Part shown: positions 1 through 64,000 of the stretch, piece after piece
Layout of the letters: the number at the start of each line of letters is the position of its first letter
Position numbering within the stretch: position 1 is the first letter of the stretch
Source: Antedon bifida
Lineage: Eukaryota > Echinodermata > Crinoidea > Comatulida > Antedonidae
Length of the DNA: 64,000 nucleotides
Assembly: GCA_963402885.1 (NCBI GenBank)
Contig: OY727097.1
Location: 10,664,001 to 10,728,000, forward strand
Direction: 5' to 3'
Made by a program: the position numbers and the translations under genes
The notes under the pieces: generated by a model
The model's database searches: none
Seen by the model: the letters and a program-made list of their open reading frames with translations, nothing else
Told to the model about the DNA's origin: nothing

Positions 1-183
1 AGCTACCTTCTTTGTTTTCTACTCTTATTCAGTCTCCACCCACCATTCACCACCATGTCTCCTTTTGTTGTATTTCTTTATTCCTGTCCACCCAGGCAGC
101 ACTTGCCAGTTCTTATGCTATGACGTTATCCAAATTCCTTCACTTGCACTGATGAAGGGCTAGTTTTGCCCGAAAGCTCTGCT
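1..183 (+). repeat. Truncated repeat ending in a hammerhead-like block
   Basis: Non-coding sequence. Its last 43 bases (141-183) recur almost exactly at 63581-63623, while the sequence further left does not match there. The right edge abuts the broken end of a Helentron-like copy that starts with TTATTCGGGAAGCC, so this is a junction between two repeats. A Penelope-like element or retrozyme fragment is possible, because those carry hammerhead motifs. No reverse transcriptase is visible here. Confidence 0.4.
141..183 (+). ncRNA. Hammerhead-ribozyme-like core, copy 1
   Basis: CTGATGA (149-155) is followed by a stem II candidate, GGGC paired with GCCC, then GAAA (172-175), a tiny stem III candidate GC-TCT-GC (176-182) and U at the 16.1 position. 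This order of core elements is that of a hammerhead ribozyme with a very short stem III, a form reported in Penelope-like retroelements. Weak points: an unpaired A lies between CTGATGA and GGGC, and no complementary stem I is visible in the flanks. Activity is unproven. Confidence 0.45.
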
Positions 184-854
184 TATTCGGGAAGCCATTG
201 AGTTGTAGATATGAATTCATGTACACATTTGACGTACAAAATGTTGTGACGTCATCAAATGGCCACTTGAATCTTTTTGTGTAGGTTATCACATTCAATA
301 GAGCGCATCTCCATTATTTGAGCCCGATTTTCGCTCAAATTTCAGTATGTGCTTGCTAAATTAATTATCTTTATCATGAGTTGCCACCATTTTCATTATG
401 ATGACGTCATCATGCGTAAAAACTTGAATAACGTGGGTCAAGTAATTTTATCTTCAGTGTATATTTGAATATCTCACAGCACCTTGATGATTTTAATTCA
501 TTATGACAGCTGATGAAATTTAGATATGAAATTCACATAAAAATTAAGCCTATCAGATGTTGTGACATTATGATATGGCCAGTTGAATTTAAAAAGTAGT
601 TTATTCATCTCTTTCCTCACATTTATAGCAATTTTAAAGAGCGCGAATTGCGCATCTACATGCCAAATTTTCTTCCAAACCTTATATTTTTTTGCTCAAT
701 TCATTATCTTTCGAAATTGTCATATTCAAGTTTATTACTCGTCATCAGAACATGATGTGGGTCAGCACTATATGCATGTTTAAAAAAATTTAATTTCATT
801 AAAATTATAAATAATCACCTATAATTCGTCAAAGTGACGAATTAAATTCTAGTT
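183..854 (-). mobile_element. Helentron-like non-autonomous element, copy 1 (truncated)
   Basis: On the minus strand this copy starts with AACTAGA at 854, continues with the hairpin AATTCGTCA-CTT-TGACGAATT and a left repeat beginning TAGGTGAT, and then matches the copy at 22117-23660 through its first 850 bases. It breaks off at 183 against the hammerhead-like repeat. It holds TGACGTCA palindromes near 246 and 401. There is no coding capacity. It lies in an intron upstream of the first visible Ig exon. Confidence 0.6.
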
Positions 855-972
855 CCCAATTTGCATTGTTTTTTAATTTTGTTACAGTATTTTAAATTCT
901 TTTAAATTTAAATAATTAATTAAATTAATAAATAAATTATAATTTTATATTTATATTTGCTTAAATGTTTAG

Positions 973-1233
973 ATCTGGATCCACCAACAACAAATAACTT
1001 TCAAACCAAATTTGTGTATGGTGATGCTCTGGAGATTGTCTGCACCAGTGGTGAGGCTTACCCAGAACCATTTCTTGTAATTTACAAGAATGATAACAAA
1101 GTAGCTTCCACAAAAGGGATTCAATTAAAGTACTCAACCAATGTAACTTTCAATGAAGCTGGTAAATACTATTGTGGAGCAAGTAATGAAGTAGGAAACA
1201 AACACAGTCCAGAAACACAGCTGAGTGTTAACT
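973..1233 (+). CDS. Ig-like domain exon A of receptor
   Basis: This exon encodes a complete C2/I-type immunoglobulin domain of about 87 residues. The first cysteine is in EIVCTSG and the second in the diagnostic EAGKYYC, followed by the G strand QLSVN. NVT is a possible N-glycosylation site. The acceptor is TTTAG at 968-972 and the donor is GTGAGT at 1234. Both ends are phase 1, as is usual for shuffled extracellular Ig exons. A conserved tryptophan in the C strand is not obvious (FLVIYKN takes its place), which I-set-like domains tolerate. An open frame continues a few codons on each side, but the splice sites give the better boundaries. Confidence 0.75.
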
Positions 1234-1403
1234 GTGAGTTACTTAGGTATAATCAAACCACATTTCAGTAGTTTCATGTGATTGCAAAGAACCTGTTGTA
1301 CAGAGTAACTTCAAACTTGGATTGTAGAAGTTGACAATTTTTTCATTAACTTCATTTGTAAATGAATGAATTTGTTTTCGATTAATTTATTATTGTCATT
1401 TAA

Positions 1404-4400
1404 GAGCCATTGTCTGTAAGAATCAAAGAAATATAAAAAATAGTGGCAGACTCAAAAAATGGATTTCTTTAAAATTTTGCACATGGCTATATATGTGTTG
1501 AGAGAAATCAAATATGAAGTATTTTTTATTTCACACATATATTTCCATGGCAACGGCCAAATTTGTGTTTTTGACAAATTTTGTCCTTTTTTATGGTTTT
1601 TTAAAATGGATATTGGTACTACTTTGATGAACGATATTTTTGTTTTGTTCATTTAATTATAAAAAACAATTAGTGTACATGTATGTATAATAACAATGCA
1701 TTGTGTACCTGTTTCATATTTTTTTTAAATTTTTGATTTCATACTTTGGGAGATACCATTTATTTAAAAAGGGGTGTTTTTCACTTTTTTAAAATTGTTA
1801 AATACAACTAAACTTTACTTCACCATAACGCCCAAAGTGGTGTTTTTTTTTAGCTGATTTATTACAAATAGGTAGTTCTAATGTTTAATAAGTGATTTCT
1901 AAAATAAAATACTGGGGTAATTTAAAAATCTACAAGCAGTGTTGCGAGAAACATAGGCATTTTTATTAAAAAAAAACATGGTGTATTAGTAAAAACATTT
2001 TATTTTCTTTGATTATCTTATTTGAAACTCATTGGTCAGAAAAATTCTTAATGTTTTATATAGTTCTAGTTGTGTTGTGAGGAAAAAAAACAATATTTTT
2101 AATTATAGATTCTGAGTGTTATTATTGTCAAATTCATGCATTCAAGCACCACCCACACTGCCGCTACCATCGCCCCAACCAATAGACGGATTCAAACTCC
2201 TCCATTGCAATGCAAAAGATAGGACATAAAGTTAAGTTTTTAGACCCTCGCCTCCAACCCCCTAACTATTTCAAACTCCTGGATCCACCACTTTCCCCTC
2301 CCCAAAGTTGAACCAATCAAAAGTCAATGATATGCTACATAACAAATGAATGAATTTCATTTCATTTTAGGTCAGCATGTAAAATATCACACTTTATATT
2401 AAATATTGGTTTTAAATTCTATATTTTTTTTTACTGTGATGGTTGGATACAGTAGTAATTATTAATTAATAATTATCTGATAATTATTTAATTTCCCTTA
2501 GTTATGCATAGCAACAGTTACTATGGTAACTAAAATTGAGATATTCTTTAGATTTTTCATACTTATCTTATACAAATTTAAATTTGTAAATTATATATTA
2601 GCAGGCATGCCTTATTAGCATTTTCAAATTACCCTTTCACAAGGTCATATTCGTAAGGACTTTCTTCTGTGATTATTTTTATTCATGAAAACCTCATATT
2701 TTATTTACAGTGGGCACCTCCCGTAAGCGGCCAACTCCCTTAACGGGCGCACTTTTTGAAAAGCCTGTTTGTTCTTCCTATCTAATTAGTGCATTTGGTA
2801 CCTACCGTAAGCAGCTGCGGGCACCTTTTTATACTAAAAATAAGATTTTTTGTATGATAAATGACCTCCCATAAGCGGCCACCCGAACAATGTGATCTAT
2901 GAATTAGAGGTCCATGTTTATTGTATTTCTTTATATATTAGCTTTATTTCGAAGAGGTTTTAAAAACATTGCTGTGAAGAGATGAGAAAACTACACAGAT
3001 TTTGACCGACCATTTTTCATATGATAAAAGCTTTTAAAATTTGTATGAAAATGCTAAAAAATACTAAATCACCTGATTATAAATAATAATACAATTAGCT
3101 GGAAAATTGAGAGGCTCGTTTCATTAAGGATATCGTGCATAGCCATAATACGTGATTTTGGCCCTTCATCGGCAGACCACTTTTCCAGGTCCCGAGGGTG
3201 GCCACTTACGGGAGGTTCAACTGTATTTTAAAAAACAATTATTCTTAGTTACGCATTGAAACAGTTACTATGGTAAAATGTTGACCTCATTTGACCTCAA
3301 AATGAATGACTTTACAAGGTCAAGTTTGTCATCACTTAAGATTATTAGAATGCAGTAGAAGTAAAATTGAAAAAAGTTACAAATGCAATCAATTCTTTGT
3401 ATTCATAAAAACGCCATTTTTTTACTTTTACTTTCCTTAGTTACACATAGAAATGGTTGCTATGGTAACACTATAAGTAAAACATGAAAATTGTTGAGAA
3501 TTTTTATGAAATATCTTGTAAATTTTGATTAAACATTAATAGTTGTAGTAAAGTGGGGACCTGTCCTGTTTTGCATTCTGACCCCATTGACCTCAAATGA
3601 CCTATTTACAAGGTCAGACTTTTTGGGAGGTCTTTCTGTATCTCTTTACACAAAATAGATGTAAAAATTTATAAAAACCTTGATGCAATTATTTCAAAGT
3701 TTAACATTATTTTCCTTCAACTAAATATTTCAATGCAAAATACTGTTTTTCTGGCAATTAATTGAAATAAACCTGGCAACACATTCTCCTATTTTATCTA
3801 AACTATTCGTATGACTCTAGTAGCATTATGACAAGCCACATGTTATTTTATTATTGGATTAGCCATATTTAAATTGTGTTTCATGTGTTTTGTTTGTTGA
3901 TATTTTGTTTGTATTTTTTTGTATTTTCCGTATTTTCCTGGCAACACAAAACCTATGTACGTAATTTACTCCAGTTTTTTTTTCGTGATTATTGTTGACA
4001 AACCTATTGACTATCAAATTACAAAACCTCATTGATATAAAAACACCACTTTGGAAGTTATAGGTACGTTTAAAAATATTTTTTAAAAACACCCCTTTTT
4101 AAAATAATGGTATCAACCAAACTCCATTTTGTAAATTTTTTTTTTCTACATTAAATGGAACTCAATACATGTTGTTTACACTGCTATAAACAAAAACTGT
4201 ATACTTTAAGTATTTTTGGTTAAAATATGTATACAAGTTTGTACTTTTTTACTATAGGAAATCTGAAAAATGGCAAAAACATCAAAATTTGGATAATTGA
4301 CCGTTGTCATGGCAACGAAGGCTAAAAATGAATGTTGTAGATATGCTTTTTATTGAAATGTCTATTTATGGTAAAAATTTGAGAGAAATCCATTTTTTTA

Positions 4401-4440
4401 CATCTGCCACCAAATCTTTGATTTTTACAGACAATGGCTC
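1404..4440. mobile_element. TTAA-flanked 3-kb element with long inverted termini
   Basis: The ends are inverted copies: GAGCCATTGTCTGTAA begins at 1404 and its reverse complement ends at 4440. Each end is directly flanked by TTAA (1400-1403 and 4441-4444). The inverted similarity continues inwards for several hundred bases, including GCCATTGTCTGTAA, GTGGCAGA, ATGGATTTCT, CATGGCAACGG and AAAAAGGGGTGTTTTT. TTAA duplication is the hallmark of piggyBac-type insertion, but no transposase is present, so this would be non-autonomous. A pogo-type MITE (2708-3223) sits inside. The whole element lies in the intron between Ig exons A and B. Confidence 0.65.
2708..3223. mobile_element. Pogo/Tc1-mariner-type MITE, 516 bp
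   Basis: The left end CAGTGGGCACCTCCCGTAAG is mirrored by the right end, which reads CAGTTGAACCTCCCGTAAGT on the other strand. TA flanks both sides (2706-2707 and 3224-3225), the target duplication expected of Tc1/mariner elements. CAGT-type termini with a CCTCC block are known from pogo and Tigger elements. More copies of the terminal motif lie inside, at about 2800 and 2870. No open reading frame is present, so it depends on a transposase elsewhere. Confidence 0.7.
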
Positions 4441-4474
4441 TTAATTGATTTAATAATATTTAACATTTTTTCAG

Positions 4475-4711
4475 ATAAAGATTGTGATCCAAAATGGTAT
4501 CTTAATAGTACATTTGAAGGTCGCAAGTTGAGACTTCAATGTCACGGATCTGTTTCCAACAAAGAAGAAACTTATACATTATTGAAGGATGATGGTGTAG
4601 TTGGAAAAGGTTATTACTACATTGACAAAGTGACTGAAGACAATGTTGGATACTATTACTGTGTGGCAACTGTTAAAGGGTCTATGATGTGTAGTAACCT
4701 AACTGTTACAT
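4475..4711 (+). CDS. Ig-like domain exon B of receptor
   Basis: This phase 1-1 exon encodes a compact Ig-like domain of 79 residues. The first core cysteine is in LRLQCHG and the second in EDNVGYYYC, which carries the D/N-x-G-Y-x-C signature of the F strand. NST and NLT are possible N-glycosylation sites, and extra cysteines (KDCDP and SMMCSN) could form an additional disulfide. The acceptor is TTTTTTCAG (ending 4474) and the donor is GTATGA (4712). Codon usage and length match exon A, and the translation continues in frame with exons A and C. Confidence 0.75.
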
Positions 4712-4739
4712 GTATGAGCTGCCTATTCCTTAATTTTTC

Positions 4740-5395
4740 AGTGTTACTCTTATATGTGGCATCTGCAAGGGAAACTAGACATAAGTCGGAATTTTCAATT
4801 GAGATTTCCACAAATACTGAAACTACATAATCCAAGATTTAAAATGCTGAAAAAAATATCTTGATACCATGTCTACTTCCAGAGATATCTCAGTCTAAAG
4901 TTTTGGTTGTTACAATCAGTGTTTTGAGAAACTTAAAATGCTTTTAAAGTTAAGTAATAGGAAATGAAAACAACAACAAAATAAACAGGGCGTGTAAGTT
5001 TACGCCTTAGCAAAAGGGTATTCTAATTGTTTTATTTCAATGGAACTTCGCACCTTCCTTAATTCCTTGTTCTATTATTATGCAAAATTTCATTAAAATC
5101 AACCCAATGGAACACTTTCAATTTAAGCATAAAACATGATAGGTTTTATGAAAATCATACATAATTTACACCATCTTTTTAACCAACATACTAAACAAAA
5201 TGTTAAAATGTATCTATTTATTTGTCTCAAAATAGAAAAACACCAAGGTAATGTAAATATATATTGTTTCAGCTATCATTTTCTGTAAAAATAAAAAAAT
5301 GTAATTTTTCAGCCTTTTAATGTTTTTGGCTGTTTCTACAAATCTACAAAAGCGACTTATGTCCGATTTCGCTTGCATGTGCCACATATAAAATT
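4740..5395. repeat. Inverted-repeat (MITE-like) segment
   Basis: TTATATGTGGCA with a following GACATAAGTCG block at about 4749-4793 recurs inverted at about 5345-5395. Weaker inverted similarity continues inwards to about 4860 and 5290. No coding sequence and no clear target duplication are visible. It starts just downstream of the exon B donor. Confidence 0.45.
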
Positions 5396-6074
5396 TTTTT
5401 TTATTGAATATCATGCTATATTTTAATTTCATATAATTGTTTTGACCAAAAATTGGATTGGAAAAAATTATTTTCCTGAAAGAACTGTAATTAAAAAAAA
5501 AAAAAATCAAATTGTCAGTCAGACTGAGCTTTGTACTTTTGTTATGAATCAATTGCCCATGGAAATATTCAACTTATTTAAATATATTTTAGATTTATCT
5601 TCAAACTTCTTAGGATTCGATTTACCCAGTAGAACAGTGTTTTTCTGTATTAATCTTTAAAGTTTTCATGAACTTTTCATCTTTTGTTTCCATGTATCTT
5701 TCCATTCCACACACTTTTTATTTTGCAGTCTAAAATACGGTTCCCGGGACTAAGACTCGACCACCCAGCTGTGTACTACCCCAGTGAAGCAAAAGAGAGT
5801 CCACTACCCGGCTAAGCCTTAGGTTTTTAATTTCTCAAGCTACCTCGCCCATTCACTAAGTTTGCTGAACGTCGCTCTATATTTCTTCCTTATTTTGGCA
5901 ATATCTCTTCACTATAGTAGTGTTTTAACTTTCAATGTTTTCAGTTTATTTGTTGGCACAGATTTTACAATATATGGCTGTAATTTTTCATCATAAACTC
6001 TTCCTCCTAAACCATATAATGAAAAATGCAAAAATGGTAAACTGTTGATTGCTGTAATTATTGTTGTTTTTTAG

Positions 6075-6296
6075 ATGCTTATGTCGAAAAGATGAACTGT
6101 GATAAAGAAAATATCATTTGCATTGCCAAGGGCAATCCACTACCCAATGTAACTATCTTTGAAAACAATAAAGTTCTTTCAAGTGGAGCAGGCACTTCTA
6201 TTGTTCTGCTAAGTTCCAGTAATTCAGAAGAAAACATTTCTTGTTTTGTGAATAACGGTTTAATGAATGATACATATTATTTTAAAGGATGTAAAG
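6075..6296 (+). CDS. Degenerate Ig-like domain exon C of receptor
   Basis: A phase 1-1 exon of 74 codons between a T-rich tract ending in TTTTTTAG and the donor GTACAG. It looks like a divergent Ig domain: IICIAKGNPLPNVTIFENNK resembles the B-C strands of an I-set domain, but the usual D-x-G-x-Y-x-C is replaced by SEENISC. NVT, NIS and NDT are glycosylation sequons. Two further cysteines (MNCDK and KGCKG) may substitute or add a disulfide. This is the membrane-proximal domain, because the next exon is the membrane helix. Confidence 0.65.
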
Positions 6297-6524
6297 GTAC
6301 AGTCTATATTTTATTTTGTTTGAACATTCAGTAATATTCTGTGTTTCCTTCTTTTTACATAAAAATCCTTGTTATTGTTTTAAATAATATTGTAACAATC
6401 AAAATGGCGTTCTCTTTTTAAAACCATCAGTAGAACTAGATATATGCCATATATAATGTTTTAGCAGCCTTTGTTTATGATGGAATTTTTCTGTAACTTC
6501 AGTATGTTGAAAAGAACAAACTGA

Positions 6525-6552
6525 AAAAATGTATGTATGTATGTATGTATTA
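6525..6552. repeat. (GTAT)n microsatellite
   Basis: About six GTAT units within an intron of the receptor gene. A looser AAATG/AAATGA run lies at about 6818-6860. Confidence 0.7.
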
Positions 6553-7124
6553 AGGTTATAACCAATTTTTGAAGTCTCTTATTTTCATTTTTCTCTTGTG
6601 AACCTTTCTCCTGCAAAGTATTATCATTTGCATTGTCTCTTTGAACCCGTAAATATAAATTGATAGTTGTTTCAGCCTTCTCTGGGAACTGGAAACATGC
6701 TGTATTATAACTCGCTAAAAAAATCATCAATTCATTTCATATTGATTGTTTTTTTCTGAGAATCTGAAAATTCTCTGTACCTTGTGACCTGTTGGTTTTT
6801 TTATTATTTATAAAAAGACGAAATAAATGAAATGAAATGAATAAAATGAAAAATCACTACATTTTAAACTTAAAATCTAATTTTGATTATTGATAAAAAA
6901 AAAATCTGTTTTTTTGTGGATTATTCTCCTGTCCTAAATCACAAACCTACAATAAATCTAAAAAAGCAATTTAATTTTCAGTACTTACAGTATGATGGAA
7001 TTATTTAAATAAAGACTGTTGGATATACACCTTGTTGTTGAGAATTCTTATACTGTTTTTAATATTTCATTATTATTTAAATAAGATATATTTTTATATA
7101 ATTGCATATGCCATCTAGGTCGTG

Positions 7125-7240
7125 CCACAGATAGTTCTCAAATACACAATAATTTCAGCGTAAAAAAATGGCGATTTTAAATGTACGTACCGCAGGACTA
7201 TAATACATGTCGTTTGCAGTAAAGACACAGTTTATGTAGT
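7125..7240. repeat. Interspersed repeat shared with 35451-35560
   Basis: The block beginning CCACAGATAGTTCTCAAATA and continuing through AATAATTTCAGCG, ATGTACGTACCGCAGGACTA and TAATACAT recurs at 35451-35560 with few changes. A shorter relative (CCCACAGATGGCTCTCGAAT) is at about 62398. No coding potential. Family unknown. Confidence 0.55.
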
Positions 7241-7323
7241 CAACTAAAATTAATAAAAAGATGCAATCATAATTTATTTATCTTTATAAAAATTAACAGA
7301 TGTACTGTATACTTTGTCTGTAG

Positions 7324-7422
7324 GAAAAGGTATTGAAATGATACAGGTATTTGTATTGGGTGTTGCTGCTGTGCTGTTTATTCTTGGCATTGCTTTCTGC
7401 TGTTACAAGTTTGTAAATCTAA
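7324..7422 (+). CDS. Transmembrane exon of Ig receptor
   Basis: A 99-nt exon, phase 1 at both ends, between TCTGTAG and GTAAGT. It encodes a short polar stalk (GKGIEMIQ) and then a single uncharged helix of about 22 residues, VFVLGVAAVLFILGIAFCCY, followed by the basic KFVNL boundary. This is a typical type I membrane anchor with a possible palmitoylation site at the paired cysteines. It joins exon C and the tail exon at 18663 in frame. Confidence 0.75.
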
Positions 7423-8690
7423 GTAAGTATGCTTAACCTTCATAAAATGACTTTAATGCAGTTGCAATATTATATGTTTACTTGATGCATGCATTTCTAA
7501 TAGAGAGATATTTTTGTATGAAAGTTTCTTAGCAGTTATCGTTAATTTATTGACATTTGGTGGATTGAACACTTACTGTATTTAGGAAAGCTTAGTCCTG
7601 TCACATGAATATAAATATAAAGCTACTGCTTAAGCATAAAAACAAAATAAAACAAAAATAATATGTCGAAATTATGACATGCCTACTGTATGTTGAAATT
7701 TCAACCTCGCAAAAAAAATTTAAACAAAAATATTAAAAAAACTAAAATTTCATTTTACGGAAAAATGACAAGAAGTACAACATTTAACCCTCGACCCCAT
7801 TTCTCAATGTTTGCATACATAATTTCGCTAAAATGTCCGTAGAGACTTTGTTTTGCCCTCAAATGACTCGAATACAGGCTTCCAATAGTCTGCATAGGAC
7901 CGCTTTGTAATTCCCATTATCACACCTTTGTTTCGCATATCGAAAGTATGCAAATTAGTAGTACAAGTTAAATGAAATATGCAAATAAGCGGGTGAAATT
8001 ACTTTCGTCCAATATCTCGAAACCACTGATACTAGCGAGTTAATATTTTCACAGGCGCATTCAGAATGTACATATAGTCCGGTCAAACTACAGTTTGACC
8101 TAGACAAGATTAGAACAGAATTTATTTTTGTTGTAGGACTTCCTAAGACCAATCTGAACAACATATAAAAAATGGAGAAAAAAGCGAGATGAAGAAAAAT
8201 TGCTAAATTGCATGTAACTAAAATGGCTGTTTCTCTCAATTTTACCCAAATATAGTATTAAAGCATCCGATTTTATAAAGTATTTGTTCAACCACAGTCA
8301 TTAAAACATATATTTTGCAAGAAACTATCATTGGAGATAATACAAATAAATTGTTCAACTTTAAAAAATTCAAGGTGGTAAATAATATAGTTCAAAATGG
8401 CTGCCATTTTTCTCAAAAAAGGGAAAAGTTTGAGAAAGATGTATAGTTCTTAAACCTGATTTAATAGAAAAAAATGCATTTCAGTGAAACCTTATAATCT
8501 GACCAGCTTTTATGTATGAACTAGTTAGGCATACCAAAAAATTATGACCTGACAAAACATCTTAAAGTTTCTTGTATTGCAGTCAGTTTTTCAATCGCAT
8601 TGAATAACCTTTAGAAGAGAATTTGGAGCTGATGGTAAATCTGCTGGGAAGGGTTCAAGATGATCCTTAGCTTGAACATATCCCCATTCT
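7423..8690. other. Intron sequence, no gene seen
   Basis: AT-rich intron of the Ig receptor gene. I see no exon, RNA gene or convincing repeat here. The short open frames lack homology and codon structure. Confidence 0.5.
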
Positions 8691-8929
8691 TTTGAATTCA
8701 AGTTGACACCTTTGTGTTGACATTGTTGTCCAAACTACCACTGGAGTGGGGGAATTGATGCGTTGGCACTATGAATAAGCCCAAAACAGCTCCTTCTTTG
8801 ATTTCAGGCATCTTCCAACTAAGTTTACTTTTTTTACCTATTGCACTTGCTGACTGCAGTAGAAGGTTAAGTCTTTTATAGATGAAAGAAAACTTCGGCA
8901 GACACAAGAGGATCCACCCCATCTAGCAG

Positions 8930-9430
8930 TTATGCCAAGGTCACAAATATGTACTAGTGGTTCAAGAATATGTTGGCGAATGGTTTCATCATACATCAGT
9001 TTACCCCAAGGCTGGCTACTTTCGCCTACATTCTTTAATATCTTCTTCGAACGCATCATGAATGAAGCTCTTGCAAAACACCAGTGTACACCATTTTCTG
9101 AGGGAATGACAATTCCATTTTTCAGATAACATCAATAGAGTAGACGGTAGTGAAGAGGACCTTGCCCTGACGATGAACCTGGACAGTAATATCCTCCAGG
9201 CGTGGCATAGTAATCAGTTACGAATAAGCAAAGATCATGACCAAAAGCTACAGGCCAATCTCAATCAAGATCGAAGCCACTGGGCATGAGCTTGAGACAG
9301 TGAATAAGTAGCTAAACATTATTTGGAAAGACAAAAACATTGATCTGAAAATAAACTGATTACTCTGCACACTGGCTATCTCAATCTTCCTGTATGTATA
9401 CGAGTCTTGGACATTAAAAGCCGATCTATA
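8930..9430 (+). pseudogene. Decayed RTE-type LINE reverse transcriptase fragment
   Basis: In changing frames the plus strand keeps blocks of an endonuclease/reverse transcriptase polyprotein: a GWLLSPTFFNIFFERIM block (the motif B region before the catalytic box), then FSDNIN at the position of the catalytic F/YADD (so the active site is lost), and ISIFLYVYESWTLKA close to the conserved C-terminal LYxxESWTL. Stops and frameshifts separate these. It lies inside the receptor intron and cannot be functional. Confidence 0.6.
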
Positions 9431-10180
9431 GTATAATGAAGAATTCAGGTCCTATAAATGAGGTGCTAACCAGTTGCCCTATATTTTACCCTTCTTTCTT
9501 TCTTTTCTTTCTTTAATCGGTATAAAAAGCCTCAAAATACAACTCATAGTTGAAATGAAGAGCTTACATATGAAAATAATAATTCACATAAAACAAAGTT
9601 AAACGAAGAAAAAACACATTAAGGCCTATGATACAGTAATAATTACTGTATAATTCATTAAACTTAAAATTACTATAAAAATTGCACAAAGATCAAAAGA
9701 TAAGATTAATAATTACAAATTCTTAAATATTTACAAATAGAGACTAATATTATTAATCACATTATTTTTATACACCAATTATATATATATGTATAATTCA
9801 TTTAAACTAAAAATTACTATAAAAATTGCACAAAGATCAATCAAAGGATGATATTAATAATTACAAATTCTTATATATTTACAAATTTAAAAAATTGAAT
9901 CTTATAAATCACATTTTTATAGGCCCATAAATAGTTTAAAAAAAAAATTTAAAGCATAAAACAACCACTTGACAAAGAGACAATAGAACATACTCTCCGA
10001 AATGTCTTTAAAGATTAATTGTCCAAATCTATTCATTATTTAAGAGTCCAATAACACTTGGAATTGTTGAGGCAGCAAGTCTTTTAGTCCGACATCGTGG
10101 CACATCGAACTTATTAACTTTACACAAACACCTTGTCGGCTTTTCTTTTTCGGGGATCCATTCCTTAAAACGATCCGACT

Positions 10181-11290
10181 TTAGTAGCCCCTTTCCAAAG
10201 TTATAAAGAAGAACCTGACGTCTATATGCTGCAATGTCTTTAACTTGAGGGTTTCAAGTGATTTTGCGTAACTAACATAGTTTTGATATCCAATAATAAG
10301 TTTTACAACACGCTTTTGGATGAATTCAAGTTGATCACTCTGTTTATTGGTGATTGAGCTATGCCAAAGAGGACTGGCATACTCAAGTAAAGGACGAATG
10401 TATGTTGTAAAAGTGAAAACCAGGTCATCCTTTGGGGCTCCAAAACGCTTCAGAATGTATAGCATATATAGACGACGTGATGCCCTGGAAACGACTTCTT
10501 TAATCTGCATGTCCCACTTGAGGTCACTTTGCAGATGCACTCCAAGAAGTTTCACACTCTGGGATTCTTCGAGTATAACACCATCCATTTGTAATGGCTC
10601 AAATTGGGGAACATTACGCAAAAAATGAACACGCATGACTTGAAACTTTACAGGATTTGGTGTTGCATCATTCTCCACACACCAACTGGAAAGAGCATCA
10701 AGGTTGCTTTGAATCGAACTATCTTCAGGTCTCTGTACTGAAATCACCTCGCCAATCGTCAGGTCATCAACAAACTTCCATCTATCAGGTACATTGTTGA
10801 GCAAATCATTAACCATGATAGTAAATAGGATTGGGCCTAATTTAGTACCCTTAGGCACTCCGCACGAAATTGGTTCTGGCGCTGAGACTGAACCGCCCAA
10901 CCGCACACACTGATTTCTTTGCGAGAGGAAGCTACACACCGTTGGAATGAGAGAGGGCATGATATTAAGACCAATTAATTTGTCAATCAGAATTGAATGG
11001 TTGACCCGGTCAAAGGCTTTACTAAAGTCTATGGCACAAATAGTACCATACATTCCTGAGCTATCTAATCCTGACAGAAGCCTATTACAGAGTTGTACAA
11101 GGTAATGAGTCGGTGATGAACCCTTCGCATTTCCAAACTGTTGGGAATCCATAAGAGGTCTGAAATCAGTAGCTATCCAATCAGAAAGGAACCTCTCAAA
11201 AATTCTACCAAAAACAGGCGTGATGGATAGGCCTATGTTCATTAGGTGTAGAAGCCTTTGGCTTTTTGGGTACAGGAGTAATGATGGCAT
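10181..11290 (-). pseudogene. LINE reverse transcriptase (minus-strand)
   Basis: A long frame of 369 codons. It has fingers/palm motifs (ITPVFGRIFERFL, and AIDFSKAFDRVNHSIL with the first catalytic Asp), CGVPKGTKLGPILF (motif B) and KFVDDLTI (catalytic motif C, here FVDD), then thumb sequences (VKLLGVHL, SRRLYMLYILKRFG) and the C-terminal YASPLWHSS block. The N-terminal part of RT lies beyond a stop between 11290 and 11385. The motif set places it near CR1/Jockey-type elements, with GTKLGP instead of GSxLGP. The palm looks intact, but the polyprotein is broken. Confidence 0.75.
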
Positions 11291-11384
11291 TCTTCCAGAT
11301 AGATGGGAAATTATTATCCTATAGGCAACAATTCAATATTTTAGCGAGAGGTTGGGCAAGCTCTAAGGCAAATTCCTTAATTAA

Positions 11385-12868
11385 TCAGAGAGGTATATCA
11401 CGAGGATGCCTTGATTTATTCACATTAATGCCCTTTAATATTTTAAAAACTTGCCCAGGAAAAATAACAGGGGGCTTAACAGAAGGAAGAAAGGCAGGTA
11501 AATTTTGCAAATCTAATGCAGGTAAAAAAGAACAAATCCTAGCAAAATGTTTGTTGACAACATTTACAACAACATCAGGGTCACAACCAGGTTCAAGAAG
11601 TGCAGATTGCGGTTTTGATTTTCCAGCAATCCTCTGCACTTTCTTGTGCCACTTCTGGGGCTCAATTTTCCTAAGAGAAGATATAGATTCTTTATAGAAA
11701 TTTGATTTTGCCAATCTTACTTCTGAACGAACAAGCCTTCTAAAGTGACGGTATCTTGATTGGTTACCCTTTCGATAAGCACGATGTCTTTTCTCAATCA
11801 TTTTTTTAATACTTTGATTAAACCAAGGTTTATCATTGTCTCTGACACGAATAACTACTGAAGGAAAAGACTTTTCGTAGGTTTCTTTAAGCACACTTTC
11901 AAATTTGGCAGCTAAATATTCAGAACTGTCGTCCTCATGAACCATATCATCCCAGTCAATCCCAGTAATAACTTGGCCAAATGCACGCATGGACGAGTCT
12001 TTCAAGGGACGGCGTACCAGCAACCATCTCTTTACCGGTTTCTTTTGAATAAAATTAGGTTTTAAAAGAATGGAGGCATGGTCACTGCGACCCAGGGGGG
12101 AGAGTTTTAAAGGGGATTGGTAAAGATCAGAGATGTTTGTTAGAATTTTATCAAGACATGCGTCATCGCAAGTGGGAAAATCTACTACTTGTTCTAATGA
12201 TGTTTGATAAAGTAGGGGGTCAATATTGTAGTCATTAAAGTCATCCATAATAATGAAAGCAGCATTATCCCTTACACTACGAAAATAGTCAATTCTTGAG
12301 CACAAGAACTCTGTAAGCTGTTGATTCCGATTACAGTTAGGTGGGTAATAAACGACAATAGTGACGATGGAGAAAGAGAGGTTAATTTTAACATCAACGC
12401 ATAGGCATTCAAGATCAATAGGACATGCATCATCAACTTCGTAATCATATACTTCATCAATATATAGAACAACACCACCGCCAACGCGATTACTTCTATC
12501 ATTCCAAATGCATGAGAAACCCTGAACTGCCACTCAGAAGAAAAATCAGAATGAAACCACGATTCTGTTATACCAGCAATATTAATGTTACTGTTTGCTA
12601 AAACTAACTCAAATTCATTCATCTTATTACATAACGAGCACGCATTACACAGAAAAACACTGGGGTAAATGTTAGACCTACTAAGTTTAGCTTTACACAA
12701 AATTGGAACAAGAATGCTAGGCCCTCTCTCACCATTAATATTATAATTATCTACTCTTCTTCCGATCTGGACAAGTATTTGCTTCCGCATATTCCGACCA
12801 GCACGGCGCCCTCTTTTACGCTTGAAAGTGGATATATTAGTTTTTGAAAAATTAAAATTCAAACCCAT
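11385..12868 (-). pseudogene. LINE endonuclease region, frameshifted
   Basis: Two overlapping minus-strand frames (12868-12272 and 12533-11385) together give an exonuclease-endonuclease-phosphatase domain: NIAGITESWF (catalytic Glu region), RVGGGVVLYI, IIMDDFNDYNID (GDFN-like, Gly changed to Asp) and LGRSDHASI (the catalytic SDH). The frame switches near 12530. After the endonuclease comes the linker leading to RT, with NVNKSRHPRDIPL just before a stop at 11385. Confidence 0.7.
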
Positions 12869-12895
12869 AATAATCGGAATTAAAGAACAATTAAG

Positions 12896-14490
12896 AACTA
12901 GACATGAAACTCGTCACTTTGACGAGTTAGTTATCCGCACAACGACAAACGCCACGTGCACGTCATACGTTGGAATATTGCACACAGATAAAGATTATGG
13001 CATTATGACAAGAACTGAAGAATATGATATGCTGTTAGTGCTGAATTCTGTCAATTTGTGTCATATAGTATATACATGCAAACAGTATAATCTGTATACA
13101 TATTACATACAGTGTAGAATAGGTGAAATTACGGGACCCGCCATTTATTCCAATTTTTAACATGGCGACGGTATCAAAATGAAACACTTAAATAGCAATT
13201 TCTGGAGGACATTATCTCAGGAACAACATATTAACGTGTAGAAGAAATTTGAATACGTAAAATATAGATGCGCACCCTTTTAAATGTGATGAACTATTAC
13301 GCAAAATATGAAAATACGACTTTTTTTATTCAACTGGACATATGATGACGTCACAACATCCGATTGGCAAAATGTTTACATGAATTCGTATCTACAATCC
13401 AATAGCTTCCAGAAAACGTTTTAATCGTGATTATCACATTTTATTCTTACGAGCTATTACAGATTGAAATTTACTGTAAAGATGAAATTAATGACCCACG
13501 TAATTAAAATTTTTAGGCATGATGACGTCATAAAAATTAAAATATTTTTATCTCATGCTAAAGAAAGTTGATTGACCTACACAATATATAAATTTAGGAG
13601 AAAAAGGAATACAGATAAGCGTGATGCGCTCCATTGAATGTGATGAGCAATAACGAAAGAGACAAAAATCCTATATTTTACATTCGTGTGGCCATACGAT
13701 GACGTCACAATGTTTTTTTAGCCTTATCGATGCATGATCCGATATCTACAACTCATCAACTTCTAGATTTTGTAATAAAAATAAACGGTTCACGGTTTAC
13801 TTTAGAAACTATGACTGTTTAAAAAAAGACATAATTTTGACGATTTTTTAAGCTTTTTCATAAAAAACGCGCACGAATTGTCTAATTCAACGTGTTCGTA
13901 TGGCGTTATTTAAACTGGAAAAGGTCTAAATTGTTTTCAAAATTACTAGGAAAGACTTGAAAAATATAATTCAAGAGAAAAAAATATGTTTTTAACGATA
14001 CGTGCGCACCGCGTGCGTAAAAAATTGCGCGCCCGTGGGAATTTTTGACATGCTCAAAATGACAAGAAACGCATAAAAAGTTGATTAGAAATTAATTTTG
14101 CGCATTTTGAAATTTTAAATGCACGTGCGCGCGTAACTTCTTGTGAAACATACCATTTTTAATCCGTAGAAAGTTTGCCCCTGATATGACTTAAATTTTG
14201 TCAAAGTGTCAATACTAAATGACTTTTGGTTTTTAATCTATAATCAATCATTGAAATTCATAAAATTGCGCGTAAGTCACGTTGCGCAACTATGACGTCA
14301 TTCAAAAATAGGAGGTGCACAACTTCACGTAAATGCCCATATGTTGTCAAAGTTATGAAATGTTATGTTTACACATTTTAGAGAAACGCGACTCACAAAA
14401 AGGAAGGAAGGATCCAAGAATAATACAGAAAAAAAATTTTGATCCCATACAGTAACAAGGAGTTATCCGCTCTACCAAGCGGATAACTAA
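12896..14490 (+). mobile_element. Helentron-like non-autonomous element, copy A (complete)
   Basis: The 5' end is AACTAGA (12896), followed by hairpin AACTCGTCA-CTT-TGACGAGTT (12908-12928) and the left repeat AGTTATCCGC (12929-12938). The 3' end is a hairpin whose first arm repeats AGTTATCCGC (14461-14470) and whose second arm is GCGGATAACT (14479-14488). The body has two related modules of about 350 bp (about 13130-13480 and 13490-13800), each with paired TGACGTCA sites. No Rep/helicase frame exists. A 3' terminal hairpin preceded by a matching subterminal inverted repeat is the described layout of Helentron/Helitron2-type elements. The family assignment is inference. Confidence 0.6.
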
Positions 14491-14939
14491 TAAAACAATT
14501 TGCATATTTCAGTTGATTTGCATACTTCAGCTAACTAGCACTTATGGTTGGACAAAATGTTGCATAAGAACAATTTAGAAAAAATAATTAGCTCTCTACA
14601 ACTAGTGGTTGGCGTTCTATGGGTAGGGCCTACAGTATACCCTATATTTTAATCATTAATTTGCATATTTCAGCTAATTTACATGTTCCTAAGGTGTGAC
14701 CGAGGTATGATTTGTGGAATGATATGTGAAATGTATTCATGTGAAAAGCCACAAAAGGTTTAATGGTCTGATTATGTAGATATATACAGTAGCTAAGATT
14801 CAATAATCAATATTTCTGCCGGGTCATATCCTGTAAATTTTCCCTGGGGACACTAAATAGGAGGGGTAAAAAATCGACTCTTAATCATGTGAAAAGCCAC
14901 ACGGATAAAAGTTGTTGGAAATTGTCCCCATATGTGTAT

Positions 14940-15605
14940 ACAATGTTAAAACAGCAATGACAGCAACTGTAAGTTGCCCGAGACAGTAGCCCCAAGTGAC
15001 CACTAAAAATGGTGTTAATCATGTCAAGAGCCACATGGCTAATTCCTTTTGTATTGTATCTGTTGCACATTGGGATGCACAAAAATACCATTGACAGCAA
15101 CATCCTGTAAGTTGCCCCAGACAGTCGACAGAACATGCCCGTTGGGCCCTACAAGGTTTAATCATGGGAAAAAGCCACACAATTCCTTTTACATTGTAAC
15201 TATTATACTTTGGGATACAAAAATACCATTGACTACAACTTTATCCTGTAAGTTGCCCCAGACAGTAGCCCAAAAATGCCCGTTGGGCCATACAAGATTT
15301 AATTATGCGAAGAGCCACACGGCTAATTCATTTTGCATTGTCACTGTTACATATTGGGATGCACAAAAATACCATTGACAGCAACTTTATCCTGTAAGTT
15401 GCCCCAGACAGTAGCCCAAAAATGCCTGGGCCATACAATATTTAATCATGCAAAGAGCCACACGACAAAATCTCTTTTACATTGTAACTATTACCCTTTG
15501 GAATACAGAAATACCATTGACAGCAACTTTTTAATATAAGTTGCCCAGACAGCATCCCAACAATTTCCGATTCGCCCCCTACAAGATTTGATAACTCGAA
15601 GAGTA
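14940..15605. repeat. Satellite of about 141-bp units (left part)
   Basis: Five units start at about 14973, 15111, 15252, 15398 and 15540 (marker GTTGCCCxAGACAG), with periods of 138-146. Each unit carries the small hairpin GCCCGTTGGGC, an AAGAGCCACA block and AAAATACCATTGACAGCAAC. Open frames running through the array are by-products of the repeat. The array is interrupted by a LINE at 15606 and resumes at 17592. Confidence 0.8.
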
Positions 15606-15772
15606 ACTATACTCTAGGCTTTATCTTATCTGAACTTGCATATATATTCATATTTTTATTAATTATGTATGTATATTTATTTATTTTTTATTTATTTTAT
15701 TTATTTTTTTTTACGTCATGTACATTATATATAATATTAATTGTTCAACTGTATAATGATTGATAGTGTAAT

Positions 15773-16849
15773 TTGAATCTACCTAACTTTAATCAGTTAA
15801 CTCATAACCTTGATAATTTTGATGAGCAGTCAGCAGATTTAATCGATCAATTAAACTCGAGATCAACTACTCTTGATAACTGCTCATATTATGATTGTGA
15901 CAAGTTTATTTCAACCTTCACAAATGATTCCAATACTAACTTTTCTTTTTTTCATCTGAACATTAGAAGTATCAAAACTAAAGTAGACCCACTCATACGT
16001 CTGTTAGACAATTTAAGCATTGATTTCTCAGTAGTAGGTCTCTCAGAGACATGGCTACATGATAACTCGCCAACTCCCTCCTTACATAACTATACTTTTT
16101 TCTCTAAAAATAGGTCAACTAGAATTGGTGGTGGTGTTGCTTTATTTGTTCATAATGATATGAATGTTAAAATCAGACATGACATCTTGCCTCTGCCTTC
16201 TGAATCTCTATTCATTGAACTTAGTAACCATAACAAAAAATCTACTGTTGTTGGTATAATATACCGTCCACCTGGAAGTTGTCTTGCCCATTTTTCTGAA
16301 TCACTAGACAGTGTTCTAAGTAAAATTGATTCTGAAAATAAGAAGTGTCACATTATGGGGGATATAAATATTGAGCAATATCATAATCATCACAGCACTG
16401 GAAATTATCTTGATCTACTTCTTTCACCTTCTTTTTATCCCACTATATCGAAACCTACCAGAATAACTACAACAACTGCCTCTCTAATTGATCACTTTTA
16501 TACCAACCAAACTCATTCTAATATTTCCTCCGGTGTTCTTATTACAGATATTTCTGACCATCTTCCCATTTTTCAACTTATTCATGATGACCAATGCCAT
16601 TATAACAAGCCTACTGATAGACAGTCTCCCCGCATACAGGATGTTAATGCCTTTTGTAATGACATCATAAACGATTGGTCTGAAGTTTATAACGCCACGC
16701 CTAATCTCGCTTTTGACACATTTTTATTAAAATTCTATAATTTACATGATAAACATACCACCTATAAATCTGTACCCAAAACTAAAATGTCTAAACAACC
16801 ATGGATGTCGCATGGTCTTAGAAAATGTAGTAAAAAAAAGCAAAAATGA
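15773..16849 (+). CDS. LINE endonuclease (EEP domain), intact frame
   Basis: An open frame of about 358 codons. The exonuclease-endonuclease-phosphatase signatures appear in order: FFHLNIRSIKTK (metal-binding Asn), VVGLSETWLHD (catalytic Glu), IGGGVALFVH, VVGIIYRPPG, HIMGDINIEQYH (GDxN), and DISDHLPIFQL (catalytic Asp-His). It ends in a basic linker soon after PWMSHGLRK, where RT should start. The frame opens with a TTG at 15773. The true start may differ, because the 5' end is uncertain. The endonuclease would nick the target in LINE retrotransposition, but its own RT is deleted. Confidence 0.75.
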   Translation: MNLPNFNQLTHNLDNFDEQSADLIDQLNSRSTTLDNCSYYDCDKFISTFTNDSNTNFSFFHLNIRSIKTKVDPLIRLLDNLSIDFSVVGLSETWLHDNSPTPSLHNYTFFSKNRSTRIGGGVALFVHNDMNVKIRHDILPLPSESLFIELSNHNKKSTVVGIIYRPPGSCLAHFSESLDSVLSKIDSENKKCHIMGDINIEQYHNHHSTGNYLDLLLSPSFYPTISKPTRITTTTASLIDHFYTNQTHSNISSGVLITDISDHLPIFQLIHDDQCHYNKPTDRQSPRIQDVNAFCNDIINDWSEVYNATPNLAFDTFLLKFYNLHDKHTTYKSVPKTKMSKQPWMSHGLRKCSKKKQK

Positions 16850-16858
16850 TACAAAAAT

Positions 16859-17359
16859 ATATGTATCCTTCTTTCATTATATAATTCTTTAATTTTACCT
16901 CATCTTCATTATTGTAACATTATTTAGGCTGCTGACTATCCATCTCATCTCGATAAACTTAATATGCTGATTAGGCGCGCTATTAGAAATATTACTTTTA
17001 CGTCTCACATTACTCCATCTGAACCTTTATTTTATGAACTTAAGTTACTGAAGTTAGGAGATATACATAAATTGCAAAGTGCCTCTTTTGTCTTTCAATA
17101 TTTTTCTAACAATCTTCCTTCTCCCATGATGAATTTATTTAACACTGCTGATTTCAACCATGGTCATAATTTAAGAAGTACTGTTCATAAGTTTCAGTTA
17201 ACTATTCCTTTTGTAAGGTTAACTAGTTCTTCCCACTTTATTTATGTTTCTGGCCCTTTAATTTGGAATCAATTAAATACTAGTATTGTTAACTCTTCCT
17301 CTCTCCCAACTTTTCGTAAAAAACTTAAAAGTCATTTATTATCATTGTACTCAAACTAG
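16859..17359 (+). pseudogene. C-terminal remnant of LINE RT polyprotein
   Basis: It encodes the conserved tail of an L2/CR1-type polyprotein: LYNSLILPHLHYCNII, then a stop, then RRAIRNITF, FYELKLLKLGDIHKLQ, HNLRST, SGPLIWNQL and SLPTFRKKLKSHLL. The longest clean frame is 16964-17359. It directly follows the endonuclease frame, so everything from RT motif 0 to the thumb is missing. Confidence 0.7.
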
Positions 17360-17591
17360 ACCTTCAAGCTGTTTTTGTCATGACTTTTTTATTTTATTTA
17401 ATAATTATATACAAATGTATTTTTTTCTTTTGTTTATGGGTCTTGCGTGACAAGTAATCTCTTCTTGCAAGATCCTCTATTAATGGTATTTTTGTATTGT
17501 CTCATTATACATTTTCATTCTTTTTTATTGTATTGTTTTACCATTGATAGAAACTAATAAATGTCGAATTATTATTATTATTATTATTATT

Positions 17592-17800
17592 ATCTTGTAA
17601 GTTGCTCCAGACAGTAGCCCAACAACATGCCCGTTGGGCCCTACAAGATTTAATCATGCGAAAAGCCACATGTTAAAATCCATTTTACATTGTAACTACC
17701 TTTTGGGAGATACGGAAATACCATTGACAAAAACTTTATCATGACAGTATCCCCAAAATTTAATAAATCAAAGACAACAGCTAATTCGTGTTCTTAACTG
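17592..17800. repeat. Satellite of about 141-bp units (right part)
   Basis: Continues the array of 14940-15605 after the LINE: TTGTAAGTTGCTCCAGACAG at 17594, CCCGTTGGGCCCTACAAG, and AAAGCCACA, fading after about 17800. Confidence 0.7.
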
Positions 17801-18662
17801 TTGCACATTGAGCTATACGAAATTATAATAATTACAGTGTATAGATAAATATGGTAATTATGTGGAAACATACGGCATTAGATCTGACCCTACGGGATAC
17901 ATTGTATTATACCTGTTACAGGTGTCCCTGTACATTTTACCAGTGACATGATATATTCCACAAAAAAAGGATAGGCTATACATGTTGATACTAAAATCAT
18001 CAAATATCTATTAAGTAAATCATGAGCTATGTCAACCCCAAAAATTGTTGAATCCAAATTATATATTATACAAATTTTCAAATGTTACTTGCACCAAATA
18101 CCAAAATCATGACATTATAATAATAATATGAAATAGTTTTACGTTTTTTAAAGAATAATTGAGCTATCATAAAAGATCAATGACCTCTATATTACATAAG
18201 TAAGTAAATTTATTGTAATTAATTGTAATATATAAAAACATTACATTGAAATGAATTGAACGGTTTCTGGTAACAACAAATAAATAGCTTAAACTACATG
18301 GTGAAACTATCCCCCGTTGGACACCATCCTGGTACTTCTAGAATTGGTTTCGGGGGTGGTAAAAAACTACCCCTCCCCCACATAGAACATCATTTGGAAT
18401 AAACTCCCCACCATAGAACATCATTTGGAATTAATGAAATGTCCGGTGTGGAGGGGAGTTGAAATGTCCGAAGAAAACTTCCAGGGGTGAACTAGCCTTC
18501 TCCCATGAATTTTCAATTTACATCAACAATCTTGTCAATTTTCCAACAATTGACCTTTTCCCAATGTTTCTTTGATCTTACGCATCTGATGGAAACTAAG
18601 GTTTATGTTGCATTCTTCAATGATACTAATTTTTAAATATAATTTTTTTTTATTTAAAACAG
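17801..18662. other. Intron sequence, no gene seen
   Basis: Receptor intron. A stretch near 18200-18270 (AAATTTATTGTAATTAATTG and a TGAAATGAATTGAA run) resembles the antisense 3' end of an old LINE. A short duplication, ACATAGAACATCATTTGGAA, lies at about 18380-18435. Nothing else is supported. Confidence 0.4.
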
Positions 18663-18717
18663 AGAAATATTATCAAAAATTTACTCAAAAACGTGATACC
18701 AATCCAACAATAAGGAG
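18663..18717 (+). CDS. Cytoplasmic-tail exon 1 of Ig receptor
   Basis: A 55-nt exon between AAACAG and GTAAGA. Entered in phase 1 from the membrane exon, it encodes the strongly basic, tyrosine-containing KKYYQKFTQKRDTNPTIR, as expected just inside the membrane. It leaves in phase 2, which fits the next exon. The assignment rests on splice sites, phase and composition, because the exon is too short for homology. Confidence 0.6.
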
Positions 18718-18915
18718 GTAAGAGATTTAGCACTATTTTACTCTATATGCCATACTCTACTTTGAATTATTTAGAAGTATTATCAATGGTGGCACCAGGA
18801 TTTCCTTCATGGAGTTGCTGAATGGTCCTTTTTCAAGAAGCAAAAAAGAACCTTCCAATAGAGGAATGGTTGTATAAGACTTAACTGATGTTGTATATGT
18901 TTCAATTGTTATTAG

Positions 18916-18966
18916 GGAAAATTATGCCATGGGAAATGAAAGTTACTACATAACAATACCCTCAAA
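18916..18966 (+). CDS. Cytoplasmic-tail exon 2 with ITIM-like motif
   Basis: A 51-nt exon between TTATTAG and GTGAGT, phase 2 on both sides. It encodes RENYAMGNESYYITIPS. SYYITI fits the ITIM consensus S/I/V/L-x-Y-x-x-I/V/L, and NYAM adds a further tyrosine. In Ig-family receptors such motifs recruit SH2-domain phosphatases after phosphorylation. That role is inferred here from the motif alone. Confidence 0.6.
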
Positions 18967-20100
18967 GTGAGTACCTTTTGTTATTTATTTTTTTTTTTTG
19001 TTCTAAGGGTACATTCAGATTTACTGTTATATAATGCACACAGTAATCTGTGGTTACAAAAGGGAACGAGTTTAGACACAAGAAACAAAACGATGTTCCA
19101 GTCCATGTGGATGATGAGACAAGTTTGTATCTAACACTAATCTGCAGTAAACACAAAAATATCTATGCACGTACATAACACTGCCTTAACACTCTGAGAA
19201 CATACCATGAAAATAGTATGTTTGGACTCACTAGAGTAAAAAGCTGATCATTATCATATCCACGATACATCTGGAGTAATGTGTGACCAGTTAACTCTAT
19301 TAAACCTCTGCTAAATTTTGCTCCCGGATAACAATTTAAATTGGTGGGTGGTCATTATCGTCACTCGAAATGCAATGGAATCTTTCGAAATTCAAATGTT
19401 ACTGCTGTGTAGTTGACTCGGCTGTCAATCATCGTTTTACTTAGACAGTTATTGGTTAAAAATATCTTGTGAAAGTACTGTAGCATTTTACGACCTGTAG
19501 TAGCCCTACATCTGAGACAACAACTAGTTGTTGTCTCAGCCTACAGTACATGTAAAATTACAAAATCAGCAAGGATACTAGGCCCAGGCCATTGATATAG
19601 GCCTATGTAGCTAATCTTAAGTGTAGTAGCTACAACGTGTAATCATGATCTATATACTCACCGTTGTCTACTAGCCTGGGTGCAGAACAGTTAATATACA
19701 CATTTGCGGGAAAAAAGTATAGGAAAATTTTTTTTTAGTTTTTCTGATAGAGTATACCATATAGAATGTCAGAAAAAAAATCCCCATCCAAATTCCTATT
19801 AACACACACAAATACCTATATAGGGGATAGGGAAAATCAATTAACGGTTTTTGTTACTTGCAGTTGTGTTTTAATTTAATTTTTTTTTTAAATAGTATAA
19901 GAAAATTGAATATATTTTGGTTTCATAAATTTAACAGCTAATATAGTTTTTGTCATATGTATTACACTGTATCTCGTATTCCTTGATCAATTTTCACCAA
20001 AATTCCAATTTGTTGTTGCTGTGAACAATCACCTTTTATGACCTACATTTCTTTTTTGTATCAAATGTAACATTTCTTTTTGTCTATTGCCAATTTTTAG

Positions 20101-20137
20101 CGATCCACAAACTGATGTTAAAATTAATGTGTTGTAG
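20101..20137 (+). CDS. Last coding exon of Ig receptor
   Basis: Follows a T-rich acceptor ending CAATTTTTAG at 20100. Entered in phase 2, it reads NDPQTDVKINVL and then TAG (20135-20137). The summed length of all modelled exons is an exact multiple of three when it is included. The 3' UTR follows. Confidence 0.6.
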
Positions 20138-20320
20138 ATGCAAAATTAGTAAGTATACCAATATTATTTACATTTGTATGAATTTAGTGTTAGATAACTG
20201 TTTATTCAATCAAATCGTCAACATCAATATCAACATCAATATTATTGAGGTTCAAATTGTTTTTCTACCAATATCCTATTCACATTTTGTAGTTGAATAA
20301 ATGTACAATAATTACAGATT
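20138..20320 (+). promoter_or_regulatory. 3' UTR and poly(A) signal of Ig receptor gene
   Basis: AATAAA at 20296-20301 lies 160 bases after the modelled stop codon and is the first canonical poly(A) hexamer downstream. The true cleavage site cannot be fixed from sequence alone. Confidence 0.5.
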
Positions 20321-21690
20321 TAACATTGATCCTGCTATTTGGTGTTTATTTAGATTTCATCATTTCATTCTAGCAATTTGAATAGAAGTTTTACATTATT
20401 TTCCACACAATTAAATTTTTAAAGCTAAGAAAACATTTTTACATCATCTACATTCTTTCATTAATCAACTTTTTAAGGGAATTATATTTGAATTTCAGAT
20501 GACAAAAATAACAAAGGAACCAGTCATAGAATTATACAGAAACACATTGACGATTTGTGTTGGTGTCATCAAAATGAAAATTAATATTGTTTCAGCTAAT
20601 ACAGTATCAATGTAATGAATATGACAAATTTTGCTGTCATAATTTGTTTATGGCCTGATTTCACTTATTTATATCATATATGGAGTACAGTATTTTAAAA
20701 CTTGACACTATACTGTATACTATTTCTAAACATAAAAGAAAGATATACTGTAGTTCTCATGTCTCAGTATATAGTTTTTTTAAAAGTTCCAGATAAGTGA
20801 TGACGTAGGCCTCCCCTCAGGGAAGGTTCTTCGCATTGACATACACTGCCTCTTTCATACCATCTGGATTCCCTGTCTAATATGACTTTATATGCCACAG
20901 AAACTTTCCTCATCAAGAAACGACAATTAGCACAATTTGTACTGAAATATAGGCTGGTATGGCCTTCCTTCCTTCCTCAAATCCAACTGCAAGTGAAGTG
21001 TTTCTCCTAGAGCACAGTATTTATACACATTGTGCAGCCTACAATACAATGCTACAAGCTAGCTCATCTGGCCTATGCAAATTAACTTATCCATATTCAT
21101 TATCTTGCTATTATACAGAGGTCATATTGTAGTTTTTAGTTGTAACCCTAATTAACATGCTCAGATATATGGCAACTTCAGTTTAAAATGAATCTGAAAC
21201 CATTATATCTGTTATTAAATAAATTCAACTATGATCATAATTATATACATAAATAATATACAGCCCAACATGACACTTAACCAAAAGAATAAGTATATAT
21301 ACATGGTATAGTTACCCAAAGTAGTTAATTGTGTTGTGACCTATTCCAGGTACGCAATTGTACCACTAGGTGGAGATAGGCAATCAATGTGCAATACACT
21401 GGCCCATACTACAGTACTATTATCATGATTTTTCACTGTACCTTGTCTCATTACATGAAAGCCCTACAAAAAATCACTTATTTCTATAGTTTTAGGCTAC
21501 TAACATATTCAAGAATGTTATTATAAGACATAATTTTGGTAAACTTGTTTTGGATCAGCTCAATCCACCTTTAATACCATTATTAATTTCAGGAACTATA
21601 AATGGTAGGTTACATTGATTAACATTAATTTTTAACATTCTAGTAAAGCTTAACTTAAGATTTTAATGCTTACACTGCAACTACTAAGTA
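20321..21690. other. Intergenic, no gene seen
   Basis: AT-rich sequence between the end of the receptor gene and a tRNA-like repeat. Several short direct repeats are visible, but no exon, RNA gene or clear mobile element. Confidence 0.4.
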
Positions 21691-21691
21691 A

Positions 21692-21765
21692 GGTCGTGTG
21701 GCTCAGTGTTGGACATTGAATTACTGATCGCGAGTTGGAATCCAACTCTCGCCGCACTGCCCAAG
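21692..21765 (+). repeat. tRNA-like SINE head
   Basis: TGTGGCTCAGTGTTGG resembles a pol III A box, and GAGTTGGAATCC 35 bases later resembles a B box with one change (GAGTTCGAATCC expected). The T-arm-like GCGAGTT/AACTCTCGC can pair. A purine-rich AGAGGGAGAGGAGGAGG tract follows. This fits a tRNA-derived SINE head rather than a working tRNA. Confidence 0.4.
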
Positions 21766-22116
21766 AGGGAGAGGAGGAGGAAGTGGAAGAACAATTTGTT
21801 ATATATATTTGTTATATGTATTTTTTTAGGGGTGTGGGGTGGAAAGGCTTGATAATAGGCAGGTGATTTAAATTGTGTGGTTATTTTGAAATATTGGAAG
21901 GACATGTAGTAGGGGCAATTAATAGTAATTAGTATGGTCTTATATTTTCGTGGTGTACCGCTACAAAGGTGTATGTTCAATGTATTATATTAAGGAAAAT
22001 TTCTTTAAATACTAGATTAAATTTTATTGTTATATTACATTTTATTATAGTCTATTTTAGGAAGAAAGTTGAAGAACTGAGGTTATTTAAGGGGCATATT
22101 GTACAGAATAAATACC

Positions 22117-23660
22117 AACTAGAATTTAATTCGTCACTTTGACGAATTATAGGTGATCATTTTTATCATTTTACCGAAATAATTTTTTTGCACGTACGTC
22201 AACATACGATCAGAAAATGCTGATGTATGCCATCCTATTATACGCTTTAGTGTTGAGTTGTGCCTATTATATGCCATATACAATATGTACAGTATATAAT
22301 GTATCTATATACAGTGTAGCATAGGTGAAATTACGGGACACACATCATGTTCTAATTTTTTGGTATGATGGAATTATCAAAATAAACTCGAAGATGACAA
22401 TTTCGAAAGATAATGAATTGAGCAAATAAATATAAGAATTGGAAGAGAATTTGGCACGTAGAAGCGCTGTGCGCGCTCTTTGAAATTTGTATAACTTTGA
22501 CGAAAAAGATGAAAAAACTACTTTTTAACTTCAACTGGCCATATGTTAACGTCACAACATCCGATAGGCTTAATTTTTATATGAATTCATATCTACATTT
22601 CATCAGCTTTCATAATAAATTATAATTATCAAAGTAACCTTTAATTCTGAAGAGCTGTAAGATATTCAAATTTACGGCGAAGGTGAAATTACACGACCTA
22701 CGTTATTCACGTTTTTACGCGTGGTGACGTCATCAAAATAAAAATAGTGGCAGGTCATGAGAAAGTCAATTAATTGAGAAATCACATACTAAAATTTGAG
22801 CGAAAATCAGGCACAAATTATTAGAGATGCGTTCTATTGAATGTGATAAAATATGACAAAAGAGAAAAAAAACTTAATTTTAAATTCAAGTGGCCATTTG
22901 ATGACGTCACAACATTTTGTACGTCAAATGTGTACATGAATTCATAGCTACAACTCAATGGCTTCCCGAATAAGTTAAAAAAAATGGGGGTCATCTTGCA
23001 TTCTGAAGAGTTATTTTCATTTTAAAAATGCCTCATTTTTCACCATTTTCAGCACTTTGATGGAATTCATTTGCGCATTTTGTCATTTTTAACGTGCTCG
23101 TATAGCGTTATCTTAAGTCGGAATGGACTCAAAATCGGTGAATGTACTAAGAATTGTGAGTAGATTGTGATTTATACATCAAATTTTATTTTTTACGCTT
23201 TCTAAGAATCGTAAAGTAATTTTTTGAAACGCGCAAATGGCCTAATTCATGCTCTAAATTGATCAAAACTTAATTTTGAGCGTTCTAAATTTTTAACGCG
23301 CGATTTCACGTGCATGACCTTGAAACGCGCAACTTTTTATTTGCTAATATTTTTACCCTTGACCTGAAGTTTACATGTAGTGAATTTCATTAATATGTGA
23401 TAATGAATTATGGAGATATGATTGATAATGTGATTTCACAAAATGGCGTATAAATGACGTCACGGATGAGTGATCACGCTGGAAAGCTTATTAGGATTAA
23501 GTTATATCATTTGAAAGATATTCTGAAATTTTGGTAATCATTGACATTAAACTTTTTGAGATATCTGTTACACAAAATAGTGTACAGAAACAATAAAAAG
23601 AAAAATAAAGATTTGATACAATAACAATAGGTGATCATTTTATTCTAAATGATCACCTAA
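22117..23660 (+). mobile_element. Helentron-like non-autonomous element, copy B (complete)
   Basis: Same layout as copy A. AACTAGA is at 22117, hairpin AATTCGTCA-CTT-TGACGAATT at 22128-22148, the left repeat TAGGTGATCATTTT at 22150-22163, and the 3' hairpin has TAGGTGATCATTTTA (23628-23642) paired with TAAATGATCACCTA (23646-23659). TGACGTCA occurs near 22725, 22901 and 23456. The body is collinear with copy 1 and more distantly with A and C. No coding capacity. Confidence 0.6.
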
Positions 23661-23799
23661 TTAGTAATAGAGAGTGTGTGTGTGTGTGGTTATGCAATAG
23701 AAACAAATAATATATTATATTAGGGGAGTTTATTTATATACTAGATATTAATAAATTAAATGTTTTAATAGATTAGATTGAAATTACAATTAGAAGAAC

Positions 23800-23975
23800 A
23801 CTTTGAAATTGTAATAAATGCCTGTCGCACTTCATAATAAATTGAGTTTTTACACTTTGTAATAACTGCCCATCACACCTTGTAATAAGTTGACTTGTCT
23901 TAATTTGTAATAACTGCCTGTCACATTTTTTAATAAATTGAATTTTCGCACATTGTAACACTTTGTAATAAAATG
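23800..23975. repeat. Minisatellite of about 58-bp units
   Basis: Three imperfect units carry TTTGTAATAACTGCCxxTCACA and TAATAAATTGA blocks. Translation across the array is repetitive and not a gene. Confidence 0.6.
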
Positions 23976-24109
23976 TTTTCTCTAAATATAATATTGTTAC
24001 ATACTGTAGTACTTCGTGGAGACTTTATTCAAAAACTAGGGACACTCCGAGAGTGCATATCTCCGCCTGTAGTATATAAGATTTCCCCGACATCAGGCAC
24101 AGAATATAA

Positions 24110-24330
24110 ATGTTAAACCACCCGGTGATAGTGAAATTTAATTGATTAATTTGAAACTATAAAGATGTTGAAAATCTTTGAAAATGAGATTCGAACCCCA
24201 AACGTTCTGTTTGATATGCAGATGTCCTAACCATTATATTAAACCATGGTTGAATGGTTGGGACCATTTCATGGTATTTTCAAACTCGATTGGATAGCGA
24301 CTCTTTAAAACTCTCGGCGTGGTACAGCAC
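24110..24330 (-). repeat. tRNA-derived SINE, degenerate
   Basis: On the minus strand AATGGTTAGGACATCTGCATATCAA (24207-24231) and a B-box-like GGGTTCGAATCTCAT are followed by CATCTTTAT..GTTTCAAATTAAT. All of these blocks recur in the same order at 63775-63900, where the tRNA head is intact. The acceptor stem is lost here. Confidence 0.55.
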
Positions 24331-24588
24331 AATTGATACGCCGTCATCTTTTCAGTATATTTATTCACGAAGCGGGATCTCCGAAGAGATACTTTTATTT
24401 ATATATAAACACATCAGCACAACCTGAATTATATATATATATTTTTCAACTGTTTAAAATGTTGTTTAACATAATTTATCAGATTCATACTCTCCTATAT
24501 CCTCAGATTACTTTACCCACGTTTCAGGTCAATCGAAGCAATTTTTAAATGTTACCTTATGCTCATGATCTTTTTCCTCAAGTTTCAA

Positions 24589-26005
24589 CCCATGTATTGT
24601 CATCCCGGTCCATGCCGTTTATAACGTAATTATAGCCCTATAAATCATACGGTTATATTGCATTTTTTATAAAAACGTTAAATTGTAGTAACGTTTTAAA
24701 ATGGCGTAAAATGGAAGCTAGACGGCATGGACTGGGGCAAGTGGTATTTTTCTGAAATGACTGGACTCTAATCGCCCCAACCCATGTATCGTCATCCCGG
24801 TCCATGCCGTTTATAACGTAATTATAGCCCTATAAATCATGCGTTTATATTGCATTTTTTATTTTAAAAAAAGTTAAATTGTAGTAACGTTTTAAAATGG
24901 CGTAAAATGGCAGCTAGACGGCATGGACCGGGGCAAGTGGTATTTTTCTGAAATGACTGGACTCTAATCGCCCCAACCCATGTATCGTCATCCCGGTCCA
25001 TGCCGTTTATAACGTAATTATAGCCCTATAAATCATGCGTTTATATTGCATTTTTTATTTAAAAAAAAGTTAAATTGTAGTAACGTTTTAAAATGGCGTA
25101 AAATGGCAGCTAGACGGCATGGACCGGGGCAAGTGGTATTTTTCTGAAATGACTGGACTCTAATCGCCCCAACCCATGTATCATCATCCCGGTCCATGCT
25201 GTTTATAACGTAATTATAGCCCTATAAATCATGCGTTTATATTGCATTTTTTATTTAAAAAAAAAGTTAAATTGTAGTAACGTTTTAAAATGGCAGCTAG
25301 ACGGCATGGATCGAGGCATGTGGTATTTTTCTGAAATGACTGGACCCTATTCGACCCAACCCATGTATCGTCATCCCGGTCCATGCCGTTTATAACGTAA
25401 TTATAGTCCTATAAATCATGCGTTTTGCATTTTTTATTTAAAAAAAAGTTAAATTGTAGTAACGTTTTAAAATGGCGTAAAATGGCAGCTAGACGGCATG
25501 GACCGGGGCAAGTGGTATTTTTCTGAAATGACTGGACTCTAATCGCCCCAACCCATGTATCGTCATCCCGGTCCATGCCGTTTATAACGTAATTATAGCC
25601 CTATAAATCATACTTTTATATTGCATTTTTTATTTAAAAAAAAAGTTAAATTGTAGTAACGTTTTAAAATAGCGTAAAATGGCAGCTAGACGGCATGGAT
25701 CGGGGCATGTGGTATTTTTCTGAAATGACTAGACCCTACTCGCCCCAACCCATGTATCGTCATTCCGGTCCATGCCGTTTATAACGTAATTATAGCCCTA
25801 TAAATCATACGTTTATTTTGCATTTTTTATTTAAAAAAAGTTAAATTGTAGTAACGTTTTAAAATGGCGTAAAATGGCATCTAGACGGCATGGACTGGGG
25901 CAAGTGGTATATTTCTGAAATGACTGGACCCTACTCGCCCCAACCCATGTATCGTCATCCCGGTCCATGCCGTTTATAACGTAATTTTAGCCATATAAAT
26001 CATAG
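24589..26005. repeat. Tandem array of 190-197-bp units with internal inverted repeat
   Basis: Eight units start at about 24589, 24781, 24977, 25173, 25360, 25552, 25749 and 25944 (the last partial). Each contains CCCGGTCCATGCCGT near its start and ACGGCATGGACCGGGG about 120 bases later, so one unit can fold into a hairpin. ATAACGTAATTATAG and TAACGTTTTAAAATGG lie between. The unit resembles a tandemly multiplied MITE. No protein is encoded. Confidence 0.85.
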
Positions 26006-26374
26006 CCCTAGTTAGTCCAAGCCGTAAGAATAAAATCATTTAATTAAATTATTACACTTTTTGCGCCCCATACATGTGAATGTGAATTTCGAATAAGTAA
26101 CCAACTTCACACAAAAAATTGAATATCGAATAATGAATAAGTAACCAACTTCACGCCGGTTTTTTTTTAACAAAATGGACCTCATGGAAGTAAAATGTTA
26201 AACTTGGCAGCTTCTTCCTCCTCCATCTTTCATTTTTGTTGTACTCTATATAGAGCCAGGGCTGATAATGAGGGGGATGGCCAGAGAAGTAATCGCGCGC
26301 TTGCTGATCACCGCACGTCACATGACATCATGGTGTGATCGTCGGAAGAGCGCGCAAGTTCAGACATGCTATCG

Positions 26375-26985
26375 TGGAATTCCGTCTTGCCGAGATAAAC
26401 TATCTGAGAATTCCGTCTTTCCGAGATACTTTACCTTGGAATTCCATCTTTCGAAGATTCGTTATCTTGGAATTCCATCTTTTCGAGAAAATTTATCATA
26501 GAATTCCATCTTTCCGAGATACGTTATCTTCGAATTCCATCTTCTACAGATAAACTATCTGAGAATTCCGTTTTTCCGAGATAAACTATCTGAGAATTCC
26601 GCCTTTCCGAGATAAACTATCTGAGAATTCCGTCTTTCCGAGATAAACTATCTAAGAATTCCGTCTTTCCGTGATAAACTATCTGAGAATTCCGTCTTTC
26701 CGAGATAAACTATCTGAGAATTCCGTCTTTCCGAGATAAACTATTAAAGAATTCCGTCTTTCCGAGATAAACTATCTAAGAATTCCGTCTTTCCGAGATA
26801 AACTATCTGAGAATTCGGTCTTTCCGAGATAAACTATCTGAGAATTCCGTCTTTCCGAGATAAACTATCTAAGAATTCCGTCTTTCCGAGATAAACTATC
26901 TAAGAATTCCGTCTTTCCGAGATAAACTATCTGAGAATTTCGTCTTTCTGAGTTAATTTATCTTGGAATTCCATCATATAAATTG
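26375..26985. repeat. 31-bp satellite array
   Basis: About 19 units of GAATTCCGTCTTTCCGAGAT plus AAACTATCTGA, period 31. The central units are almost identical and the outer units more diverged. Each carries GAATTC. Long open frames through it are repeat artefacts. Confidence 0.85.
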
Positions 26986-27059
26986 CTTTATTCCGTGTTT
27001 CCAAGATAATTATCTCAGTAACTCGGAATCTCGGAAGGTCAATTTAAGCTTCCATAAAT

Positions 27060-27575
27060 ATCTGTCCAGAATTGGGAAATATTTTGTCCAGAATAAGGAC
27101 AAAAGCTATTTTGGACACAGCACTTCCCCATCCTGGATAGAAATTTCCCCATTTTGGACAAATCTGATTTCTCTATATTGGACAGCTTCCCTATTTTGGA
27201 CACAGCACTTCTCCATCCTGGACAGAAATTTCCCCATTTTGTACTCACAAATCGGATTTCTCTATATTGGATAGCTTCCTATTTTGGACACAGCACTTCC
27301 CCATCCTGGACAGAAATTTCCCCATTTTGGACAAATCGGATTTCTCTATATTGGACAGCTTCCCTATTTTAGACACAGTACTTCCCAATTCTGGACAGAA
27401 ATGTCCCCATTTTGTACAAATCGGATTTCTCTATTTTGGACAGCTTCCCTATTTTGGACAGCACTTCCCCATCCTGGACAGAAATTTCCCCATTTTGGAC
27501 ACGATATAGCGCCACCACTTCCCCATCCTGGACAGAAATTTCCCCATTTTGGACAAATCGGATTTCTCGATTATG
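27060..27575. repeat. 85-bp tandem array rich in TTGGACA
   Basis: About five units of roughly 85 bp, built from TTTTGGACA and CATCCTGGACAGAAATTTCC sub-blocks, with internal length changes. Frames through it are repetitive in both directions and not genes. Confidence 0.8.
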
Positions 27576-27896
27576 ATTCCCTTTATGTATAATTACAGAA
27601 ATTCTGCCTGTATAGGATTTCACCCGAGTTATATTTTTTGTGTAATCCCCTGAAAACACTGTTATTTTGTTTTAGTTACGCTTCCTGCACTGCATTGTTT
27701 GTCGTCATCTATCGAAGAAGTCTTTAGTTTCGTGGTAAAACTGTCCATATTGCTGTGGTGAGCTTGATATTTGACCTTGGCATTCAGTTCATACCATTTT
27801 CTCAATCTGATTTATAATAATTAGGGTCAAGAAGGTCAGAGGCCAAATATAATTTAAGAGGGCCCAAATGTTTAATTAACTGAATTTTCACAACTC
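27576..27896. other. Unique spacer, no gene seen
   Basis: Low-repeat sequence between the 85-bp array and a Helentron-like copy. No feature recognised. Confidence 0.4.
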
Positions 27897-30162
27897 AAAC
27901 TAGACTTGAACTCGTCACCACAAACGCGCACGTACGTTAAACCTGTTTTATAAAATTCGCACAGAGAAAAGATGTATATGCTATATTATGATCTGAATAT
28001 CAAAAACATTGTTATCAGTGAGCTCTCTATTTTGTGTCCAAGTATATAGGCCTACAGTATACACTAAATGTTGTGTACAGCTTAGTTGAAAATATCGGAC
28101 CCGCTTTTAATTCTAATTTTTAACATGATGACGTCATCAAAATGAAAGACGATGATAACAATTTCGGATGAAAATTGTCTGAGCAACAACATATTAACGT
28201 GTTGAAGAAATTTGGATACGTAGAATATAGATGCGCGCTCTTTTAAATGTGATGAACTATGACGCAAAATATGAAAATACGACTCTTATAATTCAACTGG
28301 CCATATGATGACATGACGTCACAACATCCGATGCTCAAAATGTGTACATGAATTTTTATATACAATTCACTTTTCATTCTGAGAAGCTATAACAAATTTT
28401 AATTTATTGGAATGATGAAAATAATTTTGCACATGATGACGTCATAATTTAAAATGGTAAATGATGCAAAAGGTAATTGATTGACGTCCTATACAATATC
28501 AAAATATGGGGGGAAATGGACTACGAATAAGTGGAGATGCGCTCTGTTAAATGTGATGAGCTATGACGAAAGAAACAAAAATCCTATATTTTATATTCGA
28601 GTGGCCATACGATGACGTCACAATGTCCGATTAGCCATATTGATGCATGGTCCGATATCTACAACTCATCAACTTCCAGAATATGTAAAAACAATTAAAT
28701 TCACCATGTAATTTAGAATCTAAGACTGTTTAAAAAAAGGCATAATTTCGATTTTTCATCAAAAACGCGCGCGAATTGTCCAATTCGAAGTGCTGGTATG
28801 ACGTGATTTTAAGTCGAAATTGTTTAGAAGTTAGAAAATTACTAGAAAAGGCTGGAAAAACATAATTCACACACAAAAAAAGATGTTTTTAGCGCTACGT
28901 GCGCGTACAAATTTGCGCACACCTGGATATTTTTTACATGCTTAAAATGACATGAAACGCGTAGAAAGTTGATTAGAAATTGATTTTTCGCATTTTAAAA
29001 TTGTAAATGCGCGTGCGCGTCGTAACTTTCTTTGAAACATGCCATTATTTTTCCACAGATAGTTAGCGCTTGACATAAATGTACAATTTGCTAAGTTTTA
29101 ATTTAAATTGTTATATGGTTTTCGACCTATGTTAAATACGCTAAATTCATAAAATCGCGCGTAACTTACGCTTGGTGACTCTAAAGTCATCTATATATAA
29201 ATTATGGTTAATTCTGACAAAGGCGAGCACAATGCAAAAACTTCGGTACAAATCTCCGACTTGGATACCTACCTTATCTATCTCAGATGTACCGCGAAAC
29301 GTAGATTTGATAACATTAATGTGCAGTTCGACGCTATTTTTCCATATTTCTATCTTAGCAAGATATTATAAAGAGTTTTTTAACAACATTTATGATTTCA
29401 ACAGTAGATTTTCTACTCAATTTCAGTTCTTGGCGGTCAAGTAATTTCCGGGTTTATGATAAGTTCACCTTGCAGCAACATGGTTTCAACTATTTTCTCT
29501 CTTTTATACACAAGGGAGCAGCAGTTAAAATAATAGGTTTGACCCTAAAGGTGAATGGAAACAGGCACTTTCCATCAATCAATACGGAAGAAAAAAACAG
29601 ATACTATAGTAGGACTGGAGCGTTGGCCATTAGTCATAGCCATTTTAGTATTTTGTTTATTTTAGGAACGGACCACGCGTGTGAAAGGTACAGTAGTTAA
29701 AAAATAAAAATTATATTGCAAATTAATAAAGATCAAATTAAATATACGCCATAAAGAATCGGAATATATTGTGGGGAATAGTATTATAAATTACATAGGG
29801 AGATTTGATGATAAGACATTAATCGAGTGAAATCCCGATAGCTGAGTTTGATTAAGTAAGCTGGCAGGAATAACTGTAGGCTATCTGTGTCCTGTTAGGA
29901 CCGAGATGTCTGCCCATGTTGCAAGCCGTAATGTCTTCTTTCTTGGACCGAAACGGCCCACTCTGTCACGGCAGTTAGTTTCAAAAGATGTTTAAATTAC
30001 ATAATGTATTAATACTTATTAGGATGATATTTATTTGAATAAACGCCTCTCCAATAAAACATTACTTTGAATAATAATCACCATTTTCGGGAAAAGAAAG
30101 AAGAATATAGAAAAAAAAGATCGTGACAATAGCAAGGGTTTATCCGCCAAGTGCGGATAACC
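27897..30162 (+). mobile_element. Helentron-like element, copy C, with insertion
   Basis: Begins AACTAGACTTGAACTCGTCAC like copy A but has lost the second hairpin arm and left repeat. The body then follows copy A closely to about 29175. The 3' hairpin GGTTTATCCGC/GCGGATAACC ends at 30162, preceded by GACAATAGCAAGG as in A. Between about 29180 and 30100 lies unrelated sequence, read as an insertion. TGACGTCA sites lie near 28127, 28314, 28437 and 28613. Confidence 0.55.
29180..29700 (+). repeat. Inserted repeat with a conserved open start, copy 1
   Basis: From CTATATATAAATTATGG (29190) the sequence matches the minus strand of 48919-49190. Both copies share a frame starting at ATG 29202 (minus-strand ATG at 49170 in the other): MVNSDxGEHNAKTSVQIS, then DTYLIYLRCTAKRRFDNI. 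Most differences are single-codon changes. After about 50 codons the copies diverge and this one stops. It could be the start of a transposon protein or of a multicopy exon. I do not recognise it. Confidence 0.4.
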
Positions 30163-30164
30163 AA

Positions 30165-32660
30165 TTCTCCTTCCGAAGTCATGGTGTTGCGTTTATATCG
30201 CAACCTACTACGTTTCCTGTGGTTGAAAATTAAATGCACACTCTGTGATGTACAGGATAACCGTACATTTATTTGGAGCTACCTCGTCACCGGAATGTGC
30301 CAACTTCGCCTTGCAGAAGACTGCCAAAGAAAATAAAGATCTACATAGTAAGAAAGCTGTGTCAACCATTCTTAATTATTTTTATATGGATGACTGCCTG
30401 CTGAGTTTCGTGAAATGGCACTTGATCTTATCCAAGATTTAAAGGCACTATCTCATAGAGGAGGATTTAACCTGACAAAGTGGGGGTCTGTATTCCGCAG
30501 GATGAAAGAGCAAATTGTGTAAAAAACTTGCATCTAGAAAATTCCCAATAACCTACAAAAGCAATGTTGCCAGCAGTCAGTAGTGTTTTTTATCAATTAG
30601 TTTTTATTGCACCTGTCACGGTCACTGCTAAATGTATACTACAAAAATATGTGTAAGCTGAAGTTGGACTGGGACGCATAAGTTAATGGCGACCATTTAT
30701 AGCAATGGAAAGTTTGGTATAACCAAGTTTATCTGCTCGAATAACTATCCCAAGATTTACCTGCACAATTTGTCGTCAACAGACAGATGCATATATGTGC
30801 AGATGCTAGTAATGATGGATATGGGTGTGTGGTTTACCTACGATCACAGTTAAACGATAGAGGTGAAATTAAATGTTCATTTGTAATGAGAAAAGCTAGA
30901 TTAGCCCCCATCAAAACAATAACAATGCCGAGAATTAAACTAACTGCTGCAACCATCGCTGTTAAAATTGGTGCAGTTGTTTTTGTTTTGCAAAGAAGTA
31001 AACATAAGGTGTGGCAAAATTTTGTATTGGACCGATAGCATATTTTCAATGAAACTGCTCGTTTTCACACCTTTTGTTTCAAATAGGGTAAATGTCATAC
31101 GTGATGCAACCAGTCCAGACCAATGGAGATTTGTCAAATAAAAACCAAGCTGACATAGCTTCCAGATGAACCAGCCCTAATGAATTGAACAGCAATTCAA
31201 TTTGGTTTCGAGGACCAGGATTCCTGTGGAAAGTGGAGGAAGAGTGGCCGCAGCAGCAGATTGTAACCAAGCCGATAAATTAATTTGATGTTGAGGTAAA
31301 AACAATGTGCGCTGCGCAAGCACAAGAAGTAGTCAACCCATTGAGTAAATTAACTCAACAATTGAAGGCGGAGTTCTCGCTAATAAACCGTTCTTCGCAA
31401 AATGACCCTGGTGCACATCTGCAAGGATATTCAAAACGATGAAATAGTAATTGTGAAATACATCGAAAAGTTCATGTTTGCCGATGAACTCAAAGCTTTA
31501 CAGCGAGATGATCCTGTATCCACAAAAGCTACAGTTTCCAAGTCAAGTACACTCTACAAGCTGGACTCAGTTTTAATCGATGAAGTACTGAGAGTTGGTG
31601 GACGCTTAAGTCAAGCGAATATTTCAAAACACAAAAAACAACCGATTATCATCCCTAATGGATCGACTGTGGCTGGTCTCATACTCAAAGATATTCATTT
31701 GAAGTGTGGCCATAGTGGTAGGAATATCCCGCTCGTAAGATTATCAATCAATGTGTTGTTTGCAGAACACAGCGTGGCAAAATTATGGAACAGAAGGTGG
31801 CTGATCTACCTTATGATCGAGTCAAATCAGGTGAGCCCCCATTTACCAATGTTGGAATAGATTTCTTTGGGCCGCTTCATGTTAAACAAAGGCGATCATT
31901 AGTTAAAAGATATGGTTTTATATTCGTCTGTTTAAGTTCTAAAGCTGTGCTTGTGTAAATGTTTTACGAAGATTTGTCGCTCGACGTGGAAATGTGAAAA
32001 CAATAAGTTGTGACAACAAATTGTGTTGGAGAGCAACGAGAGCTGAGAATTAGAGGCGTGGAACTCGCAGCAAGTGCATCATAGCCTTCTTCAAAGGGGA
32101 ATAGATTGTATCTTTAATCCTCCGGATGGCTCCCATCATGGTCGCATTTGGGAGAGGCAGATAACAAGTATTCTGAAGATCTTTTTTGCATTACTTACGC
32201 AGCAAAATTTAACAGATGATAGTCTGCAAACTTTTCTTTGTGAGGTAGAAGCTATTTTGAACAATAGACCAATCACAGCGTAAAGAGAAGACAGTAGCGA
32301 TGCAAATCCATTTGCGCATAACCATATTCTTCAACTAAAAATGACGCCCTGCCTCCAACATTAACAAATGAAGGTAGCTCATACTACAGAAAGAGGTGGA
32401 AGCAAGCTCAAAACCTTGCCGACGGTAGATCACAGAATATCTTCCATCATTGCAACGACGTCGGAAATGGGTAAAGTAGAGCCCAAACGAAATGCAAAAG
32501 TTGGTGATATTGTCTTGTTTCTTGTCGTTGAGTGAGCGAACTCCTCGCAATACATGGCCGCTAGGAAGAATAGTGCAAACATTTCCAGACAAAGATGGGT
32601 TTGTGCAAGTTAAAACTATGTTTGATGTTGGAAGAAGATTAGATTTACTAAACTTTTACT
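30165..32660 (+). pseudogene. Decayed BEL/Pao retrotransposon pol
   Basis: Plus-strand fragments in several frames follow the order of BEL/Pao pol. RT palm is at about 30165-30440 (NLLRFLW, HLFGATSSPECANFAL, and YMDDCL as catalytic motif). An RNase H/A17-like part is at 30787-31038 (CADASNDGYGCVVYLRS, ARLAPIKTITMPRIKL). The integrase zinc-finger region is at 31402-31800 (VGGRLSQA, IHLKCGHSGRN). The integrase core lies around 31819-32283 (VGIDFFGPL, FNPPDGSHHGRIWER, EVEAILNNRPITA). LTRs are not recognised. Many stops and frameshifts are present, so it is non-functional. The left edge abuts the 3' hairpin of Helentron-like copy C. Confidence 0.75.
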
Positions 32661-33235
32661 AACATATTATATTAAATTATATTAAACAGCATACTTATAC
32701 TGTAAAACTGTACTGTACAGTTTAAAAGAAACTTTGTGAATTTTAATTTAATTTAAAGAAATTTCTATGTTATGATATAATAGTAAGAAATGATATATTG
32801 GATTGTGTAATTTATGTTGTGTTTAAAATGAGAAAATTGTGATTCACAATTGAGGGGTGAGGATGTTAGTGCACACATAGATTAGTTTTATTGTGCACAG
32901 ATTATAATAGAATCATTGAACCATGTAAACTTAGTTGGAATTGTGCTGTAGCTCACCTGGTGCTCCATGTATTTTAATGCAAATTAGGCTTGCTGTTAAC
33001 TAGAATAGGCTAGTATAGTATCTGTTCAGTTTTTAGTTTTAGGCATATCTTTGGTGAGTGTTATACTGTTTTATACACTACTTTGATTTATGTACACCGG
33101 AATAAATATGATAAGACTTGCTTGCTTAATTGCAGTAGTAGTTCGGCCTGCTAGGCTAGGCTATAGTCTTATGTATAAAGATACTAATTACTGTACTGCA
33201 TGTTAGTACTCATCATTTATTTAATTTATTATAGT
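32661..33235. other. Non-coding spacer
   Basis: AT-rich sequence after the pol remnant. A degraded 3' LTR could lie here, but I see no repeat partner to support one. Confidence 0.35.
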
Positions 33236-33239
33236 CAAT

Positions 33240-34256
33240 CAGGATTCAGGAATAAGGCGTTCGATGAGGAACCGCAATGAAAGAAACTGAATTTCAAACT
33301 TGATTTGACTACTACACAGGCCAATAGCACATCTAGTGTTACTTCTAAATATTATTGGAATCCATACTTGTGGATCACTGTGATGACACGTTGAAAATTG
33401 ACGATTGTCAGTTTGCTTTCAAACCAGGTCATTCTACTGATCTTTAAATCTTTTTGTTGAAGCAAGTTGTTGAATACTATCATAATCAAGGTAGTCCGGT
33501 ATACTGTTGCTTTCTGAACAAAACCAAAGCGTTCGAACGAGCCAATCATTGGACCTTATTAAAACTTTTAATTGAAAGAGGTGTGCCTATCTCTGTAGTT
33601 AGGATCTTACGAAACTTGTAAGGTAATCAAGAATTTGTCGTTAGATAGGGACATTGTGTCTTTTTACCATTTGCTTTTCACGGTTTGCGCCAAGGGATTA
33701 TGATGTCTCCATTACTTTACAATGTATATATTGACGATCTTAATGTGAATTTGTTGACTGTATAACATACAGTGCTTTGTAACTCTATAAATGATGATGA
33801 TATTGAGAAACAGTATCGAGCTCTGTGTATCAGAACTAATACATTGGCAGGACATTCTCCAAATGTTCCCTTGAAGTAAAAATATCAGTTATTTAAAACG
33901 TATTGCTTTAATGTATGTATGACTCTATGGAGTAAATTCAATGAAGGTACTGTGAACTCATTTCGAGTTTGCTTTAATAACGGGTTACGTAAGCTACTGA
34001 AATTGCCTAGATATAATAGCGCAAGCATGATGTTTGTAACAAATAACGTTCCCTCATTCTATGAATAATGGAGGAACTATATACATAGTTTTAAGAACAG
34101 AATTTATGACTGTAGTCTGATTCAAACCATAGTTAACGTACTTCCATATATAGATATTTTAGTATAATGTGAAATAATTGTTTCTCTCTCTTTTTTATAT
34201 GATTTGTATATGGATGTACTATGCGAAATAAAGAAAATGAATGAATGAATAAATAC
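33240..34256 (+). pseudogene. Decayed LINE reverse transcriptase with 3' tail
   Basis: Plus-strand frame blocks separated by stops: DDCQFAFKPGHSTDL, AFERANHWTLLKLLIERGVP, HGLRQGIMMSPLLYNVYIDDL, and a C-terminal FRVCFNNGLRKLLKLPRYNSAS. The catalytic Y/FADD box is deleted. It ends with AATAAA and a GAATGAATGAATAAAT tail (about 34240-34256), typical of LINE 3' ends. It lies just upstream of the sulfotransferase gene. Confidence 0.6.
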
Positions 34257-34992
34257 ACAATTCATTTGATTTTTATTTCATTGAGTATATGATTAGTATA
34301 ATAAAAATTGTTTATTGGGCTCGGGGATCCTATCTTATGTTTTATTAAAGGTTATCACCGAGTATATTATATCACCGCTATTTTGTAATAAATTCATTCA
34401 TTGTTGCGAAGCGATAGTGTGGACACAGGTGAATGGAGTTTTCCGTCAAGGTAAAGTTTTGCATTGCAATCGATCAGGCATTTAGCTGCCGGATTGCACC
34501 CACTTAATACAGGATGTATACAAATATTATACGCATCTTTATACATTGAACCACGACACATACATACAGCCATACAGATTTCACTGTGATTGAGAGATCA
34601 GGATAAATACACTATTTTGAAACAAATTAAGAAGCTTTTTGGCTTGAAAAATTGCTGGATGCTACATTATTACGAGTTAATTGGATAGAAGCTGAACTAA
34701 TTATATAATAACTTTATATCTACATTATAACTGTTAGTGAATATAAGACTTTTTAACTTAAAAATTGGTAAGTAACTTTTGAATTAAGTGTAGTTTATTA
34801 TTGAGTTGTTAATCCATTTTCTGCCTACTGAAACTTTACAATTATTGGTAGGATGTTTGTATTGCTATCGAGAAAGTTCCGGGGTTGATTTTCGGTTGGG
34901 GAGATTTTCATTCTCATTCACAGATTAATTTTTCTTATTAATAATGTATACATTAATTTTGATTTCCATCAGATTTGTCTCAGACCGTTGCA
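34257..34992 (+). promoter_or_regulatory. Presumed 5' region of the sulfotransferase gene
   Basis: Sequence between a LINE tail and the modelled start codon. No clear TATA box or initiator can be fixed. The transcription start may lie here or in an unseen upstream exon. Confidence 0.25.
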
Positions 34993-35034
34993 ATGTATTC
35001 ATATACCAATTCTTGCTGTAAACGTAACATTTTG
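34993..35034 (+). CDS. GAL3ST-type sulfotransferase, exon 1
   Basis: ATG at 34993 opens 14 codons (MYSYTNSCCKRNIL) ending at a strong donor, TTG|GTAAGT. The phase (0) matches the membrane exon at 39741. A short cytosolic N-terminus with cysteines and basic residues before the signal anchor is what a type II Golgi enzyme needs. The exon was chosen because it gives the only start that joins cleanly. The 5' UTR boundary is not known. Confidence 0.6.
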
Positions 35035-35099
35035 GTAAGTTCAAATACACTTTCTCTTTGGTATTTAACAATTATATAGTATAATACGTGTAAAGTTGT

Positions 35100-35290
35100 A
35101 CGTTCAATTCAATTTTATTTTCATAAGATACAACATTGTGAAATAACATGAACGTTTTTTTAAGTAAAATGCACTTATGCTGGAGAAACATAAATAAGAC
35201 CAAAGGGCTTTAAGGCTAGTTCCATCAGACAAAAATAATTCAAAAATTATATATAATAAACGTTTCAAAAGTAGTCAATAAATAAAAAAT
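35100..35290 (-). repeat. Possible LINE 3'-end fragment
   Basis: GTTCAATTCAATTTTATTTTC (35102) followed by sequence read backwards as AT-rich 3' UTR resembles LINE tails seen elsewhere in the window (18230, 61628). No coding part remains. Confidence 0.3.
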
Positions 35291-35450
35291 AAAATATGAA
35301 TAAATAAATACGTTAGTAATAGCTATGCCATAAGATCTTTTTCAAAACTTATCAAATGTATCACGAAGAAGAAATTTATGTAATTATTAAAGTAATATGA
35401 GTTACCAAGAGTAAACATTGATTTTAAGTACTAGATGGTCTAGTCCACAG

Positions 35451-35560
35451 ATGGTTCTCGAATACACAATAATTTCAGCGTTTTTTAAATGTACGTACCG
35501 CAGGACTATAATACATTGTCGTTTACAGAAACGAATAAATAGATACGATGATTTATGTAT
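35451..35560. repeat. Interspersed repeat shared with 7125-7240
   Basis: CCACAGATGGTTCTCGAATA, AATAATTTCAGCG and ATGTACGTACCGCAGGACTA match the copy in the receptor intron. Unknown family. Confidence 0.55.
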
Positions 35561-36058
35561 TCCACTAAAATTAGCACCCTAGTGGGAATTACTTCCGAAA
35601 GAGAAACTTGTCACATGAGTGTATTTTGTATTAATCAAAAATTTGGACTCATTTAAACAAACCCAATTTATGTTTATTTTCATTCATTTTTTTTATTTTT
35701 CTTATATTTATCTATATATAAATTTACGTAAGGGCAAAATTCGGTAAATCGCGCGTTATTTCTAGAATGTTTACTCGATGGTATATAAAGTTGGTTAGAA
35801 TCTCGGTCCTGATTTAAACCACCAGATTAAAACGAATTTAGGTTGAACGATTTGCCCCAAATAGGGGTGTTTTCCGACCGTGGTATACACTGTCTTATAA
35901 TGGATGTCCTCTTAAAAAATACCTGCACACAATAATACTATCTCCTCCTACGATATGTTTGTAATAGCTGAAAACCGGTTGAACAGCTCGAGTACAGTAT
36001 CATAATGTTGAAGACAGGCCGATTTTAAGGTAGGCTATACTTGGGGTAAATAGGGTTT

Positions 36059-36260
36059 CTAGTCGAACTTTAGAGGAGTCTGCCAGGGCCAAGGCAGTGT
36101 ACAGATAGTCTGTAATAGGTCATTTGGTATTGCTTACAATGTGCTAAATCATATAACATTGGTTGCTGGTGGTATCTACAATATCTAAGCTGGGCTAGTT
36201 AAGGAAAGGGGGATCTCTAGTCTAACTTTAGAGGGGTCTGCCAGGGCCAAGGCAGTGTAC
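36059..36260. repeat. Short direct duplication around a 44-bp block
   Basis: CTAGTCxAACTTTAGAGGxGTCTGCCAGGGCCAAGGCAGTGTAC occurs at 36059-36101 and 36217-36260 with two changes. Confidence 0.75.
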
Positions 36261-38770
36261 GTGTTTGATCCAAAAATCACTGGGGTAATAATATGTACAA
36301 TAATGTAGTAATAATTATAGATTTAGGATAGTATTATTATTATTATTATTTTTTAATTTAATTTTGTAATTACATTACCCAATAATACAATTTTATTACA
36401 ACACATAGAATGTGTCATTAAATGTATGAGGGTCTGGCGGGCCTATTGCAGCAGACAAAAAGTATGTCGTTTGTGATACTGGTATAAGAATGCCAATGGG
36501 CATCCCGTGGTGGTAAAATTAGGTGGTATCTCTCTCATCTAACCGGTGCCGATTTTTTAGCACCTTTCGGGGTCCCCCCGGTCTAGACGCAGCAGGGGTT
36601 ACCCGGCAGAATCCTATTTTCATTGATTTCAAGTGACCCCCAACAAACTTAAATAGTCAGATATTGGTACCTAGCTCATCTAACCAAATGTCTCTGGGCT
36701 GCCGGTCTATCACCCTCTAGTTAAAACAATGATCGTAGAAGGAGATTAACTGAATGAGACTAACACACACCCACACTCACAGTAATAAAGTTTATCTGTA
36801 TGTGTGCTTATGTAACTAACAGTACCCACACTCACAGTAAGACATTTGCGATTCAAAATATTTTTTTTTTCAAAAAATCGGCCTGTCTTATGGAAGTTTT
36901 TTTTACATCTTCATCATACAAGTAGGCAGAGTCCATATTCATAGTTGATTTATTACAACATTGTATCCAATTAAAAGAATATGAGCCATTATGGGAATAT
37001 GCTTCTATACGTGTTTGTATAATGATACCCAACGGTACTATTTCACAAAACTTTCACATTTGTTCAAGACAGATCACAATGTAAAACAGGTTTTACCATA
37101 AAGTTGGGATGAATTTATAAATAAAAATAAATAAAAAATAAATAAACCCCCCGGATATGGTTGAGTTTGGTTTTACAAATGTTTTTGGGAGAGCTTAAAT
37201 ATTTAATCTGTGATGTATTTAAATGAAGGTTATTTAAGTAACGACATGAGAAATACAAAAAGAACTACAAAAAACTATTTATTTACTAACCACATATTCT
37301 TAGTAATAGACAATAGAATTTGTTGTAAATGGGGATCAAAAGGGATATATCAAAGGCCATTTCGCTGAAGAAAACAGCAGACATTTTTGTAACTTGTTTT
37401 TAGAAAGGCAATCTGCCTGTTTTTTAATTTAATTTTGTAATTACATTACCCAATAATACAATTTTATTACAACACATAGAATGTGTCATTAAATGTATGA
37501 GGGTCTGGCGGGCCTATTGCAGCAGACAAAAAGTATGTCGTTTGTGATACTGGTATAAGAATGCCAATGGGCATCCCGTGGTGGTAAAATTAGGTGGTAT
37601 CTCTCTCATCTAACCGGTGCCGATTTTTTAGCACCTTTCGGGGTCCCCCCGGTCTAGACGCAGCAGGGGTTACCTGGCAGAATCCTATTTTCATTGATTT
37701 CAAGTGACCCCCAACAAACTTAAATAGTCAGATATTGGTACCTAGCTCATCTAACCAAATGTCTCTGGGCTGCCGGTCTATCACCCTCTAGTTAAAACAA
37801 TGATCGTAGAAGGAGATTAACTGAATGAGACTAACACACACCCACACTCACAGTAATAAAGTTTATATGTATGTGTGCTTATGTAACTAACAGTACCCAC
37901 ACTCACAGTAAGACATTTGCGATTCAAAATATTTTTTTTTTCAAAAAATTGGCCTGTCTTATGGAAGTTTTTTTTACATCTTCATCATACAAGTAGGCAG
38001 AGTCCATATTCATAGTTGATTTATTACAACATTGTATCCAATTAAAATAATATGAGCCATTATGGGAATATGCTTCTATACGTGTTTGATCCAAAAATCA
38101 CTGGGGTAATAATATGTACAATAATGTAGTAATAATTATAGATTTAGGATAGTATTATTATTTTACATTTGATAATTTCTGTGATATGATCCATTTTCAC
38201 GTTAACTTATTACGATTTTGGAGTTTAACATTGAATGCAAGTTTAGGCAGTCATTTATCATTTTTCATGGTGATTAAGCAGAAAGGTTTAACAATACCCA
38301 ACGGTACTATTTCACAAAACTTTCACATTTGTTCAAGACAGATCACAATGTAAAACAGGTTTTACCATAAAGTTGGGATGAATTTATGAATAAAAATAAA
38401 TAAAAAATAAATAAACCCCCCGGATATGGTTGAGTTTGGTTTTACAAATGTTTTTGGGAGAGCTTAAATATTTAATCTGTGATGTATTTAAATGAAGGTT
38501 ATTTAAGTAACGACATGAGAAATACAAAAAGAACTACAAAAAACTATTTATTTACTAACCACATATTCTTAGTAATAGACAATAGAATTTGTTGTAAATG
38601 GGGATCAAAATGGATATATCAAAGGCCATTTCGCTGAAGAAAACAGCAGACATTTTTGTAACTTGTTTTTAGAAAGGCAATCTGCCTGTTTTTTAATTTA
38701 ATTTTGTAATTACATTACCCAATAATACAATTTTATTACAACACATAGAATGTGTCATTAAATGTATGGG
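36246..38770. repeat. Large direct duplication in sulfotransferase intron 1
   Basis: Three starts of the block ATTTTGTAATTACATTACCC lie at 36361, 37432 and 38701. The 650-bp stretch 36353-37016 is repeated almost identically at 37423-38085, and 37023-37510 is repeated at 38289-38770. The CGTGTTTGATCC to TATTATTATT block (36259-36350) recurs at 38081-38160. The two unit lengths are 1071 and 1269 bp. No coding sequence. Few mismatches imply a recent event. Confidence 0.85.
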
Positions 38771-39740
38771 TAACATTTCGAAATAAAATGTGGTATACAA
38801 CAAGAAAAATTATTATAAAATATAAAAGTGCAGAAGGATACAGTAAATGGAAAAACAATCACAGAACGAGGTCTATTCATTGTTTAAATAAGAACAAGGC
38901 AAATGCAATGGGGATTGGAAAAACATAGATAACAAAAAAGATAAACCGTATATAAATTTAACTGGCTCTGTTCCAAAACGTATTTTAGGAATTATGCAAA
39001 AAATGAAACTGTGCTAAAAGGTTAACAAATCTTGAAAAGTTATTAAATACTTTGAAACCGTATACTTTTTTTGAAAAATCACAGTTTTTTACAATGTATC
39101 TATGTCTGCGAGTGGGGGATAAAACAAATCAAAATTATATAGGAATCTGCCACTGCATTTAATCCCAGTTTATCCCAACCGCTCCAGGTTCTGATTTAGC
39201 AGAAGTACGCCCTAACGTAATGTTTAGATGACAGACACTGATTGTAGGCTTATGAATTGACGTCATTTCGACAATCCACGTTCACGTGTTTACATACGCT
39301 ATATAATAATAACAAAATATGCCTGTGAATCACTGGTACATTTAGTTTCAGATTTTATTTCACACAAAATATAACACAATACATACATTTAAATGATAAA
39401 AAATGTGTGTAGAGATTGCATTAAGCCAATTTGGCTTTAGGTCTGAACCTCCAAATGAAGCAAATATATACATATTGTATAGTAATGACTGAAATAAGCC
39501 AAAAAAAATATATATGTATGCTCATTTGATTCAATAATACATAAAAATACATAAAGAACAGGAACAATTTCAGCTGAATTTTTTTATTACAAAAGTATGT
39601 GGTTATAGAAGGATAAAGCAACCTGATTTTTAAATGAATTTGCTTTTTAGCCCTGATAACTGATGATCAAGAACAATCACTTCTAGAGTAAATCATCTAT
39701 TTTTATAATTATCGAAACTAAATGACCAATTATCTTTCAG
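38771..39740. other. Intron sequence, no gene seen
   Basis: Remainder of sulfotransferase intron 1. AT-rich, with no exon or repeat supported. Confidence 0.4.
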
Positions 39741-39844
39741 ATAACATGTGTGTTTTGTATGTTGGTTGTATTTGTTATGTTGGTGTATATCAATGAAGTA
39801 CCCAGTTATAAAAACAGTGATGGCAAATTCTACAACCGAATAAG
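39741..39844 (+). CDS. GAL3ST-type sulfotransferase, exon 2 (signal anchor)
   Basis: A 104-nt exon between TATCTTTCAG and GTGAAT. Entered in phase 0, it encodes ITCVFCMLVVFVMLVYI, an uncharged helix serving as a type II signal anchor, followed by the start of the lumenal stem (NEVPSYKNSDGKFYNR). It leaves in phase 2 and the split codon completes to Arg in exon 3. The hydrophobic segment directly before the catalytic domain matches the topology of all GAL3ST enzymes. Confidence 0.75.
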
Positions 39845-40288
39845 GTGAATTTTCGTATTATTGAAATTGTTTTGATTAGAAAGTAAACATATATGTTGAA
39901 ATGATGATGGAAAAAAAATACTTTAAAAATGTAGGAAAGTAGGACTGTAAAAGATAATGATAAATTCTAGAAAAAAACACCTGAGTAGTACCTGAGTCAA
40001 TAAATTAGCGTTAATAATATGCTTAGGACGGCCTTCTTGTACAGAAAATAAAAGATCTAGGCTTGGCCTAAGCCGCACACATAGCCTGGCCTAAACCCGT
40101 GTACTACCACCGGCCCAGCGATGGAATAGCTTCAGGAGCGCTGCTACATGTAGAGACTACAAGGTCAGATCCCAATATCATTACGTCGTACGTTCACTTT
40201 CAACTACGACCCATGTGGGTGTGAACTTCGTGCACGTTAACACAAGTTAGTGTAAAAGAAAAATGATAATTTATTATTTATATTACAG

Positions 40289-41441
40289 GAATAGACCATT
40301 AGGCAAATATCATACAAATCTAGAAAGTCACCAAATCGATTTTTGGAGAACATTTGGCAATGTTTCAAGCTGTTTACCAAAGAAGAAAAATGTTTGTTAC
40401 ATAAAAACGCACAAGACTGGTAGTACGACCATGGGACACATCATGAATATATTTGGATTTCGCCACAACTTATCATTTGCGTTCAACAAAAATAAAACTT
40501 CTAATGGCCATATAGGTTCATTTACGGTTTTAAACAAAGATACTCCTCGTCATAGTTTTCTCCCCCCATTAGGAGTTGAAAAAGGTGACTATGATAATTA
40601 TAAGTATAACTTGACATCTGTTCACTTCCGCTATATCAGAGCAGGACTCATTTCATTCATGAACCCTGATACAAAATACATAACAATAATTCGGGAACCA
40701 GCCGGGCAATTCGAGTCTGCGTTTGACCAATTCCAATTAAAGAGAGCATTGATAAGAAATAAAACTGAATCAGACTATGAAAACATTAAAAGGTTTTTAC
40801 AATATCCTGACCATTATTGGGAAAACCTGAGGAAAGTCAAGTGGCGAGGGAATTCTGGAAGAGCTTGGTATTATGCAAGAAACAATCAACTGTTTGATCT
40901 CGGATTAGATCATAAATATCACGGGGACACACAGCTAGTGGAAAGATATCTTGATCTGTTGAACAACGAGTTTGAAATGGTTATAATTTTAGAACACATT
41001 GATGAATCGCTTGTTGTCCTAAGGAAAGAGTTGTGTTGGTCTTGGAATGATGTACTATATATAGCTAAAAATGGACGTGAAAACGTAACAGCATTACTTG
41101 ACAAATTACAGGAGAAGATACGAGCGTGGAATTTTGCAGATAGAATGCTTTACTCGTATTTCAATAAAACACTCTGGCAAAAAGTACAAAGATATGGCTC
41201 AACGTTTGAATCAGACTTAGCTCTTTTTAGAAAGTTGAGGCAACAGGTTAATGACGTTTGTGAGGTTAAAACACAAATTAGAAATAATAAAGTTTTTCAT
41301 AACCAAGCAAAGGGGGCGTCCTTAGAATGCGAGCTTTTAGGTATGCGGAAAAATGGGATGTTCAAAAAAGTTTTTCTACGCCAAGGAGGAGACAAAGCGA
41401 CAGAACAAATTGACGAAAAAGATTTTGACCCTTTCTTTTAA
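40289..41441 (+). CDS. Galactose-3-O-sulfotransferase (GAL3ST family), catalytic exon
   Basis: This exon carries the whole lumenal sulfotransferase domain. In the joined protein, KTHKTGSTT (about residues 88-96) is the 5'-phosphosulfate-binding loop for PAPS, VHFRY is the conserved motif before the core, and TIIREPAGQFESAF (about 181-194) is the 3'-phosphate-binding segment. NLT, NKT and NVT are glycosylation sequons. The three exons sum to 1299 nt, 432 residues, close to the vertebrate family length of about 420-490. Family members transfer sulfate from PAPS to the 3-OH of galactose on glycolipids or glycans in the Golgi. Which acceptor is used here cannot be told. The acceptor site TTACAG lies at 40283-40288. 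The frame is intact to TAA at 41439. Confidence 0.88.
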
Positions 41442-42283
41442 ACTCCTTATTTCGAATCAAAGCTAGTGCTAATTTATAAACCTACAGGACATAAAATACA
41501 AGTTTGATAAAACAGTAACTCAATAACATTAATTTACAACTGGGATTTTACCAGATACGCTGAAGCCAGCATCTCATTTTTCCACACGGCGTGAACCTGT
41601 TTCATGGAAAGTTAGATTAAGGGTTAGGTTTAACGCTTATGATGCTTTACATGAGTTTGATATGTGATAGTATCACGAAATTTGCCTATGATAACGAACA
41701 AAGTAAAACAGGCATATTATATTTTACACATTCTCTACTATAACAGTGTGCATCTGGAGTAAAGTTCAGTTGTCCAGTAACACTTTTATGACTGATACTA
41801 AACTAGGTATGTAAAATTGATTTTTCAAGTAGTGAATAATGTCCGGTAGTTTCATTATTACATAAACTATACTTTTCATTAGCTCAATAAACATATTTAG
41901 ACTATCGCTCTCTGTAGATACACGTATATATGTAGTTGTGCATCAGTTTCAGTGCTACTCGAATAGGTATTGTTAATTATTTTTCAAGCGTGTATTTTTG
42001 ATTGACCATTGCGAACCCATTATTAATCCTTATATTAGGAATTCTCCCAACTATTACTAATTAATCTGTTTCCTGGCTTCGTGTTTACAGTTCGGGTAAA
42101 GGATAAATCTATTGGTCATCGTCATTCGTCCGGCAATGCGTTAACATATGAATTTCTCTCTCTCTGTGAACAGTCCTAAAATACAGTTAAAAACATCGTC
42201 AATTGTCGATTACATCAGTGAAAACATATAGGTAATTAATATTTACTTACCGTTAAACAACATACTTACGCTGATTGATCGAA
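41442..42283. other. 3' flank of sulfotransferase and 5' flank of LINE
   Basis: Contains the sulfotransferase 3' UTR (an AATAAA lies at 41885) and, towards the right, the presumed 5' UTR of the LINE whose first protein starts at 42284. The boundary between them is not evident. Confidence 0.4.
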
Positions 42284-43063
42284 ATGCCGAGAAAAGACAA
42301 ACAAAATGTGAAAGATAACGCTAGCCCACCTGGTTGCAAAGGTAAAAAAACAGAATCACAGGATCCCGAATCACATGATGTCGACGGGCGCCAAATACAA
42401 ACAATGCATGAGAAGCTTGACGCTATACTAGCAAACCAAGTTACCATCTTGGCGAGATTAGACAAGGTTGAAAGTCGACTTACCAATGTTGAATCGATCC
42501 AGAAAACTATGGAGGCATCCATCTTATTTGCCCAAGAATTAAGTGATCAAAACAAGAAGGATATTGAGAAACTTAGTGAAGAAAATGAAACGCTGTCACC
42601 CACTGTTGAAGGATACCAAGGTTCGTTAACAACGATTAAACAAGAAATTGTACAACTTGAAAGGTATTCAAGAAGTTTTAACTTACGGTTTGGTGGAATC
42701 GAAGAAAATAATGAAGAAGATCCTTTTACGGTCCTGAAACATTTTATTGAAGACAATCTGAATATTCATGATAAAGTGGACATCGAGAATGCACATCGTA
42801 CTGGACGTAAAATGCAGAACGGTAAGCCTCGGCAAATTATTGCCAAATGTTTATAGAGACCTAAAAAATATAAAGTACTAAAATCGACAAAACAATTGTT
42901 AAGACGGGATCACACCTATTTCGTAACAGAAGACTTACCTTGGGCGGACGTTCAAGATAAGAGAAGGTTCAGAGACGTGATGACTAAGGCATACAACGAA
43001 GGGAGGAAACCGGTATTTAGAAATGGAAAATTATACATAAATGGCATGATACACAAACAATGA
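42284..43063 (+). pseudogene. LINE ORF1 protein with one in-frame TAG
   Basis: From ATG 42284 the frame runs 190 codons to TAG (42854-42856), then stays open in the same frame for 68 codons to TGA (43061). Order: a charged N-terminus, a long coiled coil (MHEKLDAILANQVTILARLD through KEIVQLERYSRS), an RRM-like core (FNLRFGGIEE) and a C-terminal basic domain (RPKKYKVLKSTKQLLRRD, RNGKLYINGMIHKQ). This is the coiled-coil/RRM/CTD layout of L1-type ORF1 RNA-binding chaperones that also occurs in other LINE clades. One stop is the only defect. Confidence 0.7.
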
Positions 43064-43225
43064 CTTCTCTGATATAATGTCATAGTTGTCTACTAGTAAT
43101 TTTAGTTAAGATTATGGGACAGATTATGGTACCTCCACTCTATTTATACCAAACCATACAGGTACTCACAACAAATTACATGCCTTAATAATCATCATAT
43201 CCTCGTTAATATATAACATATATGC

Positions 43226-43558
43226 ATGTATGTATATGTATCTTTACGGGTTACGTATGATTTAGCTAATTACACAGAAAGTAACGTACAGATGCATACA
43301 GATACCCTTTTCTCACATTCTTTTATCCCTATCATAAACAAGCCAACGCGTGTAACAGCAAACACAGCTTCAATAATCGACAATATTCTTACGAATTCAC
43401 AGCAATATCATCAGATAGAATCTGGAATAACTTATACGGATATTTCAGACCACTATCCTATCTTTTGCATAAATAAATCGGTTAAAATTCCAACAAAACA
43501 TGAAAACAAATATAAGTTACAGCGTAGCTATTCCCGTCGCAATAAAGAACTGAACTAG
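43226..43558 (+). pseudogene. C-terminal half of LINE endonuclease
   Basis: HSFIPIINKPTRVTANTASIIDNILTN followed by GITYTDISDHYPIFC is the last third of an EEP endonuclease, including the catalytic Asp-His. Upstream catalytic residues (N, E, GDxN) are missing. Confidence 0.7.
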
Positions 43559-43674
43559 AACGGCAAGACTGGGAGAATGTAATTAGCAGCTGTTATGCAA
43601 ATGAGTCGTACGTTAACTTTCGTAACACAGTAAATAGACTGATAGATAAATGCTTTCCCTTAAAAAATATACAC

Positions 43675-45156
43675 GTGAGAGCAAATATAAATAAATCTCC
43701 GTGGTTCACTGAAGGTATTGCAATATCAATTCGTAAGAAAGAAAAACTATACAGTTTGTATAGAAAAAATCCGACACTTTATATAAAATCTAAATACACT
43801 AACTACAGAAATAAATTAACTAAACTAATACGACTAAGAACAAGGCCAACAGCCATTAAGTCGCGTGCTACAATGCATAGTGATACCGGACCGACAGACA
43901 GACCGACAGACCGACAGACAGACCGACAGACCGACCGACCGACATAGTGAACTATAGAGTCGCGTCCACGCGACTAAAAACGAATTACCTGAATGAAGAA
44001 TTTGAGAAAAATAAAAATAACTCTAAAAAAACATGCCAAAATATTAACAATTTATTAGAAAAAAATTACAATTCGGAAAAACCGTCAAAGATGTTCTTAA
44101 ATACAAACTATTACAACAATGAACAAGATCAGGCAGCAGCAATGAATTCATATTTTATTAATATTGGCAAAAATATAGCAACTGATATAAAAAATAAAAG
44201 AGGTAATAGAATAGATCCACCAACGTTAATGTCTGGCAATTACGCCAATTCTATGTTTGTTAGGCCAGTAAATGAACATGACATTAAGAAATATATTGAT
44301 AATCTAGATGTAAGTCACCTGGTAATGATGGAATTGGTGCTCGTTATGTTAAACCATTTTCGCAATACCGATTAAACATATTGTTAATATATCATTGACA
44401 ACTGGTTACTTTCCAGATGAATTAAAGATTGCCAGAACTGTGCCTATATTCAAGGGTGGCGATGAAAATGACATAAAAAATTATAGACCTGTTTCAGTCT
44501 TGCCTTGTATTTCTAAAATGTATGAAAGGGTTGTGTATGATCAAACAACTCAATACCTTGACAAACGTAACATCATTAATAAATCACAGTTTGGTTTTCG
44601 CAAAAACCACTCTACGAGTCATGCAATTTCACAAACAATAGAAAAAATTACTTCAGCAATAGATAAACAAATGATAAGTATCGGCGTCTTCCTAGACCTT
44701 TCTAAGGCATTTGATACGATAGATCATGAGATTCTCTTACAAAAACTCAAATTTTATGGTATTAGGGGCATTGTTCTTGAATGGTTTAAGAGCTACTTAT
44801 ATATGAGAAAACAATATGTTCACATGGGAAATTGTAAATCAGAATTAAAACTGATTGAATATGGAGTACCACAAGGCTCAATTCTTGGGCCGTTACTTTT
44901 TATAATTTATACAAATGACATTGTTGAAAGTAGTAAATATTTAGAATTTGTCATTTTTGCTGACGATACTAATGTATTTTTTAAGCACAAAAATATAAAC
45001 CTTTTAATTAACACTTTAAATACAGAATTAAGTAAATTAAGTGATTGGTTTACTGCAAACAAATTGAGTCTGAATACAAAGAAGACCAAGTTTATCGAAT
45101 TTAGAAGCATGTATAAGAAAAAACGTAATATATTGTTCAATCAGATGTTTTGTTAA
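43675..45156 (+). pseudogene. LINE reverse transcriptase, interrupted
   Basis: The pre-RT linker (SPWFTEGIAISIRKKEKLY) leads to KLTKLIRL, where the 140-bp insertion sits, then NEEFEKNKNN, and after a frameshift at about 44370 the palm: TVPIFKGGDENDIKNYRPVSVLP, SQFGFRKNHST, GVFLDLSKAFDTIDHEIL (first catalytic Asp), YGVPQGSILGPLLF, and FVIFADDTNVFF (catalytic FADD). A deletion or frameshift at about 45150 removes the thumb. The catalytic boxes are all kept, so the decay is recent. Confidence 0.75.
43837..43976 (+). mobile_element. 140-bp Helentron-like mini-element inside LINE
   Basis: The host LINE frame (IRL-KTNY) is restored if bases between the two CGACTA copies (43831-43836 and 43971-43976) are removed. 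The insert has a weak 5' hairpin (AAGGC/GCCATT), a left repeat AGTCGCGT (43859-43866), a (GACC/GACA)n tract (43884-43942) and a 3' hairpin AGTCGCGT-CC-ACGCGACT (43958-43975). The matching left repeat and 3' hairpin arm are the same design as copies A and B, with a third sequence. It encodes nothing. Confidence 0.55.
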
Positions 45157-45159
45157 TAA

Positions 45160-45635
45160 TGTACAACTCGTTAATTTTACCTCACCTAATATATGCAATA
45201 ACTATTTGGGGAGTTGTGGGGCAACGAAGCTACAGAGAATACACATACTTCAAAAACGAGCGATCAGAATTATATGTAAAGTGCATTATCAGCATCCATC
45301 AGCAAATTTATTTATAACAAAAACCTATTGAATATTTTTGACTTGTATGAGAAGTACACTGCTGTATTTATGTTTCAATTCCGTATGGGCAATTTACCAG
45401 TTTCATTTAACTTTTTTTTTTTACAAAAATGGAATCTGTACATGAGTATGGTACGCGGAAGAAGAGTGATTTCCGTATTCCTCTAAAAAGAACAAATATA
45501 GGACAAAGAAGTATTGCCTATAGAGGGGCAAATATTTGGAACCGTTTACCTGAAAACATAAAGTGTGAAACTAAAATCGGAAAATTTAAAAAGGAAATAC
45601 AACAACTATTAATAAATAAATACTCACTCATGTAG
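45160..45635 (+). pseudogene. LINE polyprotein C-terminal remnant
   Basis: In shifting frames: YNSLILPHLIYAITIWG, LQKRAIRIICK-like sequence, NLLNIFDLYEKYTAVFMFQF, then the clean frame 45429-45635 with EYGTRKKSDFRIPLKRTNIG, QRSIAYRGANIWNRLP and KIGKFKKEIQQLL. Confidence 0.65.
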
Positions 45636-45982
45636 AGTTCACTTTTGTTACTTTTACTTTTTATTTCTATTTGTACTTTTATTGTTGTATTTGCTAATTA
45701 GATATCTGTATTATAGGGTAATAAACTACCACCTTTATTCATTCAATGTTACATAAACAACAATTACAGAATCTCATATATATATTTACATTATTTTCTG
45801 CATATTTTTTGTTATGTTATCTATTACAAAATATGTTGCATGTTTAATGAAAAAAGTTGTTTAGTTATGAAACGTTTGTTAACTTATTTATCATAATTTG
45901 TGTATCTTTCAGTTTATATATTTGTATTTGATTTGCCCTTTAGATGGGAAATGCTTAACAAGTGGTGTAGTATACCAGGCCA

Positions 45983-46550
45983 CTGAGGTGACGGGACGAT
46001 TCGGCCCGGGACGATTCGGCCCTGGGACGATTCGGCCCTGGGACGATTCGGCCCGGGACTATTCGGCCCGGGACGAATCGGCCCGGGACGATTCGGCACA
46101 CTTAAATTTATCGAAAATGATCATTTTTTAGTCACGCGAACGATGTAAACAAGTTACGCCCTCTGTTGTTTTTAGTAATTTATTATATATTATATCAAGA
46201 TTGTCAATATCAATAAATTACTAAAAAAACGTAATTTATATTCAATTTATTACTTCGAAAACCTTGTTTATTTCGCCAAGCGACCAACAGAGGGCGTAAC
46301 TTGTTTACATCGTTCGCGTGACTAAAAAATTATATCAAGATTGTCAATATCAATAAATACGGATTGTTAAACACCTTTAAAAACTGGATAAATACCAAAA
46401 AAAATGAATATGAATTTGGTCTAAAGTGAGACGTTTCGGCCCACAAAGTGAGACGATTCGGCCCAAAAGTGGGCCGAATCGTCTCACCAAAAGTGGGCCG
46501 AATTGTCCCGGGCCGAATCGTCTCAGAGCCGAATCGTCCCTGAACCTCAC
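45983..46550. mobile_element. Foldback-type element with terminal GGACGATTCGGCCC repeats
   Basis: The ends are inverted (left TGAGGTGACGGGACGATTCGGC read against the right end, TGAGGTTCAGGGACGATTCGG on the minus strand). Each terminus holds several tandem 14-16-bp units of GGACGATTCGGCCCxG, in opposite orientation left and right. Inside is a perfect 39-bp inverted repeat (46130-46168 and 46285-46323). The AT-rich core is duplicated (TATCAAGATTGTCAATATCA at 46193 and 46333). Long inverted termini made of tandem units are typical of foldback transposons. No transposase. Confidence 0.7.
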
Positions 46551-47030
46551 AAGAAATGGCACTAACAAAGTTGAAACATATGTTGGACTGACAGAAAATA
46601 CTTTTTAAGTGTAGATACAATGGGCATACAAGCTCATTCTGTAATGAAAAGTATAAAAATAGTACAGCGCTTAGCATGTTTGGAAACTTAAAGATGACAT
46701 TAAATATAATATTAAATGGCGAGTATTAGCCAAATGTAAGCCTTATTCCAATATAAGTAAACGCTGCAACCTATTTCTGCAAGAGAAATATTTCATTATA
46801 ATATTATATAGCCTATGGAAATACGTGAACGTGATTGGTTGAAACTGCATCACATGACTACCGCTGCGAGGATCGTAAATCGTATATATCCTCGAGAACG
46901 ATGATATTGACTGAGTAATTTTCGCGTAATTATCGTGTCCCCTGTCATTAAACATATACATTCTCGAGTTCGATGATATTGACTGTGTAATTTTCGTGTG
47001 GCTCGCGTTTGCCGATAAATAAACAAAAGT
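46551..47030. repeat. Non-coding, with one 50-bp duplication
   Basis: CTCGAGxxCGATGATATTGACTG (46892 and 46963), each followed by GTAATTTTCG, is a direct duplication. It may be the body of the SINE whose tRNA-like head follows. No gene. Confidence 0.4.
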
Positions 47031-47037
47031 CATCTAC

Positions 47038-47106
47038 TGGATCTTGAACTCGGGTGGAATTGTCACTCCATCGCAAGACAACGCTTCAACCGTTGCGCCA
47101 CGGTTG
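47038..47106 (-). repeat. tRNA-like SINE head
   Basis: On the minus strand GTGGCGCAACGGTTGAAGC (A-box like, TGGCGCAACGG) and GAGTTCAAGATCC (B-box like) are spaced as in a tRNA. The GTGGAAT/ATTCCAC arms are irregular, so this is a tRNA-derived SINE or tRNA pseudogene rather than a functional tRNA. Confidence 0.45.
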
Positions 47107-48640
47107 AAGCTGCCGCTTCGGGATATATATATTCCCTCGGGGATGTCAAATCTTGTATTTCACCTCTAAGCAGGCAATATCTGTATAATATATAAGCCTG
47201 ATATTTGCTCTCTTAATCAAAGAAACGAATTATTTAGCACATGCAGATATAGAAGAAAATTCTTATTGAGATATAAAGGTTACTAATTAAAGACACCTAT
47301 TGATCGAATTCGGTCGAATATACAACTATTGTTCTGTTGCTTGCATATATTAACTATAAACAGTCTTTCCCTGATCATTGTACTTCTAATTACTTTACTC
47401 AGAGCCTAACACTTGAAGATTGAGGAGGTATTTTATCTCTCTCATAAAACAGTCTGTAGTGTTAATAAATATGTTGAATTATTAACCTGAGTCTTGATTT
47501 TTTCATTCATATTTGTATATATATATAATATCAATACATTCACACGTATATATATAGAAATACATACTATATATATCAAACATATATATACATACACATA
47601 CCCATACAATATATACACATATGCATAAAATTAACATTAAAACCAAGAACGATAAAAAATATACACAAATATAATACATTAGACCTATTACACGGGCATA
47701 AAAAAGCCTATAAAAACTGTCAAGTGATAAAATGGAAATGTACCTGAATGGTCCTCGAAAACATGACCAACGCCTCTGGAAATTGAAGCCCGGGTGACAC
47801 CTATGCATATGACTGATGAGTAATGTATGTTTATTTTGTGATGTTTCATGGTGGTCCATAAATTAGGTACGCAAAAAATATCGCTTCCAGGGTAATATAG
47901 CAAATTAGAGTTTAAAAAATGTACGAATAGAGAACAATATAGGCTAGTTATTATATTCGGTCTTCCGCCGAATGTGTGTGTGAGATTTGAACCTGTACTG
48001 AAAATAAGTTTGGTAAGATGCGAAATGTATACCAATTATGATTGATTACGTCCCCTGTCAGTAATGATGTATGGACACTTGACAGCAATCGGTGGTTAGG
48101 AACGTAAAGTGGAAAAGTTACTCAATAGATTTATTTATTTGTAAACAAAATGTACATTAATTCTCCCTGTAATGATGTAAACACTTTCAACAATTGGTAT
48201 TACAACAATTGGTATTAGTATAGTATACGCTATAATATACATATTATATTATTATATATATTATCTGAACGTTACACACAGGAGGAAACCGTTAATAGGG
48301 GTCATCAATCAGTCTCTAACGTGACCGTACCAAGAGACCAAAAGCATAGTTTATCAACGTGGGTGACAGTGAGCGGGGCTTTAACATTTGTATCACAATA
48401 TATCATGACAACAGCATCTTGTTAATTTTGGAACAAAATGATCAAATAACAACTTTCGTAGCCTACTTATAGTAGTAGTCGTAGTAGACACCATCAAATA
48501 GAGCAAGCAACAGAAATAATCGATAAACAGTAAAGGTGTTTCCCTGTACGGTAGGCCTGGCCTCCTATACTATAGTAACATTGAATCGCACCTAAATTTG
48601 ATAAAATGATTAATAAATAGCATAAATAATTAGTTAAGTT
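47107..48640. other. Intergenic, no gene seen
   Basis: AT-rich, with (AT)- and (ACAT)-rich stretches at 47515-47600. Long open frames here are of low complexity. No exon, RNA or mobile element recognised. Confidence 0.4.
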
Positions 48641-48905
48641 ACTAAAACAAATTGTATTTCACGTAAAGTAAAGGCCTTTATAATTGATATTTGAATATCT
48701 AAAACAAATAAATTGTAGTTCACGATTCAGTTGAATCACTACAATCACATTGTAGTTCGCATAAAAGTAAAGGCCTTCAATAAAAGTTAAATTACTAAAA
48801 CAAATTGTAGTTCACGTAAAGTAAATGCCTTTAATCAATATAATTGATTAGTTGAATATCTAAAACAAATTAATTTCAGTAGTTCACGATACGTTGAACC
48901 ACTAA
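48640..48905. repeat. Two tandem units of about 130 bp
   Basis: TTACTAAAACAAATTGTAxTTCACGTAAAGTAAA occurs at 48638 and 48790, and GAATATCTAAAACAAATxAAT with GTAGTTCACGAT at 48692 and 48853, so a unit is duplicated. Confidence 0.6.
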
Positions 48906-48918
48906 AATATTGTTTTAT

Positions 48919-49195
48919 TTAATATTGAATGGCGCCACCAACGGCCATTTTGTGAGTGTGAAAATAACCTTGTGATATCCACAAATTTCGATAGGTAACG
49001 CTAAATTTTGTCGTTGTAAAAGACAAAAGTGGAACAATAGCGTCGATGTGAAAACTAATGTTATCAAATCTACGTTTCGCGGTACATCTGAGATAGATAA
49101 GGTAGGTATCCATGGCGGAGATTTGTACCGAAGTTTTTGCATTGTGCTCGCCTATGTCAGAATTAACCATAATTTATATATAGATAATAATTATA
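48919..49195 (-). repeat. Repeat with a conserved open start, copy 2
   Basis: Inverted relative of 29180-29350. From ATG (49168-49170, minus strand) an 83-codon frame runs to 48919: MVNSDIGEHNAKTSVQIS, then DTYLIYLRCTAKRRFDNIS, then sequence that differs from the other copy. Both copies have CTATATATAAATT directly upstream. The frame is longer here. Function unknown. Confidence 0.4.
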
Positions 49196-49549
49196 GGTAT
49201 ACATACAGACAATATACTTTATTTCCATTAAAGTTTACTGAAAAAATTCTGACAGTTTTTCTTAGACGTTAGCCCATTTTTTTGTAGCATTGATAATGTA
49301 TAAGTAAGTTTATAGAAATATGCTTGTGAAAGAAATACTGTATAATATATTTTTTGTTAATACAAATAAATGGTATATAGTACCGCGAATGATGATGGGA
49401 GAGGTTTCCTAACTATTAAAGATTGTTTGACCAATCGTAATATTAGAAAATCATGGAAGGATAAAAAATAGTGTAATTTGATTTAATTCTTTTTTTTTTG
49501 TCTTTTGTGGGGTCGTCCCACTTTTATTCATTAGGGTTGGTGAGTACCC

Positions 49550-49845
49550 TGCCAAAATACGCAAATTGAGGGCGCTATGCTTTGCCAAAATACGCAAATA
49601 ATGCCAAAATACGCAAATTGAGGGCGCTATGCTTTGCCAAAATACGCAAATCATGCCAAAATACGCAAATCTGCTTTGCCAAAATACACAAATCATGCCA
49701 AAATACGCAAATTTGCTTGGCCAAAATACACAAATCATGCCAAAACACGCAAATTGAGGGCGCTATGCTTTGCCAAAATACACAAATCATGCCAAAATAC
49801 GCAAATCTGCTTTGCCAAAATACACAAATCATGCCAAAATACCAT
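49550..49845. repeat. Tandem array of TGCCAAAATACGCAAAT
   Basis: About 15 copies of a 16-18-bp unit, TGCCAAAATACxCAAATC, in higher-order blocks separated by TGAGGGCGCTATGCTT. Both strands give repetitive open frames, which are not genes. Confidence 0.85.
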
Positions 49846-50209
49846 GAATCATGAAAACTAGATAATAAGGATGATAGCATGTGCCATGTCCATTGAATGG
49901 CATTGCATTCAAACAGCATGTGCTGTTCACTTTCTGATTTATACAATATTGTCACATAAATTGTTTTCTGCTAAATTCCATAGTTTTAATTTTTTTTTAC
50001 ACGGTAATATTCGATGTTGGAGTTTAAAGTTGAATTGAGCAACTTTAACTATAATGTTTCATCTTGTATAACTTATAATACCATATACTACAGGCTATAT
50101 GTGACATTTATCCTATGTAACCTTGAAAAAATTCTAATAAAAGGTCTTTTGGTATTTTCTTGTAGCTTTAGGTGTGAATAAATACCAAAAAATGTTAGTG
50201 AGATATGGA

Positions 50210-50229
50210 GGGTCAAAGGTCAGTGACCT
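50210..50229 (+). promoter_or_regulatory. Triple AGGTCA-type half-site (DR1 + IR1)
   Basis: GGGTCA-A-AGGTCA is a direct repeat spaced by 1 (the RXR/HNF4-type layout), and the second half-site forms AGGTCA-G-TGACCT, an inverted repeat spaced by 1 (the EcR/FXR-type layout). The same composite recurs at 50374-50393 and, inverted, at about 54551-54570 and (one change) 54714-54733. Binding is not shown. Confidence 0.45.
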
Positions 50230-50373
50230 TTTTGTGGCATTTGATGGCTCATAACTCCTCAACTCATGGGTTTAAAAAGACAAATGTGGTGTCTACATCT
50301 ATGTTTTAGTGGTCAAACAACAAAATAAAGTTTTTGCAAATTTCGGGTTACTTGTGCCATTGGTCAGATAGTC

Positions 50374-50393
50374 GGGTCAAAGGTCATTGACCT
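50374..50393 (+). promoter_or_regulatory. Triple AGGTCA-type half-site, second copy
   Basis: GGGTCA-A-AGGTCA-T-TGACCT, with the same spacing as at 50210. Part of the palindrome arm. Confidence 0.45.
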
Positions 50394-50725
50394 TTATTCA
50401 TTAATAACTACTGCTAGTCTAGGACCTGGGTAAGATTTGTATGCATTCAATTTAGGAGAGAATATCTCAACTATTATAGGATAATTTGACCCCAAGGAAC
50501 AACATGGGATATGTGTCAAATTTGTTATCTGGGGCGAACATGCCCAAAATCGGGGTCAAGGGTTAGAAATGTGTGGTTCTTATATCTCGACAACCACTTG
50601 TCATACAGATTTGCTTTTGGTGTCAAATTGTTCAGAATATACATATTTATATTCGGTCTAACACAACTGTTACACCAAAAAATGACCGGAAATGCTTTTA
50701 CTGACCTTTGACCAAACTTACTTAC

Positions 50726-52381
50726 TTAATGTCACTATTAAGTGGGTGCCATGATAATTTGTCTCCACACATCTCTATCAAGCATGCTCTTTCTCAGTTC
50801 ACTCAGGTCTAGTTTGGTATCTTTCAACAGAATGTGAAGCCAAGTCAGTTGACTTTCCTTTTCTCTTCTGGTTCCCAAAGGAGAACTCTTGAGGCTGGCT
50901 CAGAGCTTCTCATAACATGACCGGCCAGGCCCATGCGACGTCTTTGAATGATGGTTGTAAGAAGAGGAAGGTTTGCATATAGTGTCTTGTTGGTGGCGTG
51001 TGAGGACCATGGGATGTTTTGGACTTTCTCCATCCAATGATTTTGAGAGCGATGAAGTAAGACTCCATGTCTCACAGCCGTAAAGAAGAATAGCTTCAAC
51101 TGTTGACTTAAAGAGGCGGATTTTTGTGGACTTGTTGATACGAGATGCCCATATTTTCGAAAGACTGTTCAGCGCACCCCATGCTTGACCAAGTCTTGCT
51201 TCGACATCATGGTTAGTGGATGAACAGTAGCTTTCGAGGTACTTGAAATCCTCTACTTGTTCTATTGCTGATCCATCCAGTGCGAAAGTTATAGAAGGTG
51301 ATGAGGGGTTTAAATGTATGAATTGGGTCTTCTTGATGTTTAAGTATAAACCTATAGCTTGTGTGGCTTGTTGAATTCTGTGCAGTAGATTTTCGGCAGC
51401 ATGTATGGAATCTTCAAGAATGGTGATGTCATCGGCAAAGTCTAGGTCTGGTAGTACTTCAGCTGGATGTCTTCTACTACGCCTACGGTGGAGGGTGAGA
51501 CCGTCTGATGATGTAGTTGCTGATCGCATTGCATAGTCAAGGCAGACAATAAACAAGAATGGAGCAAGAGGGTCTCCTTGAAGTACGCCAGAGTCGATGT
51601 TGAAGCAATCAGTCTCACCATCTGGAGTCAGGACAACTGCTGATGTATTGATATACATTACTCTGATGGCTTCTACAATTTCATGAGGGATGCCGTATGC
51701 TAAGAGGATCTTCATCATAATGTTGCGATTGATGGAATCGAAGGCTTTGCGAAAATCAATAAAGATAATGACTGCCTCTTTGTGATGGTTCTTAACCAAT
51801 TCTCCTCAGGGCAAGAATGTGCGTAGTTGTTGATCGTGCCTGACGAAAGCCATTCTGGTTCACAGGACGTATCCTATTTAAAATCAGGTGATTGTAGATC
51901 TTTGCAGCAAATTGTGATAATGAAATACCCCTGTAGTTATCTGGTTTTGAAAGATCACCTTTTTTCGGGATAGGAACGATCCCAGAAATTCACCATTCTG
52001 ATGGCCTGTTTCCGTCAAGAGTTTGATGGCAGAAAGAAGTGAGAGCGTTCTGGGTGCCAGGTAATTTCTATATTTCGATGGGAAGACCGTCAAGACCAGG
52101 TGCTTTGCCAGATTTCATCTGTTTGCAGGCAATTGACACCTTAGCCTCGGAGAACTTCTCGGAGCTTATCTGGTGGTTGAAGTTAAAGATTTTGCCGATA
52201 TCCATGTCATCTACCACTGAAGTCTCCACCGATAGTAGTTTGTGGAAGTGAGTTTTCCATGCTAGAAGACGATCCTCTCCCATGATGCAGGCACTTTGAG
52301 ATCTCTTCCCTGAGAGTTGTTTGACAAGTTGCCATGCAGATCTTAAGCTGTTGGCCCATGCTGGTTGATCGAAAAAATGAC
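50726..52381 (-). mobile_element. RTE-type LINE, 5'-truncated, within palindrome arm
   Basis: On the minus strand it ends in CATTAAGTAAGTAAG, a short tandem tail, and is flanked by TGACCAA on both sides (50709-50715 and 52379-52385), a probable target duplication. The coding part runs from a linker (SGKAPGLDGLPIEI, about 52070) to the end of RT (50900), with frameshifts near 52080 and 51800. The comparison with the uninterrupted right arm defines the insertion. Confidence 0.75.
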
Positions 52382-52394
52382 CAACAAAACACAT
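50845..52394 (-). pseudogene. RTE-type reverse transcriptase
   Basis: The main frame 51799-50900 holds the RT palm: AVIIFIDFRKAFDSINRNIM (first Asp), SGVLQGDPLAPFLFIVCLDY (motif B), and DLDFADDITILED (catalytic FADD), then LNIKKTQFI, FKYLESY and the C-terminal LYGCETWSL. Upstream frames give the linker and N-terminal RT (ASIACKQMKSGKAPGLDGL). GVLQGDxLAP is characteristic of RTE-like elements. The frame breaks at both ends, so no working protein remains. Confidence 0.75.
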
Positions 52395-52579
52395 TTTCGG
52401 GTATAATTATTCTTTAAAATGTCAATGGACACACTGTATGGTATAAAATGGAAGCATATACAATATGCTACCCATTGCTACCCAACTTGTATTGAACATT
52501 TTTAATTAGGAATATAACTTTATGGAAAATGTGCATAATTGACTTCAGTATTTAGAATTATTATTAATTTATTTTTATC

Positions 52580-53645
52580 AACTAGTACGACCTTTCCTGA
52601 TGTTTTGAAGTTGGGTCTAGTTACATTTATTTTAAAGAAGCCTTCACTGGATCATACTTGCATGGCAAATTTTCGATCTATTTCTAATGTCGCTTTCTTA
52701 TCTAATTGATCCTTGAGAAATGCGTTGCTTTAGATCTTATACATTTTCTTGACGACAATAATCTGTTCGACCCTCTTCAATCAGCATATAGAAAGCACCA
52801 CAGTACAAAGTCAGCCATTCTCAAGGTGCATAATGATATTATTTTAGCTCTGGATAAAGGTAATTGTCTTTTTTTCTGTGTACCTCGACCTGTCGACAGC
52901 TTCTGATACCATGGACTATTCCATTCTTATTGCAAGACTCTCGTCTATTGGTATCCGTGGATCTGCTCTAAATTGGTTGTCATATTTGTCTTCTAGGAAG
53001 CAGCAGGTCCAGATTGGTAATGTCAAATCCACCTTTATCGGCCTGAAATGCGGTGTTCCTCAAGGATCAATACTGGGTCCAGTATTGTTTTTAGTTTACA
53101 TCTCGCCCATGAGTGATATCATTAAGAGACATTGTGTCCAATATCATGTGTACGCAGATGATACACAACTGTACATCAGCTTTAATCCAGCAGAGTTTAA
53201 TGAGGCGAAGTCGGTTATCGAAGCTTGTGTTGTTGATGTTCAGGATTGGCTAACTAAAAACATGCTCTTTTTAACCCTGGTAAAACAGAAATCTTATTTC
53301 TTCATTCAAAACACTTCAAGAAATTGGCCATTGCTAGAAACATCAATCACATCATCGTTGGAGGTTAGATATATCGGAGTTGTATTTGACTCAGCAACGA
53401 TTATGTCCAGACCTATCAACAACATTAGTAAATCTGATACCTACCACCTTCGTAACATAAGATCAATTCGCAAATCCATAACCCACTCCTCGCTTATTAA
53501 ACTTGTCCATGCACTAATAACATCACGGTTAGACTACTGCAATGCCATTTTGTTTGGTCTACCAAATAAAGAACCTAATACTACAACTAAGTCTTTTCTT
53601 TTTTATACCAACTATTTCATTACAACGCTAGAATTATTTCACCTA
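52580..53645 (+). pseudogene. LINE (L2/CR1-type) reverse transcriptase fragment
   Basis: The beginning of RT (FPDVLKLGLVTFILKKPSLD, NFRSISN) is broken by a stop at about 52708. Then come LFDPLQSAYRKHHSTKSAIL, a frameshift at about 52880, YLDLSTASDTMDYSIL (catalytic Asp kept, AFDT changed to ASDT), CGVPQGSILGPVLFLVYISP, and YHVYADDTQLYISF (catalytic YADD), then DWLTKNMLF and SRLDYCNAILFGLP. It ends at 53645 without tail. It occupies the palindrome centre. Confidence 0.75.
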
Positions 53646-54235
53646 AAATAAACTTACATTAATTTATACTCATTTTTGTCTAAATTTAATAAAATATGCA
53701 TATTTTCCAAAAATAACATCACATACTTAAATAAAAGTTAGGTAGCTATGGATAGCATATTGTATTTGCTTTCCTTTGATACCAAATATGTCTTTTCAAA
53801 CATTTGAATTATTTAATATCATAAATAAACCAAAATAAATTATCTGGTAATGTATACCCATTTTTGTCAAAAAGCAATAAAATATGCACATTTTTCACCA
53901 AAGTAGCATCATAATTACAGATTTTTATTACAAGTTGGATAGCAATGGATAGAATATTGTATGAGCTTTTATTTGATACCAAATTGTTCTTCCAAACACT
54001 TATTTAAAATTATTTAATATTATATAAATAAGCACAACAATTACGCTACTAAATATTCATTTTTTGTATAAAAGTAATCAAATTAGGCACATTTTCCATA
54101 AGATTAGATTCCTAATTAAAAAATGTTCAATACAAGTTGGGTAACAATGGGTAGCATATTGTATATGCTTTCATTTGATACCATACAGTGTGTCCATTGA
54201 CATTTTAAATAATAATTTATCCCGAAAATGTGTTT
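53645..54235. repeat. Three degenerate tandem units of about 205 bp
   Basis: Marker blocks AGTTGGxTAxCAATGGxTAG, ATATTGTAT and TTTGATACCA occur near 53735, 53935 and 54135, with ATTTAATATxAT and TATGCACATTTT blocks between. The third unit is shared with the palindrome arms. Confidence 0.65.
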
Positions 54236-54934
54236 TTTGGTCAAAGGTCAGTAAAAGCATTTCCGGTCATTTTTTGGGTAAAAATTGTGTTAGACCGAAT
54301 ATAAATATGTATATTCTGAACAATTTGACACCAAAAGCAAATCTGTATGACAAGTGGTTGTCGAGATATAAGAACCACACATTTCTAACCCTTGACCCCG
54401 ATTTTGGGCATGTTCGCCCCAGATAACGAATTTGACACATATCCCATGTTGTTCCTTGGGGTCAAATATCAAATGAGATATTCTCTCCTAAATTGAATGC
54501 ATACAAATCTTACTCAGGTCCTACACTAGCAGTAGTTATTAATGAATAAAGGTCAATGACCTTTGACCCGACTATCTGACCAATGGCACAAGTAACCCGA
54601 AATTTGCAAAAACTTTATTTTGTTGTTTGACCACTAAAACATAGATGTAGAAACCACATTTGTCTTTTTAAACCCAGGAGTTGAGGAGTTATGAGCCATC
54701 AAATGCCACAAAAAGGTCACTGACTTTTGACCCTCAATATCTCACTAACGCAGTTATTGACACCTAAAGCTACAAGAAAATACCAAAAGACCTTTTATTA
54801 GAATTTTTTCAAGGTCAAACCATATATAGCCTCTACTAATATTCCAATCTATTTCTACGTTTTTAGCTCACATTCCCATTTTCTTTGTGAACCTAGTTCA
54901 TTGGAACGTTTGTTTATAAAATATTTATAGTAGA

Positions 54935-55590
54935 TAGATCATTTAATGTTCTTATGCAACAATGAATCAATATTACCTACATCTTGATTATTTGTATTGT
55001 CTTTTCTAATAATTTCTTTCCACACATTTGGTATGGCATTCATAAGCTGTAAGTATTCAATTAAACCATTATGTTTTTTATACAAAAAAAAAAAAATTAC
55101 ATACCTATCATTTATAAATATATCACCAATTGTTTTATAATCAGAATATAACCATGATTTGAAGTACAATGATTTATTGTTAGATACTATAAACTTGTTT
55201 TCACATAATTGTTGATTTTTTATTTCTATTAAAGTTGTTGGTTTTGCTATGCATTTCCATTTACCTGGATCTGGACTTAACAGTCGCTTGACCCAATTTA
55301 GTTTCAGTGATTCAACCACAGAGCTAATATCTGGCATGTTTAAACTACCTTCTTTAATATTTTTAATTAAGGCTGTTCTCTTTATCTTTTCCCTTCTAGC
55401 TCCCCATAGAAATGTATATAGTAGTTTTTCTATTTGTTTAACTATATCTTTTGGAACATAAATTATACTTGCGACAAACTTGGACAATGCAAGTGTTTTA
55501 ACAATATTAATTTTACCAAAAAATGTAAGATTCCTTCTTTTCCATAAGTTTAATACATTTTCTAGATTGGTATTTTTTTTATCCCAGTTT
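54935..55590 (-). pseudogene. C-terminal part of an L1-type LINE ORF2
   Basis: Minus-strand frame with KNTNLENVLNLWKRRNLTFF, GKINIVKTLALSKFVASIIY, VPKDIVKQIEKLLYTFLWGA and SLNMPDISSVVESLKLNWVKRLL. This is the conserved region after the RT thumb of L1/Tx1-type elements. The RT core itself is absent, so the element is truncated at about 55590. It ends just outside the palindrome. Confidence 0.65.
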
Positions 55591-56165
55591 CTCTTTTCAC
55601 ATAATATGTAGAAATGTATGTAAGTACTGTTATATCTGGTTCGGTAGTAGTTAGGTAGAATGACAGACGTAATAAAACAAGTAGTCAGCATGTACAACTC
55701 AAGGTAACTTTTAATAGGTAATCCTCTACAGTATTGGTGTTGAGGTTGCAAAGTGGCAAGGTATCAATGTGGCAATTTGGCAATGTGTGTGTGTTCATTT
55801 ATCACTACAAATACAAAATAAATAGAAACGGATAATTAGCAATAGTACCGGTAATATTAGCATACGGGTCACGTGACCCAACCTGTCCGAGCGATAGAGG
55901 CTCTCGCTGAATACAAAACAATGGAAACAGCGTGCGACGGCCTAGAGTAGACTTCACCTAAACTGACTTAAATATAACTTTTAAATCTTCTTATCAACAA
56001 TTACAGCCTATTACCAGGATTCCTGGTTTATATAAAAACAGGTAATAAGGTTAATAATATTTCAGAACTCACCAAAACACTATAATTTTCATAATAATAT
56101 ATGGTGATTGGAACGCTTCAGGCATGTTCATATGACATTAACTGCGAACGAGTGCGTGCTCAACA
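55591..56165. other. Non-coding spacer, no gene seen
   Basis: Contains GGCAAxxTxxCAATGTGGCAATTTGGCAATG (about 55757-55790), a small tandem run. No gene or element recognised. Confidence 0.4.
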
Positions 56166-56169
56166 TCGT

Positions 56170-57652
56170 CCGATAAAATAACGACAGCCGTTGACAACAA
56201 GCAATTTATGATTGGCGTATTTTTGGATTTATCCAAGGCGTTCGATTCGATAGATCATGAATTATTGCTCACAAAATTGCCCCATTATGGAATAAGAGGC
56301 GTGGTTCTTGATTGGTACCGAAGCTACCTTAGAGAAAGACAACAATTCGTACAAATTGGGAAGTGTCAGTCTGTAACCAAAATAATAAAACAAGGCGTTC
56401 CACAAGGGTCAATTCTTGGACCCCTGCTGTTTTTGATTTTCATAAATGACATGTTTTCTGTAAGTAATGTCGTTGATTTAATAATGTTTGCAGATGATAC
56501 GAATATGTTTTTACAACACAATGATGTCGTCACTGCCTTTACAATAATGACAAATGAACTAAATAAAATTGAGAAATGGTGTAAAACTAATAGATTAAAT
56601 ATTAATACAACCAAAACTACGTATATGTTATTTAGTGGAAAGAATACCAACATTGACACATCCCAATTTGTACTTTCAATAAATAGAGTTTCAATAGATA
56701 GAGTACCATATACTAAATTTCTCGGTGTCATCATTGATGAGAAACTGAACTTTAGACACCATACAAATGCAGTTTCTTGTAAAGCATCCTCAATAATTGG
56801 TGCCATGTGTCATATAAAACATTTAGTATCTACTGAAGTGTTACTTACCATATACAAGACACTTATATTACCAGTGTTGACATATGGTATTATTGTATGG
56901 GGTGCGGGAAACAAAGAAAATTTGGATCGCCTCCTTTTGCTTCAGAAAAGAGCTCTTAGGATTATTTGTAAGGTAGACTTTCATCATCCTTCTTCTCAGC
57001 TCTTTGTGAAAACGGGCACAATTAATATATTTGATTTGTATAACAACAGTGTTTTAAATTTTATGTTTAAATACCAAAAAGGACAACTTCCAAAATGTTT
57101 TAATTCTTTATTCAGTTTATTTGATAATTATCATGCATATAACACTCGAAATAAAGACAATTATTGTATAAAATTAAAATCAACTAATATGGGTCAGCAA
57201 AGTATAGCATATAGAGGACCTAAGCTATGGAATCAACTTATAAGAAATATAAGAGATAGTGAAAATATATCAATATTTAAAAAACTATTACTAAATAAAT
57301 GCATTAATAGCTATAAAGAAACAATATATCTTTGCGAAAACAACATTTGTAAAATATGTCTAACTTTAACTTAATTAATTACATTTTCGTATATATTCTG
57401 AGAATGTGATGTATATATATATATATATATATATTATATTATAGTACGTTGTATTTTCCTTCATTTATTTACTACATGAAAACATTTTGTAATATATTTG
57501 TAAATTTATATTTTAAGTTAGGGTGCCACAGATTAAAAGCTTTGCTTTCTTGTGGTTATCCTGTTTTTCACACTTTATTGTACTTAATTTATTATTTATA
57601 TTTTCATGAATGTTGTGTGAAAAATAAAAGAATCAATCAATCAATCAATACT
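56170..57652 (+). mobile_element. 5'-truncated LINE with intact C-terminal RT frame
   Basis: The sequence begins within RT (ITTAVDNKQF just before the first visible Met). The frame continues without a break to 57374, followed by a 3' UTR with an (AT)n run at 57409-57435 and an (AATC)n tail at 57635-57650. 5' truncation with a short tandem tail is typical of target-primed insertion. Unbroken coding suggests a young copy. Confidence 0.8.
56208..57374 (+). CDS. LINE reverse transcriptase, palm to C-terminus
   Basis: 388 codons. MIGVFLDLSKAFDSIDHELL (first catalytic Asp), KQGVPQGSILGPLLFLIFIN (motif B), DLIMFADDTNMFLQ (catalytic FADD), INTTKTTYMLF and FLGVIIDEKLNF (thumb), LILPVLTYGIIVWGAG and LLLLQKRALRIICK (post-RT), and the C-terminal MGQQSIAYRGPKLWNQL. 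The same family as the LINE at 42284-45650. N-terminal RT, endonuclease and ORF1 are missing. The ATG at 56208 is internal, so any translation would depend on read-through from the insertion site. Confidence 0.8.
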   Translation: MIGVFLDLSKAFDSIDHELLLTKLPHYGIRGVVLDWYRSYLRERQQFVQIGKCQSVTKIIKQGVPQGSILGPLLFLIFINDMFSVSNVVDLIMFADDTNMFLQHNDVVTAFTIMTNELNKIEKWCKTNRLNINTTKTTYMLFSGKNTNIDTSQFVLSINRVSIDRVPYTKFLGVIIDEKLNFRHHTNAVSCKASSIIGAMCHIKHLVSTEVLLTIYKTLILPVLTYGIIVWGAGNKENLDRLLLLQKRALRIICKVDFHHPSSQLFVKTGTINIFDLYNNSVLNFMFKYQKGQLPKCFNSLFSLFDNYHAYNTRNKDNYCIKLKSTNMGQQSIAYRGPKLWNQLIRNIRDSENISIFKKLLLNKCINSYKETIYLCENNICKICLTLT

Positions 57653-57926
57653 CGAAGCATATTATGATATGCGCCCTCAACGGATGACAGAAATCTTTAC
57701 AACAACATGTTTAATGTAACCTACATGGATTCCTAAAAATGTAACTGGTTTACTAGTCTACGTAATATCTAATTGTTTACACTAATTATCCACATAACAT
57801 TTTTCTTTTTTCTATCTAATTTTAACCCTGAAACATTACAAAAAGACTCAATCTCATTAAAGAAATATTTTAAACAACAATTTGATTTAACTCTCATTTA
57901 CTAATTTTTCCAAATGTCGGTATTGA
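57653..57926. other. Spacer, no gene seen
   Basis: AT-rich spacer to the right of the LINE tail. No feature recognised. Confidence 0.4.
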
Positions 57927-58206
57927 TCAACTGATTATAACGATAGTTTATTTATCGAATGTCAAAGAGCTGTTGACGCTTTATTTGGTCTATCGCACGC
58001 TAATTTAGACAATAATTTATCTGACGATAATATCCCAGATGTTGAATTACTGGAAGATGGTGTGTTTGGCGATCTGGACTTTGATTTAAAAGTCAGTCAA
58101 AGTCTTTCTGAAACCGGTAGCCTTTCTCTTATGGATATTTGTGATATTAAATGCCGTAGAGATTGTACAAAAACTGTCTGAAAGTTTACCACTTGATCAT
58201 GTAGAA
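57927..58206 (+). pseudogene. Exon-like coding segment with a +1 frameshift
   Basis: From 57927 a frame reads STDYNDSLFIECQRAVDALF, then an acidic, leucine-rich stretch (PDVELLEDGVFGDLDFDLKV, SLSETGSLSLMDICDI). Near 58150 the plausible coding continues in the next frame as AVEIVQKLSESLPLDHVE, ending exactly at a strong donor, GAA|GTAAGT (58207). The composition is unlike the flanking AT-rich DNA. An acceptor is not clear (GATAG at 57945 is possible). One extra base explains the frame change: a pseudogene, sequencing error or alternative splice. I do not recognise the family. Confidence 0.4.
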
Positions 58207-58755
58207 GTAAGTGTTTGTTTAATGTATTTTTTAACGTAATATTTTTTTTTCATTTCATTTTTTTAAATGTTATTATCTCTTTCTAGTTTAAGCAAAATAT
58301 CTTTTTTCAATTTTAATTCTTAAGTTGATACCGTTTCTCTGACTAGAAGTTGTAGAAAGATTCGTCCGTGTATTTATTATGCAGTAACCACTTTGGTGCA
58401 GATAGATTATTACATACCGCAATGAATTATAATTTTTTTTTACTATGATGACATTTTTAAAAATATAAAAAAATGATGCATTGTCAAACTATATACTTTT
58501 AAACTTAATATATGAACATTTTAAGAAAGAAAGTTATTGTTAAGTTTGTTATTTCGGCCTAAGAAAATGTCATAATTTGTTTGATTGTCAAAATTATTTT
58601 TAATATTCAATTAAAGATTAACCTAATCAACTTGTGTTCTCTTAATTTCATAATAAATCATACATACGATACACTTTAAGAAAATGAAATGCAAAATAAG
58701 TGTTCCCGAGCATTCTGACGATCTATAATAATTTTAAAATTTAGCATAATTATTT
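58207..58755. other. Spacer or intron, no gene seen
   Basis: If the segment before it is an exon, this is its intron. No acceptor-bounded coding partner recognised. Confidence 0.3.
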
Positions 58756-58759
58756 TCAC

Positions 58760-59255
58760 CATTTTGTTAACTTACACGTGCGTAGCCTGTCACCTTTGAC
58801 GTGCTCGTATAACGTAATTTCGAGTTGAAAAGTGAATCAAATATGATGATAATATTGAAGAAAGGTTGTAAAAATTTTTTAAACGCTTAAAATTGCCTGA
58901 AACGTACTCTCGCGTACGCATGCGTTATATGCGCTACGCACGTAATTGTATTTCAATATGATGAAATATGACCTGGAATTTATGAGTACCAAATTGTATT
59001 TAATTGTGATTCATGCTTGTGAAGATATGATTACAAACGTGATTTCATTAAATCGTGCGTAGACCGCGTAATTTTTGATTGCGCAACATGAAAACATAAC
59101 CACATCGATTCCTGGCCATAAGGAATATACTCTGAAAAATTGACTTCGTTAGATGAAACTGATATCAAGACAAGGCCATATATACAAGTTAGTGTTTACC
59201 AACCGACCGACCGACCGATCAACCGACCGACCGGCATAGTGAGCTGTAGAGTCGG
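58760..59255 (+). mobile_element. Partial Helentron-like relative, copy D
   Basis: CACCTTTGACGTGCTCGTATAACG (58791) and the following 300 bases resemble 23090-23480 of copy B (GACGTGCTCGTATAGCG, ATATGATT...AATGTGATTTCA). It ends with an (ACCG)n tract (59203-59233) and GGCATAGTGAGCTGTAGAGTCG, which matches the end of the 140-bp element at 43943-43962. The closing hairpin arm is lost. Confidence 0.45.
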
Positions 59256-59555
59256 TAACACACACGCACACACAAAATAAAATCACCCTTCTCCTAAAAA
59301 CCCACCAAATTCAAATGAATGTTGAGTCTATTTAGATTCTGACACCAATTAAATTAGTTTTAATTTGAAGCCAATGTGTGTATTCAAGTATTAAAGTATC
59401 GATTCTATGTTCAGATAGAAAAAAAACTCAGTTAGCAGATGAATGTTTTGACATTTAACTCTTTCTTAACTCTTTCTTAAGTTTTAAACATTTCGTTTTG
59501 ATTGAAATCGGCCTAAAAATGTGTAGTCTTTTATTCAATGATCAATAATATACAA

Positions 59556-59625
59556 ATATAATAATGCGACATTTATATAGCGCTATTTCGTAAATATCAG
59601 AGCGCTTTGAGTATTAGTTGCTTAT
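59556..59625. repeat. Common TATAGCGC-type repeat fragment
   Basis: GCGACATTTATATAGCGCTA and AGAGCGCTTTGAG form an inverted GCGC pair of a kind I recall from many marine invertebrate and fish repeats. Family not assigned. Confidence 0.35.
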
Positions 59626-59714
59626 TAAAATTATCTAGACTCTCTACAGGAAATAGGCCAACCAAAGAAAACCCGTTAATGACAATAACAAATTATTTAA
59701 TATTCTAACGAAAT

Positions 59715-59930
59715 AAGAACATTGGACCCCGCAGAGATCTTGTTTAACATCAGAAATTATTCAATACTATGTAATATATTTATTAGTATTGTTTACAATC
59801 TATGCTTGGTTACTGGTGCCTTTCCTTGTCTTGTTCCTGTTATGTTCGATGTTCGATTAGTACCATGTTATTTTCTGCGCCGCCGCTTAGATCCCCGACG
59901 ACGTTGAATCATTTTATCCAAAGATTGTGT
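59715..59930 (+). pseudogene. Possible LINE fragment (pre-RT/RT start)
   Basis: Two overlapping frames give NLCLVTGAFPCLVP and PPLRSPTTLNHF, resembling the conserved start of L2/CR1-type RT (a TGxFP segment followed by a DPxxLNNFRP segment). It is short and broken, so weakly supported. Confidence 0.3.
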
Positions 59931-60901
59931 ATGTACTGTTCCATTTTCTTTTATTTTTTCTGGCCATGTGGGGTATCTAAAAGTAATGTTTCTGGAGGTT
60001 GACCACCGACGGAAAATAGCCTTTTCAGTAATAAAGAGATGACTAAGACGTTGGTTGCTTTCATGTTTGTTATAATAGCTGCATTCTATCCTATGCCTAC
60101 TATCATAAAAATAGTGATATGGAACACTAGAGTTTGTAGACCTAAATTAGAAAATATGTATACGATTTTAGAATTTGTATTTTTTAACACAATGCAGTAC
60201 AACATTTCAAACCATTTTAAAGTTATCTGTAACACAACTCATAAGAATGGGTATGTAAAATGTATTAAAGAGAATAAAAATGAATGATGCTTATGGTAGC
60301 TACAATGTTATTACGATGCTATTATTTATATGCTGATTGATATTTATGTATTTTCTGTATGTATGTATGTATTATTATTATTATAGTTGTTGTTGTTTAA
60401 CTTATAATTATTTCAGAGCTTCTGCTCTTTGCACATTACTAAGACGATAATAATGAAAACGCACAGTTTCTAATGAAAGGGTTGCTGTATTACCTGCACA
60501 AATTCTCATATGCCATCCCGTATACAGTCATACTAGGGCAGAATTCCATAGCAAGCACCATTGTATGCCATCCGGTTGTCAGCATAGTTTTAGCTTCTTC
60601 TCTGTTGTAACAATAATATTATTGATGATTAATAATATTGATGAAATTGTAGGGAGAGCTCAAATGTCGACCATCCTGGGAACAGCACACATATTGAGGA
60701 AGGTGTTTTGTCTCTAAGGTGCGCGAAGCAGCAGCAGCAACAACAACAACAGCAGCAGCAGCAGCAGCAGCAACAACAACAAAACACTAGGCATACACAA
60801 AATCAAATTAAAATGTCTAAAACAATAGTCATACAAACATACATAACATTCACTAATTGTTTTATAAATCTCTTAGGCCTAATGTTCTAAAGTAAACTTG
60901 A
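59931..60901. other. Spacer, mostly no gene seen
   Basis: An 82-codon plus-strand frame at 60039-60287 begins with a hydrophobic stretch (TLVAFMFVIIAAFYPMP) and has four cysteines. It lacks homology or splice support, so it is not called. A (CAG/CAA)n run lies at 60728-60783. Confidence 0.35.
60728..60783. repeat. (CAG/CAA)n microsatellite
   Basis: About 18 triplets. The polyglutamine frame on the plus strand has no gene context. Confidence 0.8.
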
Positions 60902-61552
60902 TTAATTCGTTGCTTCCATATTGAATCCATAACCATAATTATCAAAGTGCTTACCAAAAGCTGAACGTGTAATAGAACCATTTAATATAAAAATTAAACG
61001 TTTGTCATGCAGTAGAACTAATACTTCACTTACATGATCCAAACCTAACAACATAGTAAGGACACATTATGTAGAAGTAATAGTAATAATAATTTTGCCT
61101 TTGTTTTGGCCAGTAATAATGTAGTACCTTGTAAATCCCGTTTCTTGTTTAAAGAGGTCTTCAGCTAAAACCATTCTTTCGGGTAGAGTAGAGTATATTT
61201 GAACATCTTGGTAAAGGTTGGCTAGAAGCAAGGCGTAGCGGTATTCTTCGTTTGTGAGCTTCGGGACTTCTTTAGTTATACTCATCCAACTAATGATAAT
61301 CATCTGAGTTCGAGTTGTGCTGTTTACTAAGAGCTCTCGCCGTACGGTGTCACTGCTCAGACCATTAAAGTTACGGTGGCCCACAACTCTGATGGTCGTG
61401 CGAGTGCCCACATCATGTTCAAAGCCAACCACAGGGGCTAGATTCATTCGAATGACACAGTGGTGTTGATCAATCTCTCTTCCAGCGTTTGATCCTAATA
61501 AATGACCAGAGCTTGTCACAACAGCACAGTCATTGCAAATAAGGCGAAGACT
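60902..61552 (-). pseudogene. Sialyltransferase catalytic region with in-frame stop (ST6GalNAc-like)
   Basis: The minus strand from acceptor TTCTTAG (61553-61559) reads SLRLICNDCAVVTSSGHLLG, then GREIDQHHCVIRMN and GFEHDVGTRTTIRVV. This is sialylmotif L, of the kind seen in ST6GalNAc III-VI, with the disulfide cysteine. DLFKQETGFTR follows near 61128. In the same frame the sequence runs to TAA (61067-61069), then continues CVLTMLLGLDHVSEVLV, the sialylmotif S position (usually S-T-G-W-x-T-M...), to TAA at 60902. The stop replaces the Gly/Trp of motif S and the second disulfide Cys is missing. A GT at 61126-61127 could be a donor, but no acceptor restores the frame. GT29 enzymes transfer sialic acid from CMP-sialic acid to glycans in the Golgi. 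This copy probably cannot. Confidence 0.7.
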
Positions 61553-61980
61553 CTAAGAATAATGGTCAATAATTAATATTAAATTTAATTTATTATGTTT
61601 AATTATTTCGGGTTTTAATCTTCAAAACTTCAATTTCAATTGAATTTATTTCCACAATATAATAACATAATATACAGGATAATAAATGCAATTATTAAAA
61701 GTAATGTTTTGAAATGTTTTATATCCGGAAGTATGTTAATTGACATGAATCACATGAGGAAAGTAGGTTATAGTGTGAAATCAAACTCTGCCTACAAACA
61801 GAGAACATGATCTGTTATAAGATGTAGTTTAAAGGTTTTCATGGCGAAATCAACATGTTGAGATAAAGTTTGCGGTACACCACGTAAATTTAGTTCTGAA
61901 AAGAACTGTTGAGTTTCTCAAATTTAATATAATTCCTTATAAGTAACCAGATAACATCATATACAATTACCAATTAATAC
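61553..61980 (-). other. Intron of sialyltransferase locus
   Basis: Lies between donor GTATTA (61980 downward) and acceptor TTCTTAG (61553). It contains AATTTCAATTGAATTTATTTCC (61628), similar to antisense LINE tails. No exon seen. Confidence 0.5.
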
Positions 61981-62145
61981 CTTATTAGCAGCTAGATTGA
62001 CAAATCCAGGAAATTGATGCAACACTTCTAACGTTGGTTGTGTTGATATTACAACGTTACGTAATGTCGTTTCTTTACTTATGAGTGATTTTACTCCGAG
62101 GGTTAACGTACCATTAAAGAAAGTTAACATAAATAATGCCGTCAT
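61981..62145 (-). CDS. N-terminal exon of sialyltransferase-like gene
   Basis: On the minus strand ATG (62145) opens 55 codons ending at donor AAG|GTATTA, phase 0, which joins the motif-L exon in frame. It begins MTALFMLTFFNGTLTLG, a short hydrophobic segment that could be a weak signal anchor, followed by a stem-like stretch (LISKETTLRNVVISTQ, HQFPGFVNLAANK). The helix is short for a Golgi anchor, so a further upstream exon may supply the real one. Confidence 0.5.
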
Positions 62146-62203
62146 CACACATGAGTAACAGATTACAAGCAGAAATGGTATTGTTGAATGTTTCTAGTAG
62201 AAA

Positions 62204-62234
<31 letters not shown>

Positions 62235-62880
62235 ATAATAATACTAATCAGTTCTTCAAAAAAGATGAGTAAATATAATCAATATCGAATATTTATAACA
62301 TTCTGTTTTTACTACTTCCATCTTCTTTCTACACAATAACATAATTATATTTTATTAGATGGTATGCTCGTCTCGCTCGCGTACCATCTGGGGGTCCCCA
62401 CAGATGGCTCTCGAATACAATAGAACCCACGGGGATATTATTGGGACACAAAAACGGAAGTGTCCCTTTAATTGGGGTATTCGGAAATAAAGACAAAGTA
62501 ACGAATACTGGATACCATCAAGAACAATTCATTGATGTGGACGATACTTGGAGAAATTGAGGAGAAATGGAAATTTAACTACGGGTATTGGGCGGCACGG
62601 GGTGGTGGTGATAGAACCGCAGTAATAAAGTTGATTGTATTTATACAGTAATAAGAGCCACACTAAATAAATACAGTAAGACATTCAACGATCGAAACAT
62701 GTTTATGTTATGTTGTGTTCCGTTATGTTTTCACTATTAACAGCCATTGGAGTGGAACTGTATCATGGAGGTTGGTGTTTGCCTTCCAACCCCAAGATAA
62801 AGTTTATTTTGTATTCTTGTTAGTGTAATCATGTACACATCAGTAGGCCTTATAATTCACTGGTTGAATGGTGACCGAAA
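62146..62880. other. Upstream region of sialyltransferase locus
   Basis: Contains a (AAT)n run (62201-62240) and a fragment, CCCACAGATGGCTCTCGAAT (62398), of the repeat found at 7125 and 35451. GATGGTATGCTCGTCTCGCTCGCGTACCATC (62359-62389) is an imperfect hairpin. No gene seen. Confidence 0.4.
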
Positions 62881-62884
62881 ACGT

Positions 62885-63262
62885 GAAAAAATCTCGTAAG
62901 TGACCAACTCTTTTAAAGGACCACCAACTCTTGTAAGGGATCGCTTTTCATAATCGACCATCTCTCGTAAGCGACCACCGCTCTTAACGATCACACTTCT
63001 CGTAAGTGACCACCTTTTTTAAGGGACCACAATCTCTCTCTCTCTCTTTCTTAAGGGGCCACTTATCATAAATCGACTACCTCCAGTAGCGACCACCTCT
63101 CGTAAATGACAAATTCTATTAAACGACCACCTCTCGTAAGTGATCACCTACTCTCATAAGGAACCGCTTCTCATAATCGATAACCTCTCGTAAGCCATCA
63201 CCTCTCTTAACGACCACACCTCTCGTAAGTGACCACCTTTTTTAAGAGGCCACAACCTCTGT
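62885..63262. repeat. Array of pogo-TIR-like CTCGTAAGTGACCACC units
   Basis: About fifteen short degenerate units, CTCGTAAGxGACCACC or CTCTTAAxGACCAC, occur in a larger 2-fold repeat (about 62930-63060 and 63150-63262). The unit matches the terminal CCTCCCGTAAGCGGCCA of the pogo-type MITE at 2708. Confidence 0.65.
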
Positions 63263-63499
63263 GGTCTCAAATACTTAGTGTCTGGGCCCCCTATTTAAAA
63301 ATCCAGGATCCGCACCTGTTAATTAACCTGTAATATAGAGTGCATATTTTTTAGAGATTTTGAAAGAAATCAAACAATATTTGATCTTTTTTTGTTTAGA
63401 AATCACTACATTAAGAGAAAATGAATATCATGTGAATGAAGAATCAGCAAAAAGAAAATGGAATGTTCTATATGAATGTGTATTAGAGAAATTATTACA

Positions 63500-63525
63500 G
63501 ATATATATATATATATATATATAAA
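63500..63525. repeat. (AT)n microsatellite
   Basis: A pure AT run. Others lie at 63751-63772 and 63924-63934, bracketing the hammerhead-like block and the SINE. Confidence 0.8.
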
Positions 63526-63580
63526 CAAATCAGGCAAAGAACATTAATTCTAAACCGCCCGGTGAGATATATATAACCGG

Positions 63581-63623
63581 CACTTGCACTGATGAAGGGC
63601 TAGTGTTGCCCGAAAGCTCTGCT
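63581..63623 (+). ncRNA. Hammerhead-ribozyme-like core, copy 2
   Basis: Differs from 141-183 at one base, in the stem II loop: CTGATGA (63589-63595), GGGC/GCCC, GAAA (63612-63615), GC-TCT-GC, U. The flanks on both sides differ from copy 1. The same reservations apply: an extra A before stem II and no evident stem I. Confidence 0.45.
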
Positions 63624-63774
63624 AACTTTTCTGGCTGTTTACTTTATCGTTTTGATTTAGCTTTTCGCTTTTTTATTTGTATCTCCATTGAGATCCAGCC
63701 ACTGATACCCACAGCATTGTCATTTTTTTCAGTAATTTGCCTTTGGATTTATATATATATATATATATATATGA

Positions 63775-63900
63775 ATTAATTAATTTGAAACGATAAAGAT
63801 GAGGAAATCTGTGAGAATGAGAAAAAGTCGCCCCAACCGAGACTCGAACTCGGACCGCCTGCTTGATATGCAGATGTCCTAACCATTAGACCACTGGGGC
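63775..63900 (-). repeat. tRNA-derived SINE with intact cloverleaf head
   Basis: The minus strand 63900-63829 folds as a 72-nt cloverleaf: acceptor GCCCCAG/TTGGGGC, D arm GTCT/GGAC with A-box TCTAATGGTTAGG, anticodon arm TCTGC/GCAGG, T arm CCGAG/CTCGG with TTCGAGT. The anticodon loop ATATCAA would give AUC, not a standard animal anticodon. The same head plus the tail CATCTTTATCGTTTCAAATT is found at 24110-24330, so it is read as a SINE. A true tRNA gene is less likely. Confidence 0.6.
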
Positions 63901-64000
63901 TTTCATGGTATTGTTCGAACTCGATATATATATATTTCTCATGTGTAGTAGAGCGTTTCTTTGATTGAATAATTTTGTTCAGTAAATTACCAATGGTTTA

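Follow-up and report, generated by a model that had tools for sequence, protein, structure and literature searches.

Two transposon copies in the window, a stretch of 64,000 nucleotides from Antedon bifida, carry terminal repeats that differ between the copies and are matched within each of them, which raises the question of how the ends of one element are kept alike. We know of no settled account of end recognition and replication stop in Helentron-type elements. Copies A and B represent two subfamilies of one non-autonomous transposon, a HINE of the Helitron2/Helentron type, which transposes by rolling-circle replication. Read along the minus strand, their anatomy is the published Helitron2/HINE layout: on the element strand, TTAG is followed by a hairpin containing the 5′ subTIR, then by the body, the 3′ subTIR, the palindrome TCGTCAAAGTGACGA and finally CTAG. 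The Helentron-like membership proposed by the first-pass annotation was right, but its orientation was reversed. Since the elements lie on the minus strand (copy 1 on the plus strand), the supposed 5′ hairpin is the 3′ palindrome, and the 5′ subTIR is found in the supposed 3′ hairpin. As is the case for Helitron2/HINE, the hairpin near CTAG is the conserved one, and the repeat, here called R, belongs to the hairpin at the other end. R is the subTIR and occupies three sites per element: both arms of the 5′ hairpin (arm 1 and arm 2) and the 3′ subTIR. The 3′ palindrome adjoining the latter hardly varies between subfamilies, whereas R does.

Further features bear on this assignment. The 5′ end reads T(T) followed by AGTTATCCGC or AGGTGATCATTT plus complement, i.e. 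a palindromic 5′ subTIR near the 5′ end as in HINEs, and at the 3′ end, ordered subTIR, palindrome, CTAG, the A palindrome lies 10 bp from the end (8-35 bp in HINEs). In A and B 31 bp separate the 3′ subTIR from the end, a distance that falls between the about 38-60 bp of HINE mite families and the 20-30 bp of Helitron2. The asymmetric terminal inverted repeats with a hairpin at each end are those of Helitron2. Reading frames of at least 150 aa were not found inside A or B, in line with the non-coding nature of HINEs, and both copies show internal self-similarity at an offset of about 357 bp. HINEs insert between T and T without duplicating the target; among the ends inspected, T flanks most element ends and nested junctions. 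A canonical Helitron1, which has a hairpin at its 3′ end alone and goes in between A and T, was ruled out by the presence of a 5′ hairpin and ATIR and the absence of a 5′ TC, although the 3′ CTAG fits CTRR.

Copy A, a type A1 HINE of 1592 bp, is complete (12898..14489, minus strand), with its CTAG-3′ end at 12898 and its 5′ end at 14489. It comprises a 5′ hairpin of the 5′ subTIR AGTTATCCGC and its complement (14461..14488, minus), a 3′ subTIR (12929..12938, minus; GCGGATAACT on the element strand) and the 3′ palindrome AACTCGTCA-AAG-TGACGAGTT (12908..12928, minus), 10 nt from the CTAG end. Copy B is a complete HINE of type B of about 1541 bp (22119..23660, minus; 5′ end uncertain by 1-2 bases) with a 5′ hairpin of subTIR TAGGTGATCATTT and complement (23628..23659, minus), a 3′ subTIR (22150..22162, minus) and the 3′ palindrome TAATTCGTCA-AAG-TGACGAATTA (22127..22149, minus). 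As reported in the first-pass annotation, AGTTATCCGC at 12929-12938 is identical to the first arm of copy A's own hairpin at 14461-14488, and TAGGTGATCATTT at 22150-22162 to that of the copy B hairpin at 23628-23659, where the arm is 13 bp long and the 14th T falls in the loop. The other hairpin indeed differs, being AACTCGTCA/TGACGAGTT in A but AATTCGTCA/TGACGAATT in both B and copy 1, with one covarying pair. Of copy 1 only the 3′ part of a B-type HINE is left (182..852, plus), with a mutated subTIR at 809-821, the palindrome at 822-844 and CTAG at 849-852; its body is 82% identical to B. Copy C (27900..29170, minus) is an A-type HINE that lacks the 5′ end as well as the 3′ subTIR and half the palindrome. 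The claimed kinship of the A, B and C bodies holds at 70% identity for A versus B (744 columns) and 75% for A versus C, with the restriction that copy C is truncated and lacks R and the second palindrome arm. A miniature HINE of another family with an inner GACC/GACA repeat (43841..43976, minus) has its 5′ hairpin at 43958-43975 (minus; AGTCGCGT.CC.ACGCGACT on the plus strand), its 3′ subTIR at 43859-43866 (minus) and its 3′ palindrome at 43843-43858 (minus). The third matched pair assigned to this element, then placed at 43837, is real, with AGTCGCGT at 43859-43866 and within the hairpin, and its 3′ end pattern has 458 exact matches genome-wide. The 15-mer palindrome matches the 315.6-Mb genome exactly at 4,233 places (reversed control 0) and the window at eight places with up to three mismatches, where 1.03 were expected; its repeated occurrence is not due to chance.

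Among bracket-paired copies from C1 plus the window, i.e. mostly from one chromosome, 60 of 63 carried the same 8-mer R at all three sites, with the arm-arm agreement arising partly by construction since the 5′ caller required near-complementary arms. The matched copies carried AGTTATCC (19), GGTGATCA (16), GGTTATCC (14) or GGTTTTCC (11), and the exceptions were one altered 3′ site, one altered arm 2 and one mis-pairing with a deleted 5′ end. Called ends remained unpaired in 31 of 94 (3′) and 10 of 73 (5′) cases, some because the stretch ended and others as full-length stretches without a detected 5′ hairpin; 3′ ends for which no 5′ hairpin was found include C1:1541407, 1606349, 3536038, 3746666 and 3948794. 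The 5′ caller missed a real end at C1:20178559 and made at least one false call (C1:4810482).

Free-base 5′ and 3′ patterns escape the construction effect at the bases left free. Within one 5′ backbone the free arm bases were complementary in 97 of 100 matches listed (300 in total), in versions counted 64, 27 and 6 times among these, and the other three hairpins were mismatched at the first pair. Pairing by coordinate (100 listed of 300 5′ matches, 100 listed of 277 3′ matches) gave 52 pairs, 50 of them matched, whereas shuffled pairings reached a mean of 34.6 and a maximum of 44 in 20,000 shuffles. One unmatched pair is an outer stub enclosing an inner element and the other a real mismatch (C1:21387240), which, like those in the three hairpins, may be a later mutation. 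The remaining 48 of the 100 listed 5′ ends, including six of type A5, whose 3′ end is excluded by the 3′ pattern spacing, and the three mismatched ones, had no listed 3′ end at 1,450-1,720 bp and hence stand outside the 52 pairs. Of ten further copies sought, two (C1:17381206, C1:20778062) were paired; the stretches read for the other eight contained ends of other copies or none. The claimed match of left repeat and hairpin arm within an element is borne out by both counts, and independent variation of R and arm, looked for in the sampled part of the genome, was not found.

The coupling of R was further assessed by tree counts and shuffles. Five R changes, including the deep split of A and B, were required on a body tree of 60 copies, versus 32.7 with shuffled labels, and all three R sites agreed in 58 of the 60 copies. 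The bodies of A and B align and fall in one tree, as expected of related elements rather than unrelated ones sharing fragments. Between subfamilies R changes at three sites together. The first-pass annotation was correct in proposing matched ends that change between types. Its notion of repeats changing between copies needs to be narrowed to a change by subfamily, since listed B-type 5′ ends (100 of 1,376 matches) and readable A1-type 5′ ends (68 of 451) were invariant at the free bases of their patterns, which leave four and six bases free, respectively, and fix the rest. A3 and A4 can differ by a single base repeated at three sites, and A3 differs in the same way from C1:17381206, with loop, tail and 3′ block alike. 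A5 shares its 5′ loop and downstream flank with A3/A4, but both arms carry an R matching a different, A1-like 3′ block; A5 is sister to the A3/A4 clade in one tree and lies inside it in the other, the body tree of 60 copies.

One copy is often found in the T-run just inside the 5′ hairpin of another, and several 3′ ends may therefore stand downstream of one 5′ end. At C1:9946172-9965800, 12 starts and 12 ends resolve into 12 elements with net lengths of 1,565-1,633 bp and a nesting depth of at most five, with R agreeing within each bracket. Tandem rolling-circle arrays, suggested by a 1.5-kb spacing, were rejected: successive 5′ ends often lie within a few dozen bases of each other, with the 3′ ends following in the order of brackets, which is better explained by nested insertion. 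End-to-end junctions (CTAGTTGG) occur as well.

The best explanation is probably that pairing between the ends is needed for transposition and that R is a drifting self-match tag, judged from five R changes and a sample mostly from one chromosome. A shared Rep-helicase would read the palindrome and CTAG end, and R would act by base pairing, the 5′ subTIR having two alternative partners, its hairpin complement and the 3′ subTIR; the switch between them would fix the replication end point and circle closure. A new R sequence could then arise by drift only through change at all three sites. The tag would join the ends of one element and, where several 3′ ends follow one 5′ end, select the right one. 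Predicted DNA folds gave -11.3 and -11.2 kcal/mol for the 5′ hairpins, -8.3 and -8.5 kcal/mol for the 3′ palindromes and -16.8 kcal/mol for the joined ends of copy A, which could form one long stem. The same pattern would result if R were read at every site by a protein and each R type had its own Rep. The earlier suggestion of selection for pairing between ends fits the matches best (60 of 63, 50 of 52), but both the idea and compensatory changes have already been published for Helitron2 and DINE-1. The other mechanism suggested there, joint rewriting of the two ends, is possible.

A possible but clearly less probable account is copying rather than selection, in which hairpin arms and circle-junction subTIRs template each other by template switching or by mismatch repair of heteroduplex during rolling-circle replication, one change thereby spreading to the other two sites. 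The A5 arms, the one-base A3/A4 difference at three sites and the predicted long stem of joined ends would agree with it, and template exchange at the circovirus replication origin, thought to help keep the origin sequence, provides a precedent (PMC2690592). Some loop variants extend the stem, as in C1:2120799, a copy with little divergence, where AGAATA is replaced by AGAATGCT. However, by enumeration a random 3-nt insertion lengthens the A2 stem in 22% of cases, and one of three A2 variants tried and the B variant cannot be derived from the base loop by a single insertion, which makes this loop signature, and with it palindrome extension as proof of template switching, weak. Moreover, the stem is not lengthened in four of five A1 loop variants, and the invariance of listed A1 and B 5′ ends also speaks against copying.

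Somewhat more doubtful is a combination in which R is a freely drifting self-recognition code. Any R sequence would work if both ends of an element share it, sharing would select the 3′ end for a fork from a given 5′ end, nests would stay separable, and hairpin- or junction-templated copying would alter all three places in one event.

We regard it as unlikely that terminus modules travel with their own Rep, each R type being read by a different autonomous Helentron, with bodies as passengers and donor ends recombined together. A3/A4 and A1/A5 have different 3′ terminal blocks, each of about 100 bp, as though these had been swapped, tail combinations vary in that A1 R occurs with A2-like or A3-like tails, and Thomas et al. 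define families by subTIR (PMC4067079). The genome also holds RepHel genes, and its 39 Helitron_like_N matches represent several possible partners for the R types; 24 lack internal stops and lie in open frames of 1,377-3,182 codons, and one is preceded in frame by Herpes_teg_N and OTU domains. In one stretch searched for RepHel ends, some fragments resembled HINE bodies, and no hairpin of at least 9 bp was found. But whole-end exchange leaves the single-base triple difference between A3 and C1:17381206 unexplained, and the palindrome core and CTAG end are common to the A types and B. Very improbable is an absence of coupling, with R types as frozen lineage markers matched through a single founder per subfamily: invariance of the listed 5′ ends of A1 and B at the free bases would suit it, since many copies are then not many tests, but the body tree, where R changes five times and the three sites agree in 58 of 60 copies, and differing matched versions inside one backbone speak against it.

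Such elements, and ATIRs that match and show compensatory changes, have been described before (Bao and Jurka 2013, PMC3627910; Yang and Barbash 2008, PMC2374699). For Helitron2, Bao and Jurka described a 5′ ATIR inside the 5′ hairpin, a 3′ ATIR just upstream of the 3′ hairpin and compensatory mutations between the ATIRs of two related elements, and proposed that the 5′ hairpin is disrupted by pairing of the ATIRs, which sets the end point (PMC3627910). The Antedon elements share this layout and the compensatory changes; in contrast to that report, the match is counted here over many copies, several subfamilies and three sites, and the element ends in CTAG and mostly adjoins T on both sides. 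HINE/DINE-1 elements are described as non-coding, with subTIRs that vary by species or type, a palindrome near the 3′ end, TT insertion and compensatory change that keeps the 3′ stem (Thomas 2014, PMC4067079; Yang and Barbash 2008, PMC2374699). The Antedon elements share these features, except that for TT insertion the observation is a T beside most ends. Unlike in those descriptions, one Antedon genome holds several subfamilies differing by single matched bases, and the 3′ CTAG recalls proto-Helentron-Pi and Helitrons. The Pacific oyster Cg_HINE likewise has a subTIR with partner repeat, a 3′ palindrome and internal repeats, but most of its types as described have predominantly one mismatch between subTIRs (PMC7492417), whereas the Antedon match is nearly exact. 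For FoHeli of Fusarium, evidence for a circular intermediate was presented and multiple termini were ascribed to self-insertion (PMC5148889); ATIRs and hairpins at both ends (in some FoHeli subgroups) are shared, and, unlike in that account, an Antedon nest holds 12 copies with each bracket agreeing by R. What is added here are sister subfamilies that differ by one base at each of the three sites, a subfamily (A5) whose hairpin arms match a different 3′ block, and this 12-copy nest, up to five deep, with brackets agreeing by R. Counting across copies shows how strictly the end match is kept, nested arrays test end choice over and over, and together with single-base subfamilies at three coupled sites they make the published idea of ATIR pairing directly testable.

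Our analysis of the HINE, a non-autonomous rolling-circle transposon of the Helentron/Helitron2 type, revealed that the three sites of its subTIR sequence R (arms 1 and 2 of the 5′ hairpin and the 3′ subTIR) agree within elements and differ jointly between subfamilies; that terminal repeats match within a copy and change between copies had been read from the window by the first-pass annotation. Copy A (type A1, 12898-14489) and copy B (type B, 22119-23660) both lie on the minus strand; read on that strand, they follow a T-rich sequence, start with TTAG and a hairpin with arms R and its complement, and end with the third R site, the palindrome TCGTCA-AAG-TGACGA and CTAG. Of the other copies, copy 1 (182-852, plus strand) is reduced to the 3′ part of a B-type element, and copy C (27900-29170) has a body of A type and damage at its ends. 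A 136-bp miniature HINE of another family (43841-43976, near 43837) carries a GACC/GACA repeat, and the pattern of its 3′ end is matched exactly 458 times in the genome. Close to this miniature lies a reverse-transcriptase (RVT_1) reading frame (44353-45156); other RVT_1 frames are found at 10181-11332, 50900-51805 and 56142-57374, a galactose-3-O-sulfotransferase-like frame at 40251-41441, and, among related repeats of the same motif, a perfect 18-bp inverted repeat, GTGAGACGATTCGGCCCA, with a 4-bp loop at 46448-46487. Across the genome (315.6 Mb, 27 contigs) the palindrome has 2,103 + 2,130 exact matches and its reversed control 0, and the exact 5′ hairpin patterns have at least 1,376 (type B), at least 451 (main A1 type) and at least 300 (A3/A4/A5 backbone), all of these counts being lower bounds.

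To compare ends within copies, 73 5′ and 94 3′ ends called in 216 kb of contig C1 plus the window were paired like brackets, without use of R. In 60 of the 63 resulting pairs the R 8-mer was identical at all three sites, namely AGTTATCC (19 pairs), GGTGATCA (16), GGTTATCC (14) or GGTTTTCC (11). The other three comprise one altered 3′ site, one altered arm 2 and one mis-paired B-type stub, which precedes an element with its own 5′ hairpin deleted after GGTTATC. Besides this mis-paired case no pair among the 63 joined a 5′ end of one R to a 3′ end of another, in a sample that would miss rare chimeras. Part of the 31 unpaired 3′ ends lie at edges of the stretches analysed; at others, among them C1:3536038 and C1:3948794, R is decayed or different and a 5′ hairpin cannot be recognised.

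Since the 5′ end caller demands near-complementary arms, the test was redone on one backbone with the deciding bases left free. The 5′ pattern TNGTTNTCCGCAACGAAGTTGCNGGANAACNY gave 300 matches, and the 100 listed carried the arms GGTTTTCC/GGAAAACC (64), GGTTATCC/GGATAACC (27) or AGTTATCC/GGATAACT (6), or had the first pair of arms mismatched (3). Among 100 listed of 277 matches to the 3′ pattern, 70 read GGAAAACC and 30 GGATAACC. A listed 3′ end lay 1,450-1,720 bp from 52 of the 100 listed 5′ ends; GGTTTTCC was joined with GGAAAACC in 40 of these pairs and GGTTATCC with GGATAACC in 10, so that 50 of 52 matched (mean of 20,000 shuffles 34.6, maximum 44). The first disagreeing pair is an outer stub enclosing an inner element with mutated arm 1, the second a genuine mismatch.

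The agreement also holds within nests. At C1:9946172-9965800 (loci L038-L041, L092-L095 and L101-L103) twelve 5′ and twelve 3′ ends sort into twelve elements, each 1,565-1,633 bp long, that share one orientation and are nested at most five deep, and R agrees within every one. Their 5′ ends are stacked in T-runs; such self-insertion would be a way of building satellite-like arrays. T-runs just inside a 5′ hairpin are the site of many insertions. Of 99 successive B-type 5′ ends among those listed, 19 follow on one strand at a spacing of 36-75 bp. Six B-type 5′ hairpins are stacked on one strand within 340 bp at C1:19291234-19291572.

In a tree built from the bodies of 60 copies, terminal blocks excluded, R requires five changes (shuffled labels, 32.7). 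Subfamily A3 and the copy at C1:17381206 have 5′ loop, 3′ block and tail in common, yet a single base sets them apart at each of the three R sites. Type A5 combines the loop of A3/A4 and the tail of A3 with an A1-like 3′ block, which both arms match. Its 5′ end has 20 exact genome matches, and besides the copy from the bracket-paired sample the 3′ end was sought for ten of them. An A1-type 3′ subTIR was present in nine, and no 3′ end was found in the tenth (L110). The A3 tail followed in five of the nine (on contigs C7, C8 and C11), the tail was decayed in one (L115), and in three (L108, L113, L118), tentatively taken for nested copies, it was an A1 tail lying at about 1,637 bp. We infer that transposition requires pairing between the ends and leaves R free to drift. 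R may change through selection on separate mutations or through copying between sites; the A5 and A3/A4 cases decide for neither.

As for a possible autonomous partner, Helitron_like_N has 39 matches in the genome, 24 of them without internal stop in open frames of 1,377-3,182 codons, and none in 14 control genomes. The match at C11:11264147 is preceded, in the same frame, by sequence encoding Herpes_teg_N and OTU domains, a combination described for Helentrons (PMC9741609). In this long upstream frame (C11:11265700-11269200, L142) the two domains are accompanied by a repeated RQNCKQKLAEKY-like tract. The best matches of named source are sea-urchin proteins, which hints at an echinoderm host. 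The flanks read around Rep-helicase genes contained HINE-like fragments only.

Among the openly licensed PubMed Central papers surfaced by the literature searches, none announces counting the three sites across a genome or treating R as a tag within nests; such work may still exist. The anatomy of copies A and B is that published for Helitron2 and HINEs. Yang and Barbash (2008, PMC2374699) state that subTIRs differ from species to species and also inside D. willistoni, and that the 3′ stem shows compensatory change. For two Helitron2 elements, Bao and Jurka (2013, PMC3627910) describe compensatory changes in the terminal features; they propose that the end of replication is set by pairing of the asymmetric terminal inverted repeats.
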